Shown here: positions 1 through 64,000 of the stretch, one piece after another
Numbering within the stretch: position 1 is the first letter of the stretch
Layout of the letters: the number at the start of each line of letters is the position of its first letter
Assembly (NCBI RefSeq): GCF_963576615.1
Contig: NC_088708.1
Span: forward strand, 26,109,191-26,173,190
Origin: Watersipora subatra
Taxonomy: Eukaryota; Bryozoa; Gymnolaemata; Cheilostomatida; Watersiporidae
DNA: 64,000 bases
Reading direction: 5' to 3'
Made by a program: the position numbers and the translations under genes
Notes under the pieces: generated by a model
Seen by the model: only the letters and a program-made list of their open reading frames with translations
Told to the model about the DNA's origin: nothing
Database searches by the model: none

Positions 1-443
1 CGAATAAATAAAGTTTGTCACATCCAGCTTCACCCAGTTGCTCCACGCCCGGTGAAGGTCTGGTCTTTTCTCTGCTCTTGTCCAAAAAAAAGGTGCTTCT
101 CAGCTTGGCAGCTGCACAAACAAGTAAAAGTACAACAACAATAAAAGTACAAAAGCTAGAAAGTAAATGCTTTTCTATAACTTTTGGTGTCTTTCAAATT
201 GCTCAAAATTAAATTTGCAAAAAAACTGCTGATTAATTAGCCGCAACGCCCAATTTTAAAAATGGTCACCGACGCCATCAGGTAAATTGCGTCATCTTAC
301 TGGCCGGATTTGGCGATGTTCGCACAAAATATATGGTCGACAAAACATGTATCCTACATAAATCATATGTGCTGATGTCAGTTCTGGCATTGTAATTCTT
401 GCTTTCCTGCTATAAACCAGTCTATTTCATGATTAAGAATCGA
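1..443. other. No recognised feature
   Basis: No ORF with a recognisable motif, no RNA gene and no clear repeat was seen. A 65-codon plus-strand frame (15-212) has no family signature and looks like chance. Confidence 0.5.
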
Positions 444-1154
444 CTATTTTAAATAGTAAAATTCAGTTGCGCAACATAGAAATCGTATTAAAAAATCCAA
501 TATGGCTATGTATTTCAATAAAAGAGCTCGTAAACTAACAGTCTCATTGGTTGCTTGTTTTATTTCTTTTTGTAATCTGTTCATCTTTGCTGAATCATAT
601 ATAAATTGATAACGTACCTGGTTTGCCAATCTTTCCTGGATTACTTGATCAAGTTTGTAGTCACGGTGGCGATTGGTTGTCTGTAGAATGACTGGCATGA
701 GCAAATGTTGAATAGGAACATACAGTTCATCTGGTCTGATAGGATAGTTGAATACAGCTGAATGACCTTTTAGATGAAGAGAATTGATTTTGAAGTCCTG
801 CTCGTTGATGTTTATTTCAAGAACTGATCCAACATAGCAATCGTTGTCATATTTGTAGGCCAGTATATCACCCGGCTTAACGGTAGTCATATCTAAATGA
901 ACTTGCGGTGGCACAGTGTTTGCTCTGGCTGCAACATTACAGCATGAACGCGGGTACTGAACTGTGATAGAGACATCGCCACCTGATGTCCGACAGCCAA
1001 TATGGCTAGCAGCACTTGCTTCAAAACAATGATGACTCTGCAAACCAGCCACAGGAATGGCAAAGTCTATGGTTTTTTTCTCTCGAAGTGTGCGGTATTT
1101 AGCGATGTCCACATTATCATACCATAAAATTAGTACAGACATTATATTCTCCAT
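444..1154 (-). CDS. Unrecognised protein, 236 codons, with a possible C-terminal SH3/Tudor-like module
   Basis: The longest uninterrupted frame in the first 3 kb runs from ATG at 1154 to TAG at 444-446. Residues about 90-155 contain KPGDILAYKYDNDCYVGSVL, then an aromatic/proline stretch and DELYVPIQHLLMPV. This arrangement (GD-x-hydrophobic, YVG, later a V-x-x-x-x-L patch) resembles small beta-barrel modules at the ends of transposon-derived and chromatin proteins, but that is inference from pattern only. The final 30 residues are hydrophobic (IAILDFLIRFLCCATEFYYLK). No signal peptide is evident, and no intron or promoter could be fixed. It could be one exon of a longer gene or a remnant of a mobile element. 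Confidence 0.4.
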   Translation of the reverse strand: MENIMSVLILWYDNVDIAKYRTLREKKTIDFAIPVAGLQSHHCFEASAASHIGCRTSGGDVSITVQYPRSCCNVAARANTVPPQVHLDMTTVKPGDILAYKYDNDCYVGSVLEININEQDFKINSLHLKGHSAVFNYPIRPDELYVPIQHLLMPVILQTTNRHRDYKLDQVIQERLANQVRYQFIYDSAKMNRLQKEIKQATNETVSLRALLLKYIAILDFLIRFLCCATEFYYLK

Positions 1155-2285
1155 GAAGTAACTATAGAGTTTTTAGGTTTTAAGATGAAGTCAGCAAAAG
1201 TGCGTTGCAGACTAGTTCTACGGGCCTGATACTTTACAACAGCCCCTATGCCGTCACATGCAGACTTGCAATGAGATGTTGAGCAATTACTGTTCAGTAA
1301 TTGCTCAACATCTCCTAGTATAAAAGGGAATATTCAGGTATTTAAATATTGCATCGAGAAAAAATAATATGCATCTATTACAGTCGACAAATATTTTCAT
1401 TCATCGTCACCTTACCTTTCATAACTCAAAGAAGATCAAAGGCGAAATTCATGTAAAGTCGACTAAAATCTCGGTGCGACATTTGCTAGAAGATAAAATA
1501 GATATTCATAGATTTTTGCATACGCTACACAAGTCATGAAAAGTTTAAATTGTGTCTGGAGATACTAACCACCCTTTTGATTGCAGCTATGGCATTATAT
1601 CCAATAGCATCAGCTAGACTGATAATATTTTCAAATTCCTTTCAAATATTTGCGTTGTATCAGTGGCCTATCTACTGCTTCTACTGCCTTACAGCTTTAA
1701 ATTTCAATTTCCTGCAATAACATAGCTATCGATCAATTAAACAAGGTAGGAAAATTATTAATGTAAGAATCCTCATGCAATTATACTAGAGTTGTCATCT
1801 CCTATGATCTAAAACTATAACACTGAACCACGCGTGGTACAGTGGCTGTTCAAGTACAACTGATCATTCACAGCAATTGAATGCATAATATTCTATGTTT
1901 TCACTAACAACAACTCTGAATAGTGACAGCTGCATAATTAATAATGCTGGTCAAAGGGTTGCAATGATTGAAACTTATAGACCAAGTCCATCTAGTCTAA
2001 TGATAATACATTGAGATATAACCGGAGATCGCTGCTTTGAGAGACTCATGTGTAGAATCTAAAAGTAACACTTCATGAATTGCTGATGAGTATCGGAACT
2101 CTTACTATTACAATAACGAAATAAATTAAAAACCATTTGCTAATTGTTTCTACTATTGTCTATTAATTCTGCTTATACTTTCTACTACTTCTACTACCTG
2201 TCTATTGAAGTAACAATGACACAGCGAAGTGAGGCATTGGTACACATGAATAGCTTTGCTCTGAATGTCTTGGAATGAGTCATGC
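1155..2285. other. No gene recognised; contains one perfect hairpin and one dispersed repeat
   Basis: No coding frame of note. A 42-bp palindrome lies at 1273-1314 (listed separately). About 65 bp at 1738-1804 recur in inverse orientation at roughly 38571-38640, sharing ACTAGAGTTGTCATCTCCTA and an upstream ACAAGGT-GGAAA block. Confidence 0.5.
1273..1314. repeat. Perfect 20-bp inverted repeat with a 2-base loop
   Basis: Arm one is GAGATGTTGAGCAATTACTG (1273-1292). Its exact reverse complement is at 1295-1314, separated by TT. It lies in non-coding DNA upstream of the 444-1154 frame. It could fold as a hairpin RNA or a cruciform, or be the fold-back remnant of a MITE. Confidence 0.85.
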
Positions 2286-2289
2286 ACAC

Positions 2290-3339
2290 TCTAGGTGGTG
2301 CTAGTGTCTTTTGTGAGCTCCCTTTTGTCGCTTATCTGTGCTATTTCAAACTCTCAACATAATTTGAAAGATCTTATGCTAACCGTGTAAATCTCACTCA
2401 AGAGTCAAGTCCTACAGCACGTGTTTCCTGAAGCGTCAATTCTTTGTTTTCTTTCTTTATCATTCATACAAGGAACCTAAAGGGTGACCAGAAAATTTTC
2501 CATGATAAAGTCAATACTAGCGTGCAGCTTTTTTCAAGGTGTCGAGATTTACAGCTAGCAATTGCCTTTGCACGTAGACTCTTTCAGTAATTTTCTAGAA
2601 GTACAGGAGAGCGCAAAAAAGGAGCAGTATGAGGAGAGGTTGTCAATCTTGCAGAATATTTTAAGATAGAACACAACACAAAATGCTACCACAACTTCTT
2701 GTGCTAAATAACGCCTTAACTTAAATAGAATGTACTCTGTATAATAAGTTATGTGATATCATACATGTACATATTCTATCTGGCTAAAGTTATTGTAATT
2801 CCACATACAATAGGTGTACGATAAATAAAATAATGAGTGATATCATAGTAGGCACTATCACAGTTGATAAGCACCAATCTATAAAGCTCATTTCTTACAT
2901 AAATCAGATTTCCCTACGAAGAGATCAACTCCACACAATCGATGCACACCCTTTGCTGTACAAAAGCTACACGTAAGAATCATCACACTTCTATAGACAG
3001 ATATGCAGCATAATTTATACCCCCACCCCCTAATGACACTTTACCAACCAAATGAAACATCTAATCAGAAGCTTTTTATGAAATAACAGTTGGTGGAATC
3101 TATTCATTCAAAATCTGTACATTGGAAATCATTACATTCATTTTTGCATGGGATAATTACATAGGCACACTAGAAACAATGGCTAATGCAATGGTACAAG
3201 CTACACAGTGTGGCCTTTTGTGTAACAATGTGAAGGAGGTTGTTGTGTACTTTTAAATTTTCAAATGTATTTCTGCACAACAATCAAAAGATAGACCTAG
3301 GCAAAGCAACCATTTGGATTTGGAGCCTGCACTTACAAA
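2290..3339 (+). promoter_or_regulatory. Upstream region of gene A, similar to the upstream region of its inverted paralogue
   Basis: This non-coding block matches the reverse complement of about 31380-32510 along most of its length. Shared strings include GAGCTCCCTTTT versus GGGCTCCCTTTT, the TATCTGTGCTATTT / TTTAAACTCT area, CACCTATTGTA versus CACATACAATAGGTGTAC, TTTTGCATGGGATAATTACA, and TTTTAAATGTATTTCT just before the start codon. It therefore duplicated together with the gene and holds the 5' flank of both copies. No TATA box or transcription start could be assigned. Confidence 0.5.
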
Positions 3340-5006
3340 ATGGCGATTAAAGAGAGTTTAGTAGTGTGTGGATTTATTTTAGTTGTTCACATATTTATTA
3401 TTAACATTGCTTACAACAATGATCAGATATTCAAGCTGGTAGAAGGGACGGGGGGCATCGTCGGAAAAATGCTCATGCTGAAGCTGTTTTTTTACCTGCT
3501 AACAGGGTAAGTATTAAGATGATAGTAATAGTGATCCTAAAAGATAAAACTAACATAAATTCCTTGCTGAGAACACCGCTACATAAATATATGGATTGAG
3601 TTATTTCAAATACATAGGGATCATGTAGCACTAGTATATGAGAAGATATCAACTTGAAAGTCTATGAAGGCAGTCAGCGACTTAACACTATAACATTGTA
3701 TAGCTTACATAGTTATCCTAAAATTATAATATACAATCTTACCTTAATTTTAGAGACATACATAACAAAGGAAAAAGTATTAAGAAAAGTTGCGGTAAGA
3801 AGAATAGGAAAAAGAGAAAAGGTGGTGAGTATTTTAAGCTACTTGTACTAAAAATTCAAAAGTAGCTCAAATTAAAGTTAAGAAACGGAGAAATGAAACG
3901 CTATTGAGACCTCAAATGATAAATGATATTATTGACTCAAAGGCTAATAGTAATTTTTCATAAGATTTTATGAATCTTATATATGCTTTTATTAAAATAC
4001 ATGCAACTACTACAGAGCATTTGATCAAATAATTCGCAACTTCTGATTTTAAACAGGGAAGAGAACAAGGACAGGGATGGAAAAGCATCATGGGACAAAG
4101 GAAAAGTTACTTAGAAGGAAACTGCAAGTGAGGAATGATGATACAACAGAAGTTTCAATGACAAAAGAAAAGATGATGCGAGAACTGAAAAGGGAAATAG
4201 TGAAAAAGGACGATGAAAAGGGTGTGGGAAAAACATCTCGGGAAGAACTAAAAGAAGAAACGTTGTCATGTAGCAGTAGAGAAAGCACAGGAGGTGCAGC
4301 TAGTGAGTATGAAGGGTATATTGACGATGCGGAAAGTGTTGAGAAAGAGAGAATTGACATAATGATGAGGAATGATGAGATGCAGATGAGGAACGATGAT
4401 GTAAAAGAAGTTTCAGTGACAAAAGAAAAGATGATGCGAGAACTGAAAAGGAGAATAGTGAGAAAGGACGATGGAGCATATGATGGTAAACCAACCCGAC
4501 AAGAACTAAAAGAAAAAACGTTGTCATGTAACAGTACAGAAAGCACAGAAGGTGCAGCCAGTGAGTATGAAGGGTATATTGACGATACGAAAAGTGTTGA
4601 GAAAGAGAGAATTGACATAATGATGAGGAATGGTGAGATGCAGATGAGGAACGATGATGTAAGAGAAGTTTCAGAGACAAAAGAAAAGATGATGGGAGAA
4701 CTGAAAAGGGAAATAGCGAGAAAGGACGATGAAGAGTGTGTGGGAAAAACAACCTGGAAAGAACTAAAAGAAGAAACGTTGTCATGTAGCAGTAGAGAAA
4801 GCACAGAAGGTGCAGCCAGTGAGTATGAAGGGTATAGTGACGATACGAATAGTGTTGAGAAAGAGAGAATTGAGTGCTGTGGATTTCCAGAGACATACAT
4901 GAAAGAACTAACCCTTGCAATTGCAAAAATTAACAAAAACAATGACACTCCTATTTATTCACAAATTTTGCAAGCTATAAAGCTGCATAAGCAGTATGAA
5001 TTGTAA
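3340..5006 (+). CDS. Gene A: unrecognised three-exon gene, predicted 395-residue protein with hydrophobic N-terminus and charged tandem repeats
   Basis: Exons are 3340-3506, 3754-3824 and 4057-5006. Donors are GTAAGT (3507) and GTGAGT (3825). Acceptors are TTTTAG (3753) and AAACAG (4056). Lengths 167+71+950 = 1188 nt stay in frame through both junctions to TAA at 5004-5006. Exon 1 (about 56 residues) begins MAIKESLVVCGFILVVHIFI, a likely signal anchor or signal peptide, and ends with a second hydrophobic patch (KLFFYLLTG). Exon 2 is strongly basic (KKNRKKRK), NLS-like or a cytosolic positive flank. Exon 3 carries three 86-residue Glu/Lys/Asp-rich repeats, probably helical, and a distinct C-terminus starting FPETYMKELTLAIAKINKNN. 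I recognise no family. Paralogous exons at 22.3, 28.7-31.4 and 57.5 kb keep the same splice sites, which supports the model. The start was chosen because MAIKE/MAVKE/MSVKE recurs at the equivalent position in the paralogues. Confidence 0.65.
4131..4876 (+). repeat. Three in-frame 258-bp tandem repeats within gene A exon 3
   Basis: Units start at AGGAA(T/C)GATGAT at 4131, 4389 and 4647, an exact spacing of 258 bp (86 codons). Each unit reads RNDD, EVS-x-TKEKMM-x-ELKR, KDD, ELKE-x-TLSC, EST-x-GAASEYEGY and SVEKERI. The third unit runs into the unique C-terminal segment. High conservation between units indicates recent duplication or homogenisation. The reverse strand is also open across this interval, which is a side effect of composition. 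Confidence 0.9.
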
Positions 5007-5029
5007 ATATATTTATTTTATTGTTCTTT

Positions 5030-5764
5030 GAACTCAAACCTTATAGTAACTTTCTTAGACAATTAACAGCCTCACACACACGCCTGCACACACACGCCTA
5101 CTGCTGGCCAAAATAGACTAGGGAGTGTCCAGTTCTTCAGGTAGTCTAGTCACACACTGAACATCATGTATTGAGTCAAAGTGCATAAAATAATATGAAT
5201 GACATATGCTGACGTCAAGGTTCCTAAAATGGAAGAGCAAGCACAAAGAGCAAGCAGCGAGAACAAAAAACTCCAATAATTACTGTAGATGTTCTTCACC
5301 CTTGTAGCCTTAGAGGAACATCACACTACAATGTTTGGTTCTTGTATTTACACATAGTACTGAATCTAAAAACTATGCAGACTGATAGCTTGTTTGAGTA
5401 AAAAGTGTACTAAAGAATGAAGCCAATGTTCCTAAACCAGATTAGGAAATTATTAGGATCTACATGTATAGGTAAGAAAGGTTGCAAAAATGAAGTGAAC
5501 CTTCTCAATGAAACCCGCTGTTGTAACAAAAAAGATAAGATAACTTCAGTTGTCTATAAATACATGGCTTCACATGAAGTATGTTGGCTTATATACCCAA
5601 TAATGAGCAAGATGTGGGTTAATTAGGAATTTAAAGAAAACAAAATACAAACCCAAAACATTCAAACAGCCTCTCAAACTTATTAAACATGAACTTGTAT
5701 GAGCACATAATTAAATAATGATCTTTTAACTACTTGAGAAAACTTTCATATGATGTGAAACCTT
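5030..5764. other. No gene recognised between gene A and the pogo-like repeats
   Basis: There is a short CA-rich stretch at about 5070-5095. A 69-codon frame (5417-5626) has no recognisable motif. Confidence 0.4.
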
Positions 5765-7060
5765 TCAATCCTGCCTTTGTAGAGGCGTTTTGTTAGAAGT
5801 GACGTTCAAATAAATGGCGTTGTATTTTTCAATTGGCTCGTCAGCATTGTGAATAATTAACTTTAACCCTTTTACGGGCAAAGCAAATGACACCCATATT
5901 TTGCATTCTTTTTTGAGTCCAAACTCTTCCGGGTGCAATAAACCTACTATAAATCTATTACTTACTACCAACTTGTTGTAGATCACTAAATAAACTTGCA
6001 TTGGGAATCGGAACGATATCTCTATCAGTTAGTATCTATTGCTTGCAAATAACCTATAATTATCTTTTAGTCTGTGCTAAAATTTGTTGGGGCTTTCAAT
6101 TTTTTATTTAGCTCTAAATTTGAAAGCATGTTTTTATTTTACAACTATATTTAACAAAATTGCAACAAAGTTCATTGCACTCATTGATATGTTTGCTACA
6201 GTTTGCAGCTAAAACTGGATTTTTATGTGCAATAACTTACAGTTTATTTAATACTAATCTATCAAATGCAAATCAATATCAAATCTATTCTAAAAATAGA
6301 TATTCAAGAACAAGTAACAAACAAATCCTAATTATAATACATGCCGTAACAATAGTTAGCATTTTTGAAACAGAATTTTTCCATGCCATTTGCTCAGCAG
6401 GTTGCATTCACATTGTTGCTTTCGTAAGAGATCATATTATTTTTTTCTGGCTGTTCAATACCTTCCACCGTGTTCGCTAACCTCAACTCTTTTTCTGCAC
6501 TGCTGAACAAGTTTATATTAAGGTTCAATCTATGTTTTAGTGGAGCAAAACTTTTACGCATTGTTATTCAAAAAACTTGCGAAAATAATAATAAATTTTA
6601 CCCACACGCATACTTAGCACAATAAATAATCTGAAAATAGTAGTAAAGATTCCATCATAATTGTACACCTATTTTTATATACACCGAAGTATCAAGACTG
6701 CGTTAAACAAGGAACTATTATTAGCCTGATACAGTTATTGATTACTTTTTACGGAGTTGGTTTCAAAGTTAAAAGAAAACATAAGCTTTGGAGTTTGAAA
6801 GTAAACTTCGATATGAACAGCAACCACGAAAGACTTAACTGTTATTGATATCACTGGGTAATTATTAGTACTATTTAGTGAACACTTCTACTGATCACTT
6901 TCTATTAAGGGTTCATAAAGATCAAGGAATGTCAAAGTGGCGGTCAACTAGAGGTGGCATTCTATTTTTCAACCCCTCTCCTATTATAGTGACGTTCAAA
7001 TAAAGGTTGCGTCGAAATAGAGGTTTTACGGTTGTCACATAGCCTCAGCACTCACTTTTT
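5765..7060. mobile_element. Degenerate pogo-like non-autonomous element or mosaic
   Basis: Both margins carry motifs of the kind found at pogo termini: GTGACGTTCAAATAAA-GGCGTTGTATTTTTCAA near 5800-5850, and GTGGCATTCTATTTTTCAA with GTGACGTTCAAATAAAGG near 6950-7010. The interior (about 6040-6400) matches 26660-26965 in the same orientation (for example TATATTTAACAA-TTGCA, CATTGCACTCAT, GCAGC-AAAACTGG), next to the pogo transposase pseudogene at 27 kb. No coding frame of its own survives. Confidence 0.4.
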
Positions 7061-7069
7061 AATGGAGCA

Positions 7070-7560
7070 AAGCATACAGTTGCTCAGCCTCTTCTTCCTT
7101 AGATGGAAAGAAACAACATAAAGGTAAAGTGTGAGGCTAGTACCTTAGTTGCCATATTACTACTAGTAAACTAGTTCTACAAGGTCAATACAGAAAGCAA
7201 GGTGAACTTTTCAACTAGAGAACTACATAAACTTTCTTGTCTCTGTTTGTGAATATCTCCTTTCATCGTTTGTAACTGTATAAAAGACAATTTTCTGGTA
7301 AGATAATAATTTATTATGTGATATTACAGGCCAATGATATATTTGGGTAAAATCTTCTACAGTTAAACCTCTCCAAGAATACGAGTACAACAATCTTACC
7401 ATTTAAGTTAATGGTTGCCGGTAGAATATAGATGTTATTAAATTCACATATGCTAGTATATGTAATATCTATACGGATAAGCCACGCGAATCCGACAATC
7501 ACTCCGAAAGTATGACGAATATTCAAACTACTTACATTACAACAGTACAACACCATGCAG
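7070..7560. repeat. Inverted copy of the sequence flanking the 27-kb pogo pseudogene
   Basis: Reverse-complementing this block gives about 27850-28265: TTGTCTTTTATACAGTTACAAA, GATATT-ACAAACAGAGACA-GAAAG, and GTAATATGGCAACTAAGGTA are shared. The 27-kb copy lies directly upstream of the transposase start, so this is probably the 5' portion of a related pogo element without its coding region. Confidence 0.6.
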
Positions 7561-8044
7561 ACAGTCTATTGACATCAACAGTCATTATTTTTAGCAAAAA
7601 AATAATAAACTATTAGAGCTCAAAGAAAAAAAGTTTTGACTCATTTTTAAACATGCTCATCTTAGTAATAGAGTTTAGAGCGAAGTAACGTCACCAAAAT
7701 ACTTTCTATACATGACTGATATACATCACAAGAGCAAATAACTTCAAATAGTTGTAGGGAATGAGGTTAAAAGAAAGAGAAATACTTTAAGGGCAGCCCA
7801 AACAGCTGATCATGTGTTCTTCATACTTTCGGAAGGAGATCTTGCAGATAGAACATGATGTATAGTGGTGTGAGAAGAGCAGTATCGAGTATCATGTATA
7901 GAGTGACATGTATCGAGTGTCAGTATGACATGACACTGGTCTGGGATGATGAGAGAGACTCAGCAAAGGATCCATTTATGAAAATTCAGAATGACTTCAG
8001 AACCACCGAAATAGGTAACTAGAGAAGGAACGGGTGTTGTAGGC

Positions 8045-8190
8045 GTTGTACGGGTAATTATTGGTTCGTAAAGATCAAAGAATGTCAGTGCTGGTCAAAT
8101 GGAGGTGGCGTTCAATTAAAGGGTGGCACTCTATTTTTCAGCACATCCCCTAAAGTGACGGTTAAACGTAGGTGGCTGGCTCAACTTAAA
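8045..8190. mobile_element. pogo-like terminal sequence
   Basis: Contains GGAGGTGGCGTTCAATTAAA, GGTGGCACTCTATTTTTCA and CTAAAGTGACGGTTAAACGT, a variant of the termini seen at 5.8 and 7.0 kb. It is a solitary end; no partner end was located with confidence. Confidence 0.4.
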
Positions 8191-8399
8191 GGTTTTATGG
8201 CAATTACTTATCGTGGATCTCATGATAGTTACCAGTTACACAAGTACACTGGCAGCCTCCATCAACAACCAGAGGACGCCTAAATAACTCAAAACAACCA
8301 TACCCCATTTACAGAAATCTATACTGCTACAACAACAATAAATGGCAAGTTACAGTTAAAGAGGCAAGTTACAGTAACATATTTATTGCTTCTAAAAGG

Positions 8400-9168
8400 G
8401 TGAATATCAGAGCAACAAAAAAAACCTACGACACATTTTGAGGAATTATTTGCGAAATAATCTGAAGAGTTACGCAGGCTTGGTAGCGAAAAGGAAAATG
8501 AGGATGTAAAAGAAGAGCGCATTTCTACTAAGGAAATAGAAAATATGTTAGAAAAATGGCAAAATTTTCAGAACTTTTAAAAAATACACATTCGGACAAG
8601 TTGGCTATTGGTGGTGCATTAGCCCTTTGTGACGACACCGGTGTTCATCCTTTTCGCAACACGTTGAAAGGGTGACAAAGACAAACGTCCTTAGATAGGT
8701 TTCTTTTAAAACGACCAGCTGATTATGAGAGCGATACAAAGGAAAGATTAGAGCCATGAGAAGAAATTTAAAACTATGAACACTAAAGAAATTTTGATTA
8801 CATTAAACTTAAAATAAGGTTCGCTATTAAGTCTGTGCATCAGAAGCCAAATTTATCAAAGTCAAATGTTGTAATGTTTAAAGGATAAAATTTCTCTCTC
8901 CTTGGCAAATGCTAGTGTTAGCTGCTTTTGTGTGAATTTAATTTTGCACTTTATTTAATTTAATTTCCCTGCCTTATTTTTTATTGGTTGCTTTTTGGAA
9001 GCATATGGTAAGTTAGGAAAATTACCAACATGTTTTTGTCTGTTACAGTATCTTGTTTCAAGTGTTTTTGTTTGTGTTTTTTCAAAGTATGGAAACCAAT
9101 CAATATATATTTAATATTTTTATGTAAATAATTTGCATCAACCTGCGAGTAAATTGACATTCACTATT
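8400..9168 (+). pseudogene. Tigger/pogo transposase C-terminal remnant
   Basis: Around 8430-8580 the plus strand reads EELRRLGSEKENEDVKEE, then ISTKEIENMLEKWQNFQNF, the acidic and tryptophan-containing C-terminal pattern of Tigger1-type transposases. Further on is QRQTSLDRFLLKRPA, the characteristic C-terminal tail. The same tail and 3' flank occur in the elements at 11.8 and 45 kb. In-frame stops are present, the DDE catalytic core is absent, and similarity stops near CTGCGAGTAAATTGACAT before the terminal repeat. It is a 5'- and 3'-truncated copy. Confidence 0.65.
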
Positions 9169-9262
9169 CACATTCTTATTCACTGATTCAAGAGAGTTGA
9201 TGTGCTTTGATGAAAATGGGGACCAGACAGTTGAGGCACACTGAAGGACTGGGCGGCAGATG

Positions 9263-9745
9263 CAGGCCTGTATTCCGTGGTTGCAGAATGTGGCGGCAAA
9301 TGTTAGGCAACTAGCTATGAAAACCTGGGCATTTGGGGGGGGGCGGTATTAATAAGCCCCCAACGGCGTTCGGGGCATTGCCCCGAAGCTCTGGACCTTG
9401 TAGTAACTTGTAGAACTTTGAAGTATGCATAAATGCAATCAATTGTAAGCATCAAAATCTACATAAGTATACTGTTTATGGTTCATGGAAGGCGAAACTC
9501 TTTCTTTTTTCAACAAATGATAATAAATATACGATATAAAACTCATGATACTACAGATTTCTGTAGCGGAGATCGACAGAACAAAAGCTATGACTTTTTC
9601 ATTGCAATAGCTCTAGTTCTGTCAATGTGTTCTTGACAGAAATCTTTCAAAACTGATTCTGTATCTAGTTCAACATTTTTATATATGTGTAATATTAGAA
9701 AATTATTTGGACGAGCCTGCCCCGCAGTGCTCCCCATCGATGTTT
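9263..9745 (-). pseudogene. hAT transposon 3' end remnant
   Basis: On the minus strand 9745-9560 encodes a degraded hAT dimerisation tail (pattern GQARPNNFLILHIYKN-ELDTES) also found at 14.0 kb and 48.0 kb. It is followed by the same imperfect hairpin and a GC-rich 3' segment ending in the terminal sequence CAGGCCTGTATTCC at 9263, shared with the copy ending at 48508. The catalytic domain is absent. 9746-9960 probably belongs to the same copy after internal deletion, since AGTCTAAGCTCATTCACTT-GAATTT is shared with 13877-13905. Confidence 0.6.
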
Positions 9746-9963
9746 AAATTCGGTTATGTTATGATAAGGAAAATGCAAGTTTGGGGTTCTTCTTGACACC
9801 CCTAATATAAGCAATAAATTGCATGTGAATTTTGGAACCTTTACCAAAGTCTCACAAGATCCCTCATTTTGCAAGATCCCAACGGTCCACTGAGAATAAA
9901 GAACGTTAGTTGCTAGTAATATACTTGTAGTAAATTCTAAGTGAATGAGCTTAGACTGATTTT

Positions 9964-11236
9964 CCCACGACCAAACACGAGCGAAGCGATTGGTTGGGAG
10001 ATTTATGATAAAGGCACATGTGCACACAACTTCCGAGAATTATTCATCAACAAAGAGACAAACCCTTGTCTCGAAGTTTCATCAACAAATTTAACCATCG
10101 TTTTGTAGAGTCATTAAAGTATAATAACGATACAAAACACATATAAGCCTATTTAAATATGTTACCAAGTCTTTGTAAACCGTCGTTATTATCTTAAAAC
10201 TTACCCATCTGATCGGATTATACACAAATTGACAGATTTATTTGGACGAATATCGTTATTGAAACTTGTTAACTTCACATTTATAAAAGGTAAGACCGGA
10301 AATTGAAATACCGAGCGACAGAGAATAGAACGATTAAGTCGTGCGGATTTCACAAAAAAATAACGTGCACTTTCCACCAGTCTATAGCATTGTCGAATTG
10401 CCGAAGGTTTCTGTAATTAACGTAGGAGTACTGAAATCGTTTCATTTTTGCCGATTTCAAAGTAACTGACATTTTAGACTATTTTGAGTACTTTGGTATT
10501 CTAACTGATGTCCAACGCAGTGTAAGTAAAGGAAATGACGATGATATTTTTTTTTAACGATTCTTATGAGATTATTACGATATTTAATTATAAGTTTGGA
10601 TATTCTTCTTGATACTTCTTGATATTGTTAGCTATGACGTTTTGAAATGTAAACAAAATTGTGCATTGGTTTTCTATTATTACTGGATTACTATATTAAT
10701 AATATTGGTTATTCTAATAATATCAGTGCAGTTTACTTCTAATATTGCATTTCTCCTATTGCAGGGGGAGAGATATAAACATATAATCTTTTCCTTTCAT
10801 TATTGCTGTTTGTCATGACCAAACACTTTTTTAAATAGATTTTCTAAAAGTCTATATAAATATCACTTCTTGATATTGTTAGCTATGACGTTTAGAAATG
10901 TAAAAAAATTGTGCATTGGTTTTATATTATTACTATATTAATAATATTGGTTATTCTAATAATATCGGTGCATTTTACTTTTACCGGTAATATTGGCCAA
11001 TATTGCATTTCTCCTATTGCATGGGGAGAGATATAAACATATAATCTTTTCCTTTCATTATTGCTGTTTGTTGTATATAATAACACCCACACCCAGTACA
11101 TTACAGCTACTATTGCAGTTATCTTATTGCGCTGCAGTGCCATTTGACAGCTAATATTGCATTTCTCAACCATCAGTACCCTTTCTTTTTTCCAATATCG
11201 TTTTGGTCGTGGGCTGTATGACAGGGAAATTTCTAG
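9964..11236 (+). mobile_element. R repeat copy 1 (non-coding element with CCCACGACCAAA inverted ends)
   Basis: Starts CCCACGACCAAACACGAGCG, and the reverse complement of its far end reads CCCACGACCAAAACGATATT (11213 inward), so the termini are inverted. Related copies are at 44.1, 53.3-54.7 and 57.65 kb. No coding frame survives. The right side contains a tandem duplication: about 10613-10800 and 10865-11070 both read TTCTTGATATTGTTAGCTATG and ATATTGGTTATTCTAATAAT. Sequence beyond the right end (CTGTATGACAGGGAAATTTC) is also shared with the 53-kb copy, so the true boundary may lie near 11236. Confidence 0.6.
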
Positions 11237-11239
11237 TTA

Positions 11240-11807
11240 GTATTTAACTAAAAATCACTAAAATATGTTTTGGAAGTTAGTGCTGACTAGCCACTTGCAA
11301 GTGGCTTTGGCGTACAAGTTGTCTTATACCGAATGAGTAAGAGCTCTCATGCACAACTGTAATTGTTGCAAGCAATGTGACTGGTGAATGAGTATGGCTC
11401 TTTACGCACACAAACTCTATAAGCATAAAAAGATAGAACAATTAGATACAATTCACTACAATCAAGCGTAATGCTGAGTTACAAATAATAAATACTCAAA
11501 CAGTTACGCTTGTAAATGCAAGAATGTTAAGATCCTACGTATACGCAAAGCTGCACATAACAAAGCTGTATCATTTGCTCTGCGCTCTTCATTTTCTCTC
11601 ACTAAGGTATCTTCTCTTGTTGCATATCTTTACCTTTCCCGCTTAACACTGGAGCACTTTTGCTTATATAGCAAGGACTGAGTGTTAGTCCATAGGCTTT
11701 CTGCGCAAGCTGGTCTTTGGGCTAATCCGAAAACAGTTGAAAACTTATGATAATTAAAAAAAGCTCAGTAAATCTATCACAAATATCGGTAGATATAATT
11801 GAGAATA
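11240..11807. other. No gene recognised
   Basis: Non-coding DNA between R copy 1 and a Tigger derivative. No repeat or motif was identified. Confidence 0.4.
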
Positions 11808-11809
11808 TA

Positions 11810-13043
11810 CAGTCATACTTCAACTTACGAGCTTAATGCGTTCCGAGACTGAGCTCGTATGTCAATTTACTCGCATGTTGGTGCAATTCATTTATATATA
11901 GAACAATTAAATATATATTGATTGGTTTCCATACTCTAAAAAAAGCAAATAAAACACTCAAAACAAGATATTATAACAGAAAGAACATGTTGGTTATTGT
12001 CCTTACGTAGTACATGCTTTCAAAAAGCAACAAATAAAAAACAATGCAAGGAAATGTGATTAATTAAAATGTAAAATTAAATACATACAATAGCAGTTAA
12101 CGCTCGCATTTGCCAGGGAGGGAGATATAAGTTATCCTTCGTTACAACAGGTGACTTTGGTAAATTTGGATTTTATCAAAGTGTTAAAAGACAAACTTAC
12201 AAGCAAACCAAAAAGCAAACTCTCATTTTCAACTAAACGTAATTAAAGTTTCTTCGGCGTTCATAGTTTGAAATTTCTCGCTGGTTAGCGAGAAATTTTT
12301 CCTTTTTTTTCGCTTTCACGACTAGCCGGCCGTTTTAAGATAAACCTATCTAAGAACGTTTGCCTTTGTCGCCCTTGCAACATGTTGCGATTAGGACGAA
12401 CACAGGTGTCGCCACAAATGGTTAACGCACGACCACTAGCCAACTTGTCCGAATGTCTATTAAACAGTTTGGATAGATAGCGCCGGCCTTTTCACATAGC
12501 ATCGTTTCAGTTACGCTGTCACCGGCCAATTGTTTGTCCAATGCCATCAGCAGCCGTGAAGATCGCTGCACCGTTTAGAAACTATGGTTAGTCCTTTTGC
12601 GAACTAAATGCCCTGAATATAATCCTTCTGTTTGATAATTATGAATGTATTTCTGTCATATTGCCGAGCTAGCTAAATCACGCATACACATTTCGCATAT
12701 TTTTCAATATTTTTCCGTTTTATATCGACTGTTATCATTTGCTTTTTCTTTGTAATATCTTTCATTTTACTGGCAAACTTTCGGTCTACGCACAGTACTT
12801 TTAATTCACATAATTCTGCACAGAAAATCGTGCACAAAACACGGTACAACAGTATAACCCCTGAGCAGTTGAAAAATACATAGTGATGCTGTTCTCATAA
12901 AACACCTCCGGCATACTTGGCAACTGACTCAAGTGCTCGTATCTCAAACATGGCTCGTATGTTAGTGCTAAAACTTGCTAGAAAGCTGGCTCGTATCTCA
13001 AGTTTCTCGTACGTTGGAGCACTCGTAAGTTGAAGTATTACTG
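11810..13043 (-). mobile_element. Tigger/pogo internally deleted element, TA target duplication
   Basis: The inverted ends CAGTCATACTTCAACTTACG (11810) and CGTAAGTTGAAGTATTACTG (ending 13043) are flanked by TA on both sides, as expected for the Tc1/mariner-pogo superfamily. The 1234-bp body is nearly the same as 44971-46248 in the opposite orientation. On the minus strand it keeps the C-terminal transposase tail (QTSLDRF-type, about 12290-12460) and a remnant of the N-terminal helix-turn-helix (about 12680-12780), with the catalytic core deleted. It is non-autonomous. Confidence 0.8.
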
Positions 13044-13049
13044 TATAAC

Positions 13050-13779
13050 ACAAAGACCACAGCCATGACGTCTATTTTCACGAGTATGCCTGTCTTGTAG
13101 ATAAATTTACATTGCGAAGAATTTTGCAAGCCTGCTGCAAATGGTCGCGTGTTAATGGTAGCCTGCGCTAATATTAATCAGTCGCGGAGCGTAAATGGTA
13201 ATTAATAAATGCCAGCTTTTCACAGAATTTATGGATCAAAAGCGTGTGATCGGCGAAGGCAATATTCTTCATAGTCGTTTATGTAAACAGTGTTCTTATA
13301 GGACAACTTTGATAAGCTCACTGATTTGTGACGCATATTTTTTACGGATCTTTAACTGACTTTCATCGTTAAACGTTACGTGATTTCAAGACGCTTGGAC
13401 GTGATAGTGTTTTTGAATTTTAGCATTCGACGGGTCCGACACGTACTAAGATTAAATCAAATTGCGAAAAAGCCGAGCTGAATTTGTCAGCACTGGCAAT
13501 ATTTTGATTCGAAATAATTTTAATAGAACAATTATGTTATATTGAGCCAAATTATTCATGTCGTTAGATACGCTTTTTCCTCTATAACTGCACATTGTGG
13601 GTTATATAAGCGTGGGGACACAAGTCTAACGTTGAGTTTTTTTAGGATTTATTCCGTAGTTTTCTGTTTTTTTGCTTTTAGAAAGTAAGTATATCTCTAA
13701 GATCTTAGTTTGTTTATAGTTCTAGACCAAGAAGATTGGTAGAATTGACAAGTTTTAATAAAAAGAATAGGCCACATAT
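13050..13779. other. No gene recognised
   Basis: AT-rich non-coding DNA. No ORF or repeat was assigned. Confidence 0.4.
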
Positions 13780-14215
13780 CAGGCCCGTAATCCTTAGCCC
13801 CAGTAGAGACCCGTAGCCCGTAGACCTAATTTTTTAGTGATTTTGGGCGGCTAAGCACTATGATTTGCAGTCTAAGCTCATTCACTTGGAATTTCCAAAT
13901 ACGTACTAATTTACTCTAGCGTACCAGCTACTCTGCGCTCTAGCGCAACTATCGACGAAGCTCACTAATCTAGTATTGGTTTTGCCTGCCACCTAGTGCA
14001 GTGAGTGAGAGATCCTTTTCTGCATTGAAGCGAATCAAAACATCGATAAGAAGCACTATGGGGCAGGCTCGTCTAAATAATCTTCTAATATTACACACGT
14101 ATATAAAGAAGTTGAACTGGATACAGAATCAGTTATGAAAGATTTCTGCCATGGACACATTGGCAGAACAAGAGCTATTGCAATTAAGAAGCAATAGCTC
14201 TAATTTTTACTAAAA
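13780..14215 (+). pseudogene. hAT transposon remnant: left terminus joined to the dimerisation domain
   Basis: Begins CAGGCCCGTAATCC, matching the terminal sequence at 9263 and 48508. From about 13968 the plus strand encodes the hAT C-terminal dimerisation motif: SLTNLVLVLPA, then AVSERSFSALKRIKTSIRST, then MGQARLNNLLILH. The frame ends at the TGA after ESVMKDFCHGHIG-like sequence. The DDE domain is missing, so the copy is an internal-deletion derivative. An imperfect hairpin (AGAGCTATTGC / GCAATAGCTCT) follows at about 14170-14200. Confidence 0.7.
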
Positions 14216-14415
14216 TACACATGCACACAGAATGAAAAGCACAAGTTCAACGAGGCTATGAGGCAAAAGGTCAATTCGCTAAGGTGCTTGATTGGTCTTT
14301 TCGTTTTTTCAATTCACCGTTTGTTTGGTCACCTGGGTGCTCGGACAATTCTGAGACTTTGGATTACTAACAACACTACGAACAACAATAAGATATTTTC
14401 TATTTCTTCTAATTA

Positions 14416-15043
14416 CTAACCCAGAGTTAACTTCAGCCAGGTAGGACCTTTGAATATTTCAATTTCCTTAATGACCTCCGCACCTTTTTTAGTGTCTTTC
14501 ACAACCAGTTTTTGTGCACTGCAGAGAGGAGGTAACTCTTTAATATGATGCTTATCATTGAACTGTAATCTGATTAATTTTTTTAGAGGCCTTTTGTTGT
14601 ATTTTGGGCAGTTCAGGTTTGAGGACAAAAGGCACTACATGGACTGTGGTCCTCAGCTTCCTGCCCATAAGCAATTCTGTTGGCATGGTTCCTTTTGTTA
14701 AGAGAGATCAACTGGGCCAAATACGGGCTAGACATTTTAGCACAGTCTTGACTGTCTGAACAGTAAGCTCAGTTAGGCCATTGGCTTGTAGGTGTTTAGG
14801 TGAACTAGTAATATTCTGGAATCCATATTGTTTGGCAAATTTATCAACTTAAGCAGATGCATATTGCGTACCGCTATCAGACACGAGCAACTCTGGTTTA
14901 CCATGCCTAGCAAACACATTGCGCATGTGAACAATCACCTCTGAGCTAGTTAACTCCTTCAACAGATCAACTTCAACTTAACTTGAGTAGTAGTCAACCA
15001 TCAACAGGGACCAACTACTAGCATGATAAAACAAGTCACTACC
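14416..15043 (-). pseudogene. Ty3/Gypsy integrase core and C-terminal side (piece split off by the copia insertion)
   Basis: Minus-strand translation of 15030-14640 reads SLLMVDYYSS, ELLVSDSGTQYAS, then SSPKHLQANGLTE, the D, D and E regions of a Gypsy integrase, with internal stops. 14628-14416 is a 70-codon continuation (KYNKRPLKKLIRLQFND). The sequence resumes on the far side of the copia element at 19539: the GPWEK of the other piece connects directly to this part. It is dead because of stop codons and the insertion. Confidence 0.8.
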
Positions 15044-15277
15044 TGTTAACTTTGTTTATTTAGAGTAATATATTCTGAGTATGATAATAACACAACGTGT
15101 CTCATGGAGGAACAACGAGCAACTAACAAAAAAAACATGGCCGCAACGAACAAAACATGGCCGCTACGAACAAAAACATGCCCGCTACAAAAAACAGATT
15201 GTCTTCCCTTAAGCAAAGGGGAATAAACTCCCATACAAAAACAAAAACCCAAAACTACATGTACACAATATCCTACA
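15044..15277 (-). repeat. 3' LTR of copia element 1
   Basis: Long terminal repeat, TGTTAACTTTG ... CAATATCCTACA in plus-strand reading. The repeated CATGGCCGC-AC-AAAC trinucleotide-rich centre is shared with the partner at 19304-19538. Confidence 0.95.
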
Positions 15278-15288
15278 CACCCCCTTAG
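15278..15288 (-). promoter_or_regulatory. Polypurine tract of copia element 1
   Basis: Minus-strand sequence CTAAGGGGGTG immediately precedes the 3' LTR, the expected place for plus-strand DNA priming. Confidence 0.7.
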
Positions 15289-15382
15289 TTGCAGGGTCCT
15301 TTGTTTTTTTTGTTTTTTTATAAAAGAAATAGACAAACCAAAAACCAAAAAGTGTAAAAACATCACACACAAACACTAAATC

Positions 15383-17479
15383 TTAATCTAGCATTTCCCA
15401 AACCGGCACGTATGCTACACCTAGTTTCGAGCGGAGTTCGTCGTATCGAGGTCGTGGGACAAGTTTGGTGAGTATGTCCGCTATCATCTCTACAGTGGGA
15501 CAGTGTACAGTTTTTATATGCAGACTGTTGACTTCTTCTCGCACATAATGGTAACGGACATCCATATGTTTGCTTCTTTTCGTAGTCGTACTGTTATTTG
15601 CAATGCATATGGCAGAGGTGTTGTCGATGTACAACGTAAGCGGTGTGCACTCACATCCTGTTATATCCAAGTATAGTTGTCGGAGCCAAGCAGCTTCTCT
15701 TGTGGCGTCAAAAGCTGCTACATACTCTGCCTTGGCGGTCGACAGAGCAACAACACTTTGTCGCTTACTTAACCATAGGACTGGTCCTCCTGCATACATA
15801 AATACAACACCTGAAGTTGAATGACGAGTGTCATCATCAGCCCAGCTTGAGTCTGAATAGCCGACTGGTTTAGAACCGGACCTGGAGTAGCTGATACCGA
15901 GCTCTGGAGTAAACTTCAAGTACCGGAGCACTCTTTTAGCGGCAGTTAAGTGGGTTTCTGTTGGCGCGACTGTAAATCTACTGAGAAAACTCACTGCATA
16001 AGCGATATCAGGACGAGTGGCAGTTGATAGATAGAGCAGACTACCAATGAGCGACTGATAGAGAGACTTGTCCGCAGGCTGACTGCCATCATCGGTACAT
16101 AGTTTCACATCCATGGTCATTGGTGTGTGTACGGGGTTGCAGTCATACATCTTGTACTTCCTCAAAGTTTGATAGATGTAGTTAGGCTGGTACATCTTCA
16201 GTGACTCATCGTTTACTGCAACACTGATACCTAATACATAGTGAATCGGACCGAGGTCTTTCATTTTGAATTTCTGACTGAGCGATGACTTGATGTCATG
16301 CATAGACTTTTCACTATCACTAAGTATTACAATGTCATCTACATAAACAGCCAACAATGTTTGTTGACCACCGTCATTTCGTATGTAGACACACTGATCA
16401 GCAGACGACTGAGAGAACCCTAGTGATTTGAGATATTGGTCGAGCACTAGATTCCAGCAGCGGGGGGATTGCTTCAATCCGTAAAGAGAACGCTTTAACT
16501 TGCATACCAAGTTTTCAGATCCAGGAGTGACAAAACCCTCAGGCTGTGTCATATAGATGTGCTCTGCTAGTTCACCGTTAAGAAATGCGGTGACGACGTC
16601 CATCTGGTGAATTATCATGTTTCGACTGAAGCCATATGAGAGCAGTGCACGCAGTGACGTTCGGTGCACAACAGGAGCGTATGTCTCATCGAAATCAACC
16701 CCCTGTTGCTGTGTGAAACCACGGGCTACGAGCCTAGCTTTGTAACGATCTACGGAGCCATCAGAGTTACTCTTCAGCTTGAATACCCATTTACAGCTAA
16801 CAGGCTGTCTACCTGGTGGTAACGGTACGAGATCCCAGGTATTCATATCAATGAGAGACTTGTATTCTTCGTTGGCCGCCCGCACCCAGTGGTTAGCCTC
16901 AGGACATGACATCGCATCAGCAAAACTAGAAGGCTCACTGAAAACACTATCAGTGGGTGCATGATGCTCAGCATTATTACAGAATTCATCGATACCAAAC
17001 CGTATTGGCCTCTTAGTGTCGCGACTTGAGCGTCGGAGCTCACCAGGCAAGCTCACTCCATCATGAGGGGACAAGTCTAACATGAGCGTATCGGGTTCTG
17101 ACTTACCGGCCTGTGGGATACCGAGCTTACTTTCATCACATATGACATCACGTCGTACTACAACCTGCTTACTCACAGGATCATACAGTCTATAAGCTTT
17201 CGACTGCTCACTGTAACCAACAAACATCATAACATCAGCTTTGACATCTAACTTCTGACGCAGCTCGTCGGGGATATGCGCATATGCTAGAGAACCGAAT
17301 ACACGAGCGTTACTGATGTTGGGTTTCTTACCATACCAACGCTCATAGGGAGTGATATGATCTCGGATAGCAGCAGTAGGTAAACGATTACGCACATATA
17401 CAGAGGTAGCAATAGCTTCAGCCCAGAGTGATTTAGGAACATCAGCTTCTATAATCATTGCTCTGGCTGACTCACACAC
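15383..17479 (-). CDS. copia pol, distal part: integrase C-terminus, reverse transcriptase, RNase H
   Basis: 698 codons downstream of a stop codon in the same frame as the gag-proximal part. Residues 1-100: end of integrase (SLWAEAIATSVYVRNRLPT, PYERWYGKKP). Residues about 210-450: copia-type reverse transcriptase ([52 protein letters not shown], catalytic YVDD near residue 378). Residues about 540-690: RNase H (GYSDSSWADDD, ALSTAKAEYVAA, YIDNTSAI, DILTKLV). All key acidic residues are visible. Translation of this part would need readthrough of the upstream TAG, or the ATG at 17479 is used only by chance. Confidence 0.92.
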   Translation of the reverse strand: MCESARAMIIEADVPKSLWAEAIATSVYVRNRLPTAAIRDHITPYERWYGKKPNISNARVFGSLAYAHIPDELRQKLDVKADVMMFVGYSEQSKAYRLYDPVSKQVVVRRDVICDESKLGIPQAGKSEPDTLMLDLSPHDGVSLPGELRRSSRDTKRPIRFGIDEFCNNAEHHAPTDSVFSEPSSFADAMSCPEANHWVRAANEEYKSLIDMNTWDLVPLPPGRQPVSCKWVFKLKSNSDGSVDRYKARLVARGFTQQQGVDFDETYAPVVHRTSLRALLSYGFSRNMIIHQMDVVTAFLNGELAEHIYMTQPEGFVTPGSENLVCKLKRSLYGLKQSPRCWNLVLDQYLKSLGFSQSSADQCVYIRNDGGQQTLLAVYVDDIVILSDSEKSMHDIKSSLSQKFKMKDLGPIHYVLGISVAVNDESLKMYQPNYIYQTLRKYKMYDCNPVHTPMTMDVKLCTDDGSQPADKSLYQSLIGSLLYLSTATRPDIAYAVSFLSRFTVAPTETHLTAAKRVLRYLKFTPELGISYSRSGSKPVGYSDSSWADDDTRHSTSGVVFMYAGGPVLWLSKRQSVVALSTAKAEYVAAFDATREAAWLRQLYLDITGCECTPLTLYIDNTSAICIANNSTTTKRSKHMDVRYHYVREEVNSLHIKTVHCPTVEMIADILTKLVPRPRYDELRSKLGVAYVPVWEMLD

Positions 17480-17575
17480 TGTACGATTATATCGTTCGGC
17501 ACACCCATTCTGCTGAGGTGTATATCTTGCTGTCAGCTGGTGTTGAATACCGTTTACTCTGAGAAAGTCACTAAA

Positions 17576-19273
17576 CTAGTGTGATAGGTATTCACCCCCT
17601 TGATCACTACGTAACGTGGCTATCCTATTGCCGGTCTGGGTTTCTACCTTAGCCTTATAATCCTGAAATGCACTAAACACATCTGATTTGTTACATAGAA
17701 AGTAAACATGAGCATATCTAGAAAAATCATCAATAAAGCTGACAAAATATTTTCTACCACCTAGAGAATTTGTTTGCACTTCACCGCATACATCTGTGTG
17801 AACTAACTCTAATGTTCGCTTTGACTTGATACCACTAGACTGAAACGGCAATCTCGCCATTTTACCCTTAACACATGAGCCACACAGATCGAAGCTTACA
17901 CTAGATAAATCTGCGCCATCTACGAGGGATTCGTTGTGAGCACGTTTTAGAGTGCTGATACCTGCATGAGCAAGCCGTTTATGCCAGATATCTATACCTG
18001 ATGCTACATTGGCAGTGTGGTCGATATCAGCTAGATCAAGATAATACAGTTTGTTTACCAGTGTACCCTTAGCAATGACCATGCTTCTCTGATTCTTGAC
18101 CCAACACCGATTACGACCAAACTGCACTACATAGTCATTCTGAGTGGCTGCTTTGACTGAGAGTAAATTACCATTAAGAGCAGGTACATGTAAAACATTC
18201 TTGAGAGTTACAGTGCGTTGCTTAGTCTGACTTACCCGCACAGAAAGTCTTACACTACCTCTGGCGATGCCCTGAACTTTCGAACCATCAGCGACCGTCA
18301 CATACTCTGGATTATCGAGCGTAGTGTACTCTGTGAATACATCCTTAGTCTGGCACATATGACTGTTAGCACCACTGTCTATAACCCACGGCTGTTGTAC
18401 AGCATCATCATTGACAGCAGATTTGCTTTCCGGTACCAAGAAGGCTATTTCATCATCTGCTGAGGCAGTTGATGCTAGGTGTTGTGTGTGGCCACCACGT
18501 CCTCTGTACCTTCCACCACCACCTCGGCCGCGACTTTTGTTCTGTGGACAGAACCTCATATAGTGATTAGGGCTATTACAGATATAGCACCCCCTGACTT
18601 GTGAGCTATCGGCAGTTTTGGCTTCAACTGATAGAGCAGCATCAGATTTAACATTATGACTGGTGCTGCTGGAGATGCCGGCAGTTGCTGGTAATCTTTG
18701 TTCCTCCGACCGCTTTTGTTCCTCGTTAAGAAGAGCGTTCGATACGAATTCGAGAGTGAGTCTATCACCATGAGCCTCTAACGCTGTAACTAATGTGTCA
18801 AAACTCTCTGGCAAGCTACCTAATAAGGTCACAACTTGGTCCTCTTCACTTACTGGTGCTTTTATCGCGGCTAATTTGTTTGTGATTTCCTTCATATCCT
18901 TTAAATGGCTCTCGATGGACGCATTCTCACTCATAACTGTCCTGAAATATTTCTTCTTAAGGAACAAGCGCTTTGCGAGACTGTCTCTTTCGAAGTGCGA
19001 TTGCAACTTTTCCCATGTGTCTTTTGCATCCTCACACTCTGTTATGAGATATAACAATTCATCACTTACAGAGAGCACAATGTGACTGTGTGCTTTAGCT
19101 CTGCCACTCTGATACTGCTTCTTGTCATCTGCTGAAGCACTAGATCCAGGTGCTGTCTCAGAACCATCTACATAGCCAAACAGTCCTTTTGCAGTTAAGA
19201 GGTGTTTAGCCTTAAATTTCCATGTAGGATAGTTGTCTTTGGTGAGTTTGGTAATCTCTAGCTTATCACCCAT
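17576..19273 (-). CDS. copia gag, protease and first part of integrase
   Basis: 565 codons starting MGDKLEITKLTKDNYPTWKF, 16 nt past the primer site, which supports the start. Residues 1-190 are copia-type Gag. A CCHC zinc knuckle CYICNSPNHYMRFC lies near residue 230, followed by an Arg/Gly-rich stretch. The aspartic protease motif WVIDSGANSHMC is near 295. The GAG-pre-integrase zinc module has H-x-RLAHAG and CGSCVKGKMA near 440-480. The integrase core has HTDVCGEV and LRSDQGGEYLS (first two catalytic Asp). The frame stops at TAG 17576-17578 and continues in the same phase for 32 codons, including the PQQNGCAER region with the catalytic Glu, into the next part. The stop is thus a point lesion and not a frameshift. 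Confidence 0.92.
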   Translation of the reverse strand: MGDKLEITKLTKDNYPTWKFKAKHLLTAKGLFGYVDGSETAPGSSASADDKKQYQSGRAKAHSHIVLSVSDELLYLITECEDAKDTWEKLQSHFERDSLAKRLFLKKKYFRTVMSENASIESHLKDMKEITNKLAAIKAPVSEEDQVVTLLGSLPESFDTLVTALEAHGDRLTLEFVSNALLNEEQKRSEEQRLPATAGISSSTSHNVKSDAALSVEAKTADSSQVRGCYICNSPNHYMRFCPQNKSRGRGGGGRYRGRGGHTQHLASTASADDEIAFLVPESKSAVNDDAVQQPWVIDSGANSHMCQTKDVFTEYTTLDNPEYVTVADGSKVQGIARGSVRLSVRVSQTKQRTVTLKNVLHVPALNGNLLSVKAATQNDYVVQFGRNRCWVKNQRSMVIAKGTLVNKLYYLDLADIDHTANVASGIDIWHKRLAHAGISTLKRAHNESLVDGADLSSVSFDLCGSCVKGKMARLPFQSSGIKSKRTLELVHTDVCGEVQTNSLGGRKYFVSFIDDFSRYAHVYFLCNKSDVFSAFQDYKAKVETQTGNRIATLRSDQGGEYLSH

Positions 19274-19289
19274 CTTTATGTCAGCAGCA

Positions 19290-19303
19290 CTGGGCCCATA
19301 ACC
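19290..19303 (-). promoter_or_regulatory. Primer binding site of copia element 1, matching the anticodon half of initiator tRNA-Met
   Basis: Plus-strand CTGGGCCCATAACC abuts the 5' LTR. It equals the anticodon-arm sequence of eukaryotic initiator tRNA-Met. Drosophila copia is primed by the 5' half of that tRNA, so this is the expected primer site. Confidence 0.85.
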
Positions 19304-19538
19304 TGTTAACTTTGTTTATTTAGAGTAATATATTCTGAGTATGATAATAACACAACGTGTCTCATGGAGGAACAACGAGCAGCTAACAAAAAAAAACATG
19401 GCCGCAACGAACAAAACATGGCCGCTACGAACAAAATCATGGCCGCTACAAAAAACAGATTGTCTTCCCTTAAGCAAAGGGGAATAAACTCCCATACAGA
19501 AACAAAAACCCAAAACTACATGTACACAATATCCTACA
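19304..19538 (-). repeat. 5' LTR of copia element 1
   Basis: Partner of 15044-15277. Contains the element's promoter by position. It is followed by the target duplication CTACC. Confidence 0.95.
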
Positions 19539-20600
19539 CTACCTACTTTTCCCATGGCCCACTATTGAACTCTGCTCTGAGTAAGGGTTGCTGGACTGCA
19601 TCGGCATGCAATCTCCACTAATAGTATTGACGTACCATCTCGGTGATTCGCTGGATCAAACCAGGCCACAAGAAAAATTGTCTGACATGATATTTGCACT
19701 TTGTTATCCCCATATGCCTAGATGAAGAATTTTAAGAACATTTCTTCAGTCCACAGTTACTTGGTTAGTCCACAGTCTTTCAGTCTGTGGACTAACCAAG
19801 GCCAGCAAATTTTCCATAACCAATAAATCTTGCTTGTTCTCAACAGAGGGCTTAAGGTGAACGTCCTCTGAAAACAAGTAAGATGGCCAGGAACTTCCAA
19901 CATATTTAATCACTACAGAAAGACCTGCATCTTTTTTGCAACTTTTTCAACTGCCCTAATTTACGTATAAAAGCAAAATAATTGAACAGCTGCTGAGCTA
20001 ACGCTTGAGATTTGACTGCGACCGAGAGAGAGCGTTGGCCAGTACATTATGCTTTTCAGGTACATACTCTAAAACAATAGAAAATTTTATCTAACGCATT
20101 CTAAATCATTGAATGCGAGCGATGAGTTTGGACAGTTCTATATCACCTAGAAGAGGAATAAGAGGTTTGTGGTCTGTTTGAATCTTTATAGTCAGGCCAA
20201 CTATATAGTCATTGAGCTTTTCACAAGTCCATGTGACACCATGACCTTTCTGTTCAATAGTTGCATGTCGCTTTTCTGTATCAGTAATAGACGTAGACGC
20301 CATAGCCACAACACATACTATACCTTCTGGCTGCATTTGGAGCAAGGCTGTTCCAATTTCATCACCGCAGGCATATATTTGTGTGAGCGTATCAAAAGTA
20401 GGGTTATAAAGTGCTAATTCAATAACCTGGGACAGCTCCAACTTAAAGTCTTGAAAAGCTCACTTTCGAGCACTGAGCAGTTTAGGTAATTCCTTTTGGA
20501 GCTCACAATTGACAGTGTTAGCACCGTTATCCACTTCACCGTTTACCCTAACAAGTCCTAGACTAACACAGGCAATTTGCAGGATTCTTAAGATCTAAAG
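19539..20600 (-). pseudogene. Ty3/Gypsy RNase H and integrase zinc-binding region (other half of the split element)
   Basis: 20441-20106 encodes RNase H (AFQDFKLELSQVIELALYNP upstream, then YACGDEIGTALLQMQPEG, KRHATIEQKGHGVTW, IQTDHKPLIPLL). Farther along the minus strand, about 19720-19545, is an integrase zinc module (HMGITKCKYHVRQFFLWPGL) ending GPWEK at the copia target duplication. Several stops separate these blocks. Continuation is at 15043 and below. Confidence 0.8.
19760..19800. repeat. Perfect 16-bp inverted repeat, 9-base loop
   Basis: CTTGGTTAGTCCACAG (19760-19775) pairs with CTGTGGACTAACCAAG (19785-19800). It lies within the decayed Gypsy sequence between the integrase zinc module and RNase H, so it was probably created by local inverted duplication. 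Confidence 0.8.
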
Positions 20601-20639
20601 CTGTCAGGCGCAAATATTTTCTATTCCTATGTAGCTTGT

Positions 20640-21310
20640 TGCTTTCCATGTTTACCTAGTAAGCCTAAGATCTAACCTCAGCCATTTTTGTTCTCCCTTT
20701 TCTGCTTTGCACTCAACTTTAGCAGTTCTAGCATGAACCTGTTGTCCAGTTAACAACATAAATTTATTTTGGTGAGCATGCCTGTCAAAGAAGTATTTGT
20801 CAGTACTCTTCCTGCTATCTAATATCTGTCTTACTCGGTCTACATCATAGGCCGTAACTCAGTACTTGCTAGTAGTAACAGGATGCTATCTCATAAAATG
20901 AGGCTCTGTAGGAGTTTACTGAAAGAAGGTAAACCCTCACCTACAAGTGTGTTTCTCAATCGATCAGACCTCGAAACCACTCGCCCTTCTCTTGACAGCA
21001 TTTATGGGTCATTCTTTTCACCGTGTCAAGGGTTTTCTTCACTTGTCCATTCTTGGATGGCTGCAATAGAAAGCTTGCGGTATGCCTAATATTTAGAGCT
21101 CTACAAAAGGATTTAAACTCAGCACTGGAAAACTGAAGTCCATTATCAGACGCAATAATTTCAGTTTGACCAAAGTCTGTGAAAACTTCCTTCATGCATT
21201 GCATGATTGACTTGCTTGTGGTATTAGCAAGTAAGGATTTCACCACAGGCTACTTAGATAAGTGTATGTCAGCTAACACCATTGCTACACCATATGCTAC
21301 ACCATATACA
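20640..21310 (-). pseudogene. Second Gypsy integrase remnant
   Basis: 21246-20956 reads MVKSLLANTTSKSIMQCMKE, then FGQTEIIASDNGLQFSSAEF, LNIRHTASFLLQPSKNGQVK, the central Asp and the NGQ region of a Gypsy integrase; the usual Glu after NGQ-x is replaced (VKK). Below 20950 a degraded C-terminal part follows, ending near 20640. Junction sequence near 20590-20640 separates it from the RNase H of the neighbouring element, so it is likely a different insertion. Confidence 0.7.
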
Positions 21311-21439
21311 CCTCAGCTAACACAGAGTGCCAGCTAACACCATATCAGTACCTGGTTTTAAAAAAATTCAATGATGAGTAAGTAATTGATAATGAGTTTA
21401 ATTTCAAGTTTACGAGAATTAATTAATAATGAGTAGTGA

Positions 21440-21860
21440 ATAAATTGAGTTGACTGTTAAGGTATTGAGGATCAAGGCAGTCTTAGATTACCATTTGGTT
21501 TGTTTACCAAAACAAGTGGTGATAAAAACTGTGCAGGAGTTGTGTCCTTCATTAACCTTAATTGTCCTTGTAACCCTTAATTCAATTAACCTATCAAACT
21601 CTGACTTGAGTCTGTATCACTTTTTATGTGATATTAGTCTAGCAGGGATAGACCTTTGCTCTGCACCTGAGATGAGTGTAAGGCTTACATGATCACCAAA
21701 ACAGGACTGGTGATCACCTCAGACTGGCTGATTAACAGATTTTTCTTGGTTGGCTGTGAACTCTCGACTAAGTTGACCATTTTTGACAACTCGAGAGCAA
21801 CTTTAGCTGGCATACCTTAAAAGTTTGATAGCCATTATCAGTTATATTGAATTTTACTAC
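21440..21860 (-). pseudogene. Gypsy protease/reverse-transcriptase junction fragment
   Basis: Minus-strand translation gives YRLKSEFDRLIELRVTRTI followed by KVNEGHNSCTVFITTCFGKQ, the LK-x-ELDRLI-x-LGVI and substrate-strand pattern at the start of Gypsy reverse transcriptases, broken by stops. Confidence 0.5.
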
Positions 21861-21869
21861 TGCTCATTT

Positions 21870-22289
21870 ACCACAACACCATCCAAAGCATAACAAACAT
21901 CCTTAAGCATAACGCTGGCATATGCTACTGTATAAACATTTTCCTATTCATTATATCTATTAGTTGTCTACTTTTTTAATACATCACAGTCGTGTACAAA
22001 ACGTATAGCTGTAACATTACTTTGCTCTAAGCTTCAATGTTAAAATTTACAATCTCTTTACTCTTCCTCATAAAAGCGAGTGAAACTCAGCCAACCTGGC
22101 ATAAGCTTTTTAGCGAAATGATATGATACACAGAGCGTGAACCAATTATAGCTAATAATATATAACTAGCAAATAAAACGTAAAGAGGATAATCATAAGC
22201 AATGCGCAAATTACCAAATTCTTACATCACAATGAGCGCAAGCACATACATAAAACTAACCAACTAGTAACAATTTAATGTAAAAAAAC
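21870..22289. other. No gene recognised
   Basis: AT-rich, no motif assigned. Confidence 0.4.
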
Positions 22290-22610
22290 ATTAATGTTCA
22301 ATGATTTCACTACTATCACTTGTCCTTATTTCTTCTTTCATCACATTTCAGTTTTGTTTTCATCTCACACTCCATCATCTTCTTTTCCTATTTTCCTTTT
22401 CAGTTTTTGCGTCGTCTTTTTCCACTCCGGGTTCGTTTTCTTCTCGCACTCTCCATCGTTCTTTCTTGCTAATTTGCTTTTCAGTTGCTGAGTTGCCTTT
22501 TCTTTTGACGTTGGGTTTGTTTTCATCTTGCACTCTGCAATGTTTTTTTTGCTGAACTCCTAAGTAAGTTTGTATCATCATTCCCAGGGAACTTATCATC
22601 AAACCCTACC
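22290..22610 (-). pseudogene. Fragment of the charged-repeat exon of the gene A family
   Basis: The minus strand has an open frame reading KRKGNSATEKQISKKERWRV, then REENEPGVEKDDAKTEKENR. At nucleotide level, ACTGAAAAG-A-ATTAG-AAGAAA-ACGATGGAG matches the gene A repeat (4440-4475), and GGAATGATGATACAA matches 4132-4146. A second, closer match is to copy B near 29000 (GGAGTGTGAGATGAAAACAA versus GAGAGTGTGAAATGAAAACA). No hydrophobic or basic exon was found next to it. It is probably a dispersed, decayed exon 3. Confidence 0.5.
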
Positions 22611-22739
22611 TACACAGCATTATCGCTAGCTTGTTTAGGGCATTATTGGCAAGTCCTCTCACTCCAAATAATGATACATCTGTTTTCAACTGGTTTCACA
22701 TGTACCAATTCCTAATTTTTTACTCCACTCTGTTATCTC

Positions 22740-22920
22740 CAGCATCTTTACTGTGTTAATAAGGGAAAATTTGATGAGAAGGTGCAACTCCTTCGCTATT
22801 GGGTGGGTTGTTATACCAAAGTACATTTTCACTGACAATTTTTTCAGAGTTTTTAGGCATTTTTTTAATGGTCTTTTTTGGTTAAGTTCAGTTATTCCAT
22901 TCCCAGCTGGCTAATTAGCA
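22740..22920 (-). pseudogene. Possible Gypsy integrase fragment
   Basis: Minus-strand PAGNGITELNQKRPLKKCLK followed by TLKKLSVKMYFGITTHPIAK resembles the ANG-x-x-E and hydrophobic stretch of integrases such as the one at 14.7 kb. Weak; based on a short pattern. Confidence 0.3.
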
Positions 22921-22924
22921 CAAC

Positions 22925-24590
22925 TAAACTTTTAACGCACATCTCATTTTTGCATTAAATATATAAACTAATCACATCAAAACTAATGTACATTATTAAA
23001 TAACAACTCATGAGGTGTTTCTCGCTCACTAAATGCTTTTAACAAAATCTGTGTCACTGACCAAGCCGTTTCATCTTTCAGCTGATGTCACATTGCGAAG
23101 CGGCTAGGCACTTAATCCATAATTGTTAAAGCACATAAATTACAATTTTTTATCATAAATTTCAATACATCCGAGTCTTGGCTTCCAAATGAGCCTAAGT
23201 TCAATACACAAAGAATAATAGAACTATGAAAAACAAAGTGTCAAAAGTACGTCCTGCTATAAAAAACACTTGGTTGCAGTTCCCAAAATGTGATGTCATA
23301 ATTATAATTTAGCCTTAGGTCGTCGATCCTTTTCGCTGCCATTGAGGCTGCGCTTTTTTGTGACAATTGGTGCTGTTAAACCCAAAGAGCGCTAATAATA
23401 AACTAGGATTCTAGATAATTAACAATGCCCGGGGATTGCGCTAACGTCCAACCAATACAAACACATGTTGTGGGTTAAGTAATTATGCTTCAATAAATAT
23501 ACTGTTGTTATTAAAAGTAATAAAATCACATCAATTAAATTGTGACCGGCAGTAGCGTGGCCATAGAACTATATGTCAGTTGCACTTTTGCGAGATCACG
23601 AAATGCTTGAAATTAATTAGTATCAGTCGTGCCCCTCAACATCACAGTAAAAAGAGAGGGCTAGTGTATAATATCATCGGGAAAACATAGTATGGTGCTT
23701 GGAATCCTGGTTATTTATCATTGAAATAATCTGTACATGGAGAGCTAATTACACTGATGCTTTTGTCATCTTCACTGGTTCTCCGGAGATGTCCTACCTT
23801 CGCTTGCCACTAGCGTTATTATCGTAGTTGATAATTATAAGCCATAAGCAATAAAATAAGCGGTAAGAGCACACAACACCGAATATAAAAATTGTGACGT
23901 CACAACTTTCGATCCTATACCATTGAAGATTTCTGCGGTAAACCTCTGGGGAAATCCTATAAACACAAACCAATATCTGTCTCACCATGTCAAACAATAG
24001 TTCATTTGAAAGCCAAGATGTTGAAGACTCTGAATAAGCTGAAACAGTACTTATGTAATTGATGTGCTTTAAGCAGGGCATATGGTTTACATGAATCACA
24101 TCAGCCGCTAACCTGTACCAACTTTATTCAACAATTGTGTAACCATTGTCCCATTTTATTGGTGCAAGATCAATTTTTTTTGCAAGTTGAGCACTCTCGC
24201 CCTAGACTTTTAACCGATTCCTTGGAAACACAGGTTTCAAATTCTGTTATCTATATTATCGTTTAGATATGTAAGTGATAAGTTTGGTGAATTTAGCGCA
24301 GTAGTCTTAAAATATCTGACACATCATCATTCGGCGCCCTCACACCTGCAGCCACATTGACCATATGTTCTATTTGCCTAAGCCAACTTTTCCGAACTCT
24401 AGTTGAAGTATCAGCTTTATAACCAGTATAATATTAGGTTTGGCTGAATAGAATTTGATTAAATCGGTGATCACCTAAGATCACCTCTTAACAAGCATTT
24501 CTTCCGTGCCAATAACTCTGGGACGATGGTTGTCCATGATCGCTGAATTCAATCATTTATGTACAGTAGCTAAATCCTTCATTTTTTCTA
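22925..24590. other. No gene recognised
   Basis: About 1.7 kb of AT-rich DNA. A 101-codon minus frame (23794-24099) has no recognisable motif. Confidence 0.4.
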
Positions 24591-24593
24591 CTA

Positions 24594-25011
24594 CCCTAGG
24601 ACACTTATGTATTCGCCTCATCTAACTTTCGCGTTTTCGCGGAGTCATCCTCTCGCGAAAATTTCATGAGCGAAACTAAACTATCGCAACGAACAAGCGA
24701 AAATGTGGAATTAAATAGCTTTGTTCGTCGATAGTCCAAAAAACAAATGGCAGCAAGCGATCAAATTGCATTATCGATCTCACCACACAGTTCTCCTTGC
24801 GGTTTACAATTACAAACTAGTCCCAAACTGAAATTTTTTTTCTTATCGGTGAACCGAACCTGAGGAATCTAATTATGTTTGTTCCACTGCATTTATTTTC
24901 ACATCACTATATTTTCGCACTCATCAGAGCTGCAAAATTAAGTTGCATCGAAATGTTACTCTGTATGCTACTCACGAAACTAAATACTGGCGAAATATAA
25001 GTGTCCTAGGG
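24594..25011. mobile_element. Tc1/mariner-like MITE, 418 bp
   Basis: Inverted ends CCCTAGGACACTTATGTATT (24594) and, reverse-complemented, CCCTAGGACACTTATATTTC (from 25011), extending to about 24 bp. TA flanks both ends. No coding sequence; the interior is rich in TTCGCG and GCGAAA motifs near the ends. Confidence 0.8.
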
Positions 25012-25399
25012 TATTTCCTCTTTTTTTCAATGTTATCGCTAGGACTGGGCCGTTTAAAACTGTGTCCAATTTTGACACTTTTATATGCAACATATTTTTT
25101 ATTTTATTGATTCATGCAGTAGCCTCAACAATACTTCCATTAATGTTGATTCTCATTGCTATGCTACTCGCACCTTATTTTACATTTGCCAAGAGAATTG
25201 ACCACACATTTCCAAGTTACATGATCATGACTGCTAACCATCTGCATTGTTTCATTACGCCGTTTCGGTTCATATAACGGCAAGCATTTTGTAGCCATCC
25301 TGCCACTTGACAGTCGCCAGGCAGCTTATCACACAATGAATGCGCCATTGTCTTAGCTCGTTTTGATGTACTAAAGTTTAAATGTTACTGATGTGTTTC

Positions 25400-26400
25400 G
25401 ATTATTTTTAACATATGTATTTAGTTTTCGCTAATCCATGACTGGGCATATCTTTTGTGATTTGTTAGGTTGTTTAACAGCCACAAGAGGAATACATGTA
25501 ATTCTTTGTTCAGTTCCATCAAGTTGGTACTTATAATTCACTAACCAGCTATCATAAATTCATTCGTCAAGTTCATTTCCAAAGTCTTCTTAGCAGTGTG
25601 CAGGCATAAAATATTTCGCAAACTTGTTGCTTAGTTCTGGATCACTACTTTGTCACTCAAATTTCATTTTACGATTATTTCTTCTCATCTGAATGAGCAT
25701 TGAAATCAATCTCTTCTATCTCTATTGTTTTTGCATTATCAGCAATGCCTGTCACACAAAATCTTTTGGTTCACAGACTCCACCCAATTCTAGACTACAC
25801 TCAAACGTCTCATCAAGTCCATTCCAATAATAACTTGAATATCAGCCAACCAAACTACACACTTTGTTATGACATTTATGCCATTAATTTCAGGAGCACA
25901 CGAGATGCTATGGAGAAATTTTTACAATACTTGTAAAAAATCTTCCATGGCATCTCGCTATTTTTGTTTGTATTTTTGGCTGTAAAACACCATACTGTTG
26001 TCTGTTCACATCTGGTATCCGCAAGAGCTTTAAAACTTTTGTTACATATTTTTACTGTTGCAATTCGATGCACAAGAGTTATTCCTGTCCAGAGGTGACG
26101 CCCAGTGCTGACGATTTTTTGCCAGTTTTCCTGTTTGTTCTACCACTGCTGCACTTGATATTTTTCATCCCCACAAAAATGACATGTGGTTTCTGTTGAT
26201 AACCACCATACTTATGCTTCTGAGTTGTACAGTCATTTGTACAATGTTCAAGAACTCTACAGGAATAACAAATCCTGTTTCTCTGCCAACCTGTAGCAAA
26301 CAAAGCCTGTTTTAGATAAAAAAAAACCATACTCTTTACTCTGGCCACTAAAGCACTCTGATCTAGCTGTTCTACTGAGGACATAGACCTCAATTGTACT
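25400..26400 (-). pseudogene. Gypsy gag zinc knuckle, protease and RT-start remnant
   Basis: 26393-26079 contains the CCHC knuckle CYSCRVLEHCTNDC. 26073-25876 has FKALADTRCEQTTVW, where an aspartic protease normally reads ALVDTGAEQ; here Gly is replaced by Arg-Cys. Around 25550-25430 is GWLVNYKYQLDGTEQR, then IPLVAVKQPNKSQKICPVMD, followed by a stop and RKLN, the reverse-transcriptase entry motif. Frames are broken between all three blocks. Confidence 0.65.
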
Positions 26401-26409
26401 GAAATATTG

Positions 26410-27039
26410 GACGGTTATCCTGCTATGATAGCAACCTTGATTAGTGTCTCAGGTGATTCCTGGCCCACCAATGTTTCTAATCTCCTCAACTCTTTTGCTA
26501 CTGAGTTTTGGTTTGGAATTGTCTACCGGGCCAATATAATGCGCATTTTGAACCTTCAATACACATACAAGAAAGACGCTATAAGTTACGTCCAATATGT
26601 CATTTTGATCCCAAAATAAATATTACAGCATTGGGAACCTGTGACATGCTTACAATTAACTTGTGAAAATCTTATTGCCTGTGCTGCAATTTGTTAGCTT
26701 TAAATTTTTCATTTCACAGTTATATTTAACAATGTTGCATAAACATTCATTGCACTCATATGTTCGGTACAGTTAGCAGCCAAAACTGGTTTTTTATGTA
26801 ATTTGGTCAAATATTATGCCAACTTAAATGTGCCAATGTCAAATATGCTTTTTAACAGGATATTGAATTGTTTTGGTAAAAGATTTATGTGGTAGTGATA
26901 GCATTAAGGATAGTAGTAACCATTGTTGTTGTTTTCCTTTTATTAATGATAGTAAGAATTATCTCAAAATCCTTGAAATGCATCCTCACTATCACTTTCA
27001 AACGCTACATAAAGATCATTTAAATCCTTCAACGTATAC
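26410..27039. repeat. Non-coding 3' part of pogo element; shared with 6.0-6.4 kb
   Basis: 26660-26965 matches 6040-6400 in direct orientation. It lies 3' of the transposase pseudogene and so probably belongs to that element. Confidence 0.45.
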
Positions 27040-27790
27040 GTAACATTATCATCGTCCTACATTGCTTCGTCTTGATCTTCATCCTATGTTGTTGCATCAG
27101 TCTTTATTTTCTGTTCAGTTTCTATTCTCCAGGATCAATGGTTCTTTACATGCCCTGTTGTATTGAAAAAGACTGTTTTGTTACCCTTTTAGCGTAATGC
27201 TTTATTCTTTGGCATGTCAAAATACATTGTGGTCTCATCCATATTGCCTATACTATTGAGAAGGAAATCATCAGTTTCTGTTTTATTTATAATGTAACGT
27301 TGAAAGTTCAGCACGTTTGTCTCTTATCCACATGGTAACTTTTGGGCTATTTTCGTTCTTAGTTTCAGTGATATCCAATTTTTCCACAAAAACATTGTAC
27401 ACCAACCCTTGGAATGTGTGAATGTTGAGATGCTTAGGTAGTTTTCAGATTTGGCCATCTTCAATACTCGCAACCGCACATCCAATCTAGACGCACTGTA
27501 GCCATTCTGCTTTTGAATTTCAAACCACGCAATTATGGCCTTTTCCATTTCAAGGAATTACACAGTTTTGGCCCCTTTTTGCACATTTCGAGTTGGAAAT
27601 GGAACCCAATAAACTATCATTTTTCCATTTTCTAATATTGCTCTCATTCACTCGAAATTTGTTTACTGTTGCAACATTACTTGTTCTACCTGTAGCCTCT
27701 ACTGCTTTTAGTTTAAAAGAAGCAGTGTGTGACTTTTTTGGGGTAAAATCAGACATTTCTTTGGTAATTTCTTTCTTCATTTCTTTTTAA
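27040..27790 (-). pseudogene. pogo-type (CENP-B/DDE) transposase pseudogene
   Basis: 27780-27550: helix-turn-helix region (SFKLKAVEATGRTSNVATVN, KFRVNESNIRKWKND). 27548-27324: CENP-B-like second DNA-binding domain (AIIAWFEIQKQNGYSASRLD, KGWCTMFLWKNWISLKLRTK). 27290-27050, with stops: IGNMDETTMYFDMPKN and TTGHVKNH, matching GN-x-DETP and the TTG motif of the DDE_1 superfamily core. The rest of the core is missing. The first block lies upstream of the second across a one-codon gap with a stop. Its likely 5' flank is 27850-28265. Confidence 0.75.
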
Positions 27791-27849
27791 TCGTATTAGT
27801 GATACTATTTTGAAGCGGTCTGTCTATTTATCATACTTTGGGAGTGATT

Positions 27850-28265
27850 GTTGACTTATTATCTGTGTAGATATTACATATACTAGCGTATGTGCATTTA
27901 ATATGACAGCTATAACCTACAGGCAAATATTCACTTGAATGGTAAGAGTGTTGTACTGGTATTCAATGGCCAGTGAAATATTTTACCCAATTATATCATT
28001 GGCCTGTTATATCACATAATAGATGATTATCCTACCAAAACATTGTCTTTTATACAGTTACAAAAAGTAAAAGGGGATATTGACAAACAGAGACAGGAAA
28101 GTTTATGAAGTTTTCTAGTTGAGGAGTTAATTTGGCTTTCCGTATTGACCTTGTAGAGCTAGTTTGCTAGTAGTAATATGGCAACTAAGGTACTAGCCTC
28201 ACTTTTTACCTTTATGCTATTTTTTTCCATCTAAGGAATAAGGGGCTGAGCCACTGACCGCTTTG
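27850..28265 (-). repeat. 5' flank of the pogo pseudogene, inverted copy at 7070-7560
   Basis: Shares long blocks with 7070-7560 (see that entry). No coding content. Confidence 0.6.
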
Positions 28266-28269
28266 CTTT

Positions 28270-28710
28270 ATTAGAAAGTCAGTACTAAGGCAATGTGACT
28301 ATGTAAAAGTTTTCTAAATTAATTGAAAGCTTATTGTTCCATGTGTTTCCTGACAGTTCATATTTCATGCATTCCTTAATTTATTCATGTACAAGGCTGT
28401 TGGGTGTTTTGTTTTTCTTTAATTACCAATTTATCTGCATTTATCTTCATTCTTAAAGTAAACTACAATATGTAGATACACTTTACATGCATGCACTGTA
28501 AATTGTAACAAGATGTCTATTGTTATCACACATTTATTAAGGCACCGTACTTACTGTGATGCCATGTTTTTATAGACCACTGAAATTATCTTGTTTGTTA
28601 CAACAGCAGCTTTCATAAAGAAGGTTCATTTTAATTTGTTTACATGTCTTATCTAGATCCTTATAATTCCTGCAAGGTTTGAGTTGAAAAAACACTAAAG
28701 TAAAATATAC
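28270..28710. other. No gene recognised
   Basis: AT-rich; 3' flank of copy B of the gene A family. Confidence 0.4.
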
Positions 28711-29142
28711 TTACAGTTTATAATGCTTTTGCAGCTTGATAGCTTGCAAAGTTTGTAAATAATATGGAGCATTATTGTCGTTGTTAACCTTTGCTATTGC
28801 AAGTGTTAGCTGTCTCATGTAGGTTTCTGGAAAGTCACATCACTCTTTTCCGTCTTCATCCTTTCTCCCTTTTTTACCACGCTCAAAACCTTTCGCATCT
28901 CCAATCTATTCCTGATGCTCAGTGTCTGCTCTTTCTGCGGTTTCAGTACTATGGCATGTCCAAATTTCTTCTGTTTTTTCCTGGGTTGTTTTCATTTCAC
29001 ACTCTCCATGGTATTTTCAGCTGTTGCGCCTTTTTTTTCAACATCGAATCTTCTGTAGCATTATTGTTCCAGATATGTAATTTTCCTTTAGGCCATATTT
29101 CTTTTGTCACATAATGCTTTTTGGTCACTGCATTTGTTCTCC
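28711..29142 (-). pseudogene. Copy B exon 3 (charged region and conserved C-terminus)
   Basis: Acceptor AAATAG then GGAGAACAAATG, aligned with gene A AAACAG then GGAAGAGAACAAGG. AAAAGCATTATGTGACAAA matches gene A AAAAGCATCATGGGACAAAG. After about 45 codons the frame hits a stop. The conserved end ATCAAGCTGCAAAAGCATTA with stop TAA at 28711-28713 is in a frame cut off by TGA just before CDFPETY. Only one diverged repeat unit is present, against three in gene A. Confidence 0.6.
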
Positions 29143-29514
29143 CTATTTAAAAATTGGAAGCATCTTGGTCTCAAATCACCCGATCAAATGCTTCTTGCGC
29201 TAGTTGCATGCATCATAACAAAGCCATATATGTATAAGATTCATATAATCTTGCAATAAAAAAGCTACTATTGGCTTGTAATTTTGATTTTAAATTTTAG
29301 TTTTCAGCTCAGCTAGCTCGAAATACTCACCTATTCACCCTATTTTTTATCCTTCTTGTCGTAGTTGGATTTTTGTATGCTTGATCACTCTAACTGCTAC
29401 ATGATGTCTATTTATTTGAAATAATTCTGTCCTTATATTTATGTAGCAATGTTTCTGCAAGGATTTTATGTTAGTTTTATTTTCTAGGATCACTACTATC
29501 ATATTAACACTTAC

Positions 29515-29666
29515 CCTGTTAACAGGTAAAAGAGAAAGTTTATTATCAAGATCTTTCTGACAATGTCACTCACATCTTCTGACAGCTTGAATATGTGAAC
29601 ATTGTTCACCGCACTACCAATCAATAAAATGATTCCAAATACTACTAGCATTTCTTTAACAGACAT
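29515..29666 (-). CDS. Intact exon 1 paralogue in copy B
   Basis: 152 nt, ATG at 29666, donor GTAAGT right after TTAACAGG. It encodes 50 whole codons: MSVKEMLVVFGIILLIGSAV, NNVHIFKLSEDVSDIVRKIL, then a hydrophobic end FLFYLLTG. Length modulo 3 equals that of gene A exon 1 (167 nt), so the splice phase is kept. It has its own copy of the 5' flank (GAGGTTGTTGTGTA-TTTTTAAA, 29690-29790). This is the best-preserved first exon of the cluster and could be transcribed. Confidence 0.55.
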
Positions 29667-29875
29667 GTTGCATGTGCAGACGCTAAATCAAAATGATTGC
29701 TTTGCTTCAATCCTTTGATTGTTATGCAAGAATACATTTAAAAATTTAAAAATACACAACAACCTCACCTGCATAGGGATAAGAAAGGCATCACTATTGC
29801 AGCTTGCATCAAGGATTTTATGTTAGTTTTATCTTTTAGGATCACTCTTACTATTACTATCATCTTAATACTCAC

Positions 29876-29990
29876 CCTGTTAGCAGGTAATAAAACAGCT
29901 TCATCATGAACATTTTCCCGACGATGTCCCCCGTCCTCTCTACCAGTTTGAATATATGAATATTGTTGTAAACAATGTTAATAACAAAGA
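29876..29990 (-). pseudogene. Headless exon 1 paralogue in copy B
   Basis: Reads VYNNIHIFKLVERTGDIVGK, then MFMMKLFYYLLTG and donor GTGAGT. The N-terminal hydrophobic half is replaced by the 3' end of an intron-1-like sequence, so no start codon is present. Confidence 0.55.
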
Positions 29991-30205
29991 TAACTATGTA
30001 AGCTATACAAGGTTATAGTGTTAAGTCGCTGACTGCCTTCATAGACTTTCAAGTTGATATCTTCTCATATACTAGTGCTACATGATGTCTATGTATTTGA
30101 AATAACTCTATCCATATATTTATGTAGCGGTGTTCTCAGCAAGAGTTTTATGTTAGTTTTATCTTTTAGGATCACTCTTACTATTACTATCATCTTAATA
30201 CTTAC

Positions 30206-30340
30206 CCAGTTTAAGCAGGTAGTAAAACAGCTTCATCATGAGCATTTTCCCGACGATGTCTCCCGTCCTCTCTAACAGCTTGAATATGTAAACATTGTTC
30301 AGCGCACTAGTAAACACTAAAATAACTCCAAATAGCATTT
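30206..30340 (-). pseudogene. Exon 1 paralogue fused to post-exon-2 sequence
   Basis: Reads HEMLFGVILVFTSALNNVYI, FKLLERTGDIVGKMLMMKLF, then YYLL and a GTAAGT donor. Its upstream part is the intron sequence found after exon 2 in gene A (AAGAAACGGAGA-ATGAAA-GCTAT), which marks a recombination joint. Confidence 0.5.
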
Positions 30341-30411
30341 CATGTCTCCGTTTCTTCACTTTAATTTGGACTAGATTTGAATTTTTAGTACAAATAGCTT
30401 AAAATACTCAC

Positions 30412-30479
30412 CACTTTTTCTCTTCTTCCCATTTTTGCCATATCTATTCTCAATACCTTTTCCTTTGTTAGGTAACTCT
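30412..30479 (-). CDS. Exon 2 paralogue (basic exon) in copy B
   Basis: 68 nt between TTTTAG and GTGAGT, the same phase as the 71-nt exon of gene A. Reads ELPNKGKGIENRYGKNGKKR followed by KS. The conserved features are Asn-Lys near the start and the terminal basic cluster. Confidence 0.6.
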
Positions 30480-30733
30480 CTAAAATTATGGTAAGATGGT
30501 ATATTGTAATATTAGGATAACTATGTAAACTAGCTATACAATGTTATAGCTGAAGGTTGCTGACTGCCTTCATAGACCTTCAAGTTAATATCTTTTCATA
30601 TGTTAGTGCTACTTGATGCCTATGTATTTGAAATAACTCTATCCATATGTTTATGTAGCGGCATTCTTTACAAGGATTTTATGTTAGTTTTATCTTCTAC
30701 ATGTAGTATCACTACTATCATGTTAACACTCAC

Positions 30734-30886
30734 CCTGTTAACAGGTCAAAGATGAACTTCATCATCAAATTTTTCATCCCAATGTCGCACGCATTTTTTA
30801 ACAGCTCGAATAAATAAATGTTGTTCAGCACAATTCCTATCACTAAAAAAACTTCCAAATACTTCTAACTTTTCTTTAACTGCCAT
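30734..30886 (-). pseudogene. Exon 1 paralogue with frameshift
   Basis: ATG at 30886 starts MAVKEKLEVFGSFF. A one-base shift then separates it from GIVLNNIYLFELLKNACDIG and FDLLTG before donor GTGAGT. Confidence 0.5.
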
Positions 30887-30997
30887 GCTGCAAGCCCTAA
30901 ATCAAAATGGTTCCTATGCCTAGGCTCCTTTGACAATGTCACTCACATTTTCAGAATTTCAGAAAAATTCCAAACACTGCTAGTATATCTTTAACTG

Positions 30998-31237
30998 CTA
31001 TACTGCAAGCTCTAAATCAAAATGAAAATAATGAAAAAATGAAATCATGATTTTCATCATGGAAATCATTGTGACAATGTCGCACATATTCTCCGACAGC
31101 TTGAATATGTTACAATTCTTTTTTCCATTTTTCTTACCGTATCCATTCTTGATACCTCTTTTTTTGTTAGGTAACTCTCTAAAATTAAGGTATGATTGTA
31201 TACTATACATTATACATAAAGCCTCTTTAACCGCCAT
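30998..31237 (-). CDS. Chimeric 79-codon frame made of exon 1 start, exon 2 and exon 1 middle
   Basis: Begins MAVKEALCIMYSIQSYLNF, where exon 1 passes directly into intron-1 sequence, then RELPNKKRGIKNGYGKKNGK (exon 2), then CNIFKLSENMCDIV (exon 1 middle), and ends in the 5' flank of the next copy. It is open throughout, but assembled by recombination from exon and intron pieces. Whether it is expressed is unknown. Confidence 0.4.
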   Translation of the reverse strand: MAVKEALCIMYSIQSYLNFRELPNKKRGIKNGYGKKNGKKNCNIFKLSENMCDIVTMISMMKIMISFFHYFHFDLELAV

Positions 31238-31299
31238 CTTGCTCTTGCTACTTCTAAATCAAAGTCGTTCCTTTGCCTCTATTTTTTGATTGTGTGCAG

Positions 31300-31377
31300 A
31301 AATATGTAATCGTTTCTCATTGCACTGTCAATCGCCAAAATAATTACGAAGATGACTAAAATCTCTTTGATCGCCAT
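31300..31377 (-). pseudogene. Most upstream exon 1 paralogue of copy B, truncated
   Basis: ATG at 31377: MAIKEILVIFVIILAIDSAM, RNDYIF, then the sequence passes into the 5' flank of the next unit (CTGCACACAATCAAAAAATAG). It sits directly below the conserved 1-kb upstream region, so it is positionally equivalent to gene A exon 1. Confidence 0.55.
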
Positions 31378-31379
31378 AT

Positions 31380-32510
31380 TGCTCGTTCAGCTACGGAATC
31401 AAATTGGTTTCTTGCCAAGGTGTATCCTTTGATATTTATCTAGAAATACATTTAAAATTTTTAAAAGTACATGTATGCAACAACCTCACTTACATTGACG
31501 AAAGATCAGAAACCAAGCACAAAAGAACACCCTTGCGTAGCTTGTGCCATTACATGAGCCATTGTTTCAAGCATGGCTGTGTAATTATCCCATGCAAAAA
31601 TTCAGGTGAAATTTTTCAAGCAAAGACATCAAGTTTTTCTGAATGCATGCCCTGCATGTTTTTTGCTCAATACCATGATTAAACATAACCTAGAAAAATG
31701 CATGTAATGGTATCCAGTAAACAGTTTTGGAATATAATCCACGAACTTTTATTGCATATGAAGCTCTTGATTGGATGTTTAATTTGGTAGTTGAAGTGTC
31801 ATTACGGAGGGTATAAACTATGTATATCTATTTTTAAAAACATTGAATAATGCCTGTAGCCTTGGTGTAGCGAGATGGTTTGCATCATCTGTATGGAGTT
31901 GTTCTCTCCTTATGAAAGTCCAATTTTTGTAAGAAATAAACCTAATCGATTGGTGCTTATTAACTGTGATGGTGCCCACAGTAATATCACCTATTAGTGT
32001 CTTTACTGTACACCTATTGTATAGGGCTGTACAAAAACTCCATTTAGTAGGACTTTGTACATATATGATGTCATATAACTTATACAGAGTACATTATGTA
32101 GTGTTATTTACCAATTGAAGTTGTGGCAATTGGATTGGCCATATTGTGTTGTGTTGTAACTTATAATATTCTGCGAGATTGACATTCCCTCTTCGTCCTG
32201 CTCCCTTTTTCCTTCCACTTCCTGAGATTTTTAGAACTTTTTTAAAATAGTCTACTTGTAGCGACAATTGTTAAATGTGAATCCCTCGACCTTGAAGAAG
32301 CCACACTGATAATGAATTTATCATGATGAAATTTCCAGCTACCCTAAGGTTTCATGTATGGATGATAAAAAAGAAGACAAAGAACTGACACTTCAGGAAG
32401 CACATGCTAGATGACTTAGTGAGATTCACACCGTTAGTATACAAACTTTCTATTGATGTCAAGAGTTTAAAATAGCACAGATCTGTAAAAAAGGGAGCCC
32501 ACAAAAGGCA
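31380..32510 (-). promoter_or_regulatory. Upstream region of copy B, counterpart of 2290-3339
   Basis: The reverse complement matches the gene A upstream block over about 1 kb (see that entry), including AATTTGACCTAA-free stretches such as AAAAATTTTAAATGTATTTC and TTTTGCATGGGATAATTACA. A 92-codon plus frame here (31404-31682) is incidental. Confidence 0.5.
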
Positions 32511-32877
32511 GTCGCGCCCCTGAGAGAGTGCATTACTTTAAGACATTCAAAGCAAGACTACTCCGGGATATTAATGCCCCACTTTACTACAACCTCAGAA
32601 AACTTGCACAGATCTGGAGTGAGGCCAGCCTAAAGCAGTAAGGAAAGCTGGATGCAAACGGACATCTCCAAATAAAGTTTCAGCATTCAGTTCTTTCTGA
32701 ACAACCAAGTACAGTGAAATTTTTATCATAACTTTTATTCTTGCAGAAGACCCGAACATTAATTTTCATGTATGTATGGAAAACAGACAATAACGGAAAT
32801 AAATATCAGCGATAAGCCACAACGACAAAAAGTAAAAGATTACAAGGACACTATGAACATTTATTAAATTTCATTAG
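32511..32877. other. No gene recognised
   Basis: Contains AATAAAGTTTCAGCATTCAG near 32674, resembling a 3' end or LTR polyadenylation area, without other support. Confidence 0.3.
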
Positions 32878-33092
32878 TGTTATGTAGTGAGTTTCAATGT
32901 ATAAGTTTATTGTACGTCTGGTCAGGTCAGGTATCAAATCTAGACTGGTTGGCAAAGGATATAGCAAAACAATGTCAGGACAACATAGTAAAAATACAAA
33001 CAGCTGCTGAGTGTGGTATCTGATTCACACATAATGGCTAACCATTAACCTAACTGCATACATGTATATCATTGAGCTAACTTATTATGACA
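32878..33092 (-). repeat. 3' LTR of the 33-37 kb Gypsy element
   Basis: Pairs with 37384-37601. Confidence 0.93.
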
Positions 33093-33383
33093 TCTCGTCT
33101 TTTCCTAAGTGAATATAAGAGTTCATACTAAAACAAAATCAGGCTATTGGCATATAAAGGTATATAACAATAAAAAAAACAACTCATCTGACAAAAGTAG
33201 AATAAATTGGTAATAGAAATGAAGTATACATGTAATACAAAGATTTGATATTACACGTAAACAGCATAAGGGACTAAACTATTCCAAGAATGCAAAAGCC
33301 AAACTGAAAACTCAATTTTTATCATAGATATTTTGACCAAAACGTTCCGGTGGCTTTGACCTCCTACCTGTCCTTGTTGACAT

Positions 33384-33786
33384 TCACAAGCCAGACGACC
33401 TACCGCGCCCTTCCGTCACCCCAGCTTCGGCCGACACCGGTGGATTAACCGGCTCAGCATTACTCGTGTTAGAACCCGTTAGTGGTGTCGCTGGTGGTAG
33501 GGTGTTTTGTACAATTAGATGGTTCAAAGGCTTGCACTGCTCAACTATAGTTTTTCTAACCCTCAGATACAACTGGTTCCTACGGAGTGTTCGACCATCG
33601 CCTAGCTCTACGAAGTAACTGTAGGGGGGGGTGGTTTTCCGCATGTTGCACGATTTTGCCATCTACCCAGGTTCTGTGACCCAGTTTAACCCGCACTTCC
33701 ATTCCTGTTATGTAGCTGTTTGGCAGCTTTTTGGAATTGCCATTGAACTTAACCTCTCTCTGTTGTTTCTCAAGTGCTGCTCTCAC
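33384..33786 (-). pseudogene. Gypsy integrase C-terminal domain and tail, frameshifted
   Basis: 33786-33580 reads YITGMEVRVKLGHRTWVDGK. 33662-33384 reads YSYFVELGDGRTLRRNQLYL and continues in a Pro/Thr-rich tail. The two frames overlap at an eight-base G run (plus strand, about 33625-33632), where a one-base slip would account for the break. Confidence 0.75.
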
Positions 33787-34185
33787 ATTCTGCTGGCTAA
33801 CATATTATGGCTCAAGTTGCTTTGGCGTAAAATGTAATGCTGATCTGAGTTTTTGGCCTTGCAGCAAAACCGAAGGTGATGGAAATCCATTGCCAATTGG
33901 TGTAGCTCTAATGGTGCTGATAACATCGTGTAGAGTTTGCCCTGACTGTTTTGTCTTCGTTAGGCAATTCTTGACAGTTTGATTTAGACGCTCAGCCAGT
34001 CCATTTGATCAGGAATAAAGTGGGCTGACAGTTACATGATTCATATCAAGTGATTGAGTGAAATTTCTGAACTCGTGAGATGTGAAGTATGAAGCATTGT
34101 CAGACATAAGTGTTTCCGGTCGTCCAAAGTCTAGAAATTGTTGCTTTAGTAGCTCTATGAGTTACCTAGATGTTGAACTTTTGAG

Positions 34186-34908
34186 CTAATAGCACATTGG
34201 CCATTTCGAGTATCTATCTATTGTAGTCAGATATTCAATTCCTTCAAGCTGAAAAATATCCATGCTCACAGTTTGCATGGGATATTCTGGTATGTTGTAA
34301 GGCTCTAACACAGTTTTATTGTTATCTTTAGCGTTCTGCTGACTCTTTTCGCATGTTTCTATAAGGTCAGTAATTTGACTTGTATAACTGGGCCAATAAA
34401 CTGAATCCTTAGCGTGTTCAATGCATTTGTTGACACCTAAGTGCCCTTTGTGTATGTCATTCATAATGGTTTTACACAGTGTTATAGGTACCACCAGTAG
34501 ATTGTTTTTCTGTACGATGTCATCATGAGTGCTCAAGTCATGCCTCACATTCCAAAATGGTTTCACTGGCTCCAAGAAAAATCTCTTTTGCTCAGGCCAC
34601 CCACTGAGAATGTATGTTTTCAAAGCCTCAATTGTGGGGTCATCAATGAAAGCATGAGTAAACCTCTCTCTCACTGTTGTATTTGGAAGGATTCCAGTTG
34701 TGACAGCGCAGACTTGGTCATTATCTCCGCTTGCGTATTCTAAACTAGCTCTGCATTGGTCTCCTAGATGAGCGCGGCTCAATGTGTCTGCTATATACAA
34801 CTGGCTGCCTCGTTTATGAATTAAGTCATAGTCGTAAAGTTGAGTCCTGAGTCTCATTCTTTGCAATTTAGGTGTGAGGTCATTCAAACCTTTCTTATGA
34901 ATGCCCAA
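34186..34908 (-). pseudogene. Gypsy RNase H end and integrase N-terminal part
   Basis: 240 codons. YDYDLIHKRGSQLYIADTLS closes RNase H. HKGHLGVNKCIEHAKDSVYW starts the integrase zinc module; the last Cys pair reads CEKSQQN, so one zinc ligand is Ser. MDIFQLEGIEYLTTIDRYSK contains the first catalytic Asp. The frame stops shortly after. Confidence 0.85.
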
Positions 34909-34970
34909 CAGAGGTAAATGATCAGTCTCTACTACAAGCTTTTGGCCATATATATACTGGTGGAATCTAG

Positions 34971-35456
34971 TCAGAGACCATACTGAGTAGCTAGAAATTC
35001 TTTTTCTATCTGTGCGTATGACCTTTGAGCCCTACTCAAACTGCAAATAGCAAATTCTACTGGTTTTCCTTTTTGCAGAAGGGCAGCTCCTAGGCCATTC
35101 TGTGAACTATCTACACTTAGAGTTACTGGCAAATTTGAATCAAACATTTTGAGCAAAGGAGTGCTAGTGAGTGACGACATTAGGAGCTTAAGGAAAATGT
35201 TATGCTCATCATTCCAAGACCAGACAGCATCTTTTTTTGTTAACTCTCTAAGGGGAACATTAACCTCGTCTAGTCTGGGACAAAATTGGCTAAGATATGT
35301 TGCCATACCTAACAACCTACGCAGCTCTTCAACATTCTGTGGAACTGGCATATCTGATATGGCCTTTATCTTGTTGGGGTCAAGCTTTATCACACCTTGG
35401 CCAATGATGTGGCATAAGTATTTGAGCTCTGGTTGCTCGAAATGACATTTAGCCAT
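34971..35456 (-). pseudogene. Gypsy reverse transcriptase thumb and RNase H start
   Basis: 161 codons: KCHFEQPELKYLCHIIGQGV, LRRLLGMATYLSQFCPRLDE, SVDSSQNGLGAALLQKGKP with the RNase H Asp, RSYAQIEKEFLA with the Glu. It is separated from the palm region by a stop near 35490. Confidence 0.85.
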
Positions 35457-35495
35457 ATTCAGCCTAAGATTGACCTGTCTACAACGTTCTAGAAC

Positions 35496-35876
35496 TTAAC
35501 GCAAAATAGCATCATGCTCTACCTTAGTCGATGCGTGAACCAGTATATCGTCTACAAAAGTTTCAACAAATTCCAGGTCAACAAAAATTTCACTAACCGT
35601 ACGACGAAATACTTCTGGTGCAGAGCTAACACCATATGGAAGTCTGAGAAATCTATAGGGGCCAAAAGGTGTTGCAAATGTGGTCAACATACTCCTTTCA
35701 TTATCAAGCTCTAGTTGCAAAAACCCCTGAGTTACATCTAATGAAGAAAACACCCGAGATTTTGATAGCTTAGAAAAAATTTCTGTAGTCTTAGGCAGAG
35801 CAAAGTGCTCCCTTTTAATGCACCGGTTCAGCTCAGTGGGGTCTAAACAGACACATATCGACCCGTCAGGCTTCAA
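35496..35876 (-). pseudogene. Gypsy reverse transcriptase palm and fingers
   Basis: 126 codons: DGSICVCLDPTELNRCIKRE, SLDVTQGFLQLELDNE, FGPYRFLRLPYGVSSAPEVF, ETFVDDILVH with the catalytic Asp pair. All key residues are present in this fragment. Confidence 0.88.
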
Positions 35877-35967
35877 AACATTGACGATCGGATCAATCAG
35901 TTGGAATTTTCACTTTGGCTATCATGCCCTTAGATTCCATCAAGTCCAGAGTGCTTTTCAGCTCATC

Positions 35968-36726
35968 TCATAGTCTAAATGGCACACGTCTGGCACTCTG
36001 CACAACTGGTTTGCTGCTGTCTTTCAGTGCTAAAGCATGTTTGCTAGGTAGCTTGCCTAAACACTCAAAAACATCAGTGAATTCTGAAATAGCTACATTA
36101 GGTGATGCACTATTGCTACATGCAGTTTCAACAATACCCATTGATGGACAGCTTGGTAGTCCAAGCAATGTTGTCTCCCCCTGCTCTACTCTACTGCCCA
36201 TAATAAAATCATGGACAGAAAAGTCAAGCTTGCGTTCTAAGGTGAGAGCCAATTTTTCTAAAACAGTTGGCGGGTGACCACCAAAGGACAATAATGATTG
36301 TTTGTGTTTCTGTAGTTTGGCATTGTCCAATGCTAAACTGTCAAAAACTCTTTTAGGCATCACATTGCAACTAGCCCCTGTGTCTACTTTTAGTTTTAGT
36401 TTCTTGCCTTCACAGTTTACACTAATATACCATTCCTTACTGTTGGATGACTGACCATGCACTGCTTTTATATTGTCCACTTCCTCTGTGTTGACTTCCT
36501 GGGCTTGGCTGTTGCTGTAAATTGTTTTCTCTTTGGCCTTGCAGACTCTCTGGAAATGTCCCTTTTGTCCGCAGTTTTTACACACCTGGTTAAATACTGG
36601 ACACTTTCTTGGTTGATGTGAGCCTCCACAATACTTGCAGTGGTTGATGGTTCTAATTTGCTGCAGCCTGTTGACATGCATAGATTGCTGTTGTTGGTTC
36701 GATCGTCTTGTATTCACAGCATTCAT
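35968..36726 (-). pseudogene. Gypsy nucleocapsid, protease and reverse transcriptase start
   Basis: 252 codons. Two CCHC knuckles, CKYCGGSHQPRKC and CKNCGQKGHFQRVC, near residues 30 and 50. Protease LKVDTGASCNVMP near 115. It ends PVVQSARRVPFRL, the usual entry to reverse transcriptase. It is not in the frame of the gag part. Confidence 0.88.
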
Positions 36727-36797
36727 TGTTGCTTTTGAATCTTGTTAGCTGATCAGTTGAGGTCCAGCATATATTGCCGTGTCGCTTCAAACCTCTG

Positions 36798-37319
36798 TCA
36801 CACTTCTATGCAATTGTCAATTGTTAGCGTCTCAGAAACATGAAATAATTCCTCTCTTACTGCTTTTGACTGGATTCCAAACACTATTCTGTCCCTCAAT
36901 GCCTTATCCTTCTCTCCTTCATGAAAGTTGCTTGTTGAAATTAGACTTCTAAGTGAAGATAAAAACTTGTCGAAGGATTCACTAGGTTGCTGAACTCTGC
37001 TGTAAAATTTGTAGCGCTCAAACTCCTCCTTGCCCTTCGGCGCAAAATATTTCCTGAAGGCCGCCTTCACTGGGCCAATCTTCCTGTCCTCATCTGTCAA
37101 ATTGAATGTTCTAAAAAGCTCTTGCCCTTGTGCCCTGAGCACAGTAAGCAAAACGGCTACCTGGATACCCTCATCTTTGGTATCCTTCTCGGTGGCTGTC
37201 ACGTATAAATCAAACTGCTCAATCCATGCCATCAAGTCTATGCTGATTTCGCTAGGGTTCCGGGCAAAACAGTCGGCTAGAAAGTTACTTGGCGCCTTCA
37301 AAGAGCGACCATCCGCCAT
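36798..37319 (-). pseudogene. Gypsy Gag capsid part
   Basis: 173 codons from ATG 37319, 55 nt inside the primer site: MADGRSLKAPSNFLADCFAR, FDLYVTATEKD, KAAFRKYFAPKGKEEFERYK, PSESFDKFLSSLRSL. Typical Gypsy capsid spacing. It is followed by stops before the zinc knuckles. Confidence 0.8.
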
Positions 37320-37373
37320 ATCTTAGAATAATTCGCAAATGCTGTGTCTAGATACTATACAAGAGCGAAGGCA

Positions 37374-37383
37374 CCTGACACCA
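37374..37383 (-). promoter_or_regulatory. Primer binding site of the 33-37 kb Gypsy, tRNA-Leu type
   Basis: Minus-strand TGGTGTCAGG directly after the 5' LTR. It matches the complement of the 3' end of many tRNA-Leu (CCTGACACCA). Assignment is from recall of tRNA ends. Confidence 0.65.
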
Positions 37384-37601
37384 TGTTATGTAGTGAATTT
37401 CAATGTGTAAGTTTATTGTACGTCTGGTCAGGTCAGCTATCATATCTAGACTGGTTGGCAAAGGATATAGCAAAACAACGTCAGGACAACTTAGTAATAA
37501 AAACAAACAGCTGCTGAGTGTGGTAAGATGATTCACACATAATGGCTAACCATTGACCTAACTGCATACATGTATATCATTGAGCTAACTATGTTATGAC
37601 A
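37384..37601 (-). repeat. 5' LTR of the 33-37 kb Gypsy element
   Basis: Pairs with 32878-33092; flanked on the outside by ATTAG. Confidence 0.93.
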
Positions 37602-37691
37602 ATTAGTAACTGTCATGTTTTTTATATTAAATAGCTTTTATATTATGTATTTTTGCGAAACGATATGGAAACTTGTGACTAGTCCTGCTGC

Positions 37692-38186
37692 TTACATTTT
37701 GCAACCAATCAAAGGGCCAAACCTCAAACTTCTGGAAAACAATTGGGCGGATGCTGATCTCATCAATAAAAGAATATAAACCACAGAGTTTGAGACATTC
37801 AGCAGAATGTGCACTGCCTTGAGTATCAGTGACACAGTATCAACCCTAGCCTTGAGTATCGGTGACACAGTATCAATCCTTGCTTTGAATATCGGTGACA
37901 CAGTATCAACCCTTGCCTTGAGTATTGGTGACACAGTATCAACCCTTGCTTTGAATATCGGTGACACAGTATCAACCCTTGCCTTTAGTATTGGTGACAC
38001 AGTATCAACCTTAGCCTTGAATATCAGTAACACAGCATCAACCCTAGACCTGAGATTTTGCTGGCTAATGTTACATTCACTTTTGAGTGGGGAGCTGTCG
38101 ACCTGGAATCCTAACTTCAGTAATGCCTTTAGTAACTGTGTTTTTTCCAGTTTTGACTTGCATGCTTGCAGTGAATAAAATTGCAC
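37692..38186. other. Minisatellite-bearing locus open on both strands; coding status unknown
   Basis: Plus strand 37807-38178 is open for 123 codons from ATG (unit TLALNIGDTVS). Minus strand 38186-37692 is open for 164 codons from ATG (unit ILKARVDTVSP). Neither resembles a known family. A 33-bp period keeps both strands free of stops, so either frame may be incidental. ATAAAAGAATATAAA at about 37767, before the plus ATG, resembles a TATA region. Confidence 0.35.
37817..38047. repeat. 33-bp minisatellite, seven units with alternating types
   Basis: Units of CCTTGAGTAT-GGTGACACAG plus TATCAACCCTTG repeat exactly every 33 bp. Odd and even units alternate between GAGTAT and GAATAT, which suggests a 66-bp higher-order unit. 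Confidence 0.9.
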
Positions 38187-38189
38187 TCA

Positions 38190-39460
38190 CGTAAGCATAA
38201 GTACAATAAGTACGAGTGGTAGTTTGATTGATTTCATGTATACACGTATAGACTTCATATCGTAATTTGATGTAATTATAATTGATTTGATTTTTGATCG
38301 ACCTTTGTATAATATATATACACGCTACCCCTGCAAACGCTGTCTACACACTTGGAGGTCGAAATTAAAGTCTGTGAACCAACTTTTTTTCATCGCTTGA
38401 AAACCACATTGGATCATTTTAAGAAATTTAATTTAATAGACATCAATTAGGTTTTTATTATGATTAATGAAAACTTCATAAAATGGATATCTACATATAT
38501 AAAGTGCAAAATGGGAAGTACTTCATAAAATAATAGCTAAAAATAGCGAATGGTTTTAATTGATTTTATTAGGAGATGACAACTCTAGTATACTCACATG
38601 TGCATGCCTACATTTATAAATTTCCCACCTTGTTTTATTGTCAAATAACTATTTTGTTGCATGAAATAGAAATTTAAAGTTGTAAGACAGTGCAATCAGT
38701 GGATTAGCCATCGTTATGAAGCAGATATTTAAAAAAAGTATTAAAATATTTCAGCGTGGCGGATCTTGTTGATCATACTTGGACATGTAGTTGCTATCAA
38801 AATGTTAGTTAATATTTCCAGGTAAAATTTAGATTTTTTCACCAGAACTGTAACTTGAGCTTGCAGTTAAACAACTTTGCATGAATTCCACACCTGATTT
38901 TGATTGAGCCATAAAAGGTTAGGTGTCTGTGAATGAGATGGATTTCCAGCTGGTATACTTATAACAACATTACTTTTTTTTGAGTCAATAGTTAAATATC
39001 CAAATGTTTCAAATAGCCCAAATATGTACTGTATTGTTCTAAAACTACATTTTAATAATTATTTCGTGAACATGAAATGATCATCTTAAGTCATGTATAA
39101 TGATCAGGGAGGTCATGTGGAGACAATCAAAGTGATGATGAGTCTTGCACAAGCCAACATCCAATATGGCATACTAATAAGGTGGAAGAGGGTAGCTGAA
39201 AAACAGATAACTGAGGATATATAATAAACCCTAATAATCCTGTCCATCAGTAATAGGAGCTAGTAATTAACATTTTAGTGTTTATTACAGTAATAAGTAC
39301 TAATGCTATGATAAACTAATAATAGTTATATATACGTGTATCTTGAATATACTTATATACAAATAAATATGTCATATAACCTCCTGGCCTTTAGCTTGGT
39401 AGACCAACAGGCTAACACCTGCACCAATTCATCACATTCTGATGTTTTAGAATAATTGTA
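38190..39460. other. No gene recognised
   Basis: AT-rich. TATAATATATATACACGC (about 38306) followed by AATTAAAGTCTGTGAACC could be an LTR promoter/poly(A) region, unsupported by a partner copy. Confidence 0.35.
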
Positions 39461-39539
39461 CACATTCTTATTCTCTGTGCTTTATCAGCACAGAAATAAG
39501 TATTAGCACACCTCCAGCATTAGCACAATAAGTATAATA

Positions 39540-39880
39540 ATACAATAGTAACCATAATTATAATAATAAAATATTAGTGAGTATAATAATAAAATGCTAA
39601 CAATAATTATAATAAAAATACTAATGAGTATAATAATAAAGCACAACAATCAGTATAATAATAAAACACCAACAACCAGTATAATAATAAAACACTAACA
39701 ATAATTATGAAAATAAAATATTAACAATAAGTATAATAATAAAATACTAACTATAAGTATAATAATAAAATACTAACAATAAATATATTAATGAAACACT
39801 AACAATACTTACAATAATGAAACACTAACAATACTAATAATAATGAATCACTAACAATAGTTATAATTATATGACAGTCA
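39540..39880. repeat. AT-rich degenerate tandem repeat, unit about 27-28 bp
   Basis: Repeated ACTAACAATAAGTATAATAA with AAAATA spacing, about a dozen imperfect units. No coding potential. Confidence 0.8.
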
Positions 39881-39884
39881 AATA

Positions 39885-40340
39885 TTTTGCAGGGTAGTGC
39901 AATAGTCGTACTACGGATTTGTACCAATAACTTACCGGTAGTTACTCAAAATAATGAATAAACATTTAATAAAAGGCCTTACATCTATGTTATAACCTTG
40001 TCCAAGGACAGATCCTGGAAGATTCCTAAAATATTCTTTGAGAACTGCAGCAATGGGATGAGGTAGTTCTCCTTCAAGGTCCACCACTTCCGAGGTTGAT
40101 GAGAATTTGATCTTAGTAATAACCAGGCTAATAATTAGCTAATGGTTAGTGTCATCTGGACACAATATGAACAGTTTTGTACCCTACTTTAACCAGAGCA
40201 CAATTCACTTTACAACCATGTAGATTAACACTTTCATTCCCTGTTGTGTTATTATTTATATTTATTTTATAGCAAGCTAGATGAATATTTTTAACTCATT
40301 GTTTCTGAGCACTGTAGCCAAACATGCCAGATATTGTGTT
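39885..40340. other. No gene recognised
   Basis: Non-coding, AT-rich. Confidence 0.4.
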
Positions 40341-40397
40341 AAGCTGTACTATAATAGCTAATGATACTATGTATCATTAGCTATTATAGTACAGCTT
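40341..40397. repeat. Perfect 27-bp inverted repeat with a 3-base loop
   Basis: Arm AAGCTGTACTATAATAGCTA plus seven more bases (40341-40367) is exactly complementary to 40371-40397. The loop is TAT. No mismatches. Confidence 0.9.
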
Positions 40398-40834
40398 CCT
40401 ATAAATTATCTCTCAACAGTCTGTATTGTGTGTATGCAGTGTAATATATTCAAATGTCTATTTTGTACATCAGGTTCAACACACGTGTATTTCTTTTCTC
40501 CAACATGGCCACTGCCCGTTATACAAAAAGCATTCCGCATTAATAATACGCGGAAATTGAGCATACGATGAAAATTTTACAAACTCTTCCGCCCAAAAAG
40601 CTGGTGATACAGTCTAGGTATGCATGTTGACTAAACACTATATAATAGTAATAAAGCAAGAGCAGACTGAGTATAATATTTGATTGTTTGATACCACCAG
40701 TAATCAAGAGTATTTAACCAGATAACATACCATATGATGTTCGACTACAAAGTAATACGATAAAATGTATAAAACTAGATTTCCTTGATAAGTCTATTGA
40801 GCGGTTTAGAGATACGTGTGGAATGTCGAGGTGA

Positions 40835-41448
40835 TTATATAGCCTCAGAAATATCAGTGGACCCAATTACAGGAGGGGCCCGGACAGGCAGAACCAGCCC
40901 CGTATCCAGACAGTCAACGGCCAGAGAGCCCAACGCTGCCGGCCTACCATAAGACTGCAGCATGTCCCGACCAATCTCAGAATTTACATGGGCGGGTGCA
41001 ATATGGTCATTCACATCAGACATCACACTCAACGAACTACAACGAGTACGCTCAACCCTAGGCTTTAGCTGATCGAAGTTTCTTTTCCATACTCTTTTAC
41101 CAACCTCCACTCTATACATTAAAGGCCCTAATGGATATCTAATGTTCCCCTCTAGCTATTTAGATTCTCCTATATAGCTACGAACCCACACCAAGTCCCC
41201 TGTTTTGAAGTATACAGGCTTTCAACCTTGAGTGCTACTTTGCTATCGTAAATGTGAATTTTCCAAGATGAGCCGTAACAAGTTTAGTCTAATTTCCAGC
41301 TTCCGACCTTAAAATCCAATAGCTGGTGATTCTTCGGTGTTCATATGTGGACAGTTACGATATGCTAATAAGAATCTATCTAGTGCTACTAGCAAACTAT
41401 ATGTGGGATTCCCTTCCATAGCTAGCGGCAGCACGTGTTTAAATGTTG
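40835..41448 (-). pseudogene. Gypsy integrase distal part and C-terminal tail (split by a MITE)
   Basis: 41430-41250 reads YSLLVALDRFLLAYRN, HMNTEESPAIGF, then a stop. 41210-41170 reads YFKTGDLVWVRSYIGES. 41119-40835 reads YRVEVGKRVWKRNFDQLKPR and a variable tail. This is the end of the integrase whose core is at 42335-42777. Confidence 0.8.
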
Positions 41449-41450
41449 CC

Positions 41451-42333
41451 TTGCAACAAAATTCACATGACAGTTATTTGGTATCAAAAGATTCACCGTG
41501 TCTTACTCGAATGTGTTGTAAGTGCAAAATATGTGAAAATGTGATTATAAGCTCTTAAAAGCTCAAAACGAACAATTAATCGCGGCCGTCTCAAAACCGC
41601 CGTATATCGGAATCAGTTTATTTCTCTGACTTAACCAATCCATTTGGTTATTGTTTTGACACGTCATGTTTTCACGTGAATTGAAAGACCAATAAAAGGC
41701 TCGATATAAAACTTCTCGCAGCACTAGTTTATGACAAACACTACGGGTTTCACCAAAGAGCCCATACCAAATATAGATGCTCGCTACTTTACAGTTTTGT
41801 TTCGGCTTGGTCTAATCGTCTAGTCGTAATCTGATCATGTGCTCCATACTTCATACCAAACAGCGTGAATAATTTCTACAGTATTTTTCTGCTATCACAG
41901 GAGATCAACAGGTTTGTCATGTTTATCAGAGGATGATATGCACTCCTTCGAGCTAAGGTTAAAAAATTGAACAAGTTTTCACGGTAGGTTTTGAGATATC
42001 AGTGCTCAAAATGACAGCATTACAACGATGATGAAATAGACGCGTAAGAACAATAGACATGGTTTTATTGAATGCGTGAAATATATTTGCGAAACTATTT
42101 GGACGAATGAGCTTGCGCGAAAGTTTAAACAGAAGCTATCTTGTTCATCTACGTCCCATTTGAGCCGTTTTGGAAAGAGATTCTAATCTATGGCAGTTTT
42201 GTGATGGCGGCGATTCCCTGTTCTTTTAAGAGCTTGTAATCACATTTTCACATATTTTGCACCTACAACAAAGCAGAGTAAGACATGGTGAATCCTTTGA
42301 TACCAAACAATTGCCATGGGAATTTTGTTGAAA
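41451..42333. mobile_element. MITE with about 110-bp inverted repeats inside a Gypsy integrase
   Basis: The left arm (41451-41561) begins TTGCAACAAAATTCACATGA, and the right arm, reverse-complemented from 42333, begins TTTCAACAAAATTCCCATGG. Both continue through TTTGGTATCAAA-GATTCACC and GTGCAAAATATGTGAAAATG to AAGCTCTTAAAAG. The 883-bp element has no coding sequence and interrupts an integrase frame, which continues on both sides. No clear target duplication was seen. Confidence 0.85.
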
Positions 42334-43370
42334 GTCAACCTTTAATAGTTTTCACAAAGCGTTCAGCTTGACCATTGGTCGCTGGACAGTAAGGTGCAGA
42401 TCGCTTATGCCTAATGTGGTTGGTCTGCATTAATTTCTGAAACTCATGGGATGTAAATTGGGGTCTGTTGTCTGTTACTAGCTCTTGAACCAATCCATAC
42501 TTAGCCATGTAGTTACCCAGCATCTCAATAATGCTTGCCGTAGTAGTACTCTTGGTTACATATACTTCAGGCGATTTTTAGAGTACGTGTCTACTATTAC
42601 TAATAGCATTAACCTTTTCTCTGGACCCGCAAAATCTACATACATGTAAATTTGCTGCATGGGTTTCTTAGAAGGTAGCCAAGGGTGTACTTTCACCCTA
42701 GGTGGGTCATGGCCAGTAGATTGGCAGAGTGAACAAAATTTACAGCTTAACTCAACATCCCTATCAAAACCATACAAAAGATCGTCCTAACGCTTTCATT
42801 TTACTTATTCCCAGATATCCCTCATGCAATTCTGTTAGTAACAGAGACCTCAACTTTTCTGATATAAGCACCCACAGAGTCCACATTAACACCCCTTGGA
42901 CAAAAGATAGCTTCTCATACTTGATACAAGTTGTTGCATTTTCTCCGGTACAAAACCCTTCAACTGACCTCGCTGTAACTTCAACTACCTCAACTAATAA
43001 AGAGTCTTTACTGGTGCCCTGAGCAATCTGCTCTGCGGTCACTGACCAGACGGCAGTTTGGAACACATAGGCAATCTCTTCCTTCCCCTCCCCACTCAGC
43101 GGAGCCGCCTCACCAGAATAGCGAAATAGAAAATCTGCATGATTTTGCTCACTTTTACAACACTCGATGTCATAGTCGAAGCCAGACAACTTTGCTGCCC
43201 ATCTCTGCAGTCTCTCGGCAGCCATTACTGGAACTCCTGCTTTGGGACCCAAAATTATGCTTAGTGGCTGATTGTCTGTGATCAAAGTAAACTTACAACA
43301 GTCAGACCACAGAATAAGCATATAATACGTAAAAGTAACCAGACACCCAAAACACATCAAAAGATCAAAT
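42334..43370 (-). pseudogene. Gypsy RNase H and integrase core
   Basis: 43360-42764: RNase H end (CKFTLITDNQPLSIILGPKA, RLQRWAAKLSGFDYDIECCK) and the start of integrase (LTELHEGYLGISKMKALGRS). 42777-42556: zinc pair CKFCSLCQSTG and YVDFAGPEKRLMLLVIVDTY (first Asp). 42523-42335: LVTDNRPQFTSHEF (second Asp) and YCPATNGQAERFVKTIKG (Glu). Frames are broken between these segments; the upstream part of pol is not present. Confidence 0.85.
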
Positions 43371-43411
43371 AATTGAACACATCAAAAGATCAAATAATTG
43401 AACACATCAAA
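43356..43411. repeat. Two-copy 27-bp tandem duplication
   Basis: AACACATCAAAAGATCAAATAATTG-type unit repeated directly, followed by a partial third start (AACACATCAAAA). Confidence 0.8.
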
Positions 43412-44090
43412 AACTAACTAGAAACTTCCAAATTGGAGGAATCAATCATGGAAATTGCGTCAACACCAGACGGAGAACATGCCGAAGTAATGTCGAAGCA
43501 ATAAACATGCCAACTACCATCACAAGAAAATTACCGGAGGAAGATTAGAGACTAATCAAATGAGTACACATACAGATCTGCGACCTCTGTCAAACATGAC
43601 CTGGATACCAGGAACAAGTCACGAGCTCCACCCCACACGCCGACATCACATGCACCAGCTGAAGACTTACGCAAACAAAATATCTTCACATGCCTGACAG
43701 AAAGCATTGAACCTTAACACTCCACCTACACCTACAGGCTAAACATCACACATGCCAGACATCTATAAAAAAAGAACAGCTCCAATAATTCAGCTTCTCT
43801 ATCCACATCTCTATCTCCATCCCTCTTTCTTCCTAAGGATCTCCTTGAACGCTCTCCCCTCTGTCGGCTGAGGAGCCTCTCTCTCTCCCCCTGCCTATGG
43901 AGCCTCATTCTCCTTCATCAGCTGAGCCTCTTGTACACCACTATCTCAATTATCCAGCCTCTACATATAAGGACTGCCATGACTCTCATCTGACTATTGA
44001 AACTCGCAGCCGCATTGACCGAGCCAAGCAAACACGGACGACCGTTCAAGTAAGGATGTAACTTTTATTAGCTCTTTTAACCTTTTGTCA
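43412..44090. other. No ORF; CT-rich segment after a TATA-like box
   Basis: CTATAAAAAAAG at about 43763 is followed by a CT-rich stretch (43795-43900). It looks like a promoter or an LTR R/U5 region, but no partner LTR was found. Confidence 0.3.
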
Positions 44091-44094
44091 TCCC

Positions 44095-44940
44095 ACCACC
44101 AAACACGAGCAAAGCGGTTGTTTGGGAGATTTATGATAAATGCATATGTGCACACAACTCCCGGAAAACTATCCGTTAACGGCCGTGACCAAACTCTTGT
44201 ACCAAAATCTTTCAACAAATTTAATAATTTTTGTGTAGTCATTTAAGTATAATAATGATACAAAACGCATATAAACCTATTTAAATATGTTGCCAAATCT
44301 TTTAGAAGTTACCGCAATATCTTAAAACTAACCCATCTGATCGTACATACATACATAAAAAGACAGATTAATTTCGCCTTAAATCGAAATAAAAACTTGC
44401 CAAGCTTATTTTAATCAAAATTACGACCGGCCAACGAAACGCCGATAAGGTGGTGCGACAGAGAGTAGAACTATTAAGTCATGTGCATTTCACAAAAAAG
44501 GCGTGCACATTTCACCAGTCTATCACATTGTATAATTGCCAAAGTTTTCTGTAATTAACGTTGAAGTACTGAAAAGCAATCGTTTTTTTGCCGATTCTAC
44601 TAGGTAACTAGACTCTAACATTTTGGACACTTATAATGAATACTTTGGTATTCCAACTGATGTCTAAAGCAGTGAAAGTAAAAGAAATGGCGATGATATT
44701 TTTCTAACGAGTCTTTTTTCTATTTTAACGATTTATAACAATACAATATATAATTAATGTAGAAGTAGGTACTTAAAAGTAGTTTTTTCTTTTTGCCAGT
44801 TCTACCAGACTGACAATTTGGATACTTATAATGAGTACTGTGGTATTCCAACTAATGTCCAAAGCAGTGAAAGTAAAGGAAATGACGATGGTATTTTTTA
44901 AACAATTTTTATAAGATTATTACAATATTTAATTGTAAGA
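44095..44940 (+). mobile_element. R repeat copy 2
   Basis: Starts near CCCACCACCAAACACGAGCA and shares GGGAGATTTATGATAAATGC, TGTGCACACAACT, TTTCACCAGTCTAT, TTTCTGTAATTAACGTT and the AGTGAAAGTAAA-GAAATG block with copy 1. It contains a local duplication (44560-44700 versus 44790-44900). It is interrupted on its right by a Tigger derivative. Confidence 0.65.
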
Positions 44941-44970
44941 ATAATTATTCGATTTTGTAAGATTTAGTTA

Positions 44971-46248
44971 CAGTAATACTTCAACTTACGAGTGCTCCAA
45001 CATATGAGAAACTTGAGATACGAGCCAGCTTTTAAGCAAGTTTTAGCACTAACATACGAGCCATATTTGAGATACGAGCACGTGAGTCAATTGCCAAGTA
45101 TGCCGGAGGTGTTTTATGACAACAGCATCAATCTGTATTTTTCAACAGCATAGGTTATACTTTTGTACTGTGTTTTTGTGCACGCTTTTCAGTGCAGAAT
45201 TATGTGAATTAAAAGTACTGTGCGTAGACGGAAAGTTTGCCAGTAAAATGGAAAATAATGCAAACAAAAAGCAAATGATAACAATTGATATTAAACGGAA
45301 AATTATTGAAAAATATGCGAAATGTGTATGCATGATTAAGCTAGCTCAGCAATATGACAGAAACATGTTATGACAATATGCAATATGACATCCACAATTA
45401 TCAAACATAAGGATTATATTCAGGGCATTTAGCTCGCAAAAGTACTAACCGTAGTTTCTAAACGGCGCGGCGATCTTCACCACCGCTGATGGAGAGACCG
45501 CTCAGGCATTGGATACGTATAAGATAAACAATTTGCCGGTGACAGCGTAACTGAAACCACGCTATTTGAAAAGGCCGTTGCTATCTATCAAAACTATAAA
45601 AATAGACATTCGGACAAGTTGGCTAGTGGTCGTACATTAAACCTTTGTGACGATACCTGGGTTCGTCCTAATCGCGACATGTTGGAAGGGCGACAAAGGC
45701 AAACGTCCTTAGATAGGTTCATTTTAAAACGGCCGGCTAGTCGTGAAAGCGAAACAAAGGAAAAATTAGCTAACTAGTGAGAAACTTCAAACTATGAACG
45801 CCAAAGAAATTTTAATTACGTTAAGTTAAAAATGAAGGTTTGCTTTTAGATTTGCTTCTAAGTTTGTCTTTTAAGACTTTGATAAAATCCAAATTTATCA
45901 AATTCAACTGTTGTAATGAAGGATAACTTATATATCTCTCTCTGGCAAATGCTAGCGTTAGCTGCTATTGTATGTATTTAATTTTACATTTTAATTTAAC
46001 ACATTTCCTTACATTATTTTTTATTTGTTGCTTTTTAAAAGCAAGTGGTAAGTTAGGACAATAACCAACATGTTCTTTCTGTTACAATATCTTGTTTTGA
46101 GTGTTTTATTTGCATTTTACAGAGTATGGAAACCAATAAATATATATTTAATTGTTCTATATATAAATAAATTGCACCAACATGCGAGTAAATTGACATA
46201 CGAGCTCAGTCTCGGAACGCATTAAGCTCGTAGGTTGAAGTATGACTG
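44971..46248 (+). mobile_element. Tigger/pogo internally deleted element, TA target duplication
   Basis: Inverted ends CAGTAATACTTCAACTTACG (44971) and ...AGGTTGAAGTATGACTG (46248), with TA on each side. Closely similar to 11810-13043. Carries 5' HTH and 3' tail pieces of the transposase (EGRQRQTSLDRFILKRPA at about 45685-45740) but no catalytic core. Confidence 0.82.
45116..45373 (+). pseudogene. Tigger transposase N-terminal helix-turn-helix remnant
   Basis: 85 codons. The relevant part is NKKQMITIDIKRKIIEKYAK then MIKLAQQYDRN, the N-terminal HTH of pogo/CENP-B-type proteins (basic start, KxxIIEK, LAxxY). The true start is probably ATG at 45248 (MENNANKK). It ends at a stop after RNML. Confidence 0.7.
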
Positions 46249-46542
46249 TATAAGAATAATCATTCGAATTTACAAGATCGAAGTGTATAGTGACCGATGG
46301 TGTGCAATATGTTACTGTTATTTCTTTTCTAAAGTATTTGTTGATGGTACTACGGATGTGCCCAATTTTGCGGTACTGCCAAGCCGTTTTTAATATCTGC
46401 AAAATCAAGTAACAGGCCTACATTTTCTTATAGATACACATATTTCTATGACAACCAGCTAAAATCTATTTAGATTTTTAAATTCAGCATAATTTTTTGA
46501 TATCAATACAAAAATCTAGATTGATATCACAACCTCTTAATA

Positions 46543-48215
46543 TTGGTTGCTATGACATGGTATGCTTTGGTTGCTATATACAGCCCCCCAGCTATACATT
46601 TGCATTGCTATGCTCATGCATTGCAGCTGGCAATTCAAGACTCGGTGAAGGTCAGCCCATTACTAACTCAAGTGCTTGGCGTCTGCTCAGAAGTTGCCCA
46701 ACTCATGAGACTATCGCCAAAGAGATCAGCTGGTCTAGACAAGCTGAAGGAAGAAGTTCAGGACACATCAGTAGGAATAAGAACACTTTGTCCGACCAGG
46801 TGAGACACACCCGGGACAATATTTTGATAAGCGATGTCCTGCTTTGTTGTCACTAATTAAAAACTAAATAATACTAAAAATGCAGATAATAATAAATAAA
46901 TAATAAATAAATAAAACTGATAATCAGCCATGACCAAGCTGCTAGCCATCTCCAAGCTGTGGATAACATCGTGTTATTCTTTCAGATGAACGATCAGGGC
47001 GGATGCCATTCATGGTATAATATCGAACTATAAATACCTACTGGAGTTATTCAGTTCAAACTTGGCCGAAGGAGGACTAGAACCTGAGGTGGCAGGAAGG
47101 ATATTTGGTGTGATGGCTATGCTGGAAAACCAAGAAATCTATTATGGTAAATATTGCTCCTATCATTAATTGATCTCACTGAGTTTAACTGGTTTAATAA
47201 TATTTAGCCACATATATGTATATCCATGTTCTTTCATTCATTCCACAGGTCTGAAGCTGGCATAACAGATTTTAAGATTGACAGACACACTGAGCAGTAA
47301 ACTACAAGGTGCCGCTGTAAATGGTGCTGATGGAAAAGAACTGGCCACTTGCTGTGATCAAGCATCTAAAAGATTGGAGAAGTGATGGCCAGTTTGATTT
47401 GTTTTACTTAGATGTTACTGCAGAATGTGATGAGCTTGGTGAGTTGCACCATTTTGTAGGTTTAACCAGCTGACTGTTACCTGTGTAGGTAGTGATCATG
47501 ATAACACTAACACCAATGGTTTTTTTTAATAACCTTTTCTTGTTTATTATGGTGAATTAACATTTTAATTGTTAATTGAGAAGCCTGTTTGAAGGAAGAG
47601 GAGGTGCCCAGAGAGATTTGAGGAGGAAAGCCGTGAAACATATCACTTCCATGAGGGCATTACAGCTAAAGTCAAGTCTGAGTACATGTATAATGTATGT
47701 CAGCCCTGGATAATACAGTTGCCGCCATCTCAGATAGAATTGAACAAGAATGCATGGAACTCTACTCTCTCTAGCTGGTCTACTGTGTGACAGCTTGACT
47801 GGCAAGCCAATCTTGGTTAGTCAAAAGGTTCCAAAAGCCTACGCTAGTTACTTTGACTTTCCAAGATTGGCCGCCCAGCTGGAGCACACACCTATAGATA
47901 GAACTCCTGAATCAATTTTGGAACTTGCTGCATGGCTCCAAAAGAGTAGCAGTAGGATGTTTCTTGATGAAATGGAGAGTCTCACTAATCTAGTATCGGT
48001 TTTGCCTGCCACTAATGCAGTGAGTGAGAGATACTTTTCTGCATTGAAATGAATCAAAACATCGATGAGGAGCACTATGGGGCTAAATAATCTTTTAATA
48101 TTACACATATATAAAGATGTTGAAATTGATACAGAATCAGTTGTGAAAGATTTCTGACATGGACACATTGACAGAACAAAAGCTATTGCAATAAAGAAGT
48201 AATAGCTCTTGTTCT
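46543..48215 (+). pseudogene. hAT transposase pseudogene (ZMYM-associated type) with introns
   Basis: 46543-46800 reads HLHCYAHALQLAIQDSVKVS and IRTLCPTR, the H-x-NL-AxxD region of hAT cores. Donor CAG|GTGAGA and acceptor TTTCAG (46985) give the next exon, where RW is replaced by a stop, then TIRADAIHGIISNYKYLLEL. A second intron lies at 47154-47248 (GTAAAT ... CCACAG). 47750-48160 carries PKAYASYFDFPRLAAQLEH, SLTNLVSVLPATNAVSERYF, TSMRSTMGLNNLLILHIYKD, the C-terminal dimerisation domain. Several stops and frame changes are present, so it is not functional. Confidence 0.8.
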
Positions 48216-48508
48216 GTCAGTCCCTTACAGAAATCTATAGTGTCATGATTTTTATATCGTTCGTTGAATAAAGAAAAAAAGTTTTGTCTACCATGAGCCA
48301 TAAACAATATATTTATGTAGATTTTGATGCTTACAATTAATTACATTTATGCATACTTTGAGGGTTGTTGATGCTTAAAAGGTCTAGAGCTTCGGAGCGC
48401 TGCCCCGAACCCTGTTGGGGGGCTTACACTGCCCCCCAAACCCCCAGGTGTTACTAACTAGTGGCCTAACATTGCAGTCCCAACTTGCAACCAGGGAATA
48501 CAGGCCTG
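48170..48508 (+). mobile_element. 3' end of the hAT element
   Basis: Begins with an imperfect hairpin (ACAGAACAAAAGCTATTGCA against AAGTAATAGCTCTTGTTCTGT), continues with a GC-rich segment shared with 9263-9430, and ends GGAATACAGGCCTG at 48508, the reverse complement of the terminal sequence at 9263 and 13780. Confidence 0.65.
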
Positions 48509-48509
48509 T

Positions 48510-49634
48510 CTTATTGTTAATATTTTATTGCAATTCTACTCTGCCTATTAATTTTTCTCAAGCCTGCTGAAAAGGCAGTGATTATACAATAGCTTCGGCT
48601 TACAACTACTGCTCCCATAAAGTATATAGATCGCGGTCATCTGTAGCCAGCGTTTAAAAGAGTCTACAGATCACAAGCTCTATAGTGGCGAGCGCAATAT
48701 GCTTCATTGTTATTGAGTGATTCATCGCTAGGGCGTTCCCAATTCCTTTAAATAACTGTACGCTTATTTAATTCAAGACGTACAGCCGTATAGCGGTATA
48801 GGCTTTCATGACATTTGTCTATCAACAAATCTTCTGTGTAGTAGCATTTTATGAAACTGTCAATAAGTAAAACTTAATGGATCAAAACAGGCTTTATTCG
48901 AAATAGTTGAAGTGGAACGATCCTTTTTCATTCATATTCTTTTCATTCTTTTTGCTATTCGCAACTATTTTTTATGTTTCATCCTCCTACAAATAATCAG
49001 AACTGGCAGCAATATAGTTAAAACAGTATGCACTTAATCCGGGTGATTTTTATAGCCGTATTGTTTTAAAGTTATAAGGCTCTTCCTAAAAATATTGTTT
49101 TCCTCAAGTTGTTGTGGTGGGAACAATGACTAAAACTTCTGAAAATCAGCATGATAATAAGGCTGAGGCATTTCTGAATTACTACATCTATTTTTATCCC
49201 TCTTTCACATTAACTGTAAACCTAGATGTTAAAAATAAATATGTTCTCTTGGTAGTTGTCAATGATTACTGGAATTTTTATACGATGACTTAAATCAATG
49301 TTTTATCACCATCAGTCACATAAACTATAATAAAATCACTTGCATGAGCTCATATTAGATATATCGTTTCTTCGTTCACTTTTAGCACTTTTGTTTATTT
49401 CTTTAGCTCTTGAGATGTTTGACCGCATCTGTTTTAAACCTGACATTGCTGAGGCTATCTTGTAATATCAGGATCGATAATGTTGCCTCCTCAATATTCA
49501 CGATCAGTGGAGACAGACTCAGTCTCATCAGCAGCAAAAACTTAGAGTCTCTCATTGTACAGTTATTCAGGTTCTCTCAGATCATTTATTTGTCATGCAT
49601 TTGTGTGGTCGTTAAATCTCAGTTTTATATCTCT
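48510..49634. other. No gene recognised
   Basis: AT-rich non-coding sequence. A 133-codon plus frame starting at 49410 runs into the 36-bp repeat and has no family signature. Confidence 0.4.
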
Positions 49635-49784
49635 CTCACTGTTATTTTATGTACACTTACCATTATATATCTGACTATTATGTTGTACACACATACCATC
49701 ATATCATTAACTGGTATGTTGTACATACCTACCATCGTATCACTCACTGTTGCGTTGTACACACCTACTATCATATCTCTCACT
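49635..49784 (+). repeat. 36-bp tandem repeat, about 4.2 units
   Basis: Units begin CTCACT, CTGACT, TTAACT, CTCACT, CTCACT at 49635, 49671, 49707, 49743 and 49779. On the plus strand each encodes a 12-residue hydrophobic motif (SLTVALYTPTII type). The fifth unit is cut by the copia LTR at 49785. Confidence 0.85.
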
Positions 49785-50043
49785 TGTTGTTTGTTTATGT
49801 TTTATAGCTGAAACATAAATTACTATAGCGAACGTTGAGACAGTATATTTTTCATATCAGTTCAATATGACCGCTACAACAGGAGTGTCCAACCTTTTAA
49901 TCACACCATAACAAGTGTTATCAACAGCTGGCAAGCCAAGCTAGAAAAGCACAAAAAAGCTTCATAAGCCAGTAAGCTATCATTACATTACACTAGAAAT
50001 AAGCTATAAAAAGCTTGACAAAAAGGACAATAATATTTCAACA
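49785..50043 (-). repeat. 3' LTR of copia element 2
   Basis: First 34-35 bp match 53227-53261 exactly (TGTTGTTTGTTTATGTTTTA and following). TG at one end, CA at the other. Confidence 0.85.
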
Positions 50044-50071
50044 CTCCCACTAGGTTACTGGTTTTGTAATT

Positions 50072-50973
50072 TCAAGTAAGTCCCATCAGATTTAGTAATT
50101 TTGTGAATCTCTCGCGTGGTATCGATTTAGTCAGGATGTCAGCTACCATACTATCAGTAGGGCAATACTCTAAACTAATCTGCTTGTTTACTACAGCTTC
50201 TCTCGTGAAGTGAAATTTGATGTCTATATGTTTTATGCGACCATGTCCATTAGAATTTTGTGCAATTTTTATGGCGGCTTGATTGTCAACCATCATCTTG
50301 TTTGGTTCAGCAGACGCTGATAGACCAATGCCGGTGATGATTTTAAATATTCAGCCACATTGCTTCTTTAGTACCATGGAAGAGTGAAATATATTCAGAT
50401 TCAGCTGTAGACACTGCTACCACGCTTTGACTTTTGCTTAACCAGCTGATCGGCGCACCAGATTGTAAGAATATGTTTCCAGACGTAGACTGTCGATCAT
50501 CCAGATCTCCTGCCCAGTTAGCATCAGTGTAGCCAAACACTTTGTTATTACTAGATCGGTGATATGTGATTCTGATGTCGAGCGATCCCTTGAAGTAGCG
50601 TAATATGCGCTTTGCTGCTGTTAGATGAGCTTCTGTTGGGGTCGCACAGTATTTAGAGACTGCTTCCACTGCATGAGAAATGTCTGGGCGAGTTGCTATA
50701 GTTAAATATAAGAGACTTCCCACCATAGCTTGGTAGCTCTCCGGTTGCACAGGCTTGCTAACACCACCATCCTTTACGAGCTTAACATTCACACCGGCTG
50801 GTGTTGACACCAGTTTTGCATCTTCCATGCCAAATCGTTTTAGAATCTGGAATATAGTGATTTTGATGTAAACTAAGAGTTTCCCCCTCTTTCTTAATGT
50901 TAATGCCCAAGCAGTAATGCAACTTTCCAAGATCTTTCATTTTGAAACGGGTTGCCAATATTTGTTTGACCAA
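50072..50973 (-). pseudogene. copia 2 reverse transcriptase end and RNase H
   Basis: 50973-50782: FKMKDLGKLHYCLGINIKKE. 50930-50343: VGSLLYLTIATRPDISHAVE, GYTDANWAGDLDDRQSTSGN, SVVAVSTAESEYISL. 50296-50072: MVDNQAAIKIAQN, HIDIKFHFTREAV, DSMVADILTKSIPRERF. Typical copia RNase H with all three blocks, separated by frame breaks. Confidence 0.88.
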
Positions 50974-51500
50974 GTTTGTTTGCTCATCTCTTGTTCAGTG
51001 CCACTTATAATAATGAGATCATCAACATACACAGCTATAATTGTTTTAACACTATCATTATCTCAAACATAAACACAGGAATCTGCGCCAGATCGTCTGA
51101 AATTGATTGATTTGAGATATTCATCCAAGACAGTGTTCTAACATCTTGGTGATTGCTTAAGTTCGTACAGCGATTTGTGAAGTTTGCTTACTAGGTCGGC
51201 CCGTTGTGGTTCAATGAATCCTTCAGGTTGAGTCATATAGATATCCTCTCCAAGTACTCCGTTCAAGAATGCAGTGACAACATCTATCTGATGTAAACTC
51301 ATTTTTGCGCTGTAGAGCATATGCCAACAGCGTGCGAATAGATGTAAATTTGACAACAGGTGCAAATGTTTCTTCATAATTTATTCCAGCCTTTTGTGCA
51401 TATCCTTTGGCGACTAAACGCCTCTTAAACCTGTCTACAGTCCCATCAGCAGCGAGTTTGGCTTTAAACACCCATTTAGATCCTATTGGCATTCTACCTG
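50974..51500 (-). pseudogene. copia 2 reverse transcriptase fingers and palm
   Basis: 51492-51223: [40 protein letters not shown]. 51377-51138: [34 protein letters not shown]. The catalytic YVDD area near 51030 reads AVYVDDLIII in a third frame. Stops and shifts make it non-functional. Confidence 0.85.
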
Positions 51501-51773
51501 GAGGTAATGGTACAAGGTCCCATGTATCATTTTCTATTAGAGAGATTGGTATTCAGAATTAGCAGCAGACAGCCACTCCGTAGCTTCAGAACTCCCTCTT
51601 GCTTGCTCAAATGTTTATGGTTCAATAATTTGACAAGCTTGATATGCGATATGAAAAAGTTGCGATGTTTGATCCGCACATTCGTCTATGCCGCAACGTA
51701 CAGGGGCTCTTCGTACACGATTAGATCGCCTCGGTTTTTCAACGATTTCATGTATAGTGTCCTTGTTAGCTTC

Positions 51774-52640
51774 TTAGGGTGCAGGCACAACAACGTCTAC
51801 AGTGGCTACTGATATATTACTTGATGATATCTTTATCTGATTCCCGAAGTCTGACTCATTAAATACATCACGTCTAACGATAACCTTTCTAGTTTGCTCG
51901 TTGAACAATTTATAAGCTTTCGATGTGATACTGTATCCAATAAAGCGTAATTTCTCCACTTTCATATCTAACTTTTGCCTCTTGATCTGGAATATGGGCA
52001 TAGGCTGCGCATCCAAACACTCGTAAATGCCTAAAATCTGGTTTCCGTCCACACCATTTTTCGTAAGGAGTTATGTTGTCATTGTGTGATCTAGTGGGAA
52101 GACGATTCCTAACATTTATCGCTGTGTCAACTGCTTCAGCCCAGTATTCTTTTAAAAGTTTTGCATGAGACATCATAGTTCGAGCAGATTCACCAAGTGT
52201 ACGATCGAGCCTTTCTGCCACACCATTTTGTTCTGGAGAGTAGGCTGAAGTTACTTCGTGACGAATTCCTAGTGTCTTTAAATAGCTATTGAACTCTTTC
52301 GACATATACTCACCCCCACCATTAGACCTAAGAGTACCTATCTTTTCCCCTAAAAAGTTTCTAACTACGTAGAACTTCAAATTCCTTAAATTTGTCAAGC
52401 ACTTCAGATTTATAGCGTAAAAAATACACAGCAGAATTTCGAGAAAAATCATCAATGAATGATACAAAATATTTACTGCCACCAATCGATTCAAAAGAGC
52501 ACACATCTGAATGAATTAATTCTAATCTACATTTAGATCTGATACCTCCCCCTGAGTGAAATGGTTTTCGAGTCATTTTTCCTTCCACACAGCTCTCACA
52601 AAAGGAAATACTGCCACTTGGAATTTTGGACCCATTAATA
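51774..52640 (-). pseudogene. copia 2 integrase
   Basis: 52588-52361: MTRKPFHSGG, LELIHSDVCSFESIGGSKYF (first Asp). 52506-51910: LRSNGGGEYMSKEF (second Asp replaced by Asn), SAYSPEQNGVAERLDRTLGE (Glu present), YWAEAVDTAINVRNRLPT. 52052-51774: KLRFIGYSITSKAYKLF. In three frames. Confidence 0.85.
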
Positions 52641-52896
52641 CATTGTTATAATTCAACTTACTTAGAGTTGTTTCATTTGCATGAGCAAAGCGTTTATGCC
52701 AAGTGTCGATAGCTGTGGCTGCAATTTCGTCTGTATTTCTACATACTGGCTCTTAATCCAGATAATAAAGTTTATTCCTCATAGTACCCATAGCGCATAC
52801 TCATTTCTGTTCATCCTTTTAACTAACATCTACTTTTACCAAACTGGATAATTTTTCCTTTTTCGGTGGCTGATCTTACAGAAAACAAGCTTTCAG

Positions 52897-53121
52897 CTAG
52901 ACTTTGCGCCCTAGGTTGAGCATTACATGAACGTTACCAACGCCTATGGCATCAACTATGTGTCCATCACCTAGGCTGACTTTCTCAGAGGTGTCTAAAG
53001 TATGGTACTTACTAAACCACTCGCGGTGAAGTGTCATGTGACAAGATGCACCTGGGTCTAATTTCCATGTTGAGTAGTTGTTTCCACTCAGTTTGTCTAT
53101 CGACCATTTTTCCTCAGCCAT
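52897..53121 (-). pseudogene. copia 2 Gag start fused to protease by internal deletion
   Basis: 74 codons: MAEEKWSIDKLSGNNYSTWK is the N-terminus of copia Gag, immediately followed by LDPGASCHMTLHREWF, an aspartic protease motif (usually DSGAS; here DPGAS). About 250 residues of Gag including the zinc knuckle are missing. Confidence 0.85.
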
Positions 53122-53212
53122 TTCGAGTGATTACTCCAGAGGTATAATATAGTCTTTGCAACTAAATAATCCAGTTTTCCAACAGAGAGTCAAGCAGTAG
53201 TCAATCTGGTAA

Positions 53213-53226
53213 CTGGGCCCATAACC
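53213..53226 (-). promoter_or_regulatory. Primer binding site of copia element 2
   Basis: CTGGGCCCATAACC, identical to the site in element 1; initiator tRNA-Met anticodon-arm sequence. Confidence 0.85.
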
Positions 53227-53370
53227 TGTTGTTTGTTTATGTTTTATAGCTGAAACATAAACTAGAAATTCCCCTGTCATACAGCCCACGACCAAAGTGA
53301 TATTGGAAAAAAGAAAGGGTACTGATGGTTGAGAAATGCAATATTAGCAGTCAAATGGCACTGCAGTGCA

Positions 53371-53421
53371 ATGGTAGCTGCAATGGTAGCTGCAATGGTA
53401 GCTGCAATGGTAGCTGCAATG
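53371..53421 (+). repeat. 12-bp tandem repeat, four units
   Basis: ATGGTAGCTGCA four times and a partial fifth unit, inside R copy 3. R copy 1 has a single diverged counterpart (ACAGCTACTATTGCAG, 11103-11118), so this is a local expansion. Confidence 0.85.
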
Positions 53422-54035
53422 TACTGGGTGTTATTATGTACAACAAACAGCAATAATGAAAGGAAAAGATTATATGTTTATCTCTCCACCTGCAATAGGA
53501 GAAATGCAATATTAGAAGTAAAATGCACTGATATTATTAGAATAACCAATATTATTAATATAGTAATACAGTGATAATAGAAAACCATTGCACAATTTTG
53601 TTTACATTTCAAAATGTCATAGCTAACAATATCAAGAAGTTTTAATTTATATAGATTTTTAGAAAATCTATTTAACAAAACTATTTAAAAAAAATAATAA
53701 CAGTAACATATTGCCCATCATCGATGATGTTAGTGTGACTATAACGCTTCAATAGTCATCCAAACTTATAATTAAATATTGTAATAATTTCATAAGAATC
53801 GTTAGAAAAAATATCACCATTTCCTTTACTTTCACTGCTTTGGACATCAGTTAGAATACCAAAGTGCTCAAAAGTGTCCAAAATGTCGGGTACTTTGAAA
53901 TAGGCAAAAAAGAAACGGTTATATTTCAGTACTTCTATGTTAATTACAGAAACCTTCGGCAACTCGACAATGCTATAGACTGGTGAAATGTGCACATTAT
54001 TTTTCCGTTAAATGCGCACACCTAATGGTTCTATT

Positions 54036-54590
54036 GGTTTATAGTCCGAACCTCGACTGGTTTGAAGCTCGACGAGTTTGTATATCGACACCAGTTGGTC
54101 CAATCTCGACAGCAGTTTTACTTTACTTTTTATTTACTCATTTACTATTTTCATAGTAAATGAGCGATTTATATGTAAAAGATTTATTTGCACAAAAATA
54201 TCTTGTGATCCATTTGATGCAGCACTCCCCAGCTTATGTAGGCCTAACAATATTTTTCCCAACCTAAATATAGAACGAATGCCAAAAGAAGTAACAATAA
54301 TAAATATGGTAGTTGGTTGACAGTTATGCTAGCAGTATGTTTTATTTGAAATTTAAATTTCAGTGTGTAGCTTTGATCTTTATTTTTTGAAGTTAAGATA
54401 GAACTGCGAAAGACATTTATTTATTGTTGAAGATTACTGCGTGAGAGCACCAGAATATAGGATTAAATTATTGTAAAACTGCACCAGCTTTTGTCGATAT
54501 TCAGACCAACCTTTGTCTAGATTCAGACCAACCTCTGTCGAGATTGGGACTTGTCTAGGTTCGGACTTGTCGATGTTGGGACTGTTTCCC
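54036..54590. mobile_element. MITE with 9-bp target duplication inside R copy 3
   Basis: GGTTCTATT occurs at 54027-54035 and 54591-54599. The 555-bp insert has imperfect 25-bp inverted ends (GGTTTATAGTCCGAACCTCG versus GGGAAACAGTCCCAACATCG; 17 of 25 match). Its right half repeats TTGTC-AGATT-AGACCAACCT motifs. Other R copies are continuous across the same site (GAATAGAACGATTAAGTCG in copy 1), giving the empty site. A 9-bp duplication fits Mutator-like or Merlin-like elements. Confidence 0.85.
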
Positions 54591-54779
54591 GGTTCTATTA
54601 TCTGTCGCTCGGCATTTCCTTTGCCGGTCTTAAATTGGATAAAATCAAGGCTTGGCAAGTTTAAATAACGATTTTAGGCCAAATTAATCTGTCTATTTGT
54701 GTATGATCCGATCAGATGGGTAAGTTTTAAGATATTAATAATTCCATTTATCGGTGGCAGCCTCGTGGGATAATGCTAT

Positions 54780-57400
54780 CACGAACACACACCTAAATGG
54801 TAGAAGGAGAGGAGAATAAGGAAATACTACAGTACTTAAAACAACAAGCGGAGAAAATACCCAACCAAAAGAACAACAAATAGAAGCACCCACATATGAT
54901 GGAGCAACAGATGTAGGGGAGTTCGTAGAAAGTTTCGAGGAGATAGGTCAACACAACAAATGGAGCGAAGAGGAAACTAACTTATGTTTTAAACTGGCAT
55001 TGGAAGGAGACGCCGCAAAAGGCTTTCCAGCCACAAACTACAAGGAAAGAAAAAGCCAACTTTTAGAAAAATATGGAATAAAAGAAAAGCAGGCTCATCC
55101 ACCACTAAAAAGGATGAAGTATAGGCCAGGGGAAGACATATACACCTTCACCAGCCAGCTCCAAAAGGTCGTAAGGATAGCCATGCTAAGCGTCAAAGAT
55201 AGGGAAGACATAGCTATCAAGAAAATTTTGGGAGTACTACCAACTAACCACCCGGCCACATGGGCCATGACCTTGGACCCACCCAAGAACTTAAAAGAAA
55301 TCCAAAACAAGCTTAAGGCATTTGACAATAGTAGCCCCGGAGTGCTACACATAGATATAGCAATTAAAGAAGTGAAAAAGAGGAGTCGGCCATACCATAG
55401 GCCATGTACAAAAGCCTACTTGAAACACAACTACAAACACAAGAAGCACTACAAAAAGTGACAGCGTTAGTCAATCAGGTGACACAACTACCAGAGAGAC
55501 GAAAGGAACCGCCAAACTTTGAACCACGTAGAGAAACAAGGAGATGCTGGAGGTGCCACAAAGAGGGGCACTTGGCAAGACAGTGCAGTCTGCCTCCCCT
55601 AGCAGCTTAAGGGAAGAGAGAGTACTTGGCGGGAAAGGAATATGTTCAGGGTTAAAACACTCAGGGGATCCTGGACAAAAATCAATACACTTGGGCATTC
55701 AACAAGCCACGCATACCGATAACACGGCCGCCTACTACATCACTGGCTGGGCGGGAACAGCAGAAGCCACCTTCTAACTAGATAGCGGCTGCTCGAAGTT
55801 GATACTGCTAACTAGCTTATTTAATCGCATACGGCAAAAACAAGATAAACCTATCGAACCCGTACACTGCCAAGGAATACTAGCGGGCGGCAGTAAGCTA
55901 CCTCTACAGGGGCTAACAACCATTACGATACAGCTTGGGCTACAAAAATTTGAACACAAATTTCTAATCGCTAACCTACAGAAAAACGTGTTGCTGGGCT
56001 TTGACTTTTTCACAGAAAAAGGATGCCGCATAGATTTCAGAAAAGCGCAACTACATCTATACGACGAGGTTATCAAATGCTGTGACCAATATGGCGGGCC
56101 ACCACAAGTGGGAGTGCAAACAGTAGAAGCTTGAGAAGTGGAGATTCCGCCATTCTCGGAAATACTCATCTCAGGCCGACTTAACCAGAATTGGAATGAA
56201 CAGTTAGCCCTAATCGAAGGAAGAACACCATACACTGAGATCTGAGTAGCCTCGTCAGTGCACCACCCACAGCAGGGAGAACTATAGATTAGAGTGTGCA
56301 ATATTTCGGCAAATACCGTCGAGTTACCGTCAGGGGAAATTTCGCGACATGTAGCTAGGCGAGGCAAGCCTTAAAACCAACAGCACTAATGCCACCTTCC
56401 ACTCAGTTACCCGAGGCGTTAGAAACGTTACTCGACCAGAGCGGATTACAAGGTAAAGATCATGCCAAAGCGAAACAAATGCTGACGAAAAACCAGGATG
56501 TTTTCAGCGTAGAAAAGTTTGATTTGGGAAGGACAGGTCTCACACGCCACCAGATTTCGTTAGTGGAAGGAGGTCAGTCAGTAAAACAGCAACCTTATAG
56601 GCATGGACCGGCACAGGAGACCGAGATTGAAAAGCAAGTAGCCAAACTACAACAACAGGGGCTACTCAGAGAGAAAAGGGGAATGGAGTTCTTCCATAGT
56701 CCTAGTCCAGAAGAAGGATGGCAGCTGGCGCTTCTGCATCGATTACCGGAAGCTGAATGCTGTAACATCAAAGGACGCGTATCCACTACCAAGGCTTGAT
56801 GATAGCCTCGACATGCTGGAGCAGAGCCGGGTATTCAGCACCTTAGACCTGACCAGCGGATACTGGCAGGTCGAGCTGGATGCGGATGTCATGGAGAAGG
56901 CAGCTTTTGTGACGAGATCTGGCCTGTACAAATAGGAGGTCTTAACGTTTGGCCTCACCTCAGCTCCTTTGACGTTTGAATGTCTCATGGAGACAGTACT
57001 ACGAGGACTACATTGGCAGACTGTCTGGATCTATCTCGATGACATTATCGTGTTTGCACCGGATGTGGATACTCATATTCATTGACTAGAAGAAGTCTTC
57101 TCCAGGCTGTGGGCCACGAATCTAAAACTTAAGCCAAGTAAATGTGCCTTATTCGCGGATAGAGTCAAATATCTAGGCCACACTGTCAGTCAGGCCGGTG
57201 TAGAAACGGATGAAAACAAGGTAGAAGCTATTAAGATCTAACCCCACCCCAACACAAACGAGACCTAAGATTGTTCCTCGAGATGTTAATTACTACCGTC
57301 ACTTCATACACGAATATTCCGAGATTGCCAGACCCCTCAACCAGATGAGCTCGAAGAATGCGATATTCAAATAGACAGGCGCTTGCCAGGAGGCGTTGAA
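54780..57400 (+). pseudogene. Gypsy gag-pol remnant
   Basis: Plus strand. 54895-55461: Gag (PTYDGATDVGEFVESFEEIG, NKWSEEETNLCFKLALEGDA, then KEIQNKLKAF). 55404-55610: nucleocapsid CWRCHKEGHLARQC. 55790-56134: protease area (SGCSKLILL; the catalytic DSG lies at the preceding stop) and LGFDFFTEKGCRID. 56389-56799: FSVEKFDLGRTGLTRHQISL, QLQQQGLLREK-type start of reverse transcriptase. 56800-57240: YPLPRLDDSLDMLEQSRVFS, TLDLTSGYWQVELDAD, WIYLDDIIVFAPD with the catalytic Asp pair, KCALFADRVKYLGHTVSQAG. RNase H and integrase are missing; the sequence meets an orphan exon of the gene A family near 57430. Confidence 0.88.
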
Positions 57401-57439
57401 CACGATATGTCTATAAAAGTTGCTATTGGCCCTTTACTG

Positions 57440-57655
57440 AAATTAACTGTTTGAGGTCTCAATAGCATTTCATATTTCCGTTTCTTCACTTTAATTTTAA
57501 CCAAATTTTGAATTTTCAGTTTAATTACAAGTAGCTTAAAGTACTCCCACTTTTTCTCTTTTTCCCACTTTTCTTGCCGTATCCATTATTGATATTTTTG
57601 CTTTTGTTAGGTAACTCTCTAAAATTATAAGATTGTATATTGTAATCCCATGACT
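57440..57655 (-). pseudogene. Orphan exon 2 of the gene A family with its intron flanks
   Basis: On the minus strand AATTTTAG is followed by ELPNKSKNINNGYGKKSGKK and RKSG. The donor position reads GGGAGT instead of GTGAGT, so splicing there is doubtful. Flanks match gene A introns (ATTACAATATACAATCTTA before; TTTAAGCTACTTGTA and AAGAAACGGA-ATATGAAA-GCTATTGAGACCTC after). No exon 1 or 3 nearby. It sits exactly at the end of the Gypsy remnant and the start of R copy 4. Confidence 0.65.
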
Positions 57656-58210
57656 AAACACGAGCAAAGCGATTGTTTGGGAGATTTATGATAAATGCAA
57701 ATGTGCACACAACTCCCGAAAAATGATCCGTTAACGGCCGTGACCAAACCCTTGTACCGAAATCTCATCAAAAAATGTAATGATTTTTGTGTAGAGCCGT
57801 TTAAGTATAATAATGATACAAAACATATAAACCTATTTAAATATGTTACCAAGTCTTTGAAAGGTTACCGCAATATCTTAAAACTAACCCATCTGATCGG
57901 ATTATATATAAATACACAGATTAATTAGGCCTAAAATTGAAATAAAAACTTGCCAAGCCTATTTAATCAAAATTAAGACCGACCAACGAAACGCCGACAA
58001 GGCGGTGCGACAGAGAGTAGAACTATTAAGTCGTGCGCATATCACGAAAAAAAAGCGTGCACATTTCACCAGTCTATCACATTGTCCAATTGCCGAAGGT
58101 TTCTGTAATTAATGTTAAAGTCCTGATAAGTAATAGTTTCTTTTTTGTCGATTTTAAAGTTAACTCTTACATTTTGGACACTTAAAATGAGTACTTTGGT
58201 TTTCCAACTA
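57653..58210 (+). mobile_element. R repeat copy 4
   Basis: Starts CCCATGACTAAACACGAGCA and follows copies 1 and 2 through GGGAGATTTATGATAAATGC, CCGTTAACGGCCGTGACCAA, GGTGCGACAGAGAGTAGAAC and TTTCACCAGTCTATCACATT; it fades after TTTTGGACACTT. Right part missing. Confidence 0.65.
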
Positions 58211-58219
58211 ATTATAAGC

Positions 58220-61200
58220 TTGAGTAAATGTGATATAGTCTGTACCATAATTGTTGTAAGACTAACATTGTGTGCAAGCAGTACACATTCATAAAAGTCT
58301 GTCTTCATTTCTAAGGAAATAATTCCAAAGCGCAAAAAATTAATCATTATGCTAAAAATGTTGTTTTGATGCTGATAATTTTGGTTAGTATAGACTATAG
58401 AGTGAAGATGAAATGAGAGAGGCAAGAGAAGATGAAGTGAGTGATAGTAAAAGCAACATTGACATCGTAACTGATACAGAAACGTATGAAGGTAATGATG
58501 CTAAATAAATTTATTCAAATGTTTTTATTTTTGGTTCTGGAAACATTATGGCATTTTTTTATGTCGTTATACTTTTATTTTTAACATTTGATAGATTATT
58601 TTTGTTTATCTTGTGAGTTTGCAAATTTGTAGCGTATCGTTTGATAACCAAAAGCCACTACCTAAACTGGGCTCGTGGATAAATAAAGGCTCATAATTCA
58701 TCTTCCATTGTGTATAAAAAGCCAGTTTTTGCTGCAAACTGTAGCAGACATATGATGATTGTAAGAATCACTGCAATAAACCTTTACATAATGTTGTTAG
58801 GTTGGTATATTTGTAAAATACCAAAATGCATTCAAACTTAGCTTCATAATTTAGCTTCATAGACCGTCATATTTTAACTAAAAGCAAAATATATTTGCTC
58901 ATAGAAAAACCTCTCAGCTTTCCATTGCATATTTATTTAGAGCTCTATGACAATTTAGAAAGACGTTATAAAACATTTTTGCAGCAATGTTTGAGGTTTA
59001 AATTGTGCAACTAATTGGCTTGGTATTTACAACAATTCAAAACATCGTATGCTCAGTCGCGAAAGGGTTAATATTGATATACTTCCGCCAAATTCAAAAA
59101 GTATGCTTGTGTTTACAAGTTTACTTAGCAGTCTTAAGAAGCACTCAACGAGGCTACCTCCAAACAGCTTCAGCTCCTCAGATAGCCTCTGATCTAGCCA
59201 ATCTCGTGTTTTCACTAGCTCACAGACAACACCTGCAACTTCCCCTCAAGCCTCCCTTTTTTACTCGGATGCCATAAAACTCTCACTAAAAGAAAAAACA
59301 ACAAGGGCACAACAGGGCAAATCTGTGAGTGTCAACTTGTTTTGTCTAGATGACTGAGTAGTAACTTTTGGTCAACACAGAAAATAATTGATAAATTAAA
59401 GTCAACAAAAACGCAAGTGCTAAAACAAATTGTTGTTATAATAATTGAGAAACTAAAAGGTGACAACATTTAATCGTTATTGGCCTCTTCTATGCATCCC
59501 TCTCTGGTTAATATAGTTGACTCATCTTATTTGTTTTGACCCACCCATCAGTAACGATAAGTCCCATCATACAGAAAGCTGTTTTAAATGTGTAGGAGTA
59601 ATGCCTTCTTTTAAACACCCCTGATTTTCACCAGTTTAAGGAACTGGTGAAGTGCATCAGCCACAGCAATAAAAGAGAAAATGGATGCAAAGCGGCTATC
59701 TTTCCCGACAGGACAAATTGCTATTGCTTCTGTTTGAAAAGGGCATTCGGCAAGAAAAGCTGAAACTCGAGAGCAGGAATTTAGAGCTGGTTCTAATCCA
59801 AAGAAGTTATGCTACAGATGCAGTATAAGCCACATTGTCGGTTGAATTGTCAACAACCTTGCCTCAAGTTATTAAAACTTCACAGTTATCTCCTCTTAAG
59901 AAAGATAATGCTATGGCTTCGACCATCAAAATTTACAGTAGCTTGCAAGACTGCAAGAGATGTAAGTTGTTCTTTGGATTAGTTGAAAAGAGTGTTACTA
60001 TTACCATGATTTATAATTTTTTGTAGCAAGGATGATTTCACTATCTTTGTCTTTACCATTATTATAAGAATCTCATGTCATTTTAACACAGATTCAATGG
60101 GCTAATTTGCGATTCACACTGAGTATGAAGAATGAAGGCTTTTTCAGACATGGGTGGCCATGGGTGTTTAAGATGTATCCATATTTTACTAACTTCTGCA
60201 GCTTGTTGCAAGAAACAGTCTCACAGAAAGCTTATAGAGAAATGACTTATTTCAAATCATAGAAATCCACTGGTCCTGATGCCATGTTACCCTTGAAGTC
60301 ACTTGAGATGTTTAATCAAATCACTCTTGTCACAGATCCCGATGGCATACACAACTTGTAGTTTGAGACAATGAGTGCCATGAGTTGTGATCAACACCTC
60401 AAAGAACTTTGTGATATATACTCAACTGTAGGTTAATGATGCCATGTGCCACATCATAGACTATAAATTGCATTTTAACACGAACCATGATTTTTTTATA
60501 CACGACTATTTTAACAAAGGACAGACTTCATAAAAGTATGGAAGATATTAAATGGACAGCCATCGGCTTGCACTCTAATGACAGCTTTATTAAAGAGTGG
60601 TGCAGGGAATTTCCTGGTATTATTTTTGTGTATGATTGGAAGTGTAAGTGCATTCAAGTACCTATGAGTCACTGTGTATAATTATACTCCTGTAGTTCAA
60701 ATTATCTCTTCATGTAAGTTTTAGAATTAATAGAAAATAATACACAGTTGCCAATTTATAACTGTGAACCTGATCTCGTCATTCTAGATAGAATAGAGAA
60801 GTTCTATCCCTAAAGGTGTTTATCTACAAAGTATCATTCAGAATTAGTCAATGTCAATAAAAACAAAAAGTTTATGATGTAGATGATGTCATATATTAGG
60901 CCTTTAGGAGTAAGGAACTTCAGATTGTTGCCACACCGATAATCAACTAGCCAGTTTTCACAAACAGTCAAGGAGGAAGTGAAAAAGAAAGTTGTGACTG
61001 TCTAAATGACTTCTGGGCGTGTGACAAACTGGCAAGATTTAAAATTGTGAAAAAATATGAACAGAAGAATAGTTGGGCAATTAAAGACAGATTAGTCTCA
61101 GCAGCTTCTTTAGAATAATAACCTTTTCAATTAAGTAAATATTTGGTACAAGCTTTAATACAATATGAAAGAATAATGTAAAAAATAGTGTAAAAGAATA

Positions 61201-61704
61201 ACGTAATCAGATTAATGTAGATATAAGATAATAGATGCCAAGGAAATAAGGTAGAGCAATAGGTGAAAAATGTACTAATGCAGTGTCTTGTTAGTGTTCA
61301 CTACTAATTCACAACAACATAACAGCACTTAATATTTTGAATTAATGCTGCCCATTGATTGACTATGTATCTGAGGAGATGCAAAGCTGAGGCAAAGATG
61401 GAACAGTCATGAGCAACAATGGATAAGACTTGCACGAAAGGTTGATTGTTATGTAAAACCGAGAGAGTCAGACTAGAAAAAAAAGCCAGAAATGCACTTT
61501 TTGTAATTAGACAATAAAAATTGTAAAACCAGAGAAACAGGCTGATAGGATTTTCCAAGTGGAAAGGTGAGAATAATTTGAAAACAATGGTAAAATGTTG
61601 AGAAGCGCCTCAGCGGGCCCTGTTAATACCCATATATAACAGTAGTAGTTTAATCAACTCAAATATTGTACATCTGTTATCTAGCAAGTACAACAACCAA
61701 ATCG
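58220..61704. other. No gene confidently recognised
   Basis: Several short frames exist: 59005-59277; 59835-60026; and 60487-60681, the last reading MEDIKWTAIGLHSNDSFIKE within it. Near 59760-59820 one frame reads KKLCYRCSISH, vaguely like a Gag zinc knuckle. None is long or conserved enough to name. The region may hold exons of an unrecognised gene or old transposon debris. Confidence 0.35.
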
Positions 61705-61863
61705 ATGCCAAGAGACTATTGCGGACACTGTGACAGACTTGTTGCTTGTGACTAACGAGCTTTTGCATGCGATATATGGGTTGCTATCTCAAGAAAGATG
61801 TATAAAGGGGTACAGAATGACGATCGCGTCATATTTTTCTTCTGCAACAATTGTAAAGTAAGT
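61705..61863 (+). pseudogene. Zinc-finger-like exon (PHD-like Cys pattern), one internal stop
   Basis: From ATG 61705: MPRDYCGHCDRLVACD, TAA, RAFACDIWVAISRKM, then VIFFCNNCK and the donor GTAAGT (61858). The CxxC ... CD ... ACDIW ... CxxC spacing resembles PHD-type fingers found at the start of some retroelement and chromatin proteins. The TAA interrupts the frame. No second exon was found. Family assignment is tentative. Confidence 0.35.
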
Positions 61864-62274
61864 TGACTGTTACGACAAAAAACATCTTAGGTGTTGCACG
61901 AATGACTATTTCTAGCATGTATAATATCCTCTGCTGGGCTGCAACCTCAGTATACCTATCGATGAATATTTACTGCCAACGTTCCTATATGATGTTGAAA
62001 TGTAGCTACATAAATATTTCGTATGACCTTGCTGCGTGACTGGCTGGGTGGTCACTATGTCTCAATCTCCTTGTTTTTGCTCTTTATTGTTATTGCCAGT
62101 ACAAGCTAACCTGGCTGTTTATATAACGCCTATTTTTAGCTGTTGGTGCTTTCTTGTCTTTGCTTCTTTAGTTAGTCAGTCTCTGTCTTGATACGAAACA
62201 ATAAAGCTGTGAAACTAATAATTCTAACATATGAGACTGTTTGTAATGAACTAAAATAATGAGATGGTGATAAA
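61864..62274. other. No gene recognised
   Basis: Nothing identified. Confidence 0.4.
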
Positions 62275-62526
62275 TTGGCTGATGGTGTGCAGCACGGTAT
62301 TCGAAAAACACACCAATCACCAATTTGCTATGTAAGAAAAGGTGAATTTTCTGTAACAGGAAGTGAGAGACTGTGGAGAAGGAGACAGATTGTAGAGCAA
62401 GATGATGCAGTGAAGGAAGGTACTGACGAAAGGCAATTGTTAGAGGGCAACGAAGAGGCTACTTCCTGCAGCTTAGATGAATTTCTAAGGACTCTTGATA
62501 AGTATGTAATAGTGATTTGCAAGTAA
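62275..62526 (+). CDS. Unrecognised 83-codon frame
   Basis: Acidic/basic composition (GSERLWRRRQIVEQDDAVKE, LLEGNEEATSCSLDEFLRTL). No family recognised; could be a small exon, a remnant or a chance frame. Confidence 0.25.
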   Translation: MADGVQHGIRKTHQSPICYVRKGEFSVTGSERLWRRRQIVEQDDAVKEGTDERQLLEGNEEATSCSLDEFLRTLDKYVIVICK

Positions 62527-62529
62527 AAT

Positions 62530-63923
62530 TAATTGTGTTGCGATGTAATTTCATTGGTAACTGTCAACTGGGATACAAAAGGATAATAATTCACATACCA
62601 ATGCATTATTTTTGATCAGGAAAATACCTACTTATACATTATGCGATAAATGAGATAGTCGAGTTTCCTCAATCTGAATCGATTAATATCTCTTTTACCG
62701 CATAGCAATTAGACCAAAGACTTATTAGAAAGTAACAATACATGTGTTTACTCTCTATTTAATCAGCCTATTACCGTTATTACCTGTTTTGGGGGTTTTT
62801 GAACTTTATTTCATTTACTCTGTAGCCCACTTGCCAGGAGTTCTTCAGATCATGTTTTCCAAGGCTCAATGAATGGTAGATTACAGAGCTCAACAAACTT
62901 CAATCTTTTTATCAATTGTAGCAGGCTGAATAATCAAGAGGAAAGGCGAGTTGTCAACTTTTACCATTTGCAATATCTTTGCAGTGTATAATTTAAAGAC
63001 AATTGCCTCCCAAGAATATAAAATGCAGTTTACGCATTTTACATTTTCGCTTTGAAATGTTCATGAAGTATAAATCCTTTAGTATATTTTGTTGAGCAAA
63101 TCAAACGTATAAACTTTATAACTATTGCTCTTGATATTCCTAAATTAATCATTTAACTTATTTTAGCTAAGCAGTACACGTTGTGTGTGAGTTGTCTACT
63201 ACTGTTGTATGTATGCCGATAGCTTTTAATTAGTGACACCAAAGACATCCAATACGCGATTAACAATGAACTATTATCATTATATTTGTAGTGCTCATAC
63301 AGTTCTTCTTCCTGTTTTTTTCAAACGTTTCTTACATGTGAATGACAAATATATATATATATAAATTTGTTAAGAAATTTATTAAAATTTGACTAAGCAT
63401 AAAATTACTAAAAGTTTCATATTACACAAAAGGTGTGTAACACTCATAAGATAAAATGCTCAGTGAGGACTATACACAAAATTCTGCATTAGCTGGTAAA
63501 CTTAAATAAAAGCTCAGGTATTAAAAGCTAGATGGATGGGGTCTATTATGTAACGCTATTTCGTAAAAGATGTTTCTTAGAATGTCTACACGTAGATATT
63601 AGTTCGCTACATTTGTTTAGAGTTGCCTTCTCAGGTCTGTGAATGATGAAATATTTTTCCAAAGTACATAATTTGCAATTTCCGCTGTTTTTAGAATAAG
63701 GCTTGGCATGTGATAAAATCTTCCAGGATATGTGGTAGTCAGTGCTGCTTTCTTTGAGGTCCCATAAGCAGCTGCTTAGCTCGGTAGAGTGGCATTTAGA
63801 TATGTCCTTGAATGTCGATTTGTGAAAGTTATATCTAGTTTTGAAGCTGAAGACCTGCGGAGGAAAATCTAAAATAACAGTAAATTAATTGTACCTGCTG
63901 AAAAAACATCAAATTTCTACACC
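62530..63923. other. No gene recognised; short TA microsatellite
   Basis: TATATATATATATA near 63350. Otherwise nothing identified. Confidence 0.4.
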
Positions 63924-64000
63924 ATGAGTCCCGAGGACTACAACACACTGGTACTTAACAACATTACACAAACCTACACGAAAATAGACAGTAGAGAGCT
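63924..64000 (+). CDS. Possible start of a retroelement reverse-transcriptase ORF, cut by the window edge
   Basis: ATG at 63924 opens a frame to the window end: MSPEDYNTLVLNNITQTYTK then IDSREL. The pattern (E-x-Y-x-x-L, NIT-x-TY-K) resembles the lead-in of a reverse-transcriptase ORF common in aquatic invertebrate genomes. Only 25 residues are visible, so this is a weak call. Confidence 0.35.
   Translation, partial: MSPEDYNTLVLNNITQTYTKIDSRE

Follow-up and report, generated by a model that had tools for sequence, protein, structure and literature searches.

Gene A, at positions 3340-5006 (+) of the window analysed here, very probably belongs to a real gene family, because three near-full-length relatives, T1, T2 and T3, lie about 2.6 Mb away in the same assembly. 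Apparently this is a small, lineage-restricted family of protein-coding genes, a fuller statement to which we give about even weight. The window is a stretch of 64,000 nucleotides (C1:26109191-26173190; mean GC content about 37%) from an assembly of 783.7 Mb in 239 contigs. Features of A and of its relic copies in the window, in which the letters B to F denote relics of exon 1, are collected in Table 1.

The three exons of A (3340-3506, 3754-3824 and 4057-5006) are all bounded by GT/AG sites and, as the preliminary description had reported, join in phase 2 and then phase 1 into a frame of 395 codons and a stop when the long form of exon 2 is used. The end of exon 2 as first read is doubtful, in that its donor at 3825 is missing from the three relatives, whereas the donor at 3795, 30 nt upstream and in the same phase, is kept in all four full-length genes. 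Exon 2 of A is probably shorter than it had seemed, and the protein predicted through the 3795 donor has 385 aa. Use of both donors in A is possible, because that at 3825 exists there and has also been kept in relic B. With an exon 2 of 41 nt, the same exon structure and phases and all four splice sites are found at 4 of 4 full-length loci. The peptide KKNRKKRKG, the most basic part of the linker first proposed, lies between the alternative donors and may be intronic; the segment that follows it is also basic. Once the relatives showed their donor at 3795, it became doubtful that exon 2 is a strongly basic module. The third exon, described at first only as a charged-repeat exon, contains 2.9 copies of a 258-bp unit that are 89% alike. 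A search for promoter words found no TATAA or TATATA in 2900-3340, and a search for polyadenylation words placed the first AATAAA downstream of A at 5809 and an ATTAAA at 5682; both searches were uninformative.

Table 1. Positions in the window of gene A, of the segments it shares with other copies and of the relics.
Feature	Position	Strand	Remarks
Low-divergence tract	3153..3752	+	5-7% from T genes, surroundings 23-25%; left edge 3123, 3143 or 3153 depending on partner
Exon 1	3340..3506	+	start codon; hydrophobic residues 6-24; weaker hydrophobic 40-58; phase-2 end
Intron 1	3507..3753	+	GTAAGT ... TTTTAG, 247 bp
Exon 2, short form	3754..3794	+	41 nt; donor CG/GTAAGA (cut at the slash) common to 4/4 full-length genes
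Exon 2, possible extension	3795..3824	+	encodes KKNRKKRKG; donor GTGAGT at 3825; absent from T1-T3, present in relic B
Exon 3	4057..5006	+	basic head, 2.9 charged 86-aa repeats, conserved 44-aa C-terminus, stop
258-bp tandem repeat	4129..4873	+	3 units in A; 5, 6 and 7 in T1, T2 and T3
C-terminal 44 aa	4872..5003	+	best conserved part of exon 3 across the four genes
Duplicated segment	1329..7533	+	matches 39008-27813, inverted, with gaps (old segmental duplication)
Decayed inverted copy	27813..39008	-	homology broken at ~32.6-38.5 kb, where a Ty3/gypsy element sits
Relic F, exon 1	31300..31377	-	truncated
Exon 2 relic beside F	31117..31207	-	
Relic B, exon 1	30734..30886	-	1-bp frameshift
Exon 2 relic after B	30407..30478	-	3-bp deletion; 3795-type donor lost, 3825-type kept
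Relic C, exon 1	30206..30338	-	in-frame ATG to donor; 2-bp insertion beside donor shifts phase
Relic D, exon 1	29875..30006	-	no start; resembles tandem duplicate of a 3391-3717-like segment
Relic E, exon 1	29515..29666	-	open, phase-2 donor
Exon 3 relic	28711..29140	-	in-frame stops; C-terminus still recognisable
Exon 2 relic	57546..57617	-	neither downstream donor intact; isolated fragment
Repeat-region fragment	22329..22526	-	stops; isolated

A DNA search of the genome gave seven matches outside the window, and these formed one cluster of three loci at C1:23.466-23.495 Mb, 2.6 Mb from A, where T1, T2 and T3 stand in tandem at intervals of 12-14 kb. Their DNA identity to the repeat exon of A is 87-90%, and all three keep exon 1, both introns, the repeat exon and the C-terminus. 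T1 (565 aa, five repeats) and T3 (737 aa, seven repeats) are open from ATG to stop; T2 runs for 558 codons to a premature stop and has a frameshift in its sixth repeat. Amino-acid identity of exon 1 between A and the three relatives is 89-93%. A protein search of the 784-Mb genome with exon 1 found at least seven places, all on one contig, made up of the four genes and three of the window relics, a count that is a lower bound as relics B and F were missed. The gene-bearing stretches of the T loci are 92-96% alike and are interleaved with arrays of a 36-bp minisatellite at 85-90%. This minisatellite, in long arrays between the T genes at C1:23.471-23.499 Mb (L009-L012), is also found in the window at 49632-49784.

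The tandem array and A are linked by a tract of about 600 bp that takes in exon 1, intron 1 and the sequence just upstream and stops at exon 2, and over which A is far closer to the T genes than it is on either side. The contrast has z values of 8.5-9.5, compared with a maximum of 4.8 in 1000 permutations per pair, a procedure that registers only the clustering of differences and in which strong constraint would give an equal signal. Conversion is preferred over constraint on two grounds: the likeness in exon 1 is matched both in intron 1 and in the 100 bp upstream, and the tract has sharp edges. Interlocus gene conversion between A and the T array, over a distance of 2.6 Mb, is the probable explanation of these alignments.

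Comparison of the four genes suggests, if modestly, purifying selection on the coding sequence of the family. The coding stretches compared, 282 nt in each of six pairs, take in exons 1 and 2 and the initial 74 nt of exon 3; none of the six pairs has a gap there, against 2, 3, 1, 7, 8 and 8 gaps in the introns. An in-frame indel of 21 nt lies in the exon 3 head just past the compared stretch, and one of 3 nt, also in frame, occurs near the C-terminus among the four genes. Between T1 and T2 there are 5/282 substitutions in coding sequence versus 24/523 in introns (Fisher p=0.047); the same contrast is not significant in the other five of the six pairs (p 0.097, 1, 0.26, 0.29 and 0.26). Exons 1 and 2 together differ at 1/208 positions in T1-T2 and in T1-T3, and at 2/208 in T2-T3. 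At the C-terminus A and T1 are separated by 5.0 synonymous changes over 26.3 sites and 7.0 nonsynonymous changes over 105.7 sites, and the divergence of the C-terminus of A from the relic (27/132) is no lower than that of the 3' flank (8/43). The repeats evolve nearly neutrally, with frame and splice sites kept: omega for the units is 0.71, the gain in log-likelihood over omega=1 (kappa=2) is only 1.4, and nonsynonymous changes are not depleted among the repeats within A (26 observed versus 23.6 expected). The description of the family as fast-evolving thus fits the repeats and exon 2 of A, which differs from each T gene at 17/41 sites (intron 2, 67-70 of 253-254), but does not fit exons 1 and 2 of the tandem genes.

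Such an exon 2, next to a tract that differs by about 5%, is what might be expected if A were recently or soon dead, a mosaic remnant open by chance and through recent 5' conversion, with the functional members in the array. Unit dN/dS values of 0.8, 1.5 and 1.6 within A point the same way, and the adjoining inverted copy consists entirely of relics and T2 is frameshifted, so the family does decay. We nevertheless regard the death of A as unlikely. The frame of A stays open for its full 385/395 codons and none of its splice sites is lost, and relative to the T genes its 282 coding nucleotides contain no gaps versus 7-8 in the introns. About six new stops would be expected in A under 13% neutral drift, an assumed figure of roughly half the upstream divergence between the halves of the inverted duplication (259/1067), and none is present; judged within A alone, however, an absence of stops is nothing out of the ordinary (P=0.27).

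As the preliminary description had supposed, the protein resembles no known family: no part of it matched a Pfam family above the cut-off, and there was no PDB sequence match at E<0.1 and no Rfam match. Phage records, IMG/VR (one IMG/VR search using exon 1 alone) and GTDB contigs (exon 3 alone) likewise gave no accepted match, and from these searches the family is provisionally an orphan. Two sub-threshold similarities, to DUF641 (Pfam, E=0.0056, below the cut-off) and to DrmA (PDB, E=0.27), were read as chance. A literature search, weak in that it was not directed at the species, found no description of such a protein. Kyte-Doolittle hydropathy averages 2.57 over residues 6-24 and 1.45 over residues 40-58; the former corresponds to a hydrophobic N-terminal helix of about 19 residues and agrees with the membrane-anchored or secreted protein first envisaged. 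Two AlphaFold runs yielded no confident fold, with a pLDDT of 56.7, and of 47.0 for the tail alignment. Helices were predicted in exon 3, and the helical repeat domain that had been proposed is borne out as a low-confidence prediction.

Function and topology can be proposed on this basis, the topology from hydropathy alone. Exon 1 would insert the protein into a membrane, either as a signal-anchor or as a signal followed by a weak second segment. A basic segment past a membrane stretch favours the cytosolic side (the positive-inside rule), and the basic stretch that exon 2 encodes together with the head of exon 3 (KRTRTGMEKHHGTKEKLLRRKL in A, KRKRTGMRKHHGRRKMLLRRKL in T1 and T3) would lie on the cytosolic face. 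If the basic run and all that follows it are cytosolic, a membrane-tethered rod or scaffold would be the simplest mechanism, and we put it forward tentatively, with somewhat less than even confidence. The charged repeats would then form long, weakly constrained helices that extend into the cytosol and act as spacer or scaffold, with the conserved 44-aa C-terminus as the most likely binding end. Copies may spread by tandem and inverted segmental duplication, swap sequence by gene conversion, and decay. A more elaborate version, in which the number of repeats (3-7) sets the reach of the rod and conversion keeps the membrane end alike while the repeats drift, the whole acting as a lineage-specific tether or self/non-self marker, is decidedly improbable.

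The N-terminal hydrophobic stretch would equally suit a secreted or surface protein with a reproductive, immune or matrix role, in which exon 1 is a cleaved signal peptide, the repeats are extracellular and their number, which varies between copies (3, 5, 6 and 7), is a functional variable. Signal cleavage follows small residues at positions -3 and -1, and relics E and C, which have G-S-A and T-S-A before the residue preceding a conserved NN, fit this rule, whereas A has N-A and not a small -3/-1 pair. The uncharged run is of similar length in A (16) and in E (15), so length alone is no argument against a signal peptide. However, A and the T genes hold 15 bases at this place that are absent from relics B, C and E, and the basic segment downstream of the weaker hydrophobic stretch points, under the positive-inside rule, to a tail in the cytosol; we think secretion rather unlikely.

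The other exons in the window had been taken for a live, multiplying family; they are instead mostly the remains of a decayed inverted duplicate, and the open relatives lie in the array 2.6 Mb away. The match chain of the duplication runs through flanks, introns and exons, and the inverted copy contains five exon-1 relics, two exon-2 relics, one exon-3 relic and no working gene. With regard to the paralogous exons said to share the splice phases of A, relic E is indeed open with a phase-2 donor, but B, C, D and F are broken and no exon 2 was found between relic E and the exon 3 relic. The pieces at 57.5, 28.7 and 22.3 kb are not intact paralogues: the first has neither downstream donor intact, the second contains stops and the third is a piece of the repeat region, likewise with stops. 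Among the least diverged blocks of the duplication is one, 7024-7533 versus 28308-27813 (83/494 sites differ), that has no evident gene and adjoins transposase remains (Pfam HTH_Tnp_Tc5, BrkDBD).

Over the 107 nt of exon 1 compared, divergence exceeds that of intron 1 in all 10 pairs among A to E (Fisher p<0.05 in eight), pairs that share sequences and are not independent. For exon 2 versus intron 2 the result is mixed, with 14/70 versus 15/90 between A and B, and 17/72 versus 10/88 between A and the 57.5-kb piece. Omega for the relic exon-1 set, resting on five short mosaic sequences, is 0.475 (log-likelihood -428.9 free, -431.5 at omega=1, kappa=2), and a deficit of amino-acid changes reaches p<0.05 in 1 of 10 pairs. 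An accelerated or segment-switching exon 1 was rejected, as synonymous sites are raised too, exon 2 is mixed and the tandem genes are without the pattern. Our reading is that exon-1 divergence in the relics would reflect relic decay and conversion and not diversifying selection.

The window is full of what we take to be Ty1/copia, Ty3/gypsy and Tc5/Tigger-type remains, some of them named by the appearance of their translations. Direct repeats at 15041-15278 and 19301-19539, 97.9% identical, flank a Ty1/copia element with long frames of 579 and 730 aa, and this copy is probably young. A Ty3/gypsy element is flanked by direct repeats at 32878-33092 and 37384-37601 that are 93.6% alike; because it occupies the gap in the homology of the inverted copy, its insertion is probably younger than the duplication. 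A further repeat of about 570-630 bp has three copies (9963-10565, 44085-44715 and 57640-58212), one of which adjoins the exon 2 relic, the junction lying at 57646 to within a few bases. For an open frame of 242 codons at 447-1172 (minus strand) no Pfam family could be accepted, the best being BRO1 with a sub-threshold E=0.018.

In these surroundings, and with fragments of the family dispersed over the window, A might itself be taken for a transposable element or some other dispersed repeat. This is very improbable, since no part of the protein matches a Pfam transposase, reverse transcriptase or integrase, and the exon-1 places, at least seven genome-wide, lie on one contig without genome-wide dispersal (the counts being lower bounds) and include four full genes. 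The copies are explained by segmental duplications, with homology through flanks and introns. The Ty3/gypsy, Ty1/copia and Tc5/Tigger-type elements are neighbours of A but separate units, with no Pfam domain in common.

The repeat exon of A is open for 317 codons from stop to stop, compared with a longest open stretch of 136 codons in 2000 first-order Markov sequences of matching composition. Three-base periodicity was found in exon 1, repeat unit 1 and the long form of exon 2 (fraction of background at or above the observed value 0.005, 0.023 and 0.046, respectively), but not in the C-terminus (0.49). Openness of the repeats alone proves little, because long open stretches occur on the other strand as well. 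Antisense frames of the repeat exon extend for 288 aa in A (window 4088-4954, minus), 467 aa in T1 (L009 3018-4421, plus) and 545 aa in T2 (L010 5279-6916, plus). In codon models of 19 distinct units the sense frame had a log-likelihood of -945.96 and omega of 0.71, and the sole fully open antisense frame -958.31 and 0.83, a rough comparison in that the frames differ by one codon. That the open repeat frame is a by-product of purine-rich composition, with no protein or with antisense coding, is hardly credible despite these antisense frames, as the sense frame is superior in likelihood, has the lower omega and is carried on into exons 1 and 2 across conserved splice sites in all four genes. 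Among 5000 random 258-nt units of matching composition, moreover, just 0.28% were open in some plus-strand frame.

Three-finger toxin genes are reported to be duplicated three-exon genes with exchange of exon segments, termed ASSET (PMC2474615, PMC2711939). The A family also has three exons, two introns and mosaic copies, and among its relics too every pair is more similar in intron 1 than in exon 1. Unlike ASSET as reported, the pattern is confined to relics: exons 1 and 2 of the tandem T genes are not more diverged than their introns, and accelerated exons of the ASSET type are not seen among T1-T3. The comparison of A with the T genes fits a converted tract instead, and in that comparison exon 2 alone is more diverged than the intron after it. 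A has no Pfam match to any toxin family.

What we describe has the appearance of an orphan gene family, not of a novel type of system. Among the taxonomically restricted (orphan) genes of animals, one of Hydra is tied to tentacle formation, its expression being reported to go with a trait (PMC2586386). The likeness lies in the want of recognisable relatives in the libraries searched and in the lineage restriction reported for the Hydra gene; the two differ in that the Hydra gene is reported to be tied to a trait by its expression and the A family is known from its sequence.

Orphan families are common, and the A family is unsurprising as such. Its value is as a compact case of the life and death of orphan genes, which brings together a tandem array whose members vary in their number of repeats, an inverted duplicate that is older and full of relics, and a sharp tract, probably converted, that links loci separated by 2.6 Mb. 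Should the idea of a length-variable tether be right, the number of repeats would be a measurable variable between individuals.
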